A stretch of DNA of 48,132 nt, taken from Candidatus Didemnitutus sp. Lineage in GTDB: Bacteria; Verrucomicrobiota; Verrucomicrobiia; Opitutales; Opitutaceae. Where the stretch lies: contig JAMPXH010000018.1 of NCBI GenBank assembly GCA_023701285.1, forward strand, positions 1 to 48,132. The letters are read 5' to 3'. Below are positions 1-48,132 of the stretch, one piece after another (positions within the stretch are counted from its first letter, which is position 1; every line of letters starts with the position of its first letter). The notes beneath the pieces were generated by a model. That model saw only the letters and a list, made by a program, of their open reading frames with translations. It was not told the origin of the DNA and searched no databases. Both the position numbers and the translations under genes were made by a program.

Positions 1-267
1 AACGCGCGCCTCACCTCCCGCCTCGTCGGCTGGCGCTTGGACATCGAGGAGTGGAAGGCCACCGCCTCCGATCCCCGCGCCCAAGCCATCAGCGCCCTCG
101 TCGGCGCCTTCGCGTTCGAGCCCGCCATCGCCGAGCGCCTCGTCGCCAACGGCATCAACTCTCCCGCCGCCTTCGAAGGTGTCGATGCCTCCGACCTCGT
201 CGACATGGGCTTCTCCGAAGACGAGGCCCAAGGCGTGATCGGCAAGGTCGCCGGCCCCCAAGTCTGA
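1..267 (+). CDS. nusA: NusA C-terminal fragment (partial, 5' end outside window)
   Basis: The frame is open from the first base and ends in TGA at 265-267, so only the last 88 codons are present. The first residues, NARLTSRLVGWRLDIEEW, match the end of the second KH RNA-binding domain of NusA, where NARLA..LTGWRIDI is typical. The rest is a helix-hairpin-helix-like C-terminal repeat (VANGINSPAAFEGVDASDL) followed by an acidic helix. NusA binds RNA polymerase and modulates pausing, termination and antitermination. It is followed 52 bases later by infB, the usual nusA-infB order. Identity rests on this context plus the KH tail. The fragment cannot show the N-terminal or S1 domains. Confidence 0.9.
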   Translation, partial: NARLTSRLVGWRLDIEEWKATASDPRAQAISALVGAFAFEPAIAERLVANGINSPAAFEGVDASDLVDMGFSEDEAQGVIGKVAGPQV

Positions 268-319
268 ATCCTTCCCTGCGTTTCGTCCCGCATTTCTACA
301 CTGACACACTGACCACTTA

Positions 320-2845
320 ATGAGCGCCCGCATTCACGAGATCGCTAAACAATACAAGGTTGAGGCCAAGGAGATGCTCTCCTGGCTCAAGGAGCAGGGC
401 TTTGTCTCGGCGGACACCAAGTCGGTTTCCAGCACGGTCAGCAAAATCTACTACGACGAGATCGAGAAGCACTGGGGCGCCCAGGCCGCCGCCGCCGCTC
501 CCGCTCCCGCCGAGACTCCCGTCGAGGCGGAGGTCGCCGCCGACGAGACGCCCAAGGTCAAGCTCCCCGCCGGCGTCTTCGTGAAGAGCGCGCAGGATGT
601 CGCGCGCGAGAAGGAGGAAGCCGCGAAGGCCGCCGCCGCTGCGCGTGCCGCTGCTGCCGCCGCCCTCGTGCCGCCGCCCGCGCCAGCCCCGGTCGCCGCG
701 CCCGCTGCACCTGCGCCTGTGTCCGCGCCGAAAACGCCGCCACTGCCGCCCGCCGTCACTTTCAAGGCCGCGCCGCCGCCCCCGCCGCGCGCCGCTGCAC
801 CGGTCCCGCCGGCAGCCCAGGCTCCGCGTCCCGTCGCTCCGGCTCCGGTCGCCGCGCCGGCACCGATCCCGGCGCCCGTGAAACCCACGCCGCCGCCCGC
901 GCCGATCGCGAAGGCTCCGGTCGCGCCGCCGCCCCCGCCGTCCGCCGCCCGTCCCGCGCCGCCGCCCGCGCCGTCCTTCAAGGCCCCGCCCGCGCCTCCG
1001 GCCACGCCGACAACTTCCTCCGTCACTGTCACCGAGGAAGGCGGGATCAAGATCATCCATCTCAAGCCGCCGATCATCGTCCGCGACTTCGCCGTCGCGC
1101 TTGGCCTGAAGCCCTTCAAACTCATCTCCGAGCTCATGGAGATGAGCATCTTCGCGTCGATGAACCAGTCGATCGACGAGGCGGTGGCCACCAAGCTGGC
1201 CGAGAAGCATGGCTTCCTCCTCGAGATCAAGCATCGCGGCGAGGCCCAGCCGGCCGCGGTCGCGGCGAAGAAAGAGGACGACAAGAAGTCCAAGGAGGAG
1301 AAGGCGCGTGAGGAAGACATCAAGAACCTCGCCCCGCGTCCTCCGGTGGTCTGCATTCTCGGTCACGTCGACCACGGCAAGACCTCGCTGCTCGACGCCA
1401 TCCGCAAGGCGAACGTCGCCGCCGGCGAGGCTGGCGGCATCACGCAGCACATCGGTGCCTACCAGATCGAGCACAACGGCAAGAAGATCACGTTCCTCGA
1501 CACGCCCGGCCACGCCGCCTTCACTAAGATGCGCGCGCGCGGTGCCGACGTCACCGACATCGCGGTGCTCGTCGTCGCGGCCGACGACGGGTTCATGCCG
1601 CAGACCGACGAGGCGCTGAAACACGCCCAGAACGCCAAGGTCTCGATCATGGTCGCGGTGAACAAAATGGACGTGAAGGGCGCCAACCTCGACCGCGTCA
1701 AGGGCCAACTCCAGGAGCGCGGCATCGCGCCCGAGGATTGGGGCGGTGACACCATCACCGTGCCCGTCGCCGCCATCAAGGGCCAGGGCATCACCGAGCT
1801 GCTCGATTACATTTTGCTCAACGCCGAGGTGCTCGACCTCAAGGCCAACCCGAAGGCCGAGGCCAGCGGCATCGTCATCGAATCCCAGGTCGACGTCGGC
1901 CGCGGTCCGTTGGCGACCGTCATCGTCCAGCGCGGCACGCTCCGCGTCGGCGACGCCCTCGTGTGCGGCCCGCACTGGTGCAAGGTCCGCGCGATGTTCG
2001 ACGACAAGGGCGAGAACCTGAAGGAAGCCCCGCCGTCCGCCCCCGTGCGCGTCATCGGCTGGTCCGGCACGCCCGACTCCGGCATGAAGTTCACCGCCGT
2101 GAAGAACGCGCGTGAGGCGGAGAAACTGGCGGAGGAAGAGGAGCACCGCGTCAAGAAGGAGGCCGTCTCGGCTGCCGCGACGCCTAAGGACACTTCCCTC
2201 GACGCGCTCTTTGCCAACATCGCCGCCACGCAGGAGAAGGTGCTGCGCATCGTCCTCAAGTCCGACGTCTACGGCTCGGTCGAGGCAGTCCGCAACGTCC
2301 TCGAAGGCATCAAGAGCAACAAGGTCAAACTCGACATCGTCGCCGCCGACGTGGGCATCGTCACCAAGAACGACGTCCTCATGGCCAGCGCCTCGAAGTC
2401 CGTCATCATCGGCTTCAACACGAAGCAGGAGAACGGTGTCACGCCGCTCGCCAAGCACCACGGCGTCACGATCGAGCATTTCCCCATCATCTATGAGCTC
2501 GGCGACCGCGTGAAGGAGCTGATGGCTGACCTTCTCGAGCCGGACCTGAAGGAGAACAAGGTCGGCGGTGCCGAGGTTCGCCAAGTCTTCCCCATCTCGC
2601 ACGGTTTCGTCGCCGGCTGCCTCGTCACCGAAGGCAAGGTCACCCGCAACGTCTCCGCCCGCGTCCGCCGCGGCAAGGAGATCCTCTTCGAAGGCAAGGT
2701 CGGCACGCTGCGCCGCTTCAAGGACGACGCCAACGAAGTGCGCGCCGGCCTCGAGTGCGGCATCCGGCTCGACGACTTCGACGGCTACCAGCCCGGCGAC
2801 AAGATCGAGTGCTACGAGATCCAGAAGGTCAGGGCTTCACTCTGA
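320..2845 (+). CDS. infB: Translation initiation factor IF-2
   Basis: This is a GTPase of 841 residues that delivers initiator tRNA to the 30S subunit. Residues 1-50 form the N-terminal IF2 helical domain ([20 protein letters not shown]). Residues about 55-235 are an Ala/Pro-rich linker of very low complexity. A second IF2_N-type domain follows ([20 protein letters not shown]). The G domain has G1 GHVDHGKT at about 348, G3 DTPGH at about 394 and G4 NKMD at about 448, then the beta-barrel and C-terminal fMet-tRNA-binding domains. The start ATG is chosen because the conserved N-domain begins there. No Shine-Dalgarno sequence is visible upstream (gaccacttaATG). The stop codon lies inside a palindromic intergenic element that leads to rbfA. 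Confidence 0.97.
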
Positions 2846-2915
2846 TTTTCGATTTTGGATTCTCGATTTTCGACCCGCGCTGCAAAGCCGTTCTAGAAAT
2901 CGGGAATCGGAGATC
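2844..2915 (+). repeat. Palindromic intergenic element between infB and rbfA
   Basis: This AT-richer stretch consists of repeated 'gatttt(c/g)gat' words and overlaps the infB stop codon. Its left arm 2851-2870 pairs with its right arm 2896-2915. Of 20 positions, 15 are Watson-Crick, four are G:U in RNA and one is a mismatch, around a 25-base loop. The right arm ends in cggagat, the only Shine-Dalgarno-like sequence before rbfA (ATG at 2924). Composition differs sharply from the GC-rich flanks. It looks like an interspersed mobile-type palindrome, but only one copy is in this window, so that is inference. Confidence 0.6.
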
Positions 2916-2923
2916 AAACGCCC

Positions 2924-3283
2924 ATGTCCAACCGCCTCCTCCGCGTCAACGAGCTGCTCCAGCGCGAGATCAGCGCCTACCTGCGCAAGCGCTACACCAG
3001 CGAGGCGACGCGCCTGACGATCTCGGGCGCTGACGTGACCGGCGACCTGCGCGAGGCCAAAATCTTCTACACTGTCGTCGGTTCCGACCCCGACGACATC
3101 GCGCGCGCCGGCAAATGGCTGCGCTCGAAAGTCGTCGAGATTCGCGGGATCGTCGCGAAGAACGTCGTCATGCGCCACGTGCCCACGCTCACGTTCCACC
3201 ACGATCTCTCCGGCGAGCGCGCCGTGCGCATCGAGCAGCTGATCGACGAGATCGAGGGCAAGGGAGCAGGCCCGAAGGGATGA
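2924..3283 (+). CDS. rbfA: 30S ribosome-binding factor A
   Basis: This 119-residue protein has the normal length and KH-like fold of RbfA, which acts in late 16S rRNA maturation and cold adaptation of the 30S subunit. The family pattern is visible: SNRLLRVNELLQREISAYL at the N-terminus, then LTISGADVTGDLREAKIFYTV in the centre (20 residues shown in part), and HVPTLTFHHD near the C-terminus. It sits between infB and nrnA as in many bacteria, and its TGA overlaps the ATG of nrnA (ATGA). Translation may depend on the hairpin whose right arm carries cggagat. Confidence 0.95.
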   Translation: MSNRLLRVNELLQREISAYLRKRYTSEATRLTISGADVTGDLREAKIFYTVVGSDPDDIARAGKWLRSKVVEIRGIVAKNVVMRHVPTLTFHHDLSGERAVRIEQLIDEIEGKGAGPKG

Positions 3284-4281
3284 GCTACTACCCCGAATAC
3301 GCGGCGCGTTTCCAAGCCTGCCTCGCCGGGTTGCAGGGCCGTCGCGTTGCCGTCATCGGACACCAGCGCCCCGACGGGGACTGCGTCGGTTCGCAAGTCG
3401 CGCTGACCCGCGTGCTCCGGGCGCGCGGCATCGACGCCATCGCCATCAATCCCGACCCGGTGCCCCGGCGCATCAAGTTCCTCGTCGGCGACACGCCTTT
3501 CTTCCAACGCGATCAACTCGCCCATGACGGCCGTGTGGCCGTCTTCACCGATTGCGCCGACCAGGGCCGCGCTGGTGACCGGATGCGCGAGCTCTACCCC
3601 GAGGCGTTCGCGTGCTTCGACCACCACATTTCCAATGGCGGCTTCGCCCGGCACAACTTCGTCGATACCGCGAGCGCGGCCACGGCTGAGGTGCTGGCCG
3701 GTTTTTTCCTCGATGCCGGCCTGCCGATCGACGCCGTCTCCGCGCAGGCGCTCTACACCGGCATCATGACCGATACGGGCCAGTTCCGCTTCGCCTCGAC
3801 CTCGCAGCGCGTCTTCACGCTCGCCGGCGAGCTGCTCGCCCGCGGTGCCAGCCCGGCCCGCGCTGGGCAGGAACTCTACGAACGTGAGTCGCTCGGCAAG
3901 CTCAAGCTCCTCCAGCACTTCATCGGCTCGCTCCGTCTCGAGTGCGCGGGCCGCGTCTGCATCGGCGTGCTTCCGCACGGAATCTTCGAGGAGGTCGGCG
4001 CTTCCGTCGAGGACACCGAAGGGCTGGTGGATTATGCGCGTTCGCTCGATGGCGTCGCCATCGGTGCGCTGATCGAGGAGCGCCCTGGCGTGATCAAGGC
4101 CAGCCTCCGCGCGCAGGATGCAGTCTATCGCATGGACTCTGTCGCCGCGCAGTTCAACGGCGGCGGCCACGCCAGCGCCGCGGGTCTGAACTGGCAGGGA
4201 TCGTTCGACGAATTTTATCCGCAACTCGTCGCCGCCTTCACCCGGCGCCTGGGCGAAGTGGATGCCCTTTCGCGCTCATGA
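3280..4281 (+). CDS. nrnA: DHH-family nanoRNase / pAp phosphatase (NrnA-like)
   Basis: This 333-residue DHH/DHHA1 phosphoesterase probably degrades short oligoribonucleotides and dephosphorylates 3'-phosphoadenosine 5'-phosphate. Metal-binding motifs are present: H28 with D32 and D34 in [13 protein letters not shown]114-H115-H116 in CFDHHIS, and D165 in MTDTGQFRF. The C-terminal DHHA1 substrate motif is [10 protein letters not shown], with its His at 297. The ATG at 3280 overlaps the rbfA stop. A longer in-frame opening to 3115 lies wholly inside rbfA and is not used. The stop overlaps the truB start in the same ATGA manner, so the cluster is translationally coupled. Confidence 0.93.
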
Positions 4282-5006
4282 GTCTGCGTCCACCCAAGGA
4301 AGTCGAGGGCGTGCTCCTCGTCGACAAACCCACCGGCATGACCTCGCACGACGTCGTGTATCGTCTGCGCCGGAAATTCCAGATCCAGCGCATCGGCCAT
4401 GCCGGCACGCTCGATCCCATGGCCACGGGCCTGCTGATCATGCTCGTCGGCAAGGCGACCAAGATTTCCCAATACCTCATCAGCCTCGACAAGGTCTACG
4501 AAGGCGAGGTCACCCTCGGGGTGACGACCAATTCGCAGGACGCGGAGGGTGAGGTCATGGAGACGCGCCCGGTGCCGCCGCTGACGGAGGCCGATTTGCG
4601 CGCCGCGATGCTGGGCTTCCTCGGCGATCAGTATCAGAAGCCGCCGATGTTTTCCGCGGTGAAGATCGGCGGCGTGCCGCTCTACAAGATGGCGCGCAAA
4701 GGCGAGGAAGTGGAACGCGAACCGCGGTTCATCCGGGTTGCGGCGTTCGAACTGCTGGGGTTGGCGCTGCCCAAGTTCACCTTCCGCTTGCATTGCACCA
4801 AGGGCACCTACGTCCGCACCATCGCGAACGATTTGGGGGAGAAACTCGGTTGCGGCGGCCACCTTTCGGCGCTGCGCCGCACGGGCAGCGGCATCTTCAA
4901 TATCGCCCAGTGTGTGCCTTTGGCGGAGATCGAGACGATGCCGCTGGCCGACCTTGAAAAGCGCCTGATCCCCATCCACGAGGCGGCGCCACGCGTGGCG
5001 CTGTGA
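4278..5006 (+). CDS. truB: tRNA pseudouridine(55) synthase
   Basis: This 242-residue TruB isomerises U55 in the T-loop of tRNAs. The N-terminal motif [17 protein letters not shown] and the catalytic motif [12 protein letters not shown], with Asp46 as the nucleophilic aspartate, are intact. The tRNA-binding [17 protein letters not shown] segment is also present. The protein is shorter than E. coli TruB because the C-terminal PUA extension is missing or minimal, as in many phyla. The ATG at 4278 overlaps the nrnA stop, and the stop overlaps the GTG of ribF. Gene order nrnA-truB-ribF supports the call. Confidence 0.96.
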
Positions 5007-5974
5007 AAGCGGCGGAGCACTTCGAGGCATTGGCGCGGGTGCAGCTGCCCGCCGGTCCGGTGCATCTCGCCATCGGGATGTTCGATGGCGTGCATCGCGG
5101 CCACCAGGCGGTCATCGGCGCGGCCGTGCAGGCGGCCCGCCGCCGCGGGGGCCTCGCCGGCGTGCTCACGTTCGCGCCGCATCCCAGCGTCGTGCTGCGA
5201 CCGGAAAATCCGACGCGGCTGATCTTTCCGCCGGAAGTGAAGCGGCAACTGTTGTCCGGATTGGGCGTCGATTTCCTCGTCGAGCATCCGTTCACGACCG
5301 CTTTTGCGGACACCACGGCGGCGGGGTTCGTGGCCTTGCTCAAGCAAGCCTTGCCCGCGCTCGAAGCCGTCTACGTGGGGGAGAATTTTCGCTTCGGGCG
5401 CGGTCGGGAAGGGGACATCGCGCTGTTGATCGAGGCAGCTCGCGCGGCCGGGTTCGCGGTGAGCAGCGCGCCGCGGCTCAGCGACAGCGGCGTGCCGATC
5501 AGCAGCTCGCGCCTGCGCGCGCTCATCGCTGCCGGGCAAATCGAGGAGGCGAACGCCTTGCTCGGTTATGCGTATTTTTCCGCGGGCCGCGTCGAGCAGG
5601 GCCGGCAACTCGGCCGCACGCTCGGTTTCCCCACGCTCAACCTGCGTTGGACTCCCGATCTCGCGCCGCGTCACGGGGTCTATGCCGTGAGCGTGGCCGA
5701 TGCGGCCGGGATGGAGGCGCCGGGTGTGGCCAACTGGGGCTTGCGCCCGACGATCGAGTCCGCCGCGCCGGAGCCGCGGTTGGAAGTGCATGTGCTGGCC
5801 CCCACGCGTCTCACTTATGGAGATGCGGTGACGGTCCGCTGGTTGCGTTTCCTGCGGCCGGAGCGGCGTTTTGCCAACATCGAGGAGCTGCGGACTCAGA
5901 TTGAAATCGACGGACGGAGCGCCTTGGCGGCCTTGCGTGATCTTTCTGCGCAAGAACCACCAAAGAGCGCTTGA
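5003..5974 (+). CDS. ribF: Bifunctional riboflavin kinase / FMN adenylyltransferase
   Basis: This 323-residue protein converts riboflavin to FMN and FAD. The N-terminal nucleotidyltransferase domain shows [13 protein letters not shown] (His31 and His34 of the HxGH-type site) and [15 protein letters not shown]. The switch [19 protein letters not shown] leads to the C-terminal flavokinase with [11 protein letters not shown] at residues about 204-214. It starts at GTG 5003, overlapping the truB stop (GTGA). It is the last protein gene of the conserved cluster and is followed by tRNA-Asp. Confidence 0.95.
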
Positions 5975-6018
5975 CTCGCTAGGGTGCGATTCTACTTTTC
6001 GGCCTCTTTCCCATTTTC

Positions 6019-6095
6019 GGGGTGGTAGCTCAGTTGGTTAGAGCGTCTGCCTGTCACGCAGAAGGCCGCGGGTTCGAGTCCCGTCCATCCCGCCA
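6019..6095 (+). tRNA. tRNA-Asp (anticodon GTC)
   Basis: The 77-base cloverleaf is complete. The acceptor stem GGGGTGG pairs with CCATCCC (one G:U), the D-stem is GCTC/GAGC, and the anticodon loop CTGTCAC gives GTC. The T-loop is TTCGAGT, the discriminator base is G, and CCA is encoded. It is followed by a strong intrinsic terminator. Confidence 0.97.
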
Positions 6096-6100
6096 GTTTT

Positions 6101-6138
6101 AAGCCGCTTACTGTTATCAGTGAGCGGCTTTCGTTTTT
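6101..6138 (+). terminator. Rho-independent terminator after tRNA-Asp
   Basis: The 13-base arm 6101-6113 pairs with 6118-6130 (one G:U) around the loop TTAT. A run of six T follows at 6133-6138. Confidence 0.9.
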
Positions 6139-6425
6139 TAGGGAACGGTGGAACTGCACTGGATTTTTCGTCGTGCCTTGCATCCCCGGCGGTGAGGCCA
6201 CCAAGCGCGTGGACCTTGGGGCCGGCCGCGGATTGTAAGCCAGTGCCTTCAGGGCACCGGGCAAACCGGGACTAAGTCCGGTTCGTGCATGCGACGGGTA
6301 TGTTCGCCTAATGGAATCCATACGCACGATGCGGGCCGGCAGCGATTGCCGACGAAATTTGAGCGCCGGCAATGTGGGCAGGACGCGCTGCAGTGCTCCA
6401 CCGACGGGGCGTGCGTGTCATTGCC
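6139..6425. other. Non-coding stretch upstream of the GH65 gene
   Basis: I see no convincing gene here. The only structure noticed is an imperfect inverted repeat at 6264-6283 (aaccgggac / gtccggtt, loop taa, one bulged base). It could be an operator or leader hairpin for the downstream phosphorylase gene. No clear promoter hexamers stand out. This is the junction between the conserved translation cluster and the sugar island. Confidence 0.4.
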
Positions 6426-8756
6426 ATGTTTCCCTTCCTCAAAGATCCCGTGCCAGGTTGGACTGTCGAGACGTCCTGCTTCGATCCCGCGACCTTGGAC
6501 CAGCAAGGAAGCCGATTCATGATCGGCAACGGTGCAGTGGGCGTTCGCGGCACATTGGACGAATTCGGGCGCGGGCAACTCGCCGCCTGCACCTTGGCCG
6601 GACTATACGACCAAGTGCCCGGCTGCTGGCGCGAGCCGGTCAATGCGCCGAACCCATTTCTCTGCCGCGTATGGTGCGACGGGACACTGGTGTCGCCGCT
6701 GTCCCTGAAGCCGCGGAGTCATCGGCAATGGATCGACCTGCGCCACGCGGTGCACCGGCGCGAGACAGCCTACATCTTGCCTGATGGCAACGAGGTGACC
6801 GTGGAGGCCGCCCGCTTCCTCAGCGTGACGGATGTGCACATGGGATTTGCGAACTGCCGGGTGAAAGCGACTCGCGCTTGTCGACTCACCATCGAGGCGG
6901 GCGTGGATGGCGCTGTCTGGGACTTGAACGGACCTCACCTGACCGGATTTGGGGCGAGTGAGGGGCCCGATGAGACGTTGCTGCTCGCCGCACCGACGCA
7001 GGAACAAGGCGTGCCGGTGGCGGTCGCGCTCGCTTGGGAGGAGGAGCTCTCTGACGGGGCGACGCCGATGAATCGCGCAACGGTGGTGGCAAAGGACGGG
7101 ATTTTTGTCCGTCGGCAATATTCGCTGCGCGCAGAAGCCGCGTGCACGGTGAGGCGGTTCGTTAATTTCCGCTTCGGTGACGATGCGTCGAGCGCCGCGC
7201 TGGCAGGCGCGCGGGCGGCCAGGGCGCTGGGTGGTGAGGCATTGTTTGCGGCGAGCGCGGCGCGCTGGGCCGAACGTTGGGCGCGGTCGGACGTGCGCAT
7301 CGAAGGCGACGATGACGCGCAACTGGCGCTGCGCTACAGTCTCTATCAGTTGCTGATCGTGGCGCCGGAGCATACGGACCGCGTCTCGATTCCTGCGCGC
7401 GGGCTCTCCGGTCAAGTCTACAAGGGCGGCGTTTTCTGGGACACGGAGATGTTCATGCTGCCGTTCTTCAGCCACACGCAGCCGGAGATGGCGCGGCGGC
7501 TCCTGCACTACCGCGTGCACACGCTCGATGGGGCCCGGCGCAAGGCGAAGGAATACGGGTTCCGCGGAGCGTTCTACGCGTGGGAGAGCCAGGACACGGG
7601 CGACGATGCGTGCACGCTGTTCAACATCACGGACGTGTTCACCGGGCGTCCGCTGCGGACGTATTTCCGCGACAAGCAGGTCCACATCAGTGCCGACGTG
7701 GCGCTCGCAATCTGGCGTTACTGGAAAGAAACAGGCGATGACTCGCTGCTGCGGGAAGGCGGCGCCGAAGTGATTCTCGAATGCGCGCGATTCTATCTCT
7801 CGTGCACCTGCTACGTTCCGGATCGCGAGCGCTACGAATTGCGCGATGTGGTGGGGCCGGACGAGTATCACGAGCGGGTCGACAACAACGCGTTCACCAG
7901 TGCAATGGCGCGGGAGACGCTTGCGATTGCACGGCAAACGCTCGCGTGGTTGCAGACGCGCCAGCCGGAACTGCACGAAGAGCTGATCGCGCGGCTGGAC
8001 TACGCGGGCGACATCCCGCGCCTGGACGAGGTGCACGCGCGGCTGCATGTGCCGGAGCCGGATGCCAAGACGGGTGTGATCGAGCAGTTCAGCGGCTATC
8101 ATGCCTTGGAAGCCGCGAGTCTCGCGGAGGTGAAAGCGCGCGTGCTGAAAGCCAACGAGTATTGGGGCGCGGGGCAGGGTGTCGCCGCGCACACGCAGGT
8201 CATCAAACAGGCCGACACCGTGCTCCTGCTGCATCTTTTCCCGGAGCGCTATCCCGCGGCGGTGCGACGGGCGAATTGGGAATTCTACGAGCCGCGCACC
8301 GAGCACGGTTCGAGTTTGAGCGCGTGCATCTATGCGCTCGTGGCGGCCGGTGTGGGCAACACGGAATGGGCTTACCGCTATTTCCTGAAAACGGCGACGA
8401 TCGACCTGACGGGGCAATCGAAGCAATACGTCGGCACGCTCTACATCGGAGGCACGCATCCGGCGGCCAACGGCGGCGCGTGGATGGCGGCTGTGCAGGG
8501 CTTCGGCGGATTGCGCGTGGCGGCGGAGCGGATTATTCTGGAACCTCAGCTGCCGGCGCACTGGCGGGCGTTGGAATTCCGTTTTCAATGGCATGGTGAC
8601 TGGTTCGATGTGCGCGTGACGCCGCACGAAGTGCGTCTCGCGGCGGCGGCGGGCAACGTGCAGCAAGTGGAGGCGACCATCGCAGGCGAGCACTGTGTGT
8701 GCGCACCGGGAACGGTCGTGGTGTGTGGCCTCAATGGAGGCGCGCTCCATGCTTGA
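6426..8756 (+). CDS. GH65 family disaccharide phosphorylase (maltose/trehalose/kojibiose type)
   Basis: This 776-residue cytoplasmic enzyme lacks a signal peptide and matches the usual GH65 phosphorylase length. GH65 phosphorylases cleave alpha-glucosidic disaccharides with phosphate and invert to beta-glucose 1-phosphate. Visible motifs are the N-terminal supersandwich start RFMIGNGAVGVRGTLDE, FWDTEMFMLPF in the (alpha/alpha)6 barrel, and the general acid Glu480 in VVGPDEYHERVDNNAF. The phosphate-binding loop is TEHGSSLSAC (His627, Ser629, Ser630). I chose ATG 6426 over ATG 6372 because the extra 18 residues are basic and unlike the family N-terminus. The overlapping beta-phosphoglucomutase gene downstream supports an inverting phosphorylase. 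Substrate specificity cannot be read from sequence alone. Confidence 0.9.
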   Translation: MFPFLKDPVPGWTVETSCFDPATLDQQGSRFMIGNGAVGVRGTLDEFGRGQLAACTLAGLYDQVPGCWREPVNAPNPFLCRVWCDGTLVSPLSLKPRSHRQWIDLRHAVHRRETAYILPDGNEVTVEAARFLSVTDVHMGFANCRVKATRACRLTIEAGVDGAVWDLNGPHLTGFGASEGPDETLLLAAPTQEQGVPVAVALAWEEELSDGATPMNRATVVAKDGIFVRRQYSLRAEAACTVRRFVNFRFGDDASSAALAGARAARALGGEALFAASAARWAERWARSDVRIEGDDDAQLALRYSLYQLLIVAPEHTDRVSIPARGLSGQVYKGGVFWDTEMFMLPFFSHTQPEMARRLLHYRVHTLDGARRKAKEYGFRGAFYAWESQDTGDDACTLFNITDVFTGRPLRTYFRDKQVHISADVALAIWRYWKETGDDSLLREGGAEVILECARFYLSCTCYVPDRERYELRDVVGPDEYHERVDNNAFTSAMARETLAIARQTLAWLQTRQPELHEELIARLDYAGDIPRLDEVHARLHVPEPDAKTGVIEQFSGYHALEAASLAEVKARVLKANEYWGAGQGVAAHTQVIKQADTVLLLHLFPERYPAAVRRANWEFYEPRTEHGSSLSACIYALVAAGVGNTEWAYRYFLKTATIDLTGQSKQYVGTLYIGGTHPAANGGAWMAAVQGFGGLRVAAERIILEPQLPAHWRALEFRFQWHGDWFDVRVTPHEVRLAAAAGNVQQVEATIAGEHCVCAPGTVVVCGLNGGALHA

Positions 8757-9417
8757 CCCGATGCATTTGGCGCGGGGGGCGATCTTCGATCTCGACGGGG
8801 TGATCGTGGATACGGCCCGCTATCACTATCTTGCCTGGCGGCGGCTCGCGTGCGAACTCGGCTTCGCTTTCACGTTGGCGGACAACGAGCGGCTCAAGGG
8901 CGTCAGCCGCGTGCGCTCGCTCGAGATCCTGCTGGCGATCGGCGGCGTCGCGGCGGATGAGGTGCAGAGAAGCGAATGGCTGAAGCGGAAGAATGAATGG
9001 TATCTCGCGCACATCGCCACCATGACGGAGGCCGAGATTCTGCCCGGAGCGCGCGGATATCTCCGGCAATTGCGGCAGCGTGGGCGGAAAATAGCCTTGG
9101 GATCTGCCAGCAAGAACGCGCCGCTCATCCTGGATCGTCTCGGTATCGCAGGATTATTCGATGCGGTGGTCGACGGAAACAAGGTCGCCCAAGCCAAACC
9201 CGACCCCGAGGTTTTTCTGCGGGCGGCGGATGAGTTGGGTCTGCCGCCGTCGGACTGCGTTGTCTTCGAGGACGCGATGGCCGGCATCGTTGCGGCGCAC
9301 CGGGCCGGCATGAAGGTTGTGGGCATTGGCGAAGCTGGCGCACTCGGTGATGCCGAGTGGATCGTGCCGGGCCTGCACGCGTTCGTTACGCCGGAAATGT
9401 CAGCCTCGATGCTTTAA
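8749..9417 (+). CDS. pgmB: Beta-phosphoglucomutase (HAD superfamily)
   Basis: This 222-residue HAD hydrolase-fold mutase converts beta-glucose 1-phosphate to glucose 6-phosphate. Motif I is FDLDGVIVDTARYH, with nucleophile Asp14 and acid/base Asp16. The glycine after the DxD pair and the cap domain with its substrate-binding segment fit beta-PGM. The motif II serine is in LGSASKNAP, the motif III lysine is in AKPDPEVF, and motif IV is FEDAMAGI. ATG 8749 has the clearest Shine-Dalgarno in the window (ggagg at 8736-8740), placed inside the end of the GH65 gene. The two genes overlap by eight bases. The pair GH65 plus beta-PGM is the standard phosphorolytic module, so the product of one is the substrate of the other. 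Confidence 0.92.
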   Translation: MLDPMHLARGAIFDLDGVIVDTARYHYLAWRRLACELGFAFTLADNERLKGVSRVRSLEILLAIGGVAADEVQRSEWLKRKNEWYLAHIATMTEAEILPGARGYLRQLRQRGRKIALGSASKNAPLILDRLGIAGLFDAVVDGNKVAQAKPDPEVFLRAADELGLPPSDCVVFEDAMAGIVAAHRAGMKVVGIGEAGALGDAEWIVPGLHAFVTPEMSASML

Positions 9418-9436
9418 CCCCTCGTAATCGCGTTCC

Positions 9437-12400
9437 ATGATCACTCCGCCTCTCGCCATGATTCGTTCCCTTGCTGTGCTCCTTCTGACTGTGTCCATTG
9501 CCCTCCCGGGTCGGGCCGAACCGATGCGAACGGATGATTTCAGCCTGCACCTCGCGTCGGGCGCACGTCCGACGGACGGATACTTCCCGATGGGCTTCGT
9601 GCGCGGCGATGCCAGCGCGACGGTCGCAGCAGGTTTCAGTCTGGTGCAGGAGACTTCGATGTTCGCGGGGGCCGCCCAAGGGGAGAAATATCCGGCTCCG
9701 TCTCCCTACCTGCAGGACTCCCGTAATCTCCGGTATTACAGCCTCGCTTTGCCGGCCGACAGCATCGAGTCGCTGATGGTGGCCGGGGCCCGCTCCGGCA
9801 CCGGTGCGACCGCAGCGACAAAGGGCTTCGGCGCCTTGACGCTGGCAATCGGGCCGGACGGCAAGCCGTATGCGCTGCCGGAGTTCAAGACCCGGGATCT
9901 GGCGAAGGTCCGCGACTTGGTCGATGTCTTCGATCCCCGGACGCGCCGCTATCTGCAAAGCTATGTGCGCGCGCATGTGGATTCGCGGGTGAAGTCGCCA
10001 ATCAACGACTCGATCTGGCTCTGGGGCTTGGACAACGAGTGGGAGGCGCCGGCCAATTATTCGCTCGTCGCCCGCGGGCTTTATCTTGAGTGGCTCAAGC
10101 GTGCTTACGGAAGCGACATCGCCGGCTTGAACGCCGCCTGGGGCACGCACTTCAAAGGGTTCGACAAGAAAGTGGTGGCGGCTTTGCCGGGGCCCGCGGA
10201 TTACCGCGCGAGGCCCGGCGAGTTCCTCGACTGGCAGGCGTTTTCCACCGACTATTTCATGCACGTGATGGTCGAACAGGCGAAGGCGATGCACGAAGCC
10301 GATCCGCTCAAGCGCGGTGTCGTGCACAAGAGCACGCAGCTCACGCTCGAGATGCCGGCGACGCGCCGGCTGCGGCTGCTCGATCATGGTCGTTTCGCGG
10401 AGATGATGCGCCCCTACAGCGGCGGGCTTTACGGCATCGACATGTATGGCGCGGGCGACCGCCAGGCTTACGAAACGAGCTACATCTACCATTGCATCCG
10501 ACCCGAGGACCGCGCGCCGGGCTACGGTGTCATGCTGGCGGAGAGCAACAATCACAACGGCCCGGGCCACCAGTTCGCCAGCACGCAGTGGCGGCTGCTC
10601 GCCAACGGCGTGAAGGCGATGATGTTTTTCACGCCAGGCTTCGTGGGCGCGCCGAAGCGCTCGGACTGGGACACGTTTGCGATGATCGATCGCGCGACCG
10701 GTCAGCCGAAGGACAAGTGGTTCTACGCTGCGCGCTGGGCTTCCGCGGTGCATCGCACCGAAGAGTTCTGGAGTCGATCGGTGCCGGCGGAGAAACTGCC
10801 ACGGCTCGCCCTGCTCATGCCGTCGCGCGACGTGTTGCTCTCCGAACGCTCCGAGCGCAACAAGAGCGAAGGACGCTACTCCTATCCGCGCAACCATCGC
10901 TGGATGGTGTATCGCTGGCTGCGCGAGCAGGGCTACTGGGTGGACGTGATCCCCTACGAGAAACTCACGGAGCGTTACCTGCGTGACTACGCCGGGCTGG
11001 TGTTGGTCGGTGCGGAACATCTGAGCACGAGCGAATGCGAGACGGTGGCCCGTTTTGTCGCGGGTGGCGGCGTGCTCGTTGGCGACACCTCGCCGGGCTA
11101 CTACGATATCCACCATCGTGTGCTCGCGGCCTTCGTGAAACCCTCGGGCTTGCGCGTCGCACGCGTGGAGGCGCCGCAACCGGTCGGTTTCCAAGTGGGT
11201 TCGCACCACGTGGAAGGCGTCAGCTCCTATACGGTCGAGGCGGCCGGTGCCCAGGTGCTGGAACGCGATGTCGGCGGACGGCCGCTCGCCTTGTTGCACG
11301 GGTTTCACGGTGGCAAGATCCTGTCGTTGCCGTTCGAGTTGGGCTCGCTGGTCTTGGCGCATCAGGATGCAGCGTTGGCGTCGGTGCAATCGGGGCATGA
11401 GCCGACGGCCGGCTCCGAACAATACGACGCGCATGCCGGCGAATTCGTCATCGGCGAATGGCTGGCGGGCTTGCTGCGGCAGGCGGGTTTGTCCGCTTCG
11501 TATCGCGCGGACTTTGCCGGTTCGCACACGGCGCGCCTCGTGCGGGTGGAGCAGCCGTTCGTGGATGCGCGGGGCAATGTGGCTGTCGTGATCGCGAATC
11601 GCGCTCAATTGCAACCGCAGGAGAAGATTCCGGCCGGGCAGGTGGAGATGCCGTTGCCGAACGGTGCGTGGCGCGAAGGGTGGTGGGCTCCGGCGGGGAA
11701 CGAAACCTTGGTGCGGGTCGCGATCGAGCCATTGGTCGCGGGTCTGCACCGCGTGGCTTTGCCCGCGATCGACACGGCGGGTATTCTCTATCTTTTCCGC
11801 GCGGCCGATCCGCTGCTGGCGGTGGAGAACTTGGCCGGACAGGAGCGTGCGCTCGATGGACAGACGCCGCGCGTGCCGGCGGGAAGCTCCGCCGTGTTGC
11901 CTGTCGCTCTCGTCAACCCGGCTGGCCGCGAACTCGCGCCGGGCTCCTTGCGGCTGAAAGCCCCGCGCGGCTGGAAGGTGGAGCCGGCGGAGATCGAGAC
12001 GCCGCGCGTGCCTGCGGGCGGCAAGCATGCCGTGGAATTTGCGGTGACCTTGCCGGAGAGCGGAGCGGTCGCTCCGCACTGGTCGCAGCCGTTGACCGCG
12101 CGCTGGAGCGAAGGCGGGCGCGATCGGGCCATTGTGACGACCCAGATCGAACCGGTGCCGGACGAGGCCGCTGTTCCGCGCCTCCTGTCCGACAACGCCC
12201 AGTATCCGGCGACTTTCCCGTATCGCCTCGAGACCGGTGCGACCTACCGCTACCTCGCGCCGGTGACGGCGCAGATCAAGGACCCGGTCAGCATCGGCTC
12301 GTCCGGTGTGGGCGGCCGGGCGTTGCTCACGGGCTTCGGCAGCCAAGGCGGTGAGCGCAACAGCTTCAATCGCGGTGGCTATGTGGCGCCGCGTTACGCG

Positions 12401-12688
12401 CGCTATGCCACGCCCGTGGCGGAGGTGCTCTTCGATCTGCAGGCGGTGCGGCGGCTGGCGCGCGTGAACATCGTCAGCGGCCCCGAGCCGGTGATGCTGC
12501 AGAAGCTCGCCGTATCGATCAGTGAAGACGGCGTGATTTTCACGCCGGTGACGGAGCTCACGCCGGAGGGCTCCGCGATGGAACACGAGCTTGCCTTGGC
12601 TGGACTGAAAGCGAGATTTGTGCGGATTCGCGCGGAGTGGCCGTTTGCGGGAGGCACGCTCGACGAAGTCGAAATCTGGGGCTGGTGA
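9437..12688 (+). CDS. Secreted multidomain beta-galactosidase-like hydrolase (GH42-like)
   Basis: This 1083-residue exported protein has a signal peptide at about 1-27 (IRSLAVLLLTVSIALPGRA). The TIM barrel shows WLKRAYGSDIAGLNAAWGT, common in GH42. The probable acid/base is Glu201 in LDNEWEAP and the probable nucleophile is Glu369 in VMLAESNNHNGPG. The 168-residue spacing fits GH42. Residues about 455-560 resemble the GH42 trimerisation (amidotransferase-like) domain. A NEW3-type beta-sandwich around 815-890 and a C-terminal discoidin/F5-8-like domain follow. The gene starts 19 bases after pgmB and is likely co-transcribed. Beta-galactosidase activity is inferred; assignment to GH42 or to a sister family is the main uncertainty. 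Confidence 0.75.
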   Translation: MITPPLAMIRSLAVLLLTVSIALPGRAEPMRTDDFSLHLASGARPTDGYFPMGFVRGDASATVAAGFSLVQETSMFAGAAQGEKYPAPSPYLQDSRNLRYYSLALPADSIESLMVAGARSGTGATAATKGFGALTLAIGPDGKPYALPEFKTRDLAKVRDLVDVFDPRTRRYLQSYVRAHVDSRVKSPINDSIWLWGLDNEWEAPANYSLVARGLYLEWLKRAYGSDIAGLNAAWGTHFKGFDKKVVAALPGPADYRARPGEFLDWQAFSTDYFMHVMVEQAKAMHEADPLKRGVVHKSTQLTLEMPATRRLRLLDHGRFAEMMRPYSGGLYGIDMYGAGDRQAYETSYIYHCIRPEDRAPGYGVMLAESNNHNGPGHQFASTQWRLLANGVKAMMFFTPGFVGAPKRSDWDTFAMIDRATGQPKDKWFYAARWASAVHRTEEFWSRSVPAEKLPRLALLMPSRDVLLSERSERNKSEGRYSYPRNHRWMVYRWLREQGYWVDVIPYEKLTERYLRDYAGLVLVGAEHLSTSECETVARFVAGGGVLVGDTSPGYYDIHHRVLAAFVKPSGLRVARVEAPQPVGFQVGSHHVEGVSSYTVEAAGAQVLERDVGGRPLALLHGFHGGKILSLPFELGSLVLAHQDAALASVQSGHEPTAGSEQYDAHAGEFVIGEWLAGLLRQAGLSASYRADFAGSHTARLVRVEQPFVDARGNVAVVIANRAQLQPQEKIPAGQVEMPLPNGAWREGWWAPAGNETLVRVAIEPLVAGLHRVALPAIDTAGILYLFRAADPLLAVENLAGQERALDGQTPRVPAGSSAVLPVALVNPAGRELAPGSLRLKAPRGWKVEPAEIETPRVPAGGKHAVEFAVTLPESGAVAPHWSQPLTARWSEGGRDRAIVTTQIEPVPDEAAVPRLLSDNAQYPATFPYRLETGATYRYLAPVTAQIKDPVSIGSSGVGGRALLTGFGSQGGERNSFNRGGYVAPRYARYATPVAEVLFDLQAVRRLARVNIVSGPEPVMLQKLAVSISEDGVIFTPVTELTPEGSAMEHELALAGLKARFVRIRAEWPFAGGTLDEVEIWGW

Positions 12689-12792
12689 CGTTCCGGTAAT
12701 GGAACCCGTCTGGCCCGGGAAGGGGCTTTGCCGTTGTCCGTCTCTGGCGCGTGCCAGCTAATGCGCATCGTTCGACTGTTAGGATGAGTTTC

Positions 12793-12816
12793 GCATCCCG
12801 AGCTGCCCCGGGATGC
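12793..12816 (+). promoter_or_regulatory. Leader hairpin upstream of the TonB receptor gene
   Basis: A perfect 8-base inverted repeat, gcatcccg / cgggatgc, has an 8-base loop and ends 21 bases before the ATG at 12838. No T-run follows, so it is not an obvious terminator. It could affect translation or mark a regulator site. Function is unknown. Confidence 0.35.
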
Positions 12817-12837
12817 ATGCCACACCCTGTTCTACCC

Positions 12838-15036
12838 ATGGATATCACCCCCCTGTGTTTTCGTCGCGCGCTGACTGTAGTAGTCGGCGGCTTGGTCTGT
12901 TCGTTGAGCGGCTGGGCCCAGCAAAGCCCGCGCGCGACGCCCGTTGCCGAGGAGCCCGTGTTGGAGCTCACGCCTTTCGAAGTGAACGCCTCCGCGGACG
13001 ACGGCTATCGCGTCACGAACGCGCTCTCCGGCACGCGATTCAACACCAACCTGCTCGACCTGCCCAAGGCGGTCGACGTGGTCTCGTCCGAATTCATGAA
13101 GGACATCGGTGCGATCGATCTCGCCAGCGCGATGCAGTATACCGCGGGCGTGAATCAGGATGGTCCTCCGGGCGCCGATGACATCACAGGCGGGCGCTTC
13201 ACGGTGCGCGGTTTCAGTTCGGACACCCGCTACCGCAACGGCTACGCGACCTCGTTCATCGTCGATCCGATCCTGCTTGAGCGCATCGAGATCATCAAGG
13301 GCCCGTCGTCTGTCTTCTCCGGTCCCATCGAGCCGGGCGGCACGCTCAATTACATCACCCGGCGCCCGCCGGCGCAGCGCACGACCAATCTCAACCTTCG
13401 CTACGAAAGCTACGACCGCTACCGCGCCCAGATCGTCGACGGCGGCCCCATCAATCGGGCGAAGACGCTCTCCTACCGGGTGGCCGGCGTTTATGAAGAC
13501 TTCGGCAGCTATCAGGATTTCGCCCGGCGGGAGCGCTACGTGCTCGCCGGCACGTTGCTCTGGCGGCCGAACCGCCGCACGACGGTGCAGACCGACCTGC
13601 AGTATATCGACAACCGCATCGTGCCCGCGGCCGATGTTCCCTACTTCAACACCAAGACGGTGGGCGGCGTCGTGCAGTATTACTTCGAGCCGAACGTCCC
13701 GCATTCCTTCAATCGCATGGGACCGAACACCAAGTCGGACTTGGTGCAATTCAGCGCGATCACCGACGTCACCTATGTTTTCAACTCCACCTGGTCTGTG
13801 CGCGCCGGCCTGCTCTATTCCTACCAGGATTTGGAGCGCCTCCTCATCGGCGGCTCCACCAAGGTCACCGTTAACGCCACGACCGGCGTCCGCACCGTGG
13901 TGCGCACGGATGCCTCCTACGAGCCCAACGCCGTCAGCCACGTCGCCTCCCCGCAGGTCTATCTGCTCGGCGACTTCAAGTATGCCGGCATCGGCCACAA
14001 GCTCATCGTCGGGGCGGAGCTCTACTACAACGACCAGCGCAACGATGTCTACCGTCGCGCCACGAAGTTTCCCGACGTGAACATCGATCGCGGCACGAAC
14101 AACGACTACACCGTCGGCAATCCCTTCGATCGCAACGAATACAAGCCCTCCGATCTGCGCCGCGTCCTGAACCGCCACACCGGCGGATCCATGAACAACG
14201 TCTTCACGCTGTTCGACGGGCGCATGACCGCCATGCAAGCGCTGCGCTACAGCACGGTCGACACCATCCGCAAGAACCTCATGGGCGCCGGCACGCGCGT
14301 CGCGACTGACCAGGATAATCTGGTGCAAAGCTACGGCGTCTCCTACCGCGTGCTGCCGCGTCTCACCGCTTTCGTCAGCTACAGCGAATCCTTCATTCCG
14401 CAGTCGGTCTTCAGCTTCGACGGCAACATCCTCGAACCCATCAAGGGCTCGGGTTGGGACTACGGGTTGAAGTTCGACCTTTTGGCCGGACGCCTCTCCG
14501 GCACGGTGGTCGGCTACGACATCACGCGGGAAAACGCGCCCTTCACCGACCCGAACCACGCCGGTTTCTATCTCGCGACCGGCGAGACCGCCAGCCAAGG
14601 CGTCGAGGTCAGTCTGCAAGTGCGTCCGTTGGAGGACTGGCAGATCGCCGCCAGCTATTCCTACATCGATGCCGAGGTCGTGAAGGACTCGAGCGCCGTG
14701 CGCCTGGGCCGCGCCGCCAACATCCCCGACCATCAGTTCTCCATCTGGAATAACTATCGTTTCAAGGACGGCGTCCTCAAGGGCGTCGGCGCCGGCGTCG
14801 GCGTCATTCGCGTCGGTAATCGCCGGGGCAATCCGTCGTTGCCCGACCAGCGCGCCATCAATGCCGAGGCCTACACGAAGGTCGACGCCTACGTCTCCTA
14901 CGCCCGCAAGATTTTCGGACGCGCGTGGGACTTCCGTTTGGAGGCCAACAACCTGACCGACGAGGAATACCTCGTCTCCTACACCGGCTACGGGATGCCC
15001 CGCACCATCGCCGGCTCCATCGGTGTCCGCTTCTGA
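12838..15036 (+). CDS. TonB-dependent outer-membrane receptor
   Basis: This 732-residue outer-membrane beta-barrel imports ligands using TonB energy. A signal peptide (FRRALTVVVGGLVCSLSGWAQ) is followed by LELTPFEVNASADDGYRVTN and a plug domain with SEFMKDIGAIDLASAMQYTAGV, TVRGFSS and GPSSVFSGPIEPGGTLNYIT. The barrel ends in GSIGVRF with the usual terminal Phe. No N-terminal carboxypeptidase-like domain is present and no SusD partner is nearby, so it is not a classical SusC. Its size is like siderophore-type receptors, but its place among hydrolase genes suggests sugar uptake. ATG 12838 gives a proper signal peptide; the in-frame opening to 12751 does not. No Shine-Dalgarno is visible. Confidence 0.9.
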   Translation: MDITPLCFRRALTVVVGGLVCSLSGWAQQSPRATPVAEEPVLELTPFEVNASADDGYRVTNALSGTRFNTNLLDLPKAVDVVSSEFMKDIGAIDLASAMQYTAGVNQDGPPGADDITGGRFTVRGFSSDTRYRNGYATSFIVDPILLERIEIIKGPSSVFSGPIEPGGTLNYITRRPPAQRTTNLNLRYESYDRYRAQIVDGGPINRAKTLSYRVAGVYEDFGSYQDFARRERYVLAGTLLWRPNRRTTVQTDLQYIDNRIVPAADVPYFNTKTVGGVVQYYFEPNVPHSFNRMGPNTKSDLVQFSAITDVTYVFNSTWSVRAGLLYSYQDLERLLIGGSTKVTVNATTGVRTVVRTDASYEPNAVSHVASPQVYLLGDFKYAGIGHKLIVGAELYYNDQRNDVYRRATKFPDVNIDRGTNNDYTVGNPFDRNEYKPSDLRRVLNRHTGGSMNNVFTLFDGRMTAMQALRYSTVDTIRKNLMGAGTRVATDQDNLVQSYGVSYRVLPRLTAFVSYSESFIPQSVFSFDGNILEPIKGSGWDYGLKFDLLAGRLSGTVVGYDITRENAPFTDPNHAGFYLATGETASQGVEVSLQVRPLEDWQIAASYSYIDAEVVKDSSAVRLGRAANIPDHQFSIWNNYRFKDGVLKGVGAGVGVIRVGNRRGNPSLPDQRAINAEAYTKVDAYVSYARKIFGRAWDFRLEANNLTDEEYLVSYTGYGMPRTIAGSIGVRF

Positions 15037-15073
15037 TCCAAGCCCACGCAACCTTTCTTCAACCCCCATCACC

Positions 15074-15937
15074 ATGACCAAGACCTCCTCATTCCTCCGC
15101 CGGACCTTCGCCGTCGCGGCCTTCGCCGGTTGTGCGGCCGCTGCGTCCGCGCAGAGCTACGTTTCACTCGATTTCAGCGACAACACACAGTTCACCCTGA
15201 GCGATTTCGTGATGCGCAACGGCAACGCCAAGGCCTCGACGCTGGGCAGCGCTGCCTGGTCCAACGCCGCCGGCTCCGACGAGGCCTCCGGCCGCATCAA
15301 CCTCGCGGTCACCGCCACACAGGAGTTCTCCTATTACTATGCGACGCCGATCACGGTCGGCAGCGGCGTGGTGGTGTCCTACGATTTCCTCGCGACGCAG
15401 TTCACCGCCGGCGGGCTCTCCCGCACGGGCATCGGCCTCTCGGTCATCAACCCTGCGATCGCCACCGCCAGCGCGGACCTGAACCTCGTGGGGAGCAACA
15501 CCGCGCCGCAATCGCGCTTGATCAAGCTGGCTTCGGACACCACGGCGACGTTCGAGACGCGTAACACCAACAACTACGAGGCCGTCACCGGCGTCAGCTT
15601 GGCCGGCGGCAGCTGGTATCGTTTCACGGCGACGTTCATCCCCGATGCGATCAACGGCACCTACGCGATCAGCACGCAGCTCTACGATTTCACCACGGAC
15701 AGCATCGTCGCCGCCGCGAGCGGCGACACCAAGGCCACCGCGACGAGCACCTTCTTCTCGAACGGCGAAGCGCTGGACATCTACGTCGGCCTGCTGGCGC
15801 AGAGCCAGTATGGCGGTGCGATCGCCATCGACAATTTCAGCATCGCGGCGATTCCCGAGCCTTCCACCTATGCGCTTTTTGCCGGCGTCGGCGGGTTGCT
15901 GCTCGCGCTGCGGCGCCGCTTCGCCCGTCAAGGGTAA
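15074..15937 (+). CDS. PEP-CTERM sorted surface protein with a module shared by the next gene
   Basis: This 287-residue exported protein has a signal peptide (RRTFAVAAFAGCAAAASAQ). Its C-terminal PEP-CTERM signal comprises IPEPSTYALFAGVGGLLLAL and an Arg-rich tail, recognised by the exosortase system. The body (about 25-255) is a predicted beta-rich module with LGSAAWSNAAGSDEASGRI, SRLIKLAS, FETRN, WYRFTATFIP and IYVGLLAQSQYGGAIAIDNF. The same pattern occurs in the N-terminal part of the hydrolase encoded next door. It lies 37 bases after the TonB receptor gene, so it is probably co-transcribed. The module has no function I recognise; carbohydrate binding or surface display of partner proteins is inference. 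ATG 15074 is chosen for the signal peptide. Confidence 0.85.
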   Translation: MTKTSSFLRRTFAVAAFAGCAAAASAQSYVSLDFSDNTQFTLSDFVMRNGNAKASTLGSAAWSNAAGSDEASGRINLAVTATQEFSYYYATPITVGSGVVVSYDFLATQFTAGGLSRTGIGLSVINPAIATASADLNLVGSNTAPQSRLIKLASDTTATFETRNTNNYEAVTGVSLAGGSWYRFTATFIPDAINGTYAISTQLYDFTTDSIVAAASGDTKATATSTFFSNGEALDIYVGLLAQSQYGGAIAIDNFSIAAIPEPSTYALFAGVGGLLLALRRRFARQG

Positions 15938-15961
15938 CGGGCGGCAGCGCCGTTCATCTGG

Positions 15962-15988
15962 GCGGCGGGAGTGCCATTCTCCCGCCGC
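15962..15988 (+). repeat. Strong intergenic hairpin between the PEP-CTERM and hydrolase genes
   Basis: A perfect 10-base inverted repeat (gcggcgggag / ctcccgccgc) has the loop tgccatt. It is followed by ttgaatct rather than a real T-run. It may be an attenuating or mRNA-stabilising stem, or one copy of a genome-wide palindrome. Confidence 0.5.
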
Positions 15989-16012
15989 TTGAATCTCTGC
16001 TGTCCATTCCCC

Positions 16013-18295
16013 ATGAAATCCTGCGCTTTTCACCGCCTGTTCACCGCCTGTGCGCTCGGTTTGGCCTGCCTCGGCGTGCCGGCCCAGGCATCCACGCTCT
16101 ATCCTTTCCACACCGCGTCGCAGATGAACAATTTCGCGATCGCGGCGTCCAGCAGCGGCACGGGAGCTTGGTCCGATGCGCCCGGCGCCGGTGGAGCTCC
16201 CGGCTTGGTGGAGGTGGCGATCAGCGGCGCGCAGACGCGCACCTATTACCAGGCGACGCCGGTGATCCCCGATGCGCAGGGGCTCACGGTCTCGTGCTTC
16301 TTTCGTGCCGCCGCCTACGAGACCACGGCCGTGGCCCGTGTTGCGGTCGGACTTTCGCTGGACCAGGCAAGCAACCTCAGCACGAGCAACACGCCGGTGC
16401 AGGGGCGCCTGATCAAGAATGGGGCCACCAGCGGCGTGTTGGAGGTGCGCAATCCTGTGCCAGCCACGGCGGCCAACACCACAGGCGTGCTGCTCATGAC
16501 AGGGCGTTGGTATCGACTGTCCGCCACCTTCATCCCGCAACCGGCATCGCAATCCTTTCTGGTCACGGTGCGCCTCGAAGATCACGGCATGACGGGTGGC
16601 GTCACGCAGCCGACCTTGCTGGCCACGGCACGGGGAACCCGCACCGGTCTGGCGGATTTCTTCACCACCGACGGCCGCCCCAAGCCTGTCTATGCCGGCT
16701 TGCTGATGCAGAATGACGGTGGCGGAGCCACCGCGTTCGACCAATTCGAGATCCAGGTCGGGCCGCCGGCGTCCCTCGCTTTTCGCGGGACCATCACGAG
16801 CGCCAAGCCCGGGCATTTCTTCACGCCGCAGGAGACGCTCGCTTTCTCGCTGTCGTTGACCGGGCCGGCGAATCTCAGTCGCGATGTGCTGGTCTCGCTG
16901 GTCGATGTGCATGGCGCCACCATCGCGAGCACGACCGTCTATCTGCCGGCCGGGACGGCGCGTCCGGTGACGTTTCCCGTCAATTTTTCGCCGGTCCCCG
17001 AGGGGCTCTATCGCTTGCGGGCCACCGCGCGCGACGAGTGCCTGGGGGAGACCACCGTGGGAGTGGTGCCAGCCGCGCCGGTCGCGACTCCTGAGCCGGC
17101 GAAACGCTTCGGCACCATCGCCCATCTGAAGAATCTCACCGACGCCGATCGCGACATCATGCTCGATCTCATCGCGCGCGCCGGCTTCGGGTGGATCCGC
17201 GAAGGTTTTCTCTGGCATCAATTGCAACCGCAGGCGGGGCAGTGGAGTTGGTCGCGTTACGACGATCTCGTCGATCGCGCGCTGAGTCGCGGCATCGCGG
17301 TGCTGCCCGTGCTTTGTTACACCGCGGAGTGGGCGTCCACTGCGCCGACCGGCACGGCGGCCGTCGAAGCGCGGCAATGGATGCCGCAGGCGGCACCGTG
17401 GGCCAACTACGTGGCGCAGGTGGTGGATCGCTATGCCGATCGCGTCTCGACATGGGAAATCTGGAACGAGCCCAATCTCGCCTCCTATTGGAAGCCCCAG
17501 CCGCTCGCGGCCGATTACGCGGCATTGCTCGCGGCGTCATACGAGTTGATCAAGGACCGCCAGCCGGCGGCAAAAGTCATCTCGGCCGGGCTCAGCACGC
17601 AGGCGATGGACAATCCGGCGGAGACCGCCAATCACGAGGCCACCTTCGTCGCCGCGATGCAGGCGCAGGGAACGGTCTTCGATGTCGTGGGCTTTCACCC
17701 CTACACGGTCGCGGGGCATACGGTGACTCCGGCGCAGCACGAGGCGCGTTTCGAGTCCACACTCGCCAACCTCACAGGGGCGCTGACCGGTTCGGTGTCG
17801 CTATGGTTCACCGAGATGGGCGTCTCCACCTTGTCGCGCATCGTCTCTGAAGAGGCGGCGGCGGATTATCAGGTCATCATGCTCACGAAGGCGGCGGCGC
17901 TCTCCTCGGTCGAGAAGTCCCTTGTCTATTGCTTCCGCGACACCGGCACCGATCCGCTCGAGAAGGAGCACCACTTCGGGCTCGTGAATGCGGACTACAC
18001 GCCGAAGCCCGGCTATTTCGCCGTGCGGCACTTCATCGCCAAGCTCAGCGGGATGACCTTCCACGCGCGCACGCAGGCGCAAGGCGTCACGTTGCACGAG
18101 TTCCGCTCCGGCACGCGGCGCGTGACGGTCGTATGGGCCGACTCGCAGCCGGTCGACGTGGCGTTGCCGCTGGGGGCGGCGAGTGTGGCCGTTTCCCACG
18201 TGACCGGCGCGGCATTGCCCGCCAACTTGAGCACCGGGGTGCTGGCGCTGCGTGTGACCACCAGTCCCGTCTTCCTCGATTACCAGGTCAACTGA
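16013..18295 (+). CDS. Secreted clan GH-A glycoside hydrolase (GH39/GH5-like) with N-terminal module
   Basis: This 760-residue exported protein has a signal peptide (LFTACALGLACLGVPAQAS). Residues about 28-255 are homologous to the body of the upstream PEP-CTERM protein (QGRLIKNGA, LEVRN, WYRLSATFIP, VYAGLLMQNDGGGATAFDQF). Residues about 258-360 form a second beta-sandwich. Residues about 365-760 are a TIM barrel with IARAGFGWIREGFLWHQLQP. The acid/base is Glu486 in WEIWNEPN and the nucleophile is Glu601 in LWFTEMGVS. Their 115-residue spacing resembles GH39. There is no PEP-CTERM tail, so the enzyme is not itself anchored by exosortase. The substrate is unknown; a xylosidase, glucanase or mannanase is possible. 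Confidence 0.8.
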   Translation: MKSCAFHRLFTACALGLACLGVPAQASTLYPFHTASQMNNFAIAASSSGTGAWSDAPGAGGAPGLVEVAISGAQTRTYYQATPVIPDAQGLTVSCFFRAAAYETTAVARVAVGLSLDQASNLSTSNTPVQGRLIKNGATSGVLEVRNPVPATAANTTGVLLMTGRWYRLSATFIPQPASQSFLVTVRLEDHGMTGGVTQPTLLATARGTRTGLADFFTTDGRPKPVYAGLLMQNDGGGATAFDQFEIQVGPPASLAFRGTITSAKPGHFFTPQETLAFSLSLTGPANLSRDVLVSLVDVHGATIASTTVYLPAGTARPVTFPVNFSPVPEGLYRLRATARDECLGETTVGVVPAAPVATPEPAKRFGTIAHLKNLTDADRDIMLDLIARAGFGWIREGFLWHQLQPQAGQWSWSRYDDLVDRALSRGIAVLPVLCYTAEWASTAPTGTAAVEARQWMPQAAPWANYVAQVVDRYADRVSTWEIWNEPNLASYWKPQPLAADYAALLAASYELIKDRQPAAKVISAGLSTQAMDNPAETANHEATFVAAMQAQGTVFDVVGFHPYTVAGHTVTPAQHEARFESTLANLTGALTGSVSLWFTEMGVSTLSRIVSEEAAADYQVIMLTKAAALSSVEKSLVYCFRDTGTDPLEKEHHFGLVNADYTPKPGYFAVRHFIAKLSGMTFHARTQAQGVTLHEFRSGTRRVTVVWADSQPVDVALPLGAASVAVSHVTGAALPANLSTGVLALRVTTSPVFLDYQVN

Positions 18296-18298
18296 CCG

Positions 18299-19552
18299 AT
18301 GACTCACTCCGCTGCTCCGTCCCGTCTCTCGCCAAACTACCGTTGGGTCATCCTCGCGCTGCTGTTCTGCGCGGGCTACCTCAACCAATTCGACCGGCAG
18401 ACGGTGTCGGTGTTGAAGGCGACGCTGAAGCTGGACTTCGGGATCGACGACGCGGGGTATGCGGTCTTGGTCAATGCCTTCACGGTCTGCTACGCGATCG
18501 CCTACATCGCGAGCGGCTGGGTGGTGGATCGGGTCGGGCCGAAGCGGGCGCTGACGTGGTTCATCGCGGTCTGGTCGCTGGCGACAGTGGGGTGCGGTCT
18601 CGTGCACTCGCTGTGGCTGATGGTGTTTCTCCGCGGCCTGCTCGGGCTGGCGGAGCCGGGGCTTTTCCCGGTCACGATCCGCACGGCCACGGCGTGGGTG
18701 GAGGACAAGGGGCGCGGCTTCTTCATGGCGTTGGGGACCATCGGAACCAGCATCGGCGGTATCACGGCGGTGCCGATCATCGCGTGGCTCACGATCCATC
18801 TGCATTGGCGCTGGGCCTTCGTGCTGCCGGGGGCGATGGGATTGCTCGTGGCGGCGGCGTGGTGGAAATTCTACCGCGAACCGGATCGTCCCGCCGCCGA
18901 AGCCGCGGCGGAGCCCGCCGCCGTGCGCCCGGCCTTGCCGTGGAAGAGCCTCTGGCGCGAGAAGGCGCTGTGGGGCATCGTGCTCGTGCGCTTGGTGAGC
19001 GATCCGGTCTGGTATTTTTGTCTCTTCTGGATGCCGGGCTACCTGCAGGAGTCGAAACAGGTCTCGATCGGCCTGCTCGGGGTTATCGGCTGGATTCCAT
19101 TCCTGTGTGCAAATGTCGGCGGTCTTGCCTTCACGGCGTTGTCGGATTTGCGCGCGAAGCAGCGGGGATTGCTCGGTCGCAAGCAGCTGGTGATGCTCAC
19201 CGCAGTGGCGGGGCCGCTCTGCTGGCTCGTGCCGCAGTCGTCGATCGGGGTGACGATCCTGCTGTTCTGCCTCATCGCCGTGCTGTGCAACGCTTGGCTG
19301 GGATCGTTGGCGCCGATGATCGCGCAACTCTTCCCGATGGGCAACGTGGCGAGCGTGTATGGCATCTCGGGTGCGTTCGGCGCGTCGGGGGCGATCCTGT
19401 TCAACTATCTCATCGGGCAGGCGGCGGGGCGTTTCGGCATGGAGCCGCTGTTCCTCGCGATGGGGCTGCTGCATCCGCTCGCGGCATTGATCATGTTCCT
19501 CCTCGTGCGGGAGAAGCGGCCGGCGTCCGTGCCGGCGGCGCTCAACGCTTGA
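18299..19552 (+). CDS. MFS transporter, sugar-acid/anion symporter-like
   Basis: This 417-residue inner-membrane protein has about 12 transmembrane segments. It resembles the anion:cation symporter branch of the major facilitator superfamily: YLNQFDRQTVSVLKATLKLD in the first segment, then ASGWVVDRVGPKRALTW as the loop 2-3 motif A variant, and RGLLGLAEPGLFPVTIRT. Members import hexuronates, glucarate and similar compounds. It starts three bases after the hydrolase stop and so closes a likely receptor-PEP-CTERM-hydrolase-MFS operon. Its 3' end overlaps the convergent IclR gene by 11 bases (19542-19552). The substrate is not determinable from sequence. Confidence 0.85.
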   Translation: MTHSAAPSRLSPNYRWVILALLFCAGYLNQFDRQTVSVLKATLKLDFGIDDAGYAVLVNAFTVCYAIAYIASGWVVDRVGPKRALTWFIAVWSLATVGCGLVHSLWLMVFLRGLLGLAEPGLFPVTIRTATAWVEDKGRGFFMALGTIGTSIGGITAVPIIAWLTIHLHWRWAFVLPGAMGLLVAAAWWKFYREPDRPAAEAAAEPAAVRPALPWKSLWREKALWGIVLVRLVSDPVWYFCLFWMPGYLQESKQVSIGLLGVIGWIPFLCANVGGLAFTALSDLRAKQRGLLGRKQLVMLTAVAGPLCWLVPQSSIGVTILLFCLIAVLCNAWLGSLAPMIAQLFPMGNVASVYGISGAFGASGAILFNYLIGQAAGRFGMEPLFLAMGLLHPLAALIMFLLVREKRPASVPAALNA

Positions 19553-20345
19553 CGGCGAGCAGGCGGCCCAGGTTCTCCGCCAGGGCGAGCACGGAGTCCT
19601 GCATCTCGCGTTGATCGCGCAGAATGTAGGCGTCGTGGCGGATGAGCAAAGCGACGGCCAGGCGAGGCGGATTCACCAGTGGCTCGCGGACGACGGCGGC
19701 CACGGAGACGTGGTTGACGCTCGTTTCGCGCATGTTCCACGCGTAGCCGTTTTTCCGCGCTTCGCGCAGCTGTGCATAGAAGCGGGCGGGATCGAGATTG
19801 GTGTGCGGCGTGACGGCCGCATCGCCGGGTTGCGGCGCATAGGCAGGCCAGGCGCGCTCGTCCATCTGCGCGACCAGCACCTTGCCGGCCGACGAGCAAT
19901 GCACGTAGCCGCTGCGGCCGAGGCGCACGGTGTTGCCTTCCTCGCCAGCCGCGCAGACGACCCAGGCCTGCCGACCGCCGAGCATGTCGAGGTAGATGCT
20001 GGCATTCAGCCGCACGGCGGCCTTGCGCAGCGCCTCGTCGAGATTGCGATTCTGCCCGAAGTGCGCGGCGAGTTCGTGCACGAAGGCGAAGATCTCGGGG
20101 TTGACGCTGTAGCGGTGGTTTTTCTCGTTCTGCTGGACGAAGCCGATCTGACACAGTGTCTGGAGCAGGCGGTGGAGCGAGGATTTGGGCTGGCCGAGCT
20201 CGGCGGCGATTTGGGTGACGCCCAGCGCATAGCCCTTGTGCAGCAGCAGGCGAACGACCGCGATGCCTTGGGTCAGAGGCGTGTTTGGAACGGGGCCGCG
20301 GTCTGGCATGCCATCAGACAAAGGCCGGGGCGCGCACGGTGGCAA
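19542..20345 (-). CDS. IclR-family transcriptional regulator
   Basis: This 267-residue regulator has a winged-helix N-terminus (LTQGIAVVRLLLHKGYALGV, then TQIAAELGQPKSSLHRLLQT). A C-terminal IclR effector-binding domain follows, with YLDMLGGRQAWVV, SGYVHCSSAGKVLVAQM and REPLVNPPRLAVALLIR. IclR regulators typically repress nearby catabolic genes and respond to small sugar acids or aromatics. An alternative start at Met13 (20309) would remove a Pro-rich extension and is possible. It is divergent from the FAD oxidoreductase gene, with a short shared control region holding an inverted repeat, and convergent with the MFS gene. Confidence 0.9.
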   Translation of the reverse strand: MPPCAPRPLSDGMPDRGPVPNTPLTQGIAVVRLLLHKGYALGVTQIAAELGQPKSSLHRLLQTLCQIGFVQQNEKNHRYSVNPEIFAFVHELAAHFGQNRNLDEALRKAAVRLNASIYLDMLGGRQAWVVCAAGEEGNTVRLGRSGYVHCSSAGKVLVAQMDERAWPAYAPQPGDAAVTPHTNLDPARFYAQLREARKNGYAWNMRETSVNHVSVAAVVREPLVNPPRLAVALLIRHDAYILRDQREMQDSVLALAENLGRLLAVKR

Positions 20346-20362
20346 GAATGCTTCGCAGGTCG

Positions 20363-20376
20363 TTCCATTGCTGGAA
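20363..20376. promoter_or_regulatory. Candidate IclR operator overlapping a promoter
   Basis: The inverted repeat ttcca-ttgc-tggaa lies in the divergent IclR/oxidoreductase region. On the plus strand a possible -35 (TTCCAT, 20363-20368) and -10 (TGTAAA, 20386-20391) are 17 bases apart, so the repeat would cover the -35 element. Both hexamers are weak matches. The arrangement suits autoregulation or repression but is inferred. Confidence 0.35.
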
Positions 20377-20440
20377 TCGTCCCGCTGTAAATCGTGGACG
20401 CAGACTGGTTCCGCCGAGGGCGACCGGCGACGCTGCGGTC

Positions 20441-21778
20441 GTGAACTTTCCGCAATACGAATTGCAGACGGCTTGTCTGGTGGTAGGCGGCGGCCCGGCC
20501 GGCTATGGCGCGGCGGTCGCGGCCAGTTCCCGGGGCGCGCAGGTGATCCTCGCGGAGCGGCACGGGTTTCTCGGCGGCATGGGCTCGGCGGCGGGGCTCG
20601 GATGCTACCTCAACCACCGCGGAGCTGATCGCGATCTCAGTGACGGGGTTTATCAGGAGCTCGTGCAAGCGCTGCGGCGGCAAGGCGCGACGTATCACGA
20701 CGATTATTCGCAGGCCGACTTTTTCGAGCCCGAGTGGTGCAAGCGTCTCATGGAACAAAGGCTCCTGCGCGCAGGCGTGCGGCTGCTTTACCACTGCCTG
20801 TTCGAGCAGGTGGAACGTGACGGCCAAGGTTGGCGCGTGACTTTCCTGGCCAAGGGCGGACGCGTGGTGGTGCGCTGCGGCTACCTCGTCGATGCGACGG
20901 GCGATGCGGACGTGTGCACCGCGGCGGGAGTGACGGTGACGCATGGACGGCGCAGCGATGGCAAGGCGCAACCGATGACGATGGTCGTGCAACTGGGCGG
21001 CTTCGATCCGGCGGCGTGGGCGCGGGCGGACGGTCGCATGGTGGGCGACGGCAGCTTCGCGATGGAGGGCGATTGCTTCGCGACGGCGATCGCGGCGGCG
21101 CGTGCCGCGGGCCACTGGACGATCCCGCGCACCGAGATCGCGATGTTCTGGTCGATGCCGTCCGATCCGACGCGTATCACCATCAACGGCACGCGTATCA
21201 ACGGTCTCAGCGCCTGCAATCCGCTCGACGTCACCGCGGCCGAGGTGGAAGGGCGCCGCCAAGCGCAGGAAATCCTGCATTTTTTCCGTCACTATGTGCC
21301 GGGCGGATCGGACGTTTATCTCCTGCAGACTGGACCGCAGGTCGGCGTGCGTGAGAGCCGGCGCATCGCCGGCCGGGCGGTGTTGTCGGAGGAGGACGTG
21401 CGCGCCGGCCGGAGGCCGCCGGATGCGGTCGTAACCTGCTCTTATCCGATCGACGTGCATCATCCGGATGGGGCCGGAACCCAGTTCGAGAAAGTCACGC
21501 AGGATCACGCCTACGGCATCCCGTGGGAGTGTCTGTTGCCGATCGGGGTGGAGAATCTCGTCGCAGCCGGGCGCTGCATCAGCGCCACGCATGAGGCGGC
21601 GGGCAGCTTCCGCGTCATGCCTACTTGCATGGGACTCGGCGAGGCGGCCGGCACGGCGGTGGATCTCGCGCAGGCCGAGGGCGTGCCGCTGCATGCCATT
21701 ACGGGCGAACGCATCCGGCGCGCGATGGATGCGCGCAAGGCCGCGCTCGTGGTAACGGATGCCGGCAACAGGTCGTAA
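20441..21778 (+). CDS. FAD-dependent oxidoreductase (FAD_oxidored family)
   Basis: This protein of 445 residues from GTG 20441 has the dinucleotide-binding motif CLVVGGGPAGYGAAVAAS at residues 12-29. It also has a second glycine-rich element (GFLGGMGSAAGLG), YLVDATGDADVC, and the C-terminal FAD motif LVAAGRCISATHEAAGSFRV. It resembles the FAD_oxidored family often found in polysaccharide clusters of Verrucomicrobia, Planctomycetes and Bacteroidetes. The redox substrate of these proteins is mostly unknown. The in-frame opening reaches 20285, but those 52 residues are Arg-rich and would overlap the IclR gene, so GTG is preferred. The GH38 gene begins 17 bases after its stop, implying one transcript. 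Confidence 0.82.
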   Translation: MNFPQYELQTACLVVGGGPAGYGAAVAASSRGAQVILAERHGFLGGMGSAAGLGCYLNHRGADRDLSDGVYQELVQALRRQGATYHDDYSQADFFEPEWCKRLMEQRLLRAGVRLLYHCLFEQVERDGQGWRVTFLAKGGRVVVRCGYLVDATGDADVCTAAGVTVTHGRRSDGKAQPMTMVVQLGGFDPAAWARADGRMVGDGSFAMEGDCFATAIAAARAAGHWTIPRTEIAMFWSMPSDPTRITINGTRINGLSACNPLDVTAAEVEGRRQAQEILHFFRHYVPGGSDVYLLQTGPQVGVRESRRIAGRAVLSEEDVRAGRRPPDAVVTCSYPIDVHHPDGAGTQFEKVTQDHAYGIPWECLLPIGVENLVAAGRCISATHEAAGSFRVMPTCMGLGEAAGTAVDLAQAEGVPLHAITGERIRRAMDARKAALVVTDAGNRS

Positions 21779-21795
21779 GCGAAACCCGTCCTGCC

Positions 21796-24700
21796 GTGCT
21801 GCCGCCGACCTTTCTGACGCAGCTGATCCCGGCGCGGATCGCCGAGGCCCTGCGGCGTATCGAGGCGAGGATCTGGACTTTCGAACCTGCGAGCATCGCG
21901 GTGCAACAGACGGAGAGCTTTCGCGTCCACCGTCGCCTGGATGAGTTATCCTCCGCGGCTTTCACTCCGGTCCCTGTCGCGCCTTTTCATTGGGGACCGA
22001 AATATGCGCAGCGGTGGTTCAGGCTCTCGTTGCCGGCGTGGCCCGACGCGCGCGGACGTTACCTCGTGTGGGAGGATCAGGCCGAAGCCACCGCCTACGT
22101 CGAGGGTGTGCCGTATTCGGGCTTGGATCTGGCGCACCGGTTTTGTCCGTTGCCGACCGGATTGAGCGAGTTGGCAATCGAGGCGGTGTGCATCCGGTCT
22201 GCAATCTGGTTGGATGGGACGGCGTCGCACTTGACCGGGCAGGGCAGTCGTTACCTGCCGCCGCGTGTCGCGGTGCGCGATGATCTCGCCTGGAGCGTGT
22301 ATCACGACCTGAAGGTGCTGCTCGATGTGCTGGAGGCGGAGTATCGCGATTTTCATCCTGGTGCGACGAAGCCTTTCACCGATCCCGTGCGGCACTCGCC
22401 GCCGGTGTGGAGGGTGAGCCCGCTGTTTCGCCGGCTCTGCGAGCGGCTCGATCGTGCGGTGGGTGTCTTCGATCGCGAGGGCCTTGAGGCGCTGGCGGCG
22501 GTGCTGGGCGCCATTTATCGCGAGTTCCCGGCGGATCCGGCGGCGCTGCGGGCCGTGTTGACGGGGCACGCGCACATCGACCTCGTGTGGCTGTGGCCCG
22601 AGCGGGTGGGGGAATTCAAGGCGGTGCACAGCTGGTCGACGCAGGTGCGCTTGCTGCGGACCTATCCGGAGTTCCGTTTCGGCTACTCGCAGCCGGCGAG
22701 CTATGAGGCGGTGGCGCGGCGGGCGCCCGGTTTGCACGCGCGGGTGCGCGGATTGATCGCGGAGGGGCGTTGGGAGGCGACGGGAGCGAGCTATGTCGAG
22801 AGCGACACGCAGCTGCCCTGTGGCGAGGCCCTGTGGCGCAGCTTGCGGCTGGGGCAGGAGGCCTTCGAGGCGCTGCGCGGCCGGCCGGCCACGGTGTTCT
22901 GGTTGCCCGATGTCTTCGGCTACAGCGGCTGTCTACCGCAGTTGTTGCAGGCGTGCGGCGTGAAGGGATTCTTCACCACCAAGCTCTCCTGGAGCACCGT
23001 CAATCGGCATCCGCACACCAGCTTTGTCTGGCGTGGCAACGACGGTTCGGAGGTCGTGGCGCATGTGGTGCTGCTGCACGACTACAACGAGTCCGTGGAT
23101 GTCCGCCGTTTGCGGGAGGATGCGCTGCATCATCAGCAGGCCGCGGTGCACGACGAGTTTCTCGTGCCGACCGGTTATGGCGACGGTGGCGGCGGCCCTA
23201 CCGAGGAGATGTGCGAAAGGGCGCGGCGTTTGCGCGACCTCGCCGGTGCGCCGCGCGCGGAGTGGGGCGGCATCGAGTCATTTTACGAGCGGCTCGGGCG
23301 CGTGGCGGACCGGTTGCCGACTGCGAGCGGCGAGCTGATGCTCGAATTGCATCGCGGGGTCTATACGACGCACGGGCGGCTGAAGACGGCGTTCCGCGGG
23401 CTGGAGCGTGCGCTTCAGGTTCAGGAGGCGGCGCGCATTGTTGCCGGTGCGGGGCCGGTGGCAGAAGAAGCGTGGCGTCGGCTCGTGTTCGCGCAATTCC
23501 ACGATTACATCCCGGGCAGTTCGATCTGGGAAGTTTATGCAGAGGGCATCCCGGAATTGGAGCAGCTCGCGCGGGCGGCATGGGCCGCGGCGGAGGAGTG
23601 CCTGCAATCGGAGGCTGCGTCTGCGGAGGGATGGTTCAATCCGCTGGCGGTGGCGCGGCATTGGCGGGTGGGCGCGGAGTGCTATCGGCTGGCACCGTTG
23701 AGCGGAGGGCCGGTTGCTTCGCTGGAGCGCGTGGCGTTGCCACCGCCGCAGGCGACGGCGCAGAGCCTCAGCAGCGCGCGCGTGCAGGCCGAGTTCGATG
23801 CGCACGGCGAGTTGCGAGGCTTGCGGATCGACGGTCAGGAGGTCGCGTTGCGAGGAGCCGGGCATCGGCTGGCGGCTTATCCCGATCACCCGGCGGCGTT
23901 CGAGGCGTGGGATGTCGATCGCAACACCTTGGTGAATGGAAAATCAGCAATCTGCGTGGGCGGGCCGGAGGTATTGTTGGCGGAAGGCGAGGCGAGTTTG
24001 GCTTTCACGTATCGCGCGGCCGTGTCCAGCACAGTGCGGGTGACGTATCGGGTCACGGCGGACGAGCCGGTGTTGCGAGTCGACTATGAGATCGATTGGC
24101 GGGATCCGGAGTGGTTGCTCAAGGCCGTCTTCTCGACGGCGTATCAAGGACGGCAGGCGCGTTTCGGTGCGCCGTTCGGCAGCACTTTGCGCGGGCAATG
24201 GCCCGGGCAGACACGCGAGGAGGCGCTGTGGGAGGTTCCTTTCAGTCGGTGGTTGGTGGTCATGGACGACGCGCAAGCGGAGGGATTGACGGTCGTGACT
24301 TGCGATCGTTACGGCGCGACGGTGCGCGAGGGCCAAGCTGGCATCACGTTGCTGCGGAGCGCGCGTGTGACCGAGGCGGACCATCATCCGTCTCTCCGCG
24401 AGACTCCCGCACGCCCGGACCACTCCGACCTCGGCGGGCAGACAGTCAGCCTGGCGATCGGGCGGTTCGCGGGCAACCTGCCGCAGGCCGAGCACCCTGC
24501 GATGTTGGCGGACACTTTGTTCACCCCTTGTGTGGCGGTGCGGGGCATGACGCCGTGTGCCGCAGGACTCGCGTCGATCGAGCATGCCGACACACTGATC
24601 CCGGCTTGGAGCGAACCCGTGGCGATCGGGCTGTGGTGTTTGCGCGTGCACGAAGTCGGAGGACGCAACGGCCGGGCAAAAATCGCCTTGTTGCCTGGGT

Positions 24701-24828
24701 GGCAGGCGGTCGCGTCGTCTTTGTCGGCGACAACGCCGCCGTCAGCGGGCTGGCAAGCGGGGATGTTGGAGATGGATTACAAGGCGTATGCCGTGGTCAC
24801 GGTGTGGTTCCGCGCCACAGGCGTGTAG
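21796..24828 (+). CDS. Alpha-mannosidase, GH38 family
   Basis: This 1010-residue enzyme (GTG start) has no signal peptide, so it is probably cytoplasmic. GH38 enzymes are zinc-dependent retaining alpha-mannosidases. Zinc ligands His260 and Asp262 lie in TGHAHIDLVWLWP. The catalytic nucleophile Asp372 lies in FWLPDVFGYSGCLPQLL. A further zinc-ligand candidate is His569 in FAQFHDYIPGSSIWEVY, followed by the middle helical bundle and C-terminal beta-domains. The open frame extends to 21625, but that part overlaps the oxidoreductase gene and is Arg/Gly-rich, so GTG 21796 is preferred. Neither upstream nor start region shows a Shine-Dalgarno. It should release mannose from alpha-mannosides entering the cell. 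Confidence 0.92.
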   Translation: MLPPTFLTQLIPARIAEALRRIEARIWTFEPASIAVQQTESFRVHRRLDELSSAAFTPVPVAPFHWGPKYAQRWFRLSLPAWPDARGRYLVWEDQAEATAYVEGVPYSGLDLAHRFCPLPTGLSELAIEAVCIRSAIWLDGTASHLTGQGSRYLPPRVAVRDDLAWSVYHDLKVLLDVLEAEYRDFHPGATKPFTDPVRHSPPVWRVSPLFRRLCERLDRAVGVFDREGLEALAAVLGAIYREFPADPAALRAVLTGHAHIDLVWLWPERVGEFKAVHSWSTQVRLLRTYPEFRFGYSQPASYEAVARRAPGLHARVRGLIAEGRWEATGASYVESDTQLPCGEALWRSLRLGQEAFEALRGRPATVFWLPDVFGYSGCLPQLLQACGVKGFFTTKLSWSTVNRHPHTSFVWRGNDGSEVVAHVVLLHDYNESVDVRRLREDALHHQQAAVHDEFLVPTGYGDGGGGPTEEMCERARRLRDLAGAPRAEWGGIESFYERLGRVADRLPTASGELMLELHRGVYTTHGRLKTAFRGLERALQVQEAARIVAGAGPVAEEAWRRLVFAQFHDYIPGSSIWEVYAEGIPELEQLARAAWAAAEECLQSEAASAEGWFNPLAVARHWRVGAECYRLAPLSGGPVASLERVALPPPQATAQSLSSARVQAEFDAHGELRGLRIDGQEVALRGAGHRLAAYPDHPAAFEAWDVDRNTLVNGKSAICVGGPEVLLAEGEASLAFTYRAAVSSTVRVTYRVTADEPVLRVDYEIDWRDPEWLLKAVFSTAYQGRQARFGAPFGSTLRGQWPGQTREEALWEVPFSRWLVVMDDAQAEGLTVVTCDRYGATVREGQAGITLLRSARVTEADHHPSLRETPARPDHSDLGGQTVSLAIGRFAGNLPQAEHPAMLADTLFTPCVAVRGMTPCAAGLASIEHADTLIPAWSEPVAIGLWCLRVHEVGGRNGRAKIALLPGWQAVASSLSATTPPSAGWQAGMLEMDYKAYAVVTVWFRATGV

Positions 24829-25336
24829 CGTTTGCCCTCAGCCGGGATCGTGCAGGAGGTGGGCGTCGGTGTCCCTACCGACGCCTGTCGCTGCTGGGAC
24901 AGCGGCGACCACCCCATTTGCAGGAGCTCATCAGCCGGGAATCATGTCCAACAGCATGATCCCGGCTCAGTGGGCTCGTAGCGCTGCTGGAGGTTGCGCG
25001 GAGCGTGGAGAAGGCGCAGCGCCGGTGCATGGGGTGCGCGCGGCCGGTGCTGGCGGCATGCGCATCGCGGTATTTGCGCGCTTTGTCGTAGAAACCGTGG
25101 CGCGGTCTGATTTTGGGCGCGCGTGGATGTTGATGGCGGCGGGGGCGGAGCGGTGTGCATTTCTGCCGCCGTCACGCGGGGCGAATCCGATGTGCGTGCT
25201 GAAAAATACGACGAACCTGCTTTAACGAAATATTTAAGGCGCTGAAAAACAAGGCATTGGGTGGCCGGAAGGACAGGATCGGCTTATCGCAACAAAATGG
25301 CTGGAGCGTGCGACGCGGGTCTTTCTGCGCGTGCTT
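24829..25336. other. Long non-coding gap between GH38 and GH44 genes
   Basis: These 508 bases contain no ORF with family-like sequence on either strand. The first part (24862-24967) holds three consecutive stem-loops, described separately. Around 25200-25250 the DNA becomes AT-rich (tttaacgaaatatttaa), a plausible promoter area for the GH44 gene, but I cannot fix -35 and -10 boxes. Confidence 0.5.
24862..24967 (+). repeat. Three tandem hairpins downstream of the GH38 gene
   Basis: Hairpin 1 pairs ggcgtcggt (24862-24870) with accgacgcc (24877-24885). Hairpin 2 pairs gtcgctgct (24887-24895) with agcggcgac (24901-24909) with one G:U. Hairpin 3 pairs agccgggaatcatg (24933-24946) with catgatcccggct (24955-24967) with one bulge. 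No T-run follows any of them, so they may act as transcript-end stabilisers or be interspersed palindromes. Confidence 0.55.
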
Positions 25337-28300
25337 ATGCAACTTATCTTGCACCACTGGCGCTCCCTTTTGGGCGCGATACTCGCGCGAGCCTCCGGGC
25401 TCCGCTTTTTCAGGAACCTCTGCCCGTTGCTGGCGGTTTTAGCGGCGAATGCCTTCATGTTGCCCGCGCTCTCCGCGGACATGCGACCGCCGCTGCCGAC
25501 CATCGGCGAGTTCAAGGCCGACAGCGTCACGCAGGCGACGATCCGCCTCGGCGAGTCGTCCACGCTCACTTGGGCGATCGGTGACGCCACCAAGATCACG
25601 ATCGATCAAGGCATCGGCGACGTCACCGCGCTCCCCAGCGTCCAAGTAACGCCGACGAAAACGACGACCTACACGCTCACGGCTTCGAATGTCCGCGGCG
25701 CACGCACGGCGCGGGTGCGCGTGACGGTCGTCGTGCCGCCACCCAGCATCGCCTCGTTCACGGCCACGCCTTCGTCCGTGGCGCTGGGTTCATCGACCAC
25801 ATTGGCGTGGGACGTGGCGGGCGCTGCCTCCGTGAAGATCAACAACGGCGTCGGTGAAGTTTCCGGTTCGAGCGTGAGCGTCACGCCGACCGCGACGACG
25901 ACCTACACACTCGTCGCGCAGAACGTCGCCGGCAGCGCGCGTGCTTCCACGCGGGTGACGGTGGTCGTGCCTCCGCCGGTCATCGCTTCGTTCATCGCCT
26001 CGCCGGCCTCCATCGCGCTGGGGAAATCCACGACGTTGAGCTGGGACGTGTCGGGCGCGACTTCCGTCGCGATCAACAACGACGTGGGCACCGTCACGGG
26101 CACGAGCGTATCCGTCACCCCGACCAAGACCACCACCTACACGCTCACGGCGCGCAACGCCGCGGGTGCCGTGAAAGCCACGGCGAGAGTCACAGTCACG
26201 GTGCCGCCGCCGTCGATCGCGTCGTTCGTCGCCACGCCGGCGTCGATCACTGCGGGCGAGTCGACCACCTTGAGCTGGAACGTCACCGGCGCGACCTCGC
26301 TCAGCATCAACAACGGAGTGGGCACGGTCATCGGCTCGAGTGTCCGGGTCTCACCCCGCGCCACCACCACCTACACGCTGACGGCCAAGAGTGCCGGCGG
26401 CACCGTCACGGCGACCACGCGCGTCACCGTCACGGTGGCTCCGCCGGTCATCTCGTCGTTCAGCGCGTCCCCCGCGTCGATCACGGCCGGGCAGGCGAGC
26501 ACGCTGAGCTGGAATGTCACCGGCGCGACTTCGCTCGCGATCGACCATGGCGTGGGCACGGTCACCGGCGCGAGCGTCAGCGTGTCGCCGACGGACCCGA
26601 CCACTTACACGCTCACCGCGCGCAACACCGCGGGCACGGTCACGGCGTCGACTTCGGTCGCCGTCACTCCGTCCACCGGCGGGATGAAATACCAAGTCGC
26701 CTACGATTCCGCGCTGCTCGGCTCGTGGATCCGCTCGTGCTGGGAATCGGAGACGGCGCCGATTTACAGCAACTTCGCCGCGGCGGCGCCGGGCCGCCCG
26801 GGCAATGCCATCGAAGTCCGCTTCGGTCCCGAGAACGGCAGCAACGCTTTCGGTCTCGCCGACCGCAAGCCGGGCTGGGACACGCAGGACAAATACCTGA
26901 ACGAGTTCCGCACGATCGAATTCGACCTCTACGTCGACGCCGATTCCACCGGCATGGAGAACCTCGAGATCATGTTCGAGGACGCGTTCCTCTCCGACGA
27001 CGCGAAGCTCGTCGACTTCATCCCGGGTTGGGCGCAGTTGCCGCCCGCGGAGCGTGTGAACCGCTGGTTCCACGTCACGATCGATATCGCCTCGCTCCAC
27101 CCGAAGATCATTCGCTTCCACCAGTTCCTGTTCTTCAACAACGGTGGCCCCGATTCGCAGCCGCATTTCCGGATGGCCAACGTGCGCGTCGGCTACGTTG
27201 ACGATCTCGTCGCGCCCGTCGTGACGTTCCAGTCCGCGACGCCGTCCGTCAGCTACGACGCCATGACGCTCGCGTTCACGACCGATGAATTCGCGCGCTT
27301 CCGCATCGAATACGGCCGCACCGGCTACACGGAAACGTTTGAAGGACCTGGCGATTGGGACGGCTGGGTCACCGCGCACAGCGCGACTCTGCCCGGCTTG
27401 CTGCCCGGCGTGACGTATCAGTATCGCATCGTCGCGTTCGACCATCGCACCGAGCCCGGCACGGCGCCGAACTTCGGTTATCACACCGGCACGTTCACGA
27501 TGCCTGCCGCGCCCACCACGCCGCCGATCCTCTCGGGGCTCGCCGCGACGGCCATCACCGGCAACAGCGCCACTCTCGTCTGGCAGACCAACCGCCCGAC
27601 GAAGGCGCGCCTCGCTTACCGCAAAGTCGGCGGTGCCGAACTCGTGCGCACGTTCGACGACTACGCGCTCAGCCGCAGCTCGCTCGCGGATTTGCTCGAA
27701 CCGAACACGACCTACCAGGGCGCGGTGACCGTCACCGATGCGTTCAGCCTCAGCGCGTCGCAGGAAATCGCCTTCACGACCAACGCCGCCGGTGTTCCGA
27801 CCGTGACGATCGCGGTGAATCCGGCGCAGACGCGTCCGATCTCGCCTTGGATTTACGGCATGAACTTCTACCAAGAAACGGCCGATCAGGTGCGCAACCT
27901 GACGCTGAACCGTCAGGGCGGCAACCGCTGGACCGCCTACAATTGGGAGAACAATGCCTCGAACAGCGGCGCCGATTGGGGGCCTTACAGCAACGACAAC
28001 TACCTCGGCGGCGACACCGTCGTCCCGGCGGAAGCTGTTCGCTCGCGCATCGCCGAGGATCGCGCGCGCCACAGCGCGAGTCTGATCTCGGTGCAGCTCC
28101 AAGGCTACGTGGCCGCCGACAAGAACGGCCTCGTCGATATCCACGCGCCCAACTACCTTGCCGAGCGCTTCAAGCCGGTCGTCTACCGCAAGGGCGCGCC
28201 GTTCACCGCCACGCCGTCGACGACCGACAACGCCGTTTACATGGACGAGTTTGTCTGGGCGTTGCGCGGTTTCTTCCCGGGCAACATCTACGCGGACCCC

Positions 28301-29308
28301 GTCACGCCGACGTTCGTGTCGCTCGACAACGAGCCCGACCTCTGGTCGCTCACGCATCCGCAGATCCAGCCGCAGCATCCGACCGCGACGGCGTTCATCG
28401 AGAAATCGCTCGCGCTCGCGCGTGCGGTGAAGGCCGTCGACTCCTCCGCCAAGATCTTCGGACCGGTCAACTACGGCATCAGCGGCTTCATCAACTGGCA
28501 GGGCAGCCCCGGCTACACGGAAGACTATTGGTTCATGGACCAATATCTCCAAGCCATGAAGGCGGCCTCCGACAGCACGGGTCAGCGCCTGCTCGATGTG
28601 TTCGATTTCCACTGGTATTCGGAAGCCTACGCGGGCAACGACCGCATCATCTTCCTCAGCTCGCCGAATCTGAACGCGCAACAGATCCAGGAAATCGTGC
28701 AGAGCCCGCGCTCGCTGTGGGACCCGACCTATGCGGAAAATTCCTGGATCGTGAGCTACTTTGGCGGGCCGGTGCGCATCCTCCCGCGCCTCGAGGCGAA
28801 GATCGCCGCCGGTTTCCCTGGCACGAAGCTCGCCATCACCGAATACGACAACGGCGGCCACCACCACATCGCCGGTGCCATCGCCCAGGCCGACAACCTC
28901 GGCATCTTCGGTGCGCACGGCGTCTTCGCGGCCAACTACTGGCCGATGGCGCAGAGCTATCCGTTCGTGCAGGGCGCGTTCAAGATGTATCGCGACTACG
29001 ACGGCCACCTCGGCAGCTTCGGCGACATCTCGCTCGCCGCGACGTCGAGTAACGTCGCGAAGGTCGCCGCCTACGTCAGCCGCGATTCGCAGAATCCGAA
29101 CCGTCTCGTCCTCGTCGTGATCAACCGCTCGTTCACGGCGGAGGACGTCTCGTTCAACGGTCTTGCCGCGAGCGGCAACGCGAAGGTCTACCGCATGGAG
29201 ACGAACAAATCGTCGCCCGTGTTTGTGGGTCAGGTGCCGGTAAACCTCAGCAACTGGGTCATCTCGCTCCCGGCGCTCAGCGTCTCGACGATCGAGATCA
29301 CGCCGTAA
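25337..29308 (+). CDS. Secreted GH44 endoglucanase/xyloglucanase with five Ig-like repeats
   Basis: This 1323-residue exported protein has a long n-region and a hydrophobic signal segment (LCPLLAVLAANAFMLPALSA). Residues 52-445 are five Ig-like repeats. A beta-sandwich of carbohydrate-binding type spans about 446-630. Two fibronectin-III-like domains span about 640-840. The C-terminal 480 residues are a GH44 catalytic domain with NRQGGNRWTAYNWENNAS, acid/base Glu999 in SLDNEPDLW and nucleophile Glu1169 in AITEYDNGG. The 170-residue spacing agrees with GH44. GH44 enzymes cleave beta-1,4-glucan or xyloglucan backbones. ATG 25337 or GTG 25331 could initiate. A strong terminator follows, so the transcript ends here. 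Confidence 0.9.
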   Translation: MQLILHHWRSLLGAILARASGLRFFRNLCPLLAVLAANAFMLPALSADMRPPLPTIGEFKADSVTQATIRLGESSTLTWAIGDATKITIDQGIGDVTALPSVQVTPTKTTTYTLTASNVRGARTARVRVTVVVPPPSIASFTATPSSVALGSSTTLAWDVAGAASVKINNGVGEVSGSSVSVTPTATTTYTLVAQNVAGSARASTRVTVVVPPPVIASFIASPASIALGKSTTLSWDVSGATSVAINNDVGTVTGTSVSVTPTKTTTYTLTARNAAGAVKATARVTVTVPPPSIASFVATPASITAGESTTLSWNVTGATSLSINNGVGTVIGSSVRVSPRATTTYTLTAKSAGGTVTATTRVTVTVAPPVISSFSASPASITAGQASTLSWNVTGATSLAIDHGVGTVTGASVSVSPTDPTTYTLTARNTAGTVTASTSVAVTPSTGGMKYQVAYDSALLGSWIRSCWESETAPIYSNFAAAAPGRPGNAIEVRFGPENGSNAFGLADRKPGWDTQDKYLNEFRTIEFDLYVDADSTGMENLEIMFEDAFLSDDAKLVDFIPGWAQLPPAERVNRWFHVTIDIASLHPKIIRFHQFLFFNNGGPDSQPHFRMANVRVGYVDDLVAPVVTFQSATPSVSYDAMTLAFTTDEFARFRIEYGRTGYTETFEGPGDWDGWVTAHSATLPGLLPGVTYQYRIVAFDHRTEPGTAPNFGYHTGTFTMPAAPTTPPILSGLAATAITGNSATLVWQTNRPTKARLAYRKVGGAELVRTFDDYALSRSSLADLLEPNTTYQGAVTVTDAFSLSASQEIAFTTNAAGVPTVTIAVNPAQTRPISPWIYGMNFYQETADQVRNLTLNRQGGNRWTAYNWENNASNSGADWGPYSNDNYLGGDTVVPAEAVRSRIAEDRARHSASLISVQLQGYVAADKNGLVDIHAPNYLAERFKPVVYRKGAPFTATPSTTDNAVYMDEFVWALRGFFPGNIYADPVTPTFVSLDNEPDLWSLTHPQIQPQHPTATAFIEKSLALARAVKAVDSSAKIFGPVNYGISGFINWQGSPGYTEDYWFMDQYLQAMKAASDSTGQRLLDVFDFHWYSEAYAGNDRIIFLSSPNLNAQQIQEIVQSPRSLWDPTYAENSWIVSYFGGPVRILPRLEAKIAAGFPGTKLAITEYDNGGHHHIAGAIAQADNLGIFGAHGVFAANYWPMAQSYPFVQGAFKMYRDYDGHLGSFGDISLAATSSNVAKVAAYVSRDSQNPNRLVLVVINRSFTAEDVSFNGLAASGNAKVYRMETNKSSPVFVGQVPVNLSNWVISLPALSVSTIEITP
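25490..26671 (+). repeat. Five tandem Ig-like domain repeats (234-base period)
   Basis: The first unit (25490-25735) is 82 codons. Units 2-5 start at 25736, 25970, 26204 and 26438 and are exactly 78 codons each. Each unit runs from PPPxIASFxAxPxSI through TTLSWxVxGATSxxINNGVG to TTTYTLTAxNxAG. Units 3-5 are the most alike, which suggests recent duplication. They lie inside the GH44 gene and probably act as a spacer. Confidence 0.95.
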
Positions 29309-29350
29309 GGCGATGCTCCTTCGCAGGAGGCCCATCCTGCGTCTTCCCCG

Positions 29351-29384
29351 CCGGCCGGACCCGCAAAGGTCCGGCCGGTTTTTT
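29351..29384 (+). terminator. Rho-independent terminator after the GH44 gene
   Basis: The perfect 11-base arms ccggccggacc (29351-29361) and ggtccggccgg (29368-29378) enclose cgcaaa. Six T follow at 29379-29384. Confidence 0.93.
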
Positions 29385-29526
29385 GCGCGAAGGTCGCCCG
29401 CTCTCGACGCGCGGCTCGCTCCGTCGTCAACGATTGAACCCCGCAGGTGCTGCGTGGATGCGTCACGCGTGTCAGCCATGAGTTCGCCGTCCCACGGAAT
29501 CCTTCCGTTGTCTTGTGCCCATCCCC

Positions 29527-30846
29527 ATGAAGTTACCTCACCGCTGGCTTTGCCTATCTCGCATTCTTTCCGTGGCGGTATTGGTCTGCCTGCCTGCGCC
29601 GTTGCCGGCCCAGACGAAATCGGGCAGCACCTTCGGCATCACGACGCTCACGCCGCCTTGGATCGAGGTGAAGCCGGGCCCGGCGTATTGGGCGCGCATG
29701 CGGCTGTGGCAGGGCATCCCCAGCATCGAGCGCGCCCCGAACGGCCGGCTTTGGGCAACGTGGTATACGGGCGGCGTCGGCGAAGGGAAGGGGCACAACC
29801 ACGCATTGCTCGTCACCAGCGGAGACGACGGCCGGACGTGGTCGCAACCGGTCGCGATCTACGATCCCAGCCGGCAACTGCTGGGCGGGCAGGGCGGCGA
29901 TCCGCATGTCTGGCTCGATCCGAACGGCAAACTCTGGTGGTTCGTTCACCGTGTGATGCCGTCGCCCGGCGTGCACCCGCGCACCTGCTGGGGTTTCTAC
30001 ACGGACGAACCAGACCGGCCCAACCCTCGCTGGCATGGCCCGGTGTTTGCGGGCTACGGCTATTCGCTGAACAAGGAAGTGGTTCTCTCCGATGGCACGT
30101 GGCTGCACATGATCGATCCGTTTTCGCGCAGCGACGATCCCGCCTCGCCGCTGACCCGCTCCGGCGCGCATGTCTATCGCTTCGCGGGCTACGACCAACC
30201 CTTCGAGCCGGTCGGACACGTGAAGATCAAGGACACGCCCTTCACCGAGCACATGGCGGTTGAGCGCCGCGATGGCAGCCTCTGGATGCTCGCGCGCACG
30301 CGCTTCGGCATCGCGCAGGCCGTTTCCACCGACCGTGGACGAACTTGGACGGAGGGCGATCCGTTCACGCGCGACTTCAGCGTCAACACGCGCTTCTCCC
30401 TCACGCGCCTCGTGTCAGGGAACCTGCTGTTCGTCGGCAACGATCATCCGAAACACCGGCGCAACCTCACGGCGATGCTCTCCGAGGACGACGGCCGCAC
30501 GTGGCCCCACAAACTCGTCCTCGACGAGCGGGAGCGTGTCAGCTACCCGGACGCGACGCAGGCCCGGGACGGTTCGATCTACGCGATCTATGACCACGGC
30601 CGCTACCAGCCGGGTGAGCAGGCGATCCTGTTCGCGAAATTCACCGAGGCCGACGTGAAGGCCGGCCGGCTCGTCGCGGAAGGCAGCCGCCTGCGGCAAA
30701 CGATCAACCGCCTCGCCGACGAGGGCGGAGGCGTGCACCATGTGGGCGAAAGCGCCGACCTGACGAAGCGCTACCAGCAGATGAACGCCGACGCGCCCGC
30801 GTTGGAAGAGGGCGAACGCGCCGAATTGCCCCGCTCACGCCCGTAG
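29527..30846 (+). CDS. Secreted BNR-repeat (sialidase-superfamily) protein
   Basis: This 439-residue exported protein has a signal peptide (LSRILSVAVLVCLPAPLPAQ). It is a six-bladed propeller of the sialidase superfamily with Asp-box repeats SGDDGRTWSQP, STDRGRTW and SEDDGRTWPHK. Where true sialidases have F/Y-R-I-P this protein has WQGIP, with Gly63 in place of the first arginine of the triad. It is therefore better called a BNR-repeat protein or non-sialidase glycosidase than a proven sialidase. ATG 29527 is chosen for the signal peptide. It lies after the GH44 terminator and so has its own promoter, not identified. Confidence 0.75.
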   Translation: MKLPHRWLCLSRILSVAVLVCLPAPLPAQTKSGSTFGITTLTPPWIEVKPGPAYWARMRLWQGIPSIERAPNGRLWATWYTGGVGEGKGHNHALLVTSGDDGRTWSQPVAIYDPSRQLLGGQGGDPHVWLDPNGKLWWFVHRVMPSPGVHPRTCWGFYTDEPDRPNPRWHGPVFAGYGYSLNKEVVLSDGTWLHMIDPFSRSDDPASPLTRSGAHVYRFAGYDQPFEPVGHVKIKDTPFTEHMAVERRDGSLWMLARTRFGIAQAVSTDRGRTWTEGDPFTRDFSVNTRFSLTRLVSGNLLFVGNDHPKHRRNLTAMLSEDDGRTWPHKLVLDERERVSYPDATQARDGSIYAIYDHGRYQPGEQAILFAKFTEADVKAGRLVAEGSRLRQTINRLADEGGGVHHVGESADLTKRYQQMNADAPALEEGERAELPRSRP

Positions 30847-31049
30847 CCACCATCGAGCCCTCCGGCTTTATTTCGCGGTGGCGTGCAGATGGCCCTTGCT
30901 AATCCCGCCGGACCCGTGAGCGTGCAGTCTCTCGTAAGAACGTTAGATGCAGTGGCAGGTGGATCTCCGGTGAGCTTTCAGTTCGTTGATGATTCGAAAC
31001 CCGATCCTCGGGAACACGCTGACAGAAGACGCAGTATACGATCATCATC

Positions 31050-31355
31050 ATGAACTCCAAACTCTACGTTGGAAATATGTCCTTCAACACCACCGAAGAC
31101 GGTCTCCGCACCGCGTTCGGCGCCTTCGGTCAGATCACCGACGTCTACGTCGCGAACGATCGCATGACGGGCCGCCCGCGCGGCTTCGCCTTCGTGACCT
31201 TCAGCACCGCGCAGGAAAGTCAGCTCGCCATGGAAAAGATGAACGGCGCCGACCTCGATGGCCGCGCTCTCACCGTCAACGAGGCGAAGCCCAAGGAACA
31301 GATGGCCGGCGCGCGTCCCTCTGGTGGCGCGGGCGGTTTCCGTTCCCGCTACTGA
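31050..31355 (+). CDS. Small RRM RNA-binding protein
   Basis: This 101-residue protein is a single RNA-recognition motif. RNP2 is KLYVGNMSF, RNP1 is RGFAFVTF, and the C-terminal tail is Gly/Arg-rich (GGAGGFRSRY). Similar bacterial RRM proteins occur in cyanobacteria, Planctomycetes and Verrucomicrobia, and some are cold-induced. The 203-base upstream gap may be a long leader. A weak stem with TTATTT at 30856-30873 could end the preceding gene. No Shine-Dalgarno is seen before the ATG (gatcatcatcATG). Confidence 0.93.
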   Translation: MNSKLYVGNMSFNTTEDGLRTAFGAFGQITDVYVANDRMTGRPRGFAFVTFSTAQESQLAMEKMNGADLDGRALTVNEAKPKEQMAGARPSGGAGGFRSRY

Positions 31356-31380
31356 GCGTCCTGTCCCACGCAACATCCGA

Positions 31381-31408
31381 GGCGAAGCGCACACGCTTCG
31401 CCTTTTTT
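31381..31408 (+). terminator. Rho-independent terminator after the RRM gene
   Basis: The perfect arms ggcgaagcg (31381-31389) and cgcttcgcc (31394-31402) enclose caca. A run of six T follows at 31403-31408. Confidence 0.93.
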
Positions 31409-31543
31409 ATGGTGCATCCGAGCGATGGACGTCGGTCCGTCAGAGCATCTTCTGGGAAGCACGGGTCGGAGCGGCGACGCTATTATGGCTCCGCGGGACG
31501 ATAGGCATCGCTACCCGCGCGAAGCTTCGATATAGGTGGTGCG

Positions 31544-32293
31544 ATGCGTTTCCTTCCTCCCCGTCTCGGTCTTTTCGCTCTCGCGCTTTCCGTCTCCGCC
31601 GCCCCGCTGGGCGCCGGAGTCATGGAAGACCGCGCCATGGAGGATGCGATCAAGAACTCCTACGTCCTCCGCGAGGTGGTCGTCGATCCCATCATGGTGC
31701 AGCTCTACATCCGCGGCGGCACCGTCGAGGTTCGCGGCCAGGCGGCCGACGAGCAGGAGCGCGCGCTGATCGTGGACATGATCACGGCCGTCGTGGCGCC
31801 CTTGCCGGTGGACAACCGGCTCTTCGTCGATTCCGCACACCGGCGCTCGTCCGATCGCTGGCTGGCCGCGCGCATCCGCGCCGGGCTCCAGATCGTGGGT
31901 GCCTTGGATAGCGGCAGCGTGCAGGTGGAGGTGTTGCCCGAGGGCGTGGTGCTCACCGGTTCGGTGCGCACGGAGTCACAGCGCCAGCTGGCCGAAGTGC
32001 ACGCGCGCGCCCTCTCCGCTCCCCGCGCCCTGCGCAACCAACTGCAGGTCTCGCCCAATTTGCCGGAGAAACGCCGTCCGATCGACGATCCTTCCGTCCT
32101 GGCTATGCTCCGTCAGGTGATCAGTGCCGTGCCGACGGTCAAGATCGCCGCCCACGAACTGACCTGCCGCGAAGGCGAAGTCACGATCGATGGCATGGTG
32201 GCGAACGAGGCCGACCGTGAATTGGTCACCCGGCTTGCCACCTCCGTGCGCGGGGTGAAGGCCGTCTCGAACCGGCTGCGCGTGAACGGCTGA
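31544..32293 (+). CDS. Exported protein with three BON domains
   Basis: This 249-residue protein has an N-terminal signal peptide (FALALSVSAAPLGA). Three BON-type alpha/beta domains follow, each ending in a 'gly-val-xx-val-xN-R/Q-L-x-V' strand: TVEVRGQAADEQE with DNRLFV, GVVLTGSVRTESQ with RNQLQV, and EVTIDGMVANEADRE with VSNRLRV. BON domains bind phospholipid or help maintain the envelope. A Shine-Dalgarno-like aggtgg lies at 31534-31539. It is convergent with the nuo operon. Confidence 0.8.
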   Translation: MRFLPPRLGLFALALSVSAAPLGAGVMEDRAMEDAIKNSYVLREVVVDPIMVQLYIRGGTVEVRGQAADEQERALIVDMITAVVAPLPVDNRLFVDSAHRRSSDRWLAARIRAGLQIVGALDSGSVQVEVLPEGVVLTGSVRTESQRQLAEVHARALSAPRALRNQLQVSPNLPEKRRPIDDPSVLAMLRQVISAVPTVKIAAHELTCREGEVTIDGMVANEADRELVTRLATSVRGVKAVSNRLRVNG

Positions 32294-32303
32294 GGCACAC
32301 GTC

Positions 32304-32331
32304 CGCGGTCGAAGCACGGGCCTCGACCGCG
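32304..32331. terminator. Hairpin between convergent BON gene and nuoN
   Basis: The perfect 9-base arms cgcggtcga (32304-32312) and tcgaccgcg (32323-32331) enclose a 10-base loop. A T-run is lacking on the plus strand and on the minus strand, so intrinsic termination is uncertain. It may mark the common end of the two transcripts. Confidence 0.4.
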
Positions 32332-32352
32332 AAAATCGCTCCCGGCGAGCGG

Positions 32353-33825
32353 TCAGCTGAACAAGTGCAGCACCGGTGACGGGAAGACTCCCAGCACCAC
32401 CAGCAACGCAGCGGCGACCAGCAGCGCCATGCCCGCCAACACCGGCACGGCAATGGGCGCATCCGCCTTGTCCTGCGGTGAGGCGACCAGCGCCTGCTTC
32501 AGGATGAGCAGATAATAGTAGAGCGCCACGGCGCTGAGGGCGATGGCCGTGATGGTCAGCCACCCCGCCGGTCCGTTGAGTCCGCCGAGTTTCAATACCG
32601 AGGCAAAGACTGCGAACTTGCCGAAGAAACCGGCCAGCGGAGGGACGCCCGCCAGCGAAAGCACGAAGACCGCCAGCACGCCCGCGAGCAGCGGGGAGCG
32701 CTTGTAGAGGCCGGCGAGGTCGGACAGGTCCTGACAGCGACCCGCCCGCTCGACCACAGCGACGACGCCGAATGCGCCGACCGTCGCGAGGCCGTAGGTG
32801 GCCGCATAATAGAAGAGTGCGCCCGGGCCGGCCCGGCCGGCGGCGATCACACCGAGGAGCAGCGCCCCCGCGTGCGCGATGGCCGAGTAGGCGAGCAGGC
32901 GGCGGACGTTGCTCTGCGCCAGTGCGGCGAAATTGCCGAGGAAGAGCGACGCGAACGCCAGCACGGCGACGACCGGCAGCCAGCCGACGATGATCGGGAG
33001 ATCCACCACGCGCCCGGCCGTGTAGCCGAGCCCCGGCCAGAGCAACCGCGTGAAGAGCACGAAGCCCGCGAGCTTCGACGCCGACGCGATCAGGGCGGCC
33101 GACGAGGCCGGCGCGCCCTGGTAGACGTCCGGCGCCCACAGGTGGAACGGCGCGGCGGCGGCCTTGAAGCCGAAGGCGACGAGCACCATCGTCAAGCCGA
33201 CCATCAGCAGCGGCGACATGCCCTGCAGCGCCAGCGCCTGGCCGATCTGCGTGAAATGCAGCGAGCCCGTCAGGCCGTAGAGCAGGCTGAAGCCGAAGAG
33301 CAGGAACGCGGCGGACATCGCCCCGAAGAGAAAATATTTCAGCGCCGCCTCGGCGGATTCCGGGCGCGACTTGTCGAAGCCGGCCAGCGCGTAGAGCGAG
33401 AGGCTGGCGAGCTCGATGGCGAGGAAGGCCACGAGCAGCTGTTGCGCGCCCGCCATCAGTGTGAAGCCCGAGGTCGCGAGCAGGAGCAGCGCGACGTATT
33501 CGACCGGGTGGCGCAGGCGCGCGACGCCGGGCAGGAGCGCCATCGTCAGGCCGCCCAGCAGCAGCACGCCCAGGCGCGTGGCGAGCGACAGGTTGTCGAG
33601 GATGAACACGTCCCCGAACACCGGGCCGCCCGTGCCGGCGAAGATCGTGCCGTAGGCCGCGGCGACCAGCGCCGCGAGACCGATCCCGGTCGACGTGCGC
33701 AACCGCTGCGCCGCCGTCCGGCCCTTGCCGGTGGCGAGATCGTAACCGAGGACGACGAGGGCGCCGAGAACGAGGGCCGTCTCGGGCAACAGGGCGCGGA
33801 ATAGTTCTGCGTAGCTCAAGGTCAT
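32353..33825 (-). CDS. nuoN: NADH-quinone oxidoreductase subunit N
   Basis: This 490-residue antiporter-like membrane subunit of complex I has about 14 transmembrane helices. The pump residues typical of the family are visible: the TM5 Glu in AFLAIELASLSLYAL, and the TM7 Lys in AFGFKAAAAPFHLWAPDVYQ. The TM8 Lys lies in ASASKLAGFVLF. It is the last gene of the operon and overlaps the preceding nuoM by four bases. Confidence 0.95.
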   Translation of the reverse strand: MTLSYAELFRALLPETALVLGALVVLGYDLATGKGRTAAQRLRTSTGIGLAALVAAAYGTIFAGTGGPVFGDVFILDNLSLATRLGVLLLGGLTMALLPGVARLRHPVEYVALLLLATSGFTLMAGAQQLLVAFLAIELASLSLYALAGFDKSRPESAEAALKYFLFGAMSAAFLLFGFSLLYGLTGSLHFTQIGQALALQGMSPLLMVGLTMVLVAFGFKAAAAPFHLWAPDVYQGAPASSAALIASASKLAGFVLFTRLLWPGLGYTAGRVVDLPIIVGWLPVVAVLAFASLFLGNFAALAQSNVRRLLAYSAIAHAGALLLGVIAAGRAGPGALFYYAATYGLATVGAFGVVAVVERAGRCQDLSDLAGLYKRSPLLAGVLAVFVLSLAGVPPLAGFFGKFAVFASVLKLGGLNGPAGWLTITAIALSAVALYYYLLILKQALVASPQDKADAPIAVPVLAGMALLVAAALLVVLGVFPSPVLHLFS

Positions 33826-35333
33826 GACGCACCTCCCGTCAGCGCCGCGTGCATGAGCGGCGATTCCAGTGCGGGCCGGATCCAGTCGAGCAGCACATCC
33901 GGCTGCAGGCCGACATAGACCATCGCCGCGATCAGCAGGATCGCGCCGGCCTTCTCGGGCCAGGTGATCGGCGTGATGTCGTGCGCGTGGTGCGCCGCCT
34001 CGGCGACCGCGCCGGGCTTATCGGTCTTGCCGAAGAAGGACACTTGGATCGCGCGCAGCGTGAACGCCGCGGCGACGAGCACGCCCGTGACGGCGACCAG
34101 CGCCCACAGCGGCGAGGTCTTCCACGTGCCGATGAGGATGGTCAACTCGGCCGGGAAACCGCTGAAGCCCGGCATGCCCATCGAGGCGAGTCCGGCGATG
34201 ACGAACACCACGGCGGCGAACGGCATCAGCTTGTGCAGCGGCATCGCGCGCAGGTCGTCGAGCTTCCGCGTGTGCGTGCGCTCGTAGACCATGCGGCCGA
34301 CCACGGCGAACAGCAGCCCGGCGATGACGCCGTGCGAGAACATCTGCAGCACCGCGCCCGCGACCGCCGTCGGATTGGCGGCGGCGAGGCCGAGCAGGAC
34401 GAAGCCCATGTGGCTTACGCTCGAGTAGCCGACGACGAACTTGAAATCATCCTGCACCAGCGCGACCAGGCCCGCGTAGACGATGCCGATGATGGCCAGC
34501 CACGCGATGACCGGGGCGAAATACGCCAGGCCGGCCGGGAACGTGGCCATCGCCACGCGCAGGCAGCCGTAGGCGCCCAGCTTCATCACGACGCCCGCCA
34601 GCAGCATCGACGCGGCGGTCGGCGCGGCCACATGGCCCGTCGGCGCCCAGGTGTGGAAGGGGAACATGCCCGCGAGCACCGCGAAGCCCGTGAAGACCAG
34701 CGCGAACATGCCCAGCTGCTCGAACCGCGTGAACTGCGGCACGGCCGCCGCGATCTCGCCGAGCGCGAACGTGGTGCCGCCCGCCGCCGCCCAGGCCCAG
34801 ATCAGGCCGGCCATGACGAGCGCGCTGCCCGCGAACGAGTAGAGCACGAGCTTCATCGCGCCGTATTCGCGGTTGGTGGAGCCCCAGTTCGCGATGAGGA
34901 AATACTTCGGCACGATCGCGATCTCGTAGAACACGAAGAACAGGAACGCATCCGCGCTGAGGAACACGCCGAACACGCCGCCGATCAGCGCGAGGTAGAA
35001 GGCGAAGAACTCGCCGGTGCGATGCTCGATGTTCCAGGAGAAAAGCACGCCGACGACCGACGCGAGGCCGGTGAGGACCATCAGCGTCATGCTGATGCCG
35101 TCGGCCGCGAGGTGGTAGCGCACGCCGAGCTGCGGGATCCACTCGACGTTGACCAGCGTCTGCAGGGCGGCGGCCGGCTCGAAACCGAGCGCGGCCCACA
35201 GCGCGAGGGCGAGGGTGGTCAGCGCCGTGCCGAGCGCCACGACGCGCGCGGCCTGCGCCGAGCGGAGGCCGGCCAGCAACGCCAGCGCGGCGCCGGCGAA
35301 GGACACGTAGATGGTGCAGGGAAGGGCGTTCAT
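33822..35333 (-). CDS. nuoM: NADH-quinone oxidoreductase subunit M, second copy (TM7 Lys missing)
   Basis: This 503-residue antiporter-like subunit is the second of two tandem NuoM proteins. The TM5 Glu is present (FFVFYEIAIVPKYFLIANWG), as are the TM8 Lys (LLAGVVMKLGAYG) and the TM12 Glu (GFPAELTILIG). At the TM7 position where NuoM normally has an essential Lys (AVKxP), this protein reads FAVLAGMFPFHTW with Leu220. The first NuoM copy keeps Lys231 there. It overlaps both neighbours by four bases, so it is translated with them. Confidence 0.92.
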   Translation of the reverse strand: MNALPCTIYVSFAGAALALLAGLRSAQAARVVALGTALTTLALALWAALGFEPAAALQTLVNVEWIPQLGVRYHLAADGISMTLMVLTGLASVVGVLFSWNIEHRTGEFFAFYLALIGGVFGVFLSADAFLFFVFYEIAIVPKYFLIANWGSTNREYGAMKLVLYSFAGSALVMAGLIWAWAAAGGTTFALGEIAAAVPQFTRFEQLGMFALVFTGFAVLAGMFPFHTWAPTGHVAAPTAASMLLAGVVMKLGAYGCLRVAMATFPAGLAYFAPVIAWLAIIGIVYAGLVALVQDDFKFVVGYSSVSHMGFVLLGLAAANPTAVAGAVLQMFSHGVIAGLLFAVVGRMVYERTHTRKLDDLRAMPLHKLMPFAAVVFVIAGLASMGMPGFSGFPAELTILIGTWKTSPLWALVAVTGVLVAAAFTLRAIQVSFFGKTDKPGAVAEAAHHAHDITPITWPEKAGAILLIAAMVYVGLQPDVLLDWIRPALESPLMHAALTGGAS

Positions 35334-36859
35334 GGCAGCGGAAGTTGGGCGGCCCAGGCCGTCACGAGCGGGTTGACGAGGCCGGCGAGCAATTGCGGGA
35401 CGAGGCCGAGAACGAACATCAGCACGATGAGCGGCACGAGCGTCATGATCTCCTCGGCGTCGAGATCGCGGAACTTCACCCCGGCGCCGGTGGACGGGCC
35501 GTGGAAGACGCGTTGCCAGAAGGTGAGGAGAAAGATCGCCGTGGCGAGCAGGCCGAGCGTCGAGACCGCCGCGGCGACCGGTGTGAGGCCGAACACGCCG
35601 CGGAAGATGAGGAACTCACCGACGAAGCCGTTCAGGCCCGGCAGGCCGAGCGAGGAGAACATCGCGATGCCGCACAGGCCGGCGAAGACGGGGGCGGCGG
35701 TGCGCACGCCGCCGAAGTCGGCGATGCCGCGCCGCCCTCCGGCGCGCGACTCCAGCGCGCCCACGCAGAAGAACAGCGCGGCGGCGGACAGGCCGTGGTT
35801 GAACATCTGCAGGATCGCGCCGCTCAGAGCGGCGGCGGGAGCCTCCGTGCCGGCCCGGCCGGCGGCGGCCACGGCGAAGAGCGCGAGGAGGCAGTAGCTC
35901 AGGTGGTTGACGGAGGAGTAGGCGACGAGGCGCTTCAGGTCGGTCTGGCGCAGCGCGGCGTAGGCGCCGAGCACGACACCCGCGACGGCGAGCCAGAGCA
36001 GGCAGGGCGCGGCGGCGTGCAGTTGCGCCGGGAAGAGCGGCCAGAGTAGCCGGAGGAAACCGTAGACACCCATCTTCGACAGCACGCCGGTGAGGAACAT
36101 CGACGCGCCGGTCGGCGCCTCGGCGTAGGCCGAAGGCAGCCAGGTGTGGAAGGGGAAAAGCGGCACCTTCACGGCGAGCGCGAGCAGCACGCCGAGGAAG
36201 ACGACCTGCGGCCAGATGCCGCCCAACGCGGCGAGCTTGCCCGCCAGCACACCCTCGCGGGCGAGCGCGGCCAGTTGCACGAAGTCAAACGTGCCGGTGG
36301 CCGCGTAGAGCGCGGCGAAGGCCAGCAGCATGAACGCGCTGCCGCCGATGGTGTAGATGACGAACTGGTAGGCCGCGCGCGTGGCGCCCGGGCCGCCCCA
36401 GAGCTTGATGAGGAAGAAGGCCGGCACGAGGCTCAGCTCCCAGAAGATGAACCACGGGAAGAAATCCAGCGCGAGGAACACGCCGAGCGCACTGCCTTGC
36501 AGGAACAGGTAGAGCGCGGCGTAGAGCGCGGGCTGGCGCGCGGCGCGGGTCGTGCCGAACAGCGCCACCGGCGCGATCAGGCCGGTGAGGAGCACGAGCA
36601 CGAGGCTGAGCCCGTCGAGGCCGAGGAAGTAATTCACATTCAGCGCGCCGATCCAGGCGTGCTTCTCGACGAATTGCAGCGCGGTCTGGTGCGGGTCGAA
36701 GCCGGCGAGCGCGGTGGTGCCGAGCGCGAGCGTCGAGAGGCTGAAGAACAGCGCGATGGCGCGCGTGGCGCCGGCGCCGAGGCGCGGCATCAGGGCGAGC
36801 AGGAGCGCACCCAGCCAAGGCGTGAAGACGATGAGCGAGAGGAGCGGGAGGGAGTTCAT
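35330..36859 (-). CDS. nuoM: NADH-quinone oxidoreductase subunit M, first copy
   Basis: This 509-residue antiporter-like proton-pumping subunit has all key charged residues of NuoM. The TM5 Glu lies in WFIFWELSLVPAFFLIKLWG, TM7 Lys231 in LAVKVPLFPFHTWLPSAYAE, the TM8 Lys in TGVLSKMGVYGFLR, and the TM12 Glu in GFVGEFLIFRG. It follows nuoL after a 118-base gap that holds a palindromic element, the only real gap in the operon. It overlaps the second nuoM by four bases. Confidence 0.94.
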   Translation of the reverse strand: MNSLPLLSLIVFTPWLGALLLALMPRLGAGATRAIALFFSLSTLALGTTALAGFDPHQTALQFVEKHAWIGALNVNYFLGLDGLSLVLVLLTGLIAPVALFGTTRAARQPALYAALYLFLQGSALGVFLALDFFPWFIFWELSLVPAFFLIKLWGGPGATRAAYQFVIYTIGGSAFMLLAFAALYAATGTFDFVQLAALAREGVLAGKLAALGGIWPQVVFLGVLLALAVKVPLFPFHTWLPSAYAEAPTGASMFLTGVLSKMGVYGFLRLLWPLFPAQLHAAAPCLLWLAVAGVVLGAYAALRQTDLKRLVAYSSVNHLSYCLLALFAVAAAGRAGTEAPAAALSGAILQMFNHGLSAAALFFCVGALESRAGGRRGIADFGGVRTAAPVFAGLCGIAMFSSLGLPGLNGFVGEFLIFRGVFGLTPVAAAVSTLGLLATAIFLLTFWQRVFHGPSTGAGVKFRDLDAEEIMTLVPLIVLMFVLGLVPQLLAGLVNPLVTAWAAQLPLP

Positions 36860-36890
36860 GCGCGCTGATTTCCCGGAAGCACAAAAAGTG

Positions 36891-36958
36891 GGTAGAGGCG
36901 GTCGTCCCGACCGCCTTGGGCGAAGAGGTGGTCGTCGGGACGACGGACGCTACCTGGG
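36891..36958. repeat. Palindromic element in the nuoL-nuoM gap
   Basis: The 118-base spacer contains two inverted repeats. One is ggcggtcg (36897-36904) with cgaccgcc (36908-36915). The other is gtcgtc (36931-36936) with gacgac (36939-36944). The words cgtcccgac and gtcgggacg also pair across the element, so one larger cruciform is possible. Such gtagaggcggtcgtcc-type sequences look like an interspersed palindrome, though copy number cannot be assessed here. Confidence 0.5.
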
Positions 36959-36977
36959 AGAGTCATGCTAGCGTGGC

Positions 36978-38978
36978 TCATTTCGCACCTCCCAGCAGGA
37001 CGACGAGGAGGACGATCACAAAACCGAGGGCGAGCGTGCGCAGGTAGCCGTGGGCGTCGCCGGTCTGGAGCCGCGAGTAGAGCTGGCCGAGGCCGCGGAG
37101 GCGCTCGCTGGTGGCGTTGAAGCCGCCGTTGAGCGTGCGCTCGTCGGTCTCGCGGTTGGCGAAGCCGGTGAACTCGCCGAGCTTGGCGAGGAAGCGGATG
37201 GCTCCATCCCACACATTCCGGTCCATCCAGTCCGCGACGATGGCGAGGCCGGCGTTCAGGCGGAAAGCGGTGGCGGCGTAGAGTTCGTCGAAGCCGAGCC
37301 GGTTGCCCAACGCGGCGAACGCGCGGGGGGCTTGCACTTCGAGTGGGTCGCGGGCGGCGGCGTCGGTGCGCGGGCGGCGGCCGTAGATCGCCCAGCCGGC
37401 ACCGATGCCGACGGCGACGATGAGCACGGAGGCGGCCATCAGGCCGACGCCGTCGAAGAGGCCGTGGCCGTGCACCTCGGATTGGCCTTCGAGCATGGCG
37501 CTGAGCCACGGATAGGAAGGCAGGTTGACCAGACTCAGCAGCACGGCGCAGGCGGCGAGCAGCATGAGCGGCACGGTCATGGCGGCGTGGTTCTCGTGGG
37601 CGTGCTCGGCGGCGTGCGAGCGAGGCGAACCGAAGAAGGTCTCGGCCATGAGGCGCGTGTTGTAGAACGCGGTGAGGACGACACCGAGGAGCGCGGCGTA
37701 GAAGGGGAGGTGCGAGACGCTCCAGCCGTGCGCGGCGTGGAGGATGGCTTCCTTCGACCAGAAGCCGGAGAACAGCAGCGGCACGCCGACGAGCGCCATG
37801 GTGCCGATGCTGAAGGTGACGAAGGTGACCTTCATCTTCTTCGACAGGCCGCCGAGCGAGCGGATGTCCTGCTCGTGGTGCGCGGCGTGGATCACCGAGC
37901 CGGCGCCGAGGAAGAGCAGGGCCTTGAAGAAGGCGTGCGTGAGCAAGTGGAAGATCGCCGCGACCCACGAGCCGACGCCGATCGCGAGCATCATGTAGCC
38001 GAGCTGCGAGACGGTGGAGAAGGCGAGGATGCGCTTGATGTCGTTTTGCGCGACGGCGATGAACGCGCCCATGAGCGCCGTGATCGCGCCGATGAAGGCG
38101 ACGACGGTGAGCGCGTCGGGCGTCAGCAGCGGGAAGACGCGCGCCATCAGGAACACGCCGGCGGCCACCATCGTGGCGGCGTGAATGAGGGCGGAGACGG
38201 GCGTCGGGCCCTCCATCGCGTCCGGGAGCCACACGTGCAGCGGGAACTGGCCGGATTTGCCGACCGCGCCGCAGAAGATGAGCAGGCCGATGGCGGTCGA
38301 GAGCGCAAGGCCGCCGCAGACCGTCTGGCCGGCGAGCGTGCCGAGCACGGCGGGTTCGAGCGCGCCGGCGCCGCCATCATAGAAGAGCAGCGTGCCGCCC
38401 GCGTGCTGGAGCCAGAGCATGCCGAGCAGCAGGCCGAGGTCGCCGATGCGCGTCGTGATGAAGGCCTTCTTCGCGGCGGCGGCGGCGGATGGCTTGTGGA
38501 ACCAGAAGCCGATGAGGAGATACGAGGCGAGGCCGACGAGCTCCCAGCAGAGGAAGAGGAGCAGGAGGCTGTTCGCCACGAGCAGGCCGAGCATCGCGGC
38601 GGCGAAGAGACTCAGGAAGCAGAAGAAGCGCGTGAAATTGGCGTCCTCCTTCATGTAGCCCGTGCTGAAGATGAAGATCAGCGCGCCGACGAAGGTCACC
38701 ATCACGCACATGAAGGCCGTGAGCGGATCGAGCAGGAAACCGAGGCGCAGCGCGCCCGAACCGAGGTCGAACCAGGCGAAGTTGAACACCTGTTTCGCGG
38801 CCGGGTCGGCCAGCGCGCTCTGCAGCGCGAGGCAGGACAACACGAACGCGCCGAGCATGGCCGCGATGGCGGCGCCGGCGGCGAGCTTGCGGCCGCCGCG
38901 CGGCGTGAGCGCGCCGATCGCGGCGGACGCGAGCGGCAGGGCCGGGATGAGCCAGAGAGAGTGGGCGGAGAGGGTCAT
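36978..38978 (-). CDS. nuoL: NADH-quinone oxidoreductase subunit L with extended C-terminus
   Basis: This 666-residue antiporter-like subunit is the distal pump of the membrane arm. The TM7 Lys region reads CGAVGKSGQFPLHVWLPDAM and the following helix GPTPVSALIHAATMVAAG. The C-terminal part after FDELY (residue 563) carries the long amphipathic lateral helix and the anchor helix. Here it is 104 residues long, about 30 more than in E. coli (about 73). The extra sequence lies around residues 590-640 (RNVWDGAIRFLAKLGEFTGF and RTLNGGFNATSERLRGLGQ). Such insertions accompany an additional NuoM. nuoK ends three bases upstream. Confidence 0.95.
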   Translation of the reverse strand: MTLSAHSLWLIPALPLASAAIGALTPRGGRKLAAGAAIAAMLGAFVLSCLALQSALADPAAKQVFNFAWFDLGSGALRLGFLLDPLTAFMCVMVTFVGALIFIFSTGYMKEDANFTRFFCFLSLFAAAMLGLLVANSLLLLFLCWELVGLASYLLIGFWFHKPSAAAAAKKAFITTRIGDLGLLLGMLWLQHAGGTLLFYDGGAGALEPAVLGTLAGQTVCGGLALSTAIGLLIFCGAVGKSGQFPLHVWLPDAMEGPTPVSALIHAATMVAAGVFLMARVFPLLTPDALTVVAFIGAITALMGAFIAVAQNDIKRILAFSTVSQLGYMMLAIGVGSWVAAIFHLLTHAFFKALLFLGAGSVIHAAHHEQDIRSLGGLSKKMKVTFVTFSIGTMALVGVPLLFSGFWSKEAILHAAHGWSVSHLPFYAALLGVVLTAFYNTRLMAETFFGSPRSHAAEHAHENHAAMTVPLMLLAACAVLLSLVNLPSYPWLSAMLEGQSEVHGHGLFDGVGLMAASVLIVAVGIGAGWAIYGRRPRTDAAARDPLEVQAPRAFAALGNRLGFDELYAATAFRLNAGLAIVADWMDRNVWDGAIRFLAKLGEFTGFANRETDERTLNGGFNATSERLRGLGQLYSRLQTGDAHGYLRTLALGFVIVLLVVLLGGAK

Positions 38979-38981
38979 GGC

Positions 38982-39293
38982 TCAGCCTTTGAGTTGGGCC
39001 GCTTCCTGGAGCTTCACGCTCTTGCGGTGGCGGTAGACGGCGATGACGAGCGCCAGGCCGACGGCGGCCTCGGCGGCGGCGACCGCGATGGAGAACAGCA
39101 CGAAAATGAGGCCGGTGCCCATCTCCGGGTGCGGGCCGTAGCGCCAGAACGCGATGAAGTTCAGGTTCGCGGCGTTGAGCATGAGCTCGATGCCGAGCAG
39201 CACGAGGATGGTGTTGCTGCGGGACAGCGCGCCGATCAGGCCGACGCAGAACAGCAGCGAGGAGAGGAGCAGGCAGAGCTGCAGCGTGCTCAT
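38982..39293 (-). CDS. nuoK: NADH-quinone oxidoreductase subunit K
   Basis: This 103-residue, three-helix membrane subunit is of normal size. Conserved segments are LIGALSRSNTILVLLGIELM with the membrane Glu, LNAANLNFIAF, and the second membrane Glu in AAAEAAVGLALVIAVYRH. These Glu residues form part of the proton path of complex I. It overlaps nuoJ by four bases. Confidence 0.96.
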   Translation of the reverse strand: MSTLQLCLLLSSLLFCVGLIGALSRSNTILVLLGIELMLNAANLNFIAFWRYGPHPEMGTGLIFVLFSIAVAAAEAAVGLALVIAVYRHRKSVKLQEAAQLKG

Positions 39294-39802
39294 GAGAAAT
39301 CCTCCGGGTTGTCGGTGCGCTCCTGCGAGGCGATGACCACGGCGCCGAGCAGGGCGACGGTCAGGATGATACCGATGATGAGCAGGCCGATCGCATGGGG
39401 GCCCATGAGCTGCCGGCCAATCTCCTTCACGCTCGCGGCCGCCGGGAGCGCGGACGAGACATCGAGCGGCGTGCCGAAGATGGCGCCGCCGAGGACGCCG
39501 GCCACGCCGCCCGCGGCGAAGAGGCCGCCGATGACGCGCGGGATGGAATCAGTCTCGATCGGCGTCGGCGTGCCCTGCCGCGTGAGCAACACCGCGAAGA
39601 GCACGACCATCGAGACGGCGCCGACGTAGACGAGGATCTGGGCGAAGGCGACGAACTGCGCGCCGGCCCAGAGGTAGAACGCCGCCACGCCGACCCAGCT
39701 GAGGACGAACAGCAGCGCGCTGTGGATCAGGTTGCGCAGCGACAGAGCCACGGCGGCCGAGCCGAGGATGAGAGCGGCGATGACGAGGAGGGCGGGCGTC
39801 AT
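39290..39802 (-). CDS. nuoJ: NADH-quinone oxidoreductase subunit J
   Basis: This 170-residue, five-helix membrane subunit is called from ATG 39802. The longer open frame reaching 40960 lies inside nuoH and is an artefact. The hallmark TM3 segment reads AQFVAFAQILVYVGAVSMVV, followed by LFAVLLT. The C-terminus (GAVVIASQERTDNPEDFS) is soluble. It overlaps nuoH and nuoK by four bases each. Confidence 0.95.
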   Translation of the reverse strand: MTPALLVIAALILGSAAVALSLRNLIHSALLFVLSWVGVAAFYLWAGAQFVAFAQILVYVGAVSMVVLFAVLLTRQGTPTPIETDSIPRVIGGLFAAGGVAGVLGGAIFGTPLDVSSALPAAASVKEIGRQLMGPHAIGLLIIGIILTVALLGAVVIASQERTDNPEDFS

Positions 39803-41028
39803 GTGGCGTAGCGGTAAGTGCGCGGACCGCGGCCTTGATTGAGGCGGCGGCCGATCCAGATGAAGGGCACGATCACGATGGCGGCGGAGACGATCCAGCG
39901 GACCACCTGCAGGGTGGGGCTCCAGCCGGCCGTCAGCGACCAGAAGGCGGCGTTGGCGAGGTTGAGCAGGGCCAGCGGCACGAGGAACTGCCAGGAGAGG
40001 CGCGTGAGCTGGTCGATGCGGAGGCGCAGCAGCGTGCCGCGGATCCAGATGAAGAAGACGATCATGCCGACGAGCTTCCCCATGAACCAGAGATACGAGG
40101 GGATGAACTCGAGGAAGGGGAACGGCGCCTGCCAGCCGCCGAGGAAGACGGTGATGCCGAGGCCGCTGAGGGCGAAGAGGCCAAAGTATTCGGCCATGAA
40201 GAAGAGCGCGTATTTGAAGCCGGAGTATTCCGTGAGGTGGCCGGCGATGAGCTCGCTCTCCGCCTCGGGCAGGTCGAACGGCGAGCGGTTGCTCTCCGCG
40301 AGGGCCGAGATGAGGAAGATGACGAAGCCCGCGAAACCCCAGGGCGTGAACACGTGCCACGCCGGAAGGAAACCGAAGGCCCAGTCGCCCTGCGCGAGGA
40401 CGATCTCCTGCGTCGAGAGCGTGCCGGCGACGAGCAGCACGGGGACGACGGAGAGGATGAGCGGCAGTTCGTAGCTGATGAGCTGCGCCAGCGCGCGCAT
40501 GGCCGCGAGCATCGAGTATTTGTTCCGGCTCGCCCAGCCGGCCATGAAGATGGCGAGCTCGGTGGCGGCGCCGGCGGCGAAGAAGTAGAGCACCGCGGCG
40601 TCGAGCTCGACCGGGATGAGGTTGCGTCCGTAGGGCAGCACCGCGTAGCCGAGCAGGGAGAAGGCGACGATGCAGACCGGCGCGAGGAAGTGCAGGAGCT
40701 TGTCGGCGCCGGCGGGGACGATGTCCTCCTTGGTCAGCGCCTTGACGGCGTCGGCGAAGGGCTGGGTGAGGCCCCAGAGGCGCGGGCCGTTCTTCCACCA
40801 GGGCAGGCCGGCGCGGTTGGGGCCGAGACGGTTTTGCAGGCGGCTGAGCAGCTTGCGCTCGGCGATGGTGGTGAAGGCGAACAGCACGCCGAACACCGTC
40901 AGGATGACGATGATGGTGATGAGCTGGTGCACGAGCCACTGCGCGGACTCGGGGAACCAAGCCACGATGGCGTCACGGAGTTCGAGGGGGGCGCGTTCGA
41001 GGAACGCTTCGGAGGCGGCGGCGCTCAT
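39799..41028 (-). CDS. nuoH: NADH-quinone oxidoreductase subunit H
   Basis: This 409-residue membrane subunit forms the quinone chamber with NuoB and NuoD. Conserved loops are visible: AERKLLSRLQNRLGPNRAG, FMAGWASRNKYSMLAAMRAL and AESNRSPFDLPEAESELIAG. The matrix-type loop FKYALFFMAEY follows. It lies after nuoI rather than before it, a departure from the usual H-I order. It overlaps nuoI by four bases. Confidence 0.96.
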   Translation of the reverse strand: MSAAASEAFLERAPLELRDAIVAWFPESAQWLVHQLITIIVILTVFGVLFAFTTIAERKLLSRLQNRLGPNRAGLPWWKNGPRLWGLTQPFADAVKALTKEDIVPAGADKLLHFLAPVCIVAFSLLGYAVLPYGRNLIPVELDAAVLYFFAAGAATELAIFMAGWASRNKYSMLAAMRALAQLISYELPLILSVVPVLLVAGTLSTQEIVLAQGDWAFGFLPAWHVFTPWGFAGFVIFLISALAESNRSPFDLPEAESELIAGHLTEYSGFKYALFFMAEYFGLFALSGLGITVFLGGWQAPFPFLEFIPSYLWFMGKLVGMIVFFIWIRGTLLRLRIDQLTRLSWQFLVPLALLNLANAAFWSLTAGWSPTLQVVRWIVSAAIVIVPFIWIGRRLNQGRGPRTYRYAT

Positions 41029-41729
41029 GAGGCGGCAGGAGGCGGCTGGGGGGCCGTCGCGCTGGGCGCGGGGGCGGGTGACGAGGGGACAGCAGTGGCG
41101 GGTTGCGCGACGGGGGCGGAAGGTGCGGCGGCAGCGGGCGCGGCCTTGGCGGCGGCGGCTTTTGCGGCGGCGGCGGCCGCGGCAGCCTTGGCCTTTTCCT
41201 CGGCGGCCTTGCGCTCGGCGCCCAGACGATCATCGACCTCGGCGGCCTCGGTCGGTCGAATCTGGTTGTAGTAGGCGTTGGACTTCGCGAGCAGCTCGCG
41301 GGTGAGGAGCAGGCCGGTGAAGCGGTCCGTGGCGCCGATCTCGAAGACCTTGTCCATCTTGATCGAGTCGAAGGGGCAGACCTCGGCGCAGATGCCGCAG
41401 CTCATGCAGACGGAGGTGTCGATGTCGAAGACGGCCGGGTAGAACTGCGGCTTGCCGGTGGCGTCGGGCTTCTTGTCCTTCGACTTCTCGATGTAGATGC
41501 ACTGCGGCGGGCATTCCTTCTCGCAGATCTGGCAGGCGACGCAGCGCAGCGTCGTCATCGGATCGCTGCCGTCCTCGCACACGAGGAAAGGGAAGCTGCG
41601 GTAGTTCTCGCCGATGGGCGCCTTCTCCTCGGGATAGGAGACGGTCACCATCCGGGCGGGGTCATGGTAGCTGCCGACGAAATTCTTCGCCGTGACGGCG
41701 AGGCCTTTGAGGAGTCCGGTGCCGAGCAT
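41025..41729 (-). CDS. nuoI: NADH-quinone oxidoreductase subunit I with Ala/Pro-rich tail
   Basis: This 234-residue peripheral subunit binds two [4Fe-4S] clusters (N6a and N6b) through CVACQICEKECP and CMSCGICAEVCP. The core ends near residue 170. After it comes a charged Glu/Lys/Ala helix (AERKAAEEKAKAAAAAA) and a low-complexity Ala/Pro/Ser tail to the stop, about 60 residues beyond a typical NuoI. The tail may be disordered. The gene is placed between nuoD and nuoH. Confidence 0.94.
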   Translation of the reverse strand: MLGTGLLKGLAVTAKNFVGSYHDPARMVTVSYPEEKAPIGENYRSFPFLVCEDGSDPMTTLRCVACQICEKECPPQCIYIEKSKDKKPDATGKPQFYPAVFDIDTSVCMSCGICAEVCPFDSIKMDKVFEIGATDRFTGLLLTRELLAKSNAYYNQIRPTEAAEVDDRLGAERKAAEEKAKAAAAAAAAKAAAAKAAPAAAAPSAPVAQPATAVPSSPAPAPSATAPQPPPAAS

Positions 41730-41732
41730 GGT

Positions 41733-42911
41733 TTAGCGGTCCACTTCTCCGAGGACGATGTCGATGCTGCCGAGGATGACGACGGCGTCGGCCACGGTGT
41801 GGCCGAGGCACATCTCCTCGAGCAGCGTCAGGTTGATGAGGGTGGGCGGACGGACGCGGTAACGATACGGATTGGGCGTGCCGTCGCTGATGAGATAGAA
41901 ACCGAGTTCGCCCTTCGGGCCTTCGATGCGGCCGTAGGCTTCGCCGGCCTTCGGGCGGAAACCGCGGAGCTTCGCCTTCGGGTCCATGACCGGGCCGGCG
42001 GGCAGGTCGCGGAAGGCTTGGGCGAGGATCTTCACTGACTCGCGCATTTCGAGGATGCGGAGCATGTAGCGGTCGTAGGTGTCGCCGTGCTCGCCGAGCG
42101 GGACGCGGAAATCGAAGCGCGGGTAGAAGCCGTAGCCGTCGACCTTGCGGAGATCGTAGTTGTAGCCGGAGGCGCGCAGGCAGGGGCCGGTGATGCCGGC
42201 GTTGATGGCTTGCTTGGCGTCGAGCAGGCCGAGCCCTTGGGTGCGGGCGAGCATGATCTCGTTGCCGGTGAGCATCTCCTCCCACTCGTCGAGGAAGCGA
42301 GGGAAACCTTCCACGAGCTTCTGCGCGGCGGCGAGCCACTCGGGCGTCGGGTCGACGCGGCAGCCGCCGAAGCGCTGGAAGTTGCACATCATGCGCGAGC
42401 CGCTGAGCGCCTCGAAGAGGTCGAGGAACTTCTCGCGCTCGCGGAAACCGTAGAGGAGCGGCGTGAACGAGGTGCCGAGGTCGTTGAAGAGGAAGCCGAC
42501 GAGGCAGGTGTGGTTCACCAGGCGCGTCATCTCCGCGAGGATGATGCGGAGGTATTGCGCGCGGTCGGGCACGGGCTGGCCGGCGAGTTTCTCGACCGCC
42601 ATCGCGTAGGCCCAGTTGGTCGACATCGAGCAGAGGTAGTCGAGCCGGTCGGTGTAGGGCATCGTCGCGAGATAAGTCGTCGATTCGGCGATCTTCTCGT
42701 GGTTGCGGTGCAGGTAGCCGAAGACGGGCTTGAGCTTGACGATCTGTTCGCCGTCGAGCGTCACGACCATGCGGAACACGCCGTGGGTCGACGGGTGCTG
42801 CGGTCCCATCGAGACCTCGAGGAGGTCGCCGTGGAACTCGTCGTGCACGGCGCGGACGGTGGGGCCGCCGAAGGGGTTGAACGGGGTGGGAGCGGAGCCG
42901 GCGCCGATCAT
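41733..42911 (-). CDS. nuoD: NADH-quinone oxidoreductase subunit D
   Basis: This 392-residue 49-kDa subunit lines the quinone site. Conserved features are the MGPQHPSTHGVFRMVVTLDG beta-hairpin with its quinone-contacting His, GYLHRNHEKIAE, and the C-terminal SIDIVLGEVDR. ATG 42911 is chosen. The longer frame to 43154 reads Arg-rich non-NuoD sequence inside nuoC. The start overlaps the nuoC stop by four bases; three bases separate it from nuoI. Confidence 0.96.
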   Translation of the reverse strand: MIGAGSAPTPFNPFGGPTVRAVHDEFHGDLLEVSMGPQHPSTHGVFRMVVTLDGEQIVKLKPVFGYLHRNHEKIAESTTYLATMPYTDRLDYLCSMSTNWAYAMAVEKLAGQPVPDRAQYLRIILAEMTRLVNHTCLVGFLFNDLGTSFTPLLYGFREREKFLDLFEALSGSRMMCNFQRFGGCRVDPTPEWLAAAQKLVEGFPRFLDEWEEMLTGNEIMLARTQGLGLLDAKQAINAGITGPCLRASGYNYDLRKVDGYGFYPRFDFRVPLGEHGDTYDRYMLRILEMRESVKILAQAFRDLPAGPVMDPKAKLRGFRPKAGEAYGRIEGPKGELGFYLISDGTPNPYRYRVRPPTLINLTLLEEMCLGHTVADAVVILGSIDIVLGEVDR

Positions 42912-43582
42912 GATTTGGTCTCCGGTTGGGCGGGCGCGGCGCTGGGCGCGGGCGTGGCCGGGTAATGGGTCTTGGCGCGGGCGAGCACCTGATCGTGGGG
43001 CGTCGGCTCCCATTCGTAATCGTCGGGGGCGACGTAGTCCTTGCGCATCGGGTGATCCTTGAACTCGGGCCACATCAGCAGGCGGCGCAGGTCGGGATGG
43101 CCTTCGAATTTGATGCCATAGAGGTCGTAGATTTCGCGTTCCTGGAAATCGCACGAGCGCCAGACGGGCGTGAACGATGGCAGCGCGACCTGATCGGAGC
43201 GGTTGGCCGTGCGCATGCGCACGACGACGGGACCGTGCTTCAACGCCATCGAGTAGAGGTGATAGACAGCCTCAAGGCAGCCGGGCTCGAAGCGCTTGGT
43301 CTTCTCCTCGATGACCTTGGCGGGGCCGCCCGCGGGATCGGGGACGGTGGTCTTCTTCGTCTCGACGACTTCCTTGTCGGGCCAGTCGACGCCGGTGGCG
43401 TTGGAGCAATAATCGAGTTGCAGCGCCTCGTCGTCGCGGAGGAAGAGGGCGATCTCCCGTCCGCAGGCCGGGTCGATGAGCAGCGAGTGCTCGGCGGCGG
43501 GGCCGGGGTTCTGCAGGATGGAAATCTTCGCGCCGGGGAAACGGGCGAGCAGGCGGTCGCGGATCTGTTCGAGGGATTCCAT
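42908..43582 (-). CDS. nuoC: NADH-quinone oxidoreductase subunit C
   Basis: This 224-residue 30-kDa-type subunit is separate from NuoD, unlike the fused NuoCD of E. coli. The signature EREIYDLYGIKFEGHPDL followed by RRLLMWPEF is intact. A Thr/Lys/Pro-rich segment around residues 75-95 (KKTTVPDPAGGPAKVIEEK) is an insertion. The Ala/Pro-rich C-terminus is short. Confidence 0.93.
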   Translation of the reverse strand: MESLEQIRDRLLARFPGAKISILQNPGPAAEHSLLIDPACGREIALFLRDDEALQLDYCSNATGVDWPDKEVVETKKTTVPDPAGGPAKVIEEKTKRFEPGCLEAVYHLYSMALKHGPVVVRMRTANRSDQVALPSFTPVWRSCDFQEREIYDLYGIKFEGHPDLRRLLMWPEFKDHPMRKDYVAPDDYEWEPTPHDQVLARAKTHYPATPAPSAAPAQPETKS

Positions 43583-43585
43583 GGC

Positions 43586-44254
43586 TCAGGCCTTGCGCGG
43601 GAGCGACGGCGGGGTCCAGACGTCGGGATTTTTCGCGGGCACGATGTCGTGCTCGCCGTAAGTGGGGACGGGGAACTCGCTGGGTTTCTCCGGTTGGAAC
43701 TGGCGGGCGGCGCCGGGGCCGGCGACGCGTTCGCCTTGGATCTTCTTTTGCAGTTCGATGAGGCCGTTGAGCAGCGCCTCGGGACGCGGCGGGCAGCCGG
43801 GGATGTAGATGTCGACGGGAATGAAACGGTCGATGCCCTTGAGGACGTTGTAGCCCTGCTTGAAGGGGCCGCCGGAGATCGCGCAGGCGCCCATCGCGAT
43901 GCAGTATTTCGGCTCGGGCATCTGGTTCCAGAGGCGGACGACGTTCGGCGCCATCTTCTTGGTGACGGTGCCGGAGACGATCATGAGGTCGGCCTGGCGG
44001 GGCGAGGGACGGAAAATCTCGGCGCCGAAGCGCGCGATGTCGAAACGGGCCGTGGCGGCGGCGATCATCTCGATGGCGCAGCAGGCGAGGCCGAATTGGA
44101 GCGGCCAGATCGAGTTGGCGCGGCCCCAGTTGTAGAGCTCCTCGAGGCTGGTGAGGAGGATGCCGTGGCGGCGGAGCTCCTCGCGTTCAGCGTCGGAGAT
44201 GTTGCCCGCCGCCGGGAAGGGCGTCGGGGTTGGCGTGGAGGAAGCGTCGCTCAT
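43586..44254 (-). CDS. nuoB: NADH-quinone oxidoreductase subunit B
   Basis: This 222-residue peripheral subunit holds the terminal N2 [4Fe-4S] cluster that reduces quinone. Cluster cysteines are in [10 protein letters not shown], in [11 protein letters not shown] and in [15 protein letters not shown] 44254 (MSDASSTP) is preferred because the longer frame to 44479 reads Arg-rich sequence antisense to nothing and overlaps nuoA. It overlaps nuoA by four bases. Confidence 0.95.
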
Positions 44255-44622
44255 TTCCAGTTGAGGTGGCCGCGTGCCCAGGCCCAGACGAGGCCTTCGG
44301 CGAGAAGAAGGATGAACACCAGCATCGCGAACAACGCGCCCGCGGGCAGGCCGGTGAAGGCGACGGCGAAGGGCAGGAGGAAGAGCACTTCGACGTCGAA
44401 GATCAGGAACAGGATCGCGTAGAGATAGTAGTGGGCCTTGAACTGGATCCACGAATCGCCCTGGGGCGGGAGACCGCACTCATACACGGCGTTCTTCATC
44501 GCGCCGGGCTTGGCCGGTTGGAAAAAGCGGACCCAGAGCCAAGTGACGCTCAGCAAAATCAGCGGAAAGGCGAGCGCGACAGCAAGGAAGAGGGCCAGAA
44601 ATGCGTGGGGGTGGCCGTTCAT
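44251..44622 (-). CDS. nuoA: NADH-quinone oxidoreductase subunit A
   Basis: This 123-residue, three-helix membrane subunit begins the operon. The conserved Cys loop YECGLPPQG and the charged helix [16 protein letters not shown], with its Asp and Glu, are present. ATG 44622 (MNGHPHAF) gives the normal length. The longer opening to 44658 would add 12 polar residues. The 223-base gap to the divergent ferredoxin gene should hold the operon promoter, which I could not pin down. Confidence 0.95.
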
Positions 44623-44845
44623 GTTTATTTTGGTAGAACGAGCTTCCAAAGATGCCAATCCCCATTCAACGCCGAAGCCGTTCCGTTAATTGTCAGAAGC
44701 TGCTCATCGGTTGTCGTGGGGGCGTGATGAGGAAGCATGATTGATAGTTGTCGCACGCGGGCCAAGAAACGCGTCGTGCTCGTCAAGAAGTGGAGAGAGC
44801 GGGCGCGGCTTTGCGGCTAGAGTGGGCGGGTCAACCCTCCACCAC

Positions 44846-45079
44846 ATGGCTACTCTCACCGATCGTCTTCCCTATAACGTCGCCGGCCGATTCTATGTCG
44901 ATTCGACCTGCATCGATTGCGACCAATGCCGCGTCATCGCGCCCGAGAACTTCGCGCGCAATGAGGAGACCGGCACGTCCTACGTCGTCAAGCAGCCGGG
45001 CAACGACGAGGAGATCGCCAAGTGCAAGGAAGCCATCGACAGCTGCGCCACGGCTTCGATCGGCGACGACGGCGAGTGA
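44846..45079 (+). CDS. Small [4Fe-4S] ferredoxin
   Basis: This 77-residue soluble electron carrier has cysteines 22, 25 and 28 (CIDCDQC) plus Cys67 (SCATASI), enough for one [4Fe-4S] cluster. Cys60 is an additional residue. The Pro normally following the last Cys is replaced by Ala. It resembles monocluster ferredoxins of the Fer4_13 type. It is divergent from nuoA. ATG 44846 matches the family start. The earlier in-frame opening at 44741 reads non-conserved sequence. Confidence 0.9.
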   Translation: MATLTDRLPYNVAGRFYVDSTCIDCDQCRVIAPENFARNEETGTSYVVKQPGNDEEIAKCKEAIDSCATASIGDDGE

Positions 45080-45148
45080 TTTTCCCCTGACCGACTGAAA
45101 CGCGCGCCCGCGCGGAAGCTGTTAATCCCCCTTTGTGTGTTGTGTTCG

Positions 45149-45190
45149 ACCGGCCGCGGCTGAGCAGTCAGCCGACGGCCGGTTCGGTTT
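45149..45190 (+). terminator. Hairpin terminator after the ferredoxin gene
   Basis: Arms 45149-45163 (accggccgcggctga) and 45168-45183 (tcagccgacggccggt) pair with one bulged base around gcag. A short T-containing tail (tcggttt) follows. It lies 69 bases past the stop. The weak T-run lowers confidence. Confidence 0.55.
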
Positions 45191-45264
45191 GGGGCGGGGC
45201 GCATTCGTGCTCGCGCCACAACATCCGCTCAGCCGGTGTTGAGGCGCTGTTTCTCGCTGAAAGA

Positions 45265-45858
45265 TCAACGGGCGCCGGCCGCGCGCAACACGTCGCGCCA
45301 GAGCGCGGTTTCGCCGGGAATGCCGTGGGCGTCGAGCCGCGCGGCGATTTCGTCAGGCGTGGGTTCGGCGACGCGATGCTTCGGATCGCCGGGCCATTCC
45401 GGGCGGCAGGCGCGGGCGAGAGCCCAGCAGGCCCAAGCGCGCCAGCGCCGCTGGTCACGGCGCGGCTCGTTCATGCGATCGGCGAGATGCTGGAAGTGCA
45501 CGCGCGGGTTGCCGATGAAGATTTCGGGCGGCGTATGGGTGAGGAACCACGCCATGGCGGCGTAGGGCAGCGGCCAGGCGCGCAGCACCGCTTCGTCGCC
45601 GCGCAAGTCCGCGCCCAGCGCGCGGTCGAGGCAGAGCGTGGCGCGCGCGGCGAGCCCGCGTTGCCAGAGGTGGTGTCCGTAGGCGAGCGCGGTGAGATAA
45701 AACTCCGGGCCGCGGTCGGCGCCCAGCGCCGTGAGCGCGCCGGCGTCCATCGCGGCCGGCGCGGCGGGCAGGTGAGGGCAGGGCGGGAGCGCGGGAGTCA
45801 CGGGGAAGGGACGGTGCTGGCGGTCGAGGAGCAGCACAAAACGGCCGCGCGCGGGCAA
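45265..45858 (-). CDS. Conserved-looking protein of unknown function (TTG start proposed)
   Basis: I do not recognise this protein. The probable coding part runs from a TTG at 45858, preceded by gggggag, and gives 197 residues (LPARGRFVLLLDRQHRPFPV at the start). It contains ADRGPEFYLTALAYGHHLWQ and RGLAARATLCLDRALGADLR, which look like helical TPR/SEL1-type hairpins. A Trp-rich stretch RRWRAWACWALARACRPEWP and an ADRMNEPRRDQR segment follow. The open frame continues to 46104, but that part lies antisense to the acyltransferase gene and is compositionally unlike the rest. It is divergent from that gene. Confidence 0.6.
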   Translation of the reverse strand: MPARGRFVLLLDRQHRPFPVTPALPPCPHLPAAPAAMDAGALTALGADRGPEFYLTALAYGHHLWQRGLAARATLCLDRALGADLRGDEAVLRAWPLPYAAMAWFLTHTPPEIFIGNPRVHFQHLADRMNEPRRDQRRWRAWACWALARACRPEWPGDPKHRVAEPTPDEIAARLDAHGIPGETALWRDVLRAAGAR

Positions 45859-45889
45859 GATTTCTCCCCCGCGGCGCGGCAACTTTGTC

Positions 45890-46585
45890 TTGGCGCGCCG
45901 GGCGGGCTCCGCGCATAACGGGGTCCTGCAAGCGAGCGACTCAGATCTCATCAACGAAGTGCGGGGCTGGAAACGCCTCGCCCTGTGGTGCGTGGCGACG
46001 CTGCTGCGCGGGTGGGTGCGCACATTGCGGTTCGAGGCGGATGCGGCGACGCTGGCGTTGCTGACCAAATCCGACGTGCCCGTGGCGGTCGTGCTCTGGC
46101 ACAACCGGCTGTTCCTTTCGCCCGAGTTTTTCCGGCGCTACCGCACGCAGCGGCGTGTTTACGGGCTCGTCAGCGCGAGCAAGGACGGCGCCTGGCTGGC
46201 GGCTTTTTACCGGATGATCGGCATCCACCCGGTGCGCGGCTCGAGCAGCAACCTCGGCCGCGAGGCCGCGCGTGTGCTCATCGAGAAGATGCGCGAAGGG
46301 CACGACATCGGCATCACGCCCGACGGCCCGCGCGGCCCGCTCTACACGGTGGAGCCGGGTGTGTTGGTGGTGACTCGCCGGCTCCACGCCCCGCTCGTGC
46401 TGATGGGGGCGGAATTCGGTCCGGCCCTGCGGTTGAAGAGCTGGGACAAGTTCTACGTGCCTGCGCCGTTCAGCCGCATCCGCATGCGCGCCGCCGTGCT
46501 CGCGCCGGTGAAGGCCGATGGCGGAAAATTGAGCGCCGAGGACGTGCGCGCCGCCTTGCTGGCGATCAATCCCGACCGGGAATGA
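45890..46585 (+). CDS. Lysophospholipid acyltransferase-like protein (DUF374 family)
   Basis: This protein of about 231 residues belongs to the DUF374 group of the LPLAT superfamily. Visible motifs are AVVLWHNRLFL (the catalytic His in WHN), LVSASKDGAWLAAFYRMIG and ITPDGPRGPLYTV. DUF374 proteins are thought to act in lipid A or phospholipid acylation at the inner membrane. The start is uncertain: TTG at 45890 or GTG at 45959 (VRGWKRLALW), neither with a clear Shine-Dalgarno. I annotate the longer form. Confidence 0.8.
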   Translation: MARRAGSAHNGVLQASDSDLINEVRGWKRLALWCVATLLRGWVRTLRFEADAATLALLTKSDVPVAVVLWHNRLFLSPEFFRRYRTQRRVYGLVSASKDGAWLAAFYRMIGIHPVRGSSSNLGREAARVLIEKMREGHDIGITPDGPRGPLYTVEPGVLVVTRRLHAPLVLMGAEFGPALRLKSWDKFYVPAPFSRIRMRAAVLAPVKADGGKLSAEDVRAALLAINPDRE

Positions 46586-46637
46586 TCGTGGCTTCGGACC
46601 GTCCTGGGGACGGCTCGATTTGATCGAAGGAAACCAA

Positions 46638-46673
46638 GCCCGGGAGCGGACCGGATGATCGCGCTCCGCGGGC
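46638..46673 (-). terminator. Terminator for the 46685-47074 gene
   Basis: On the minus strand the stem formed by 46662-46673 and 46638-46648 (gcccgggagcg paired with cgctccgcgggc, one bulge) is followed by TTGGTTTCCTT. It starts 12 bases beyond the stop of the minus-strand gene. Confidence 0.55.
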
Positions 46674-46684
46674 GGGCAACAGGA

Positions 46685-47074
46685 TCAGAAGCTCGGCGTG
46701 ACGGTGACGCTCTGCCCGGGCTCGACGACGTAGTCGTTGCCGGTGCACCAGGTGACGTCGTTGATCAGCACCTTGAAGATGACGGGGGACGTGGCGCCCT
46801 TCAGCGTGGCCGCCCAACCGTCGGCCGCGACGCAATCCATCGCGATGCCATGATCCCAGCTCAGGCCGGGGCCTTCGCCGCGGAGGTAAAGGTGGTTGCC
46901 GAAACCGATGTCGAGGCGGGCCGAGATGAAGGTGGCGGGCGCCTCGCTCTGTGCGCCGGCGGCCTTTTTGCGCACCGTGGCGGCGGCCGCGGGGGCGGTC
47001 GCCTTCTTGGTCGGAGCTTTGGTGACGGCAGCCTTCTTGGCGACCGGGGTCTTCTTAGCGGTGGTCTTCTTCAT
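46685..47074 (-). CDS. Lys/Ala-tailed protein with a starch-binding-like beta domain
   Basis: This 129-residue protein has two parts. Residues 1-42 are Lys/Ala/Thr-rich (KKTTAKKTPVAKKAAVTKAP), like histone H1-type or other nucleic-acid-binding tails. Residues 48-129 are a beta-rich domain with ARLDIGFGNHLYLRGEGPGL, SWDHGIAMDCVAADGW and VTWCTGNDYVVEPGQ. This resembles the small CBM20/CBM48-like fold found in Verrucomicrobia proteins of unknown role. There is no signal peptide, so it is probably cytoplasmic. Function is unknown. It may bind nucleic acid through the tail and a glycan or protein through the domain. Confidence 0.8.
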   Translation of the reverse strand: MKKTTAKKTPVAKKAAVTKAPTKKATAPAAAATVRKKAAGAQSEAPATFISARLDIGFGNHLYLRGEGPGLSWDHGIAMDCVAADGWAATLKGATSPVIFKVLINDVTWCTGNDYVVEPGQSVTVTPSF

Positions 47075-47259
47075 GTCGGAAAGGGAATGAAAGTGAGTGT
47101 TGGAGGGTCTGTTTTCTGGCCAGGGCCCGCCGGTGCAACAGCAAATTCGGGGCCAATCTTACGGGCGTGTTAAATCCGGAGGACCGCGCAGGTCGGTTTT
47201 CCGAGAAAATTTTGTTTTACTCCGGCGAAATGGACCTTCAAACAGTGCGACTCCCTCGT

Positions 47260-47335
47260 GGGGCAGTAGCTCAGTTGATAGAGCGCGTCGTTCGCAACGA
47301 CGAGGTCGTCGGTTTGATCCCGATCTGCTCCACCA
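47260..47335 (+). tRNA. tRNA-Ala (anticodon CGC) with A19:T56
   Basis: The 76-base cloverleaf is complete. The acceptor GGGGCAG pairs with CTGCTCC and includes G3:U70, the alanine identity pair. The anticodon loop TTCGCAA gives CGC and CCA is encoded. The D-loop is AGTTGATA, with A at position 19 (47278). The T-loop is TTTGATC, with T at position 56 (47315). These two positions are normally G19 and C56. Confidence 0.93.
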
Positions 47336-47340
47336 CTTTC

Positions 47341-47374
47341 CGCCTCCGGTGCCCGTGCGCCGGAGGCGATTTTG
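47341..47374 (+). terminator. Hairpin between tRNA-Ala and tRNA-Arg
   Basis: The perfect arms cgcctccgg (47341-47349) and ccggaggcg (47360-47368) are followed by attttg. This is terminator-like for tRNA-Ala, though the T-run is short. Transcription may partly read through to tRNA-Arg. Confidence 0.6.
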
Positions 47375-47433
47375 TCGGTGCCGGCGGTCTGGACAAGGCT
47401 GCGCCCGTCTTGCAGTGTGCGCGCCGGAGGTCT

Positions 47434-47510
47434 GTCCCCGTAGCTCAGCTGGATAGAGCAGCGGTTTTCTAAACCGCTGGTCGCGTGTTCGAGTCACGCC
47501 GGGGACGCCA
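47434..47510 (+). tRNA. tRNA-Arg (anticodon TCT)
   Basis: The 77-base cloverleaf has acceptor GTCCCCG/CGGGGAC, D-loop AGCTGGATA and anticodon loop TTTCTAA giving TCT. The T-loop TTCGAGT has the normal C56, and CCA is encoded. It reads AGA codons. Confidence 0.96.
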
Positions 47511-47531
47511 CTCCGCCTCCGCGTTGCGCGA

Positions 47532-48132
47532 TCAGGGTCGGCTGACCTTGAGACGGAAGAAGAGGCGCGGTTGATCGAGCTTGGGACAACGGGCCTCCCA
47601 AGTCTGCCAACCGTCCTGCTCCGACACCTGTGCTTGCACGACACTGATTGTGGTCCAATCCACGAAGTCCGCCGTCGCTTCCACCCCGTAGGTGAGGTCG
47701 GTGACGGTTGAGGGACGCCGATAGACGAATGTCCAGTCGGCGGACGTGGCGCCGGCCGAGCAGGCTCCGGGCGGCACGGTGCGGTGGGCGTCGAGGCCGA
47801 GGGCGTATTTGAGGAGATTCGGCAGGCCATCGGCGGTGAGGACGGCTTGCGACCCGCTGAGCAGTGGGTCGGCCAGCTCCGCACTGCTGAACTGTTGCGC
47901 TTGCCACGCTGCGTAGGTCGCGGGGGCGGACGGGCCGGAGAGTTGGAGCGTGACGCTCTCGAAGGAGAGCGGGACGTTGCCGACACCGCCGCCGTCGTCG
48001 GTCGAGAAATAGACGTGCAGTTCGCCTTCGGGCAGATTGGTGGAGAACGCGCCGACTTCCACGCCGTCGACCGAGAAGGTCACGCTCGTGGCCGTGACGG
48101 CGATCTCGTAATCCTGCATCGAATCGACGCCG
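47532..48132 (-). CDS. Secreted protein C-terminal part (partial, 5' end outside window)
   Basis: About 200 codons are present and the frame is still open at the window edge. An ATG at 48119 exists, but the codons before it (GVDS) read as coding, so the real start is probably outside. The first 60 residues (ITATSVTFSVDGV-like; EIAVTATSVTFSVDGVEVGA) resemble the concanavalin/LamG-type beta-sandwich. The linker TYAAWQAQQFSSAELADPLL and DGLPNLLKYALGLDA follows, a pattern common near the end of secreted Verrucomicrobia proteins. A terminal domain (WTFVYRRPSTVTDLTYGVEA) comes last. The stop lies 21 bases from tRNA-Arg on the opposite strand. Confidence 0.75.
   Translation of the reverse strand, partial: GVDSMQDYEIAVTATSVTFSVDGVEVGAFSTNLPEGELHVYFSTDDGGGVGNVPLSFESVTLQLSGPSAPATYAAWQAQQFSSAELADPLLSGSQAVLTADGLPNLLKYALGLDAHRTVPPGACSAGATSADWTFVYRRPSTVTDLTYGVEATADFVDWTTISVVQAQVSEQDGWQTWEARCPKLDQPRLFFRLKVSRP

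Follow-up and report, generated by a model that had tools for sequence, protein, structure and literature searches.

Complex I variants with an extra antiporter-like subunit are described in the excerpts available to us of several papers. In the '2M' complex I of Chadwick et al. (2018, ISME J; as cited in PMC9040806 and PMC6606698), a second nuoM gene is adjacent to the first and NuoL is lengthened. PMC9040806 gives a NuoL insertion of 26 amino acids and, for the Nitrospira 2M protein, another 'of similar length and position'. The Nitrospira 2M complexes of 'clade 3' combine two NuoM and a long NuoL with an incomplete NADH module; nuoE, nuoF and nuoH are missing and nuoG is enlarged (PMC6606698). 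Chloroflexi 2M complex I has the gene order nuoL-nuoM-nuoM-nuoN, with nuoBCDI split off and nuoCD fused (PMC7117926). Green complex I, or Complex_I_3 of Ca. Manganitrophus, also has extra antiporter-like subunit(s), and two MrpD-like subunits replace NuoL (PMC9040806). According to the same account, long-helix insertions also occur in NuoL of Complex_I_1 and Complex_I_2 of Ca. Manganitrophaceae. Its authors read these insertions as space for extra subunits, or as a transition. A long NuoL helix by itself is thus no reliable sign that a fourth subunit is present.

The DNA analysed here, hereafter the window, is a stretch of 48,132 nucleotides (contig JAMPXH010000018.1) from Candidatus Didemnitutus sp. 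It contains a complete 12-gene operon, nuoA-B-C-D-I-H-J-K-L-Ma-Mb-N, on the minus strand (44658-32353), where Ma and Mb denote the two copies of nuoM (Table 1). The run of nuoL, nuoM, nuoM and nuoN proposed in the original prediction lies at the operon end (38978-32353) and is borne out by the NCBIfam assignments and coordinates. Gaps between genes along the chain are −4 to 3 bp, except for 118 bp ahead of Ma, and Mb is joined into the operon through 4-bp overlaps. All eleven core subunits (A-D and H-N) are encoded; nuoA, nuoC, nuoI, nuoH and nuoJ score below their own NCBIfam cut-offs. NuoI has two 4Fe-4S motifs and an Ala/Pro-rich C-terminal tail.

Table 1. Features of the operon, with window coordinates.
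Feature	Coordinates	Strand	Basis or remark
nuoA	44251..44658	-	NuoA models 71-100 bits, all below curated cut-offs (145-163); opens gene chain
nuoB	43586..44254	-	NF011394 325 bits (cut-off 312); TIGR01957 241 bits (cut-off 142.7)
nuoC, separate from nuoD	42908..43582	-	TIGR01961 101 bits, below cut-off 122.45
nuoD	41733..42911	-	NF004739 428 bits (cut-off 360)
nuoI	41025..41729	-	TIGR01971 85 bits, below cut-off 113; Fer4_7 38 bits, above cut-off
nuoH	39799..41028	-	NF004741 298 bits, slightly below cut-off 305
nuoJ	39290..39802	-	NF005168 86 bits, below cut-off 154
nuoK	38982..39293	-	NF004320 101 bits (cut-off 57)
nuoL, longer lateral helix	36978..38978	-	666 aa; TIGR01974 592 bits (cut-off 407.5); AlphaFold2 model
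Lateral helix, NuoL residues 560-637	37068..37301	-	single helix in AlphaFold2 model
Extra 25-26 helix residues, ~606-631	37086..37163	-	alignments; exact position may shift by several residues
NuoL D586, first helix aspartate	37221..37223	-	D in 76/84, E in 8/84 distinct long-helix NuoL
NuoL D612, second helix aspartate	37143..37145	-	D in 84/84 distinct long-helix NuoL
nuoM copy a (Ma)	35330..36859	-	509 aa; TIGR01972 469 bits (cut-off 263.8)
Ma K231, TM7 lysine present	36167..36169	-	alignment
nuoM copy b (Mb)	33822..35333	-	503 aa; TIGR01972 437 bits (cut-off 263.8)
Mb L220, replacing TM7 lysine	34674..34676	-	K aligned in Paracoccus, E. coli and cyanobacterial chains
nuoN, last operon gene	32353..33825	-	490 aa; TIGR01770 360 bits (cut-off 332.6)

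On sequence grounds, the architecture of the operon is that of the published 2M complex I. Related loci were retrieved with Ma as the query, and the best 80 of 276, a sample biased to 2M, were compared. Ma and Mb occur together in 78 of the 80; 45 loci span the operon, and 44 of these keep the same gene order. This conserved order, the chaining of the genes and a helix extension close to the published size uphold the 2M assignment that had been predicted. The presence of nuoH, and an operon without nuoG, set the locus apart from Nitrospira clade 3. In contrast to the Chloroflexi arrangement, all 12 genes lie in a single operon, with nuoC and nuoD unfused. Green complex I does not fit either; NuoL is of the ordinary kind, over the TIGR01974 cut-off, with a longer helix. 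Operons of the green-complex layout occur separately in the family. The conventional verrucomicrobial complex I of the same genome (contig C118) belongs to the same family as the window enzyme and, like Mb, its NuoM has a leucine in place of the TM7 lysine. It differs in having one NuoM, a short helix and adjoining nuoE, nuoF and nuoG, and its NuoL is 44% identical to that of the window. No relatives of Ma were found in viral contigs. NuoL matches 40 plasmid records, and each of the four examined has one NuoM. The part examined of our literature searches on 2M or NuoM in Opitutaceae or Verrucomicrobia held nothing on point.

We measured the lateral helix of NuoL as the number of residues between anchors F563 and Y645 of the window protein. 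The count is 83. The conventional NuoL of the same genome has 58, and the E. coli, Sinorhizobium, Paenibacillus and Bacteroides proteins have 54, 59, 57 and 58, respectively. Thus, the helix is extended by 29 residues over E. coli and by 25 over its own paralogue. This agrees with the earlier claim of about 30 additional residues in the lateral-helix region (37060-37211), and the extra residues (37163-37086) fall inside that interval. Overall, NuoL exceeds the 613-residue E. coli protein by 53 amino acids, with the rest of the excess mainly at residues 200-245 and 484-540. In an AlphaFold2 model, one helix runs through the insert and the next spans residues 642-661; confidence in the insert is low (block means 48-68 across residues 601-640). 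The model thereby favours an insertion in the lateral helix, as had been proposed, and a surface-loop insertion was rejected on the same low-confidence stretch.

Helix length tracks NuoM number without exception across 121 distinct NuoL of the phylum. The 84 with a long helix all come from two-NuoM operons or from loci ending before a second NuoM is visible; the 37 with a short helix come from loci showing one NuoM. Of the 81 distinct NuoL assigned to two-NuoM operons, 80 have 83 residues between the anchors and one has 84. Hence, the extension is not a product of chance. The 19 sampled two-NuoM NuoL form one clade, so the association of helix and NuoM number reflects one origin. The 121 sequences derive from 124 rows (duplicates L017/L032, L018/L034 and L062/L128), with nine truncated NuoL left out (L031, L033, L043, L064, L073, L081, L089, the second L095 frame and L104). 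From 63 NuoL matches, 40 were hand-picked, favouring those stopping short of the model's end, a hint of a long helix; the five long-helix proteins among these 40 are no frequency.

In Paracoccus, the helix aspartate D648 touches H239 and Y315 of NuoM (PMC9802314). We infer that NuoL D586 is its equivalent. D612 sits 26 residues further on, in a motif resembling the NuoM-docking one. A profile of the putative docking segment was built from the 30 short helices, out of 40, that carry D, E or N precisely at F+23; in all 41 short helices such a residue lies within one position of F+23. With this profile, F+23 (D586) is the top offset in 80 of the 86 long-helix rows, a set that includes three duplicates; averaged over the family, F+49 (D612) comes second. 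Comparison with a shuffle null (−21 versus −2.9) yields no probability, the sequences being related and aspartate strongly weighted; how an offset ranks against the others is the fairer guide. On the NuoM side, E. coli H241 is kept in 91 of 91 distinct Ma and 90 of 91 distinct Mb (one gap), and Y317 in all 91 of each. A plain self-repeat comparison of the helix gave the best mean at offset 26 (−0.52), with offset 22 close behind (−0.57) and holding the better best window. Because the profile self-comparison was indecisive, we do not interpret the insert as an exact tandem duplication of 26 residues and claim no more than that a docking motif is repeated. The 2M accounts, in the excerpts of PMC9040806 and PMC6606698 to hand, mention neither a second helix aspartate nor a leucine-type second NuoM.

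Mutagenesis work describes the lysine of the Glu-Lys pair, situated in TM7, as essential. E. coli NuoM K234 mutants lose function, and the Paracoccus E141/K232 pair is essential for catalysis (PMC3046159, PMC9802314). In the excerpts seen, the lysine is described as conserved in every antiporter-like subunit and its loss as inactivating. Ma has the full central-axis set: E144, K234, K265, H322 and E407 in E. coli numbering. At the TM7 position, lysine is found in all 91 distinct Ma and leucine in 90 of 91 distinct Mb (one gap). The same leucine is present in each of the 36 conventional verrucomicrobial NuoM compared, as well as in one Bacteroides NuoM. Mb keeps E144, K265, H322 and E407, one gapped row aside, and has a lysine at E. 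coli position 150, in TM5, in 89 of 91 distinct sequences; no Ma or conventional NuoM has this residue. The conventional proteins have conserved H143, H259 and K264 of their own. In these counts, row L139, scored as Mb, is from a single-NuoM operon, and row L107, scored as Ma, stands alone; four green-complex NuoM were kept apart from Ma, and the genome's own conventional NuoM entered the set twice. Ma and Mb are 35% identical and lie on separate branches of the NuoM tree, which rules out a recent tandem duplication. Literature searches for a NuoM without the TM7 lysine held, in the part examined, nothing on point. The 'four-pump' label given to this operon is therefore not borne out in that form: a fourth antiporter-like subunit gene is present, but with the TM7 lysine missing from Mb, a complete additional pump cannot be taken for granted.

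The window operon has no nuoE, nuoF or nuoG, and so does not encode a 14-subunit NADH-driven complex I. No nuoE-, nuoF- or nuoG-like gene was found at any of the best 80 of 276 related loci, 45 of which span the operon. The missing module, overlooked in the original prediction, bears strongly on energetics. In the same genome, nuoE-, nuoF- and nuoG-like genes stand beside the conventional nuoL-M-N on contig C118. A NuoF homologue is found in this genome and in 40 of 42 other 2M genomes; none of the 42 has one over the model cut-off and, judged by length, several of these proteins resemble those of hydrogenases or formate dehydrogenases. The NuoEF-like genes of contig C105 were rejected as a private NADH module; they adjoin a NiFe hydrogenase of the Hox type. 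Three POR_N proteins of the genome score over the cut-off. The quinone would be menaquinone, since menD is over its cut-off and no UbiG is. The complex is probably a ferredoxin:menaquinone enzyme, and the gene content inclines us towards ferredoxin, or another low-potential carrier, as the direct donor in place of NADH.

We favour, with some confidence, a 12-subunit 2M complex I without its own NADH module in an Opitutus-like verrucomicrobium. Both NuoM very likely belong to one complex. The membrane arm would be ordered NuoL-Ma-Mb-NuoN and strapped by the longer NuoL helix, on which D586 and D612 would each dock one NuoM via its His/Tyr pair (E. coli H241/Y317). Electrons would pass from reduced ferredoxin through NuoI/NuoB to menaquinone. 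Ma, with a full Glu-Lys pair, would pump; Mb would relay the charge wave, with its own pumping step changed or absent. The residue patterns tip slightly towards Mb being functionally unlike a normal pump. It is quite possible, if somewhat less so, that Mb pumps protons in full, with another residue, such as the TM5 lysine, doing the work of the TM7 lysine. The near-constant K150, the distinct conserved residues of conventional NuoM and the four central-axis residues kept by Mb are consistent with this. However, K150 and E144 share a helix and are six residues apart, and helical geometry would place K150 on another face; the mutant phenotypes noted above also count against replacement. That the two NuoM are alternatives, giving two versions of a three-subunit arm, is very improbable. 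The NuoM of the second complex I encoded in this genome might be exchanged, but the 4-bp overlaps, the kept gene order, and the second aspartate motif with a ~25-residue helix extension in every sampled two-NuoM operon argue for one arm holding both.

The donor and direction of the favoured 12-subunit enzyme can also be read differently. The complex could borrow NuoEFG from the conventional operon and so be an NADH:menaquinone enzyme with an extra pump. Such genes are available in this genome, and NuoF homologues are widespread in the other 2M genomes; we nevertheless regard borrowing as unlikely, given their absence beside the 80 related 2M loci, 45 of which span the operon. Oxidation of NADH by menaquinone yields ~47 kJ/mol and moving five protons at 150 mV costs ~72 kJ/mol; on these figures, a five-proton enzyme fed by NADH would scarcely work in the forward direction. 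Still a little less likely is reverse operation, with menaquinol as the electron source and the proton motive force driving ferredoxin reduction; this direction has been proposed for the 2M complex of Nitrospira (PMC6606698). In Nitrospira, ferredoxin is required by the reductive TCA cycle. Opitutaceae are mostly heterotrophs, and the hydrogenase and POR genes would suggest spare ferredoxin.

A broader reading, improbable when all its parts are taken jointly, is that the NuoM type sets the gear of complex I in menaquinone-using bacteria. The leucine-type NuoM of Verrucomicrobiota and Bacteroides would be a naturally disarmed antiporter subunit, and the conventional NADH:menaquinone enzyme would thereby move about three protons for every two electrons. 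The ferredoxin-driven 2M enzyme would add a lysine-type NuoM of separate origin, regaining one pumped proton, and the helix docking motif would be doubled to hold both. If so, the extra subunit would restore the textbook stoichiometry of four, not raise it to five.

The proton count of complex I, and independent pumping by each antiporter-like subunit, are still argued. All readable conventional and second NuoM of the phylum (one gap) have leucine where an essential lysine is reported. How the lateral helix would grip two NuoM can be predicted from the second aspartate motif. One genome has both kinds of NuoM in one operon and only the leucine kind in its conventional operon, which is a natural comparison. 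The operon would thus be a natural test of the number of protons moved by such an enzyme.

The minus strand of the window carries a complete complex I operon, nuoA-B-C-D-I-H-J-K-L-Ma-Mb-N, where Ma and Mb are the first and second nuoM genes (table). Adjacent genes share 4 bp or are separated by 3 bp; only the nuoL-Ma junction is wider (118 bp). NCBIfam naming agreed for every nuo gene; the curated cut-off was passed by nuoB, D, K, L, Ma, Mb and N and missed by nuoA, C, I, H and J. No nuoE, nuoF or nuoG was found within the operon. A further complex I, of the conventional kind, is encoded on contig C118 of the same genome (4.0 Mb, 220 contigs, 95% complete); it has one NuoM, and E-, F- and G-like genes accompany it. 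Among the matches listed, the closest named relatives are two Opitutus MAGs (Ma identity 84 and 86%).

Coordinates of the operon and of other features noted
Feature	Sequence	Position	Strand	Remark
Complex I operon	window	44658-32353	minus	nuoA to nuoN
nuoI	window	41025-41729	minus	Ala/Pro-rich C-terminal tail of some 80-90 residues that may lie close to the electron donor
Long ORF	window	25331-29308		1325 aa; first third with repeated Thr-rich, Ig-like-looking segments; probably a secreted protein
Conventional nuoM	L008 (own genome, C118)	15306-16829		no TM7 lysine
Other DNA between Ma and Mb	L097	11521-16207		~4.7 kb
Isolated Ma-like nuoM	L107 (Puniceicoccales MAG)	9866-11449		16 kb without other nuo-like gene
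nuoL-like gene	L162 (G081:C3)	1673-3616		10 in-frame TGA, four at conserved tryptophans

The lateral helix of the window NuoL, bounded by F563 and Y645, measures 83 residues. We compared its length across 124 verrucomicrobial NuoL sequences, three of them duplicates, after nine truncated ones had been left out. With two NuoM and NuoN in view the helix was 83 residues long in 80 of 81 cases and 84 in the other; with NuoN out of view it was again 83 (3/3). Loci with one NuoM and NuoN had helices of 58 (26/36), 59 (8/36) or 60 (2/36) residues. Where one NuoM was seen and NuoN was out of view, one helix had 58 residues and three had 83. These three come from a two-NuoM (2M) locus split by the chosen region border (L023, with its Mb in L022), a contig that stops after Ma (L072) and a locus with other DNA between Ma and Mb (L097). 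Long helix and second NuoM co-occur without exception in the sampled verrucomicrobial NuoL, of which 121 are distinct (84 long, 37 short). Four of four single-NuoM outgroups had helices of 54 to 59 residues.

Nineteen two-NuoM NuoL formed one clade (support 99; SH-aLRT, quick method) in a tree that excluded the helix. Hence, the pairing has one origin in the phylum, not many. Exceptions occur outside the phylum; passages of PMC9040806 describe two other complex I of Ca. Manganitrophaceae whose NuoL also carry insertions. An AlphaFold2 model of the window NuoL, computed on 63 aligned verrucomicrobial NuoL, had a mean pLDDT of 86. It placed a single helix at residues 560-637 and a last one at 642-661, with block means of 48-68 across residues 601-640. 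Foldseek grouped the model with solved NuoL chains (top match 6khj_F, E 1.1e-36). A helix of 25 residues, roughly the extra length, is about 37 Å long.

The TM7 lysine site (E. coli K234) is K in 91/91 distinct Ma and L in 90/91 distinct Mb, the remaining Mb being gapped. It is L in conventional verrucomicrobial NuoM (36/36) and Bacteroides, and K in green-complex NuoM (4/4), E. coli, Sinorhizobium and Paenibacillus; in the alignments displayed for NuoM structures, Paracoccus, E. coli and cyanobacteria likewise carry K. NuoM without this lysine is the ordinary NuoM of the sampled Verrucomicrobiota and one Bacteroides record; such genes lie outside 2M operons in L155 (Bacteroides) and on C118. 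No paper on leucine-type NuoM turned up in the literature listings, which were mostly judged by listing. Ma, Mb and conventional NuoM all retain E144 (the TM5 glutamate), H322 and E407 (the TM12 glutamate), bar one sequence gapped at 144. K265 is found in Ma, in 34/36 conventional NuoM and in every Mb but that gapped one. Mb has a specific conserved lysine at position 150 (89/91), and conventional NuoM has its own conserved H143, H259 and K264. We considered that Ma and Mb might be tandem copies. In a tree of 59 NuoM (quick method, SH-aLRT support only, some long branches) the leucine-type sequences (Mb, conventional, Bacteroides) clustered with support 98 and Ma formed its own branch (support 95), which rules this out.

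Passages of PMC9802314 report that the NuoL helix of Paracoccus touches NuoM H239 and Y315 through D648, and that loss of this contact lowers stability and leaves stoichiometry unchanged. Paracoccus D648 would correspond to window D586 by way of a Sinorhizobium homologue, the alignment of the Paracoccus chain itself reaching residue 646. Across 84 distinct long helices D586 is D (76) or E (8); D612, 26 residues further on, never varies, and N617 does so once (83/84). A profile of the putative docking segment, for which 30 of the 40 short helices were used, was scored on 86 long-helix sequences. The D586 offset took first rank in 80 of them and second rank in the other 6. Among the remaining offsets D612 came first in 33 and within the top four in 70, and it was second-best in the family mean. 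The score against shuffles is no probability, the sequences being related and aspartate strongly weighted, and offset rank is the fairer measure. Plain self-repeat comparison of the helix gave the best mean at offset 26 (-0.52), with offset 22 near (-0.57) and holding the better best window. On the NuoM side (E. coli numbering), H241 and Y317 are each present in 91/91 distinct Ma, and in 90/91 (one gap) and 91/91 distinct Mb; conventional verrucomicrobial NuoM are looser (34/36 and 23/36). We read this pattern as suggesting that each NuoM has its own clamp on the NuoL helix.

The Ma search was assessed on 80 named loci, the best 80 of 276, with Opitutales genomes and genomes of Pedosphaera or subdivision 3 among their titles. 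Both Ma and Mb were present in 78. Forty-five loci span the operon and 44 keep the window gene order; in the other, L090, the nuoA match sits in a neighbouring operon. No nuoE, F or G occurred in any of these 80, which reach a median of 2.1 kb past nuoA and 7.0 kb past nuoN. Within the window genus the tandem pair was found in 12 of 13 genomes, the exception (G011) being 74% complete. A phylum-wide NuoL search gave matches at E 1e-100 in 53 of 155 genomes, and 5 of 40 hand-picked loci were 2M (L123, L125, L128, L131, L142). NuoF homologues occurred in 40 of 42 2M genomes tested, none over the model cut-off; NuoF of the window's own genome is also under it.

Some loci stood apart. L108 (CALQJI020000097.1) holds a typical verrucomicrobial 2M operon, and its Klebsiella pneumoniae title is probably wrong. 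The L162 contig (35% GC, 22.9 kb), within a Verrucomicrobiota genome, looks like mis-binned mitochondrial DNA. Several Opitutaceae (L022/L023 of genome G018, L038, L065, L090, L110) have different complex I genes after or near the 2M operon. The neighbouring complex of G018 has two MrpD-like subunits replacing NuoL (green type), making three kinds of complex I with the conventional one; the other four sequences stop before the NuoL position.

The architecture is that of the 2M complex I of Chadwick et al. 2018, as excerpts of citing papers present it. By the same partial accounts the Nitrospira form has other gene content, lacking nuoE, F and H and with an enlarged nuoG, and so does the Chloroflexi form, with a split operon and fused nuoCD. 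The portions of the literature searched held no description combining a 12-gene operon free of the NADH module, a lysine-/leucine-type NuoM pair and a second helix aspartate motif.

Because the operon lacks the NADH module, electrons would most likely pass from ferredoxin to NuoI. The genome encodes three POR_N proteins over cut-off, menD and a NiFe hydrogenase that we take to be Hox-like; no UbiG over cut-off was found in it. By midpoint potentials, NADH to menaquinone frees about 47 kJ/mol and ferredoxin to menaquinone about 67-82 kJ/mol. Moving 3, 4 or 5 protons at 150 mV costs about 43, 58 or 72 kJ/mol. Set against these yields, a five-proton enzyme requires a donor such as ferredoxin, and a four-proton NADH enzyme on menaquinone would be strained too. 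These energetics agree with electron supply by ferredoxin; a bolder reading, also compatible with them, is that leucine-type NuoM does not pump.
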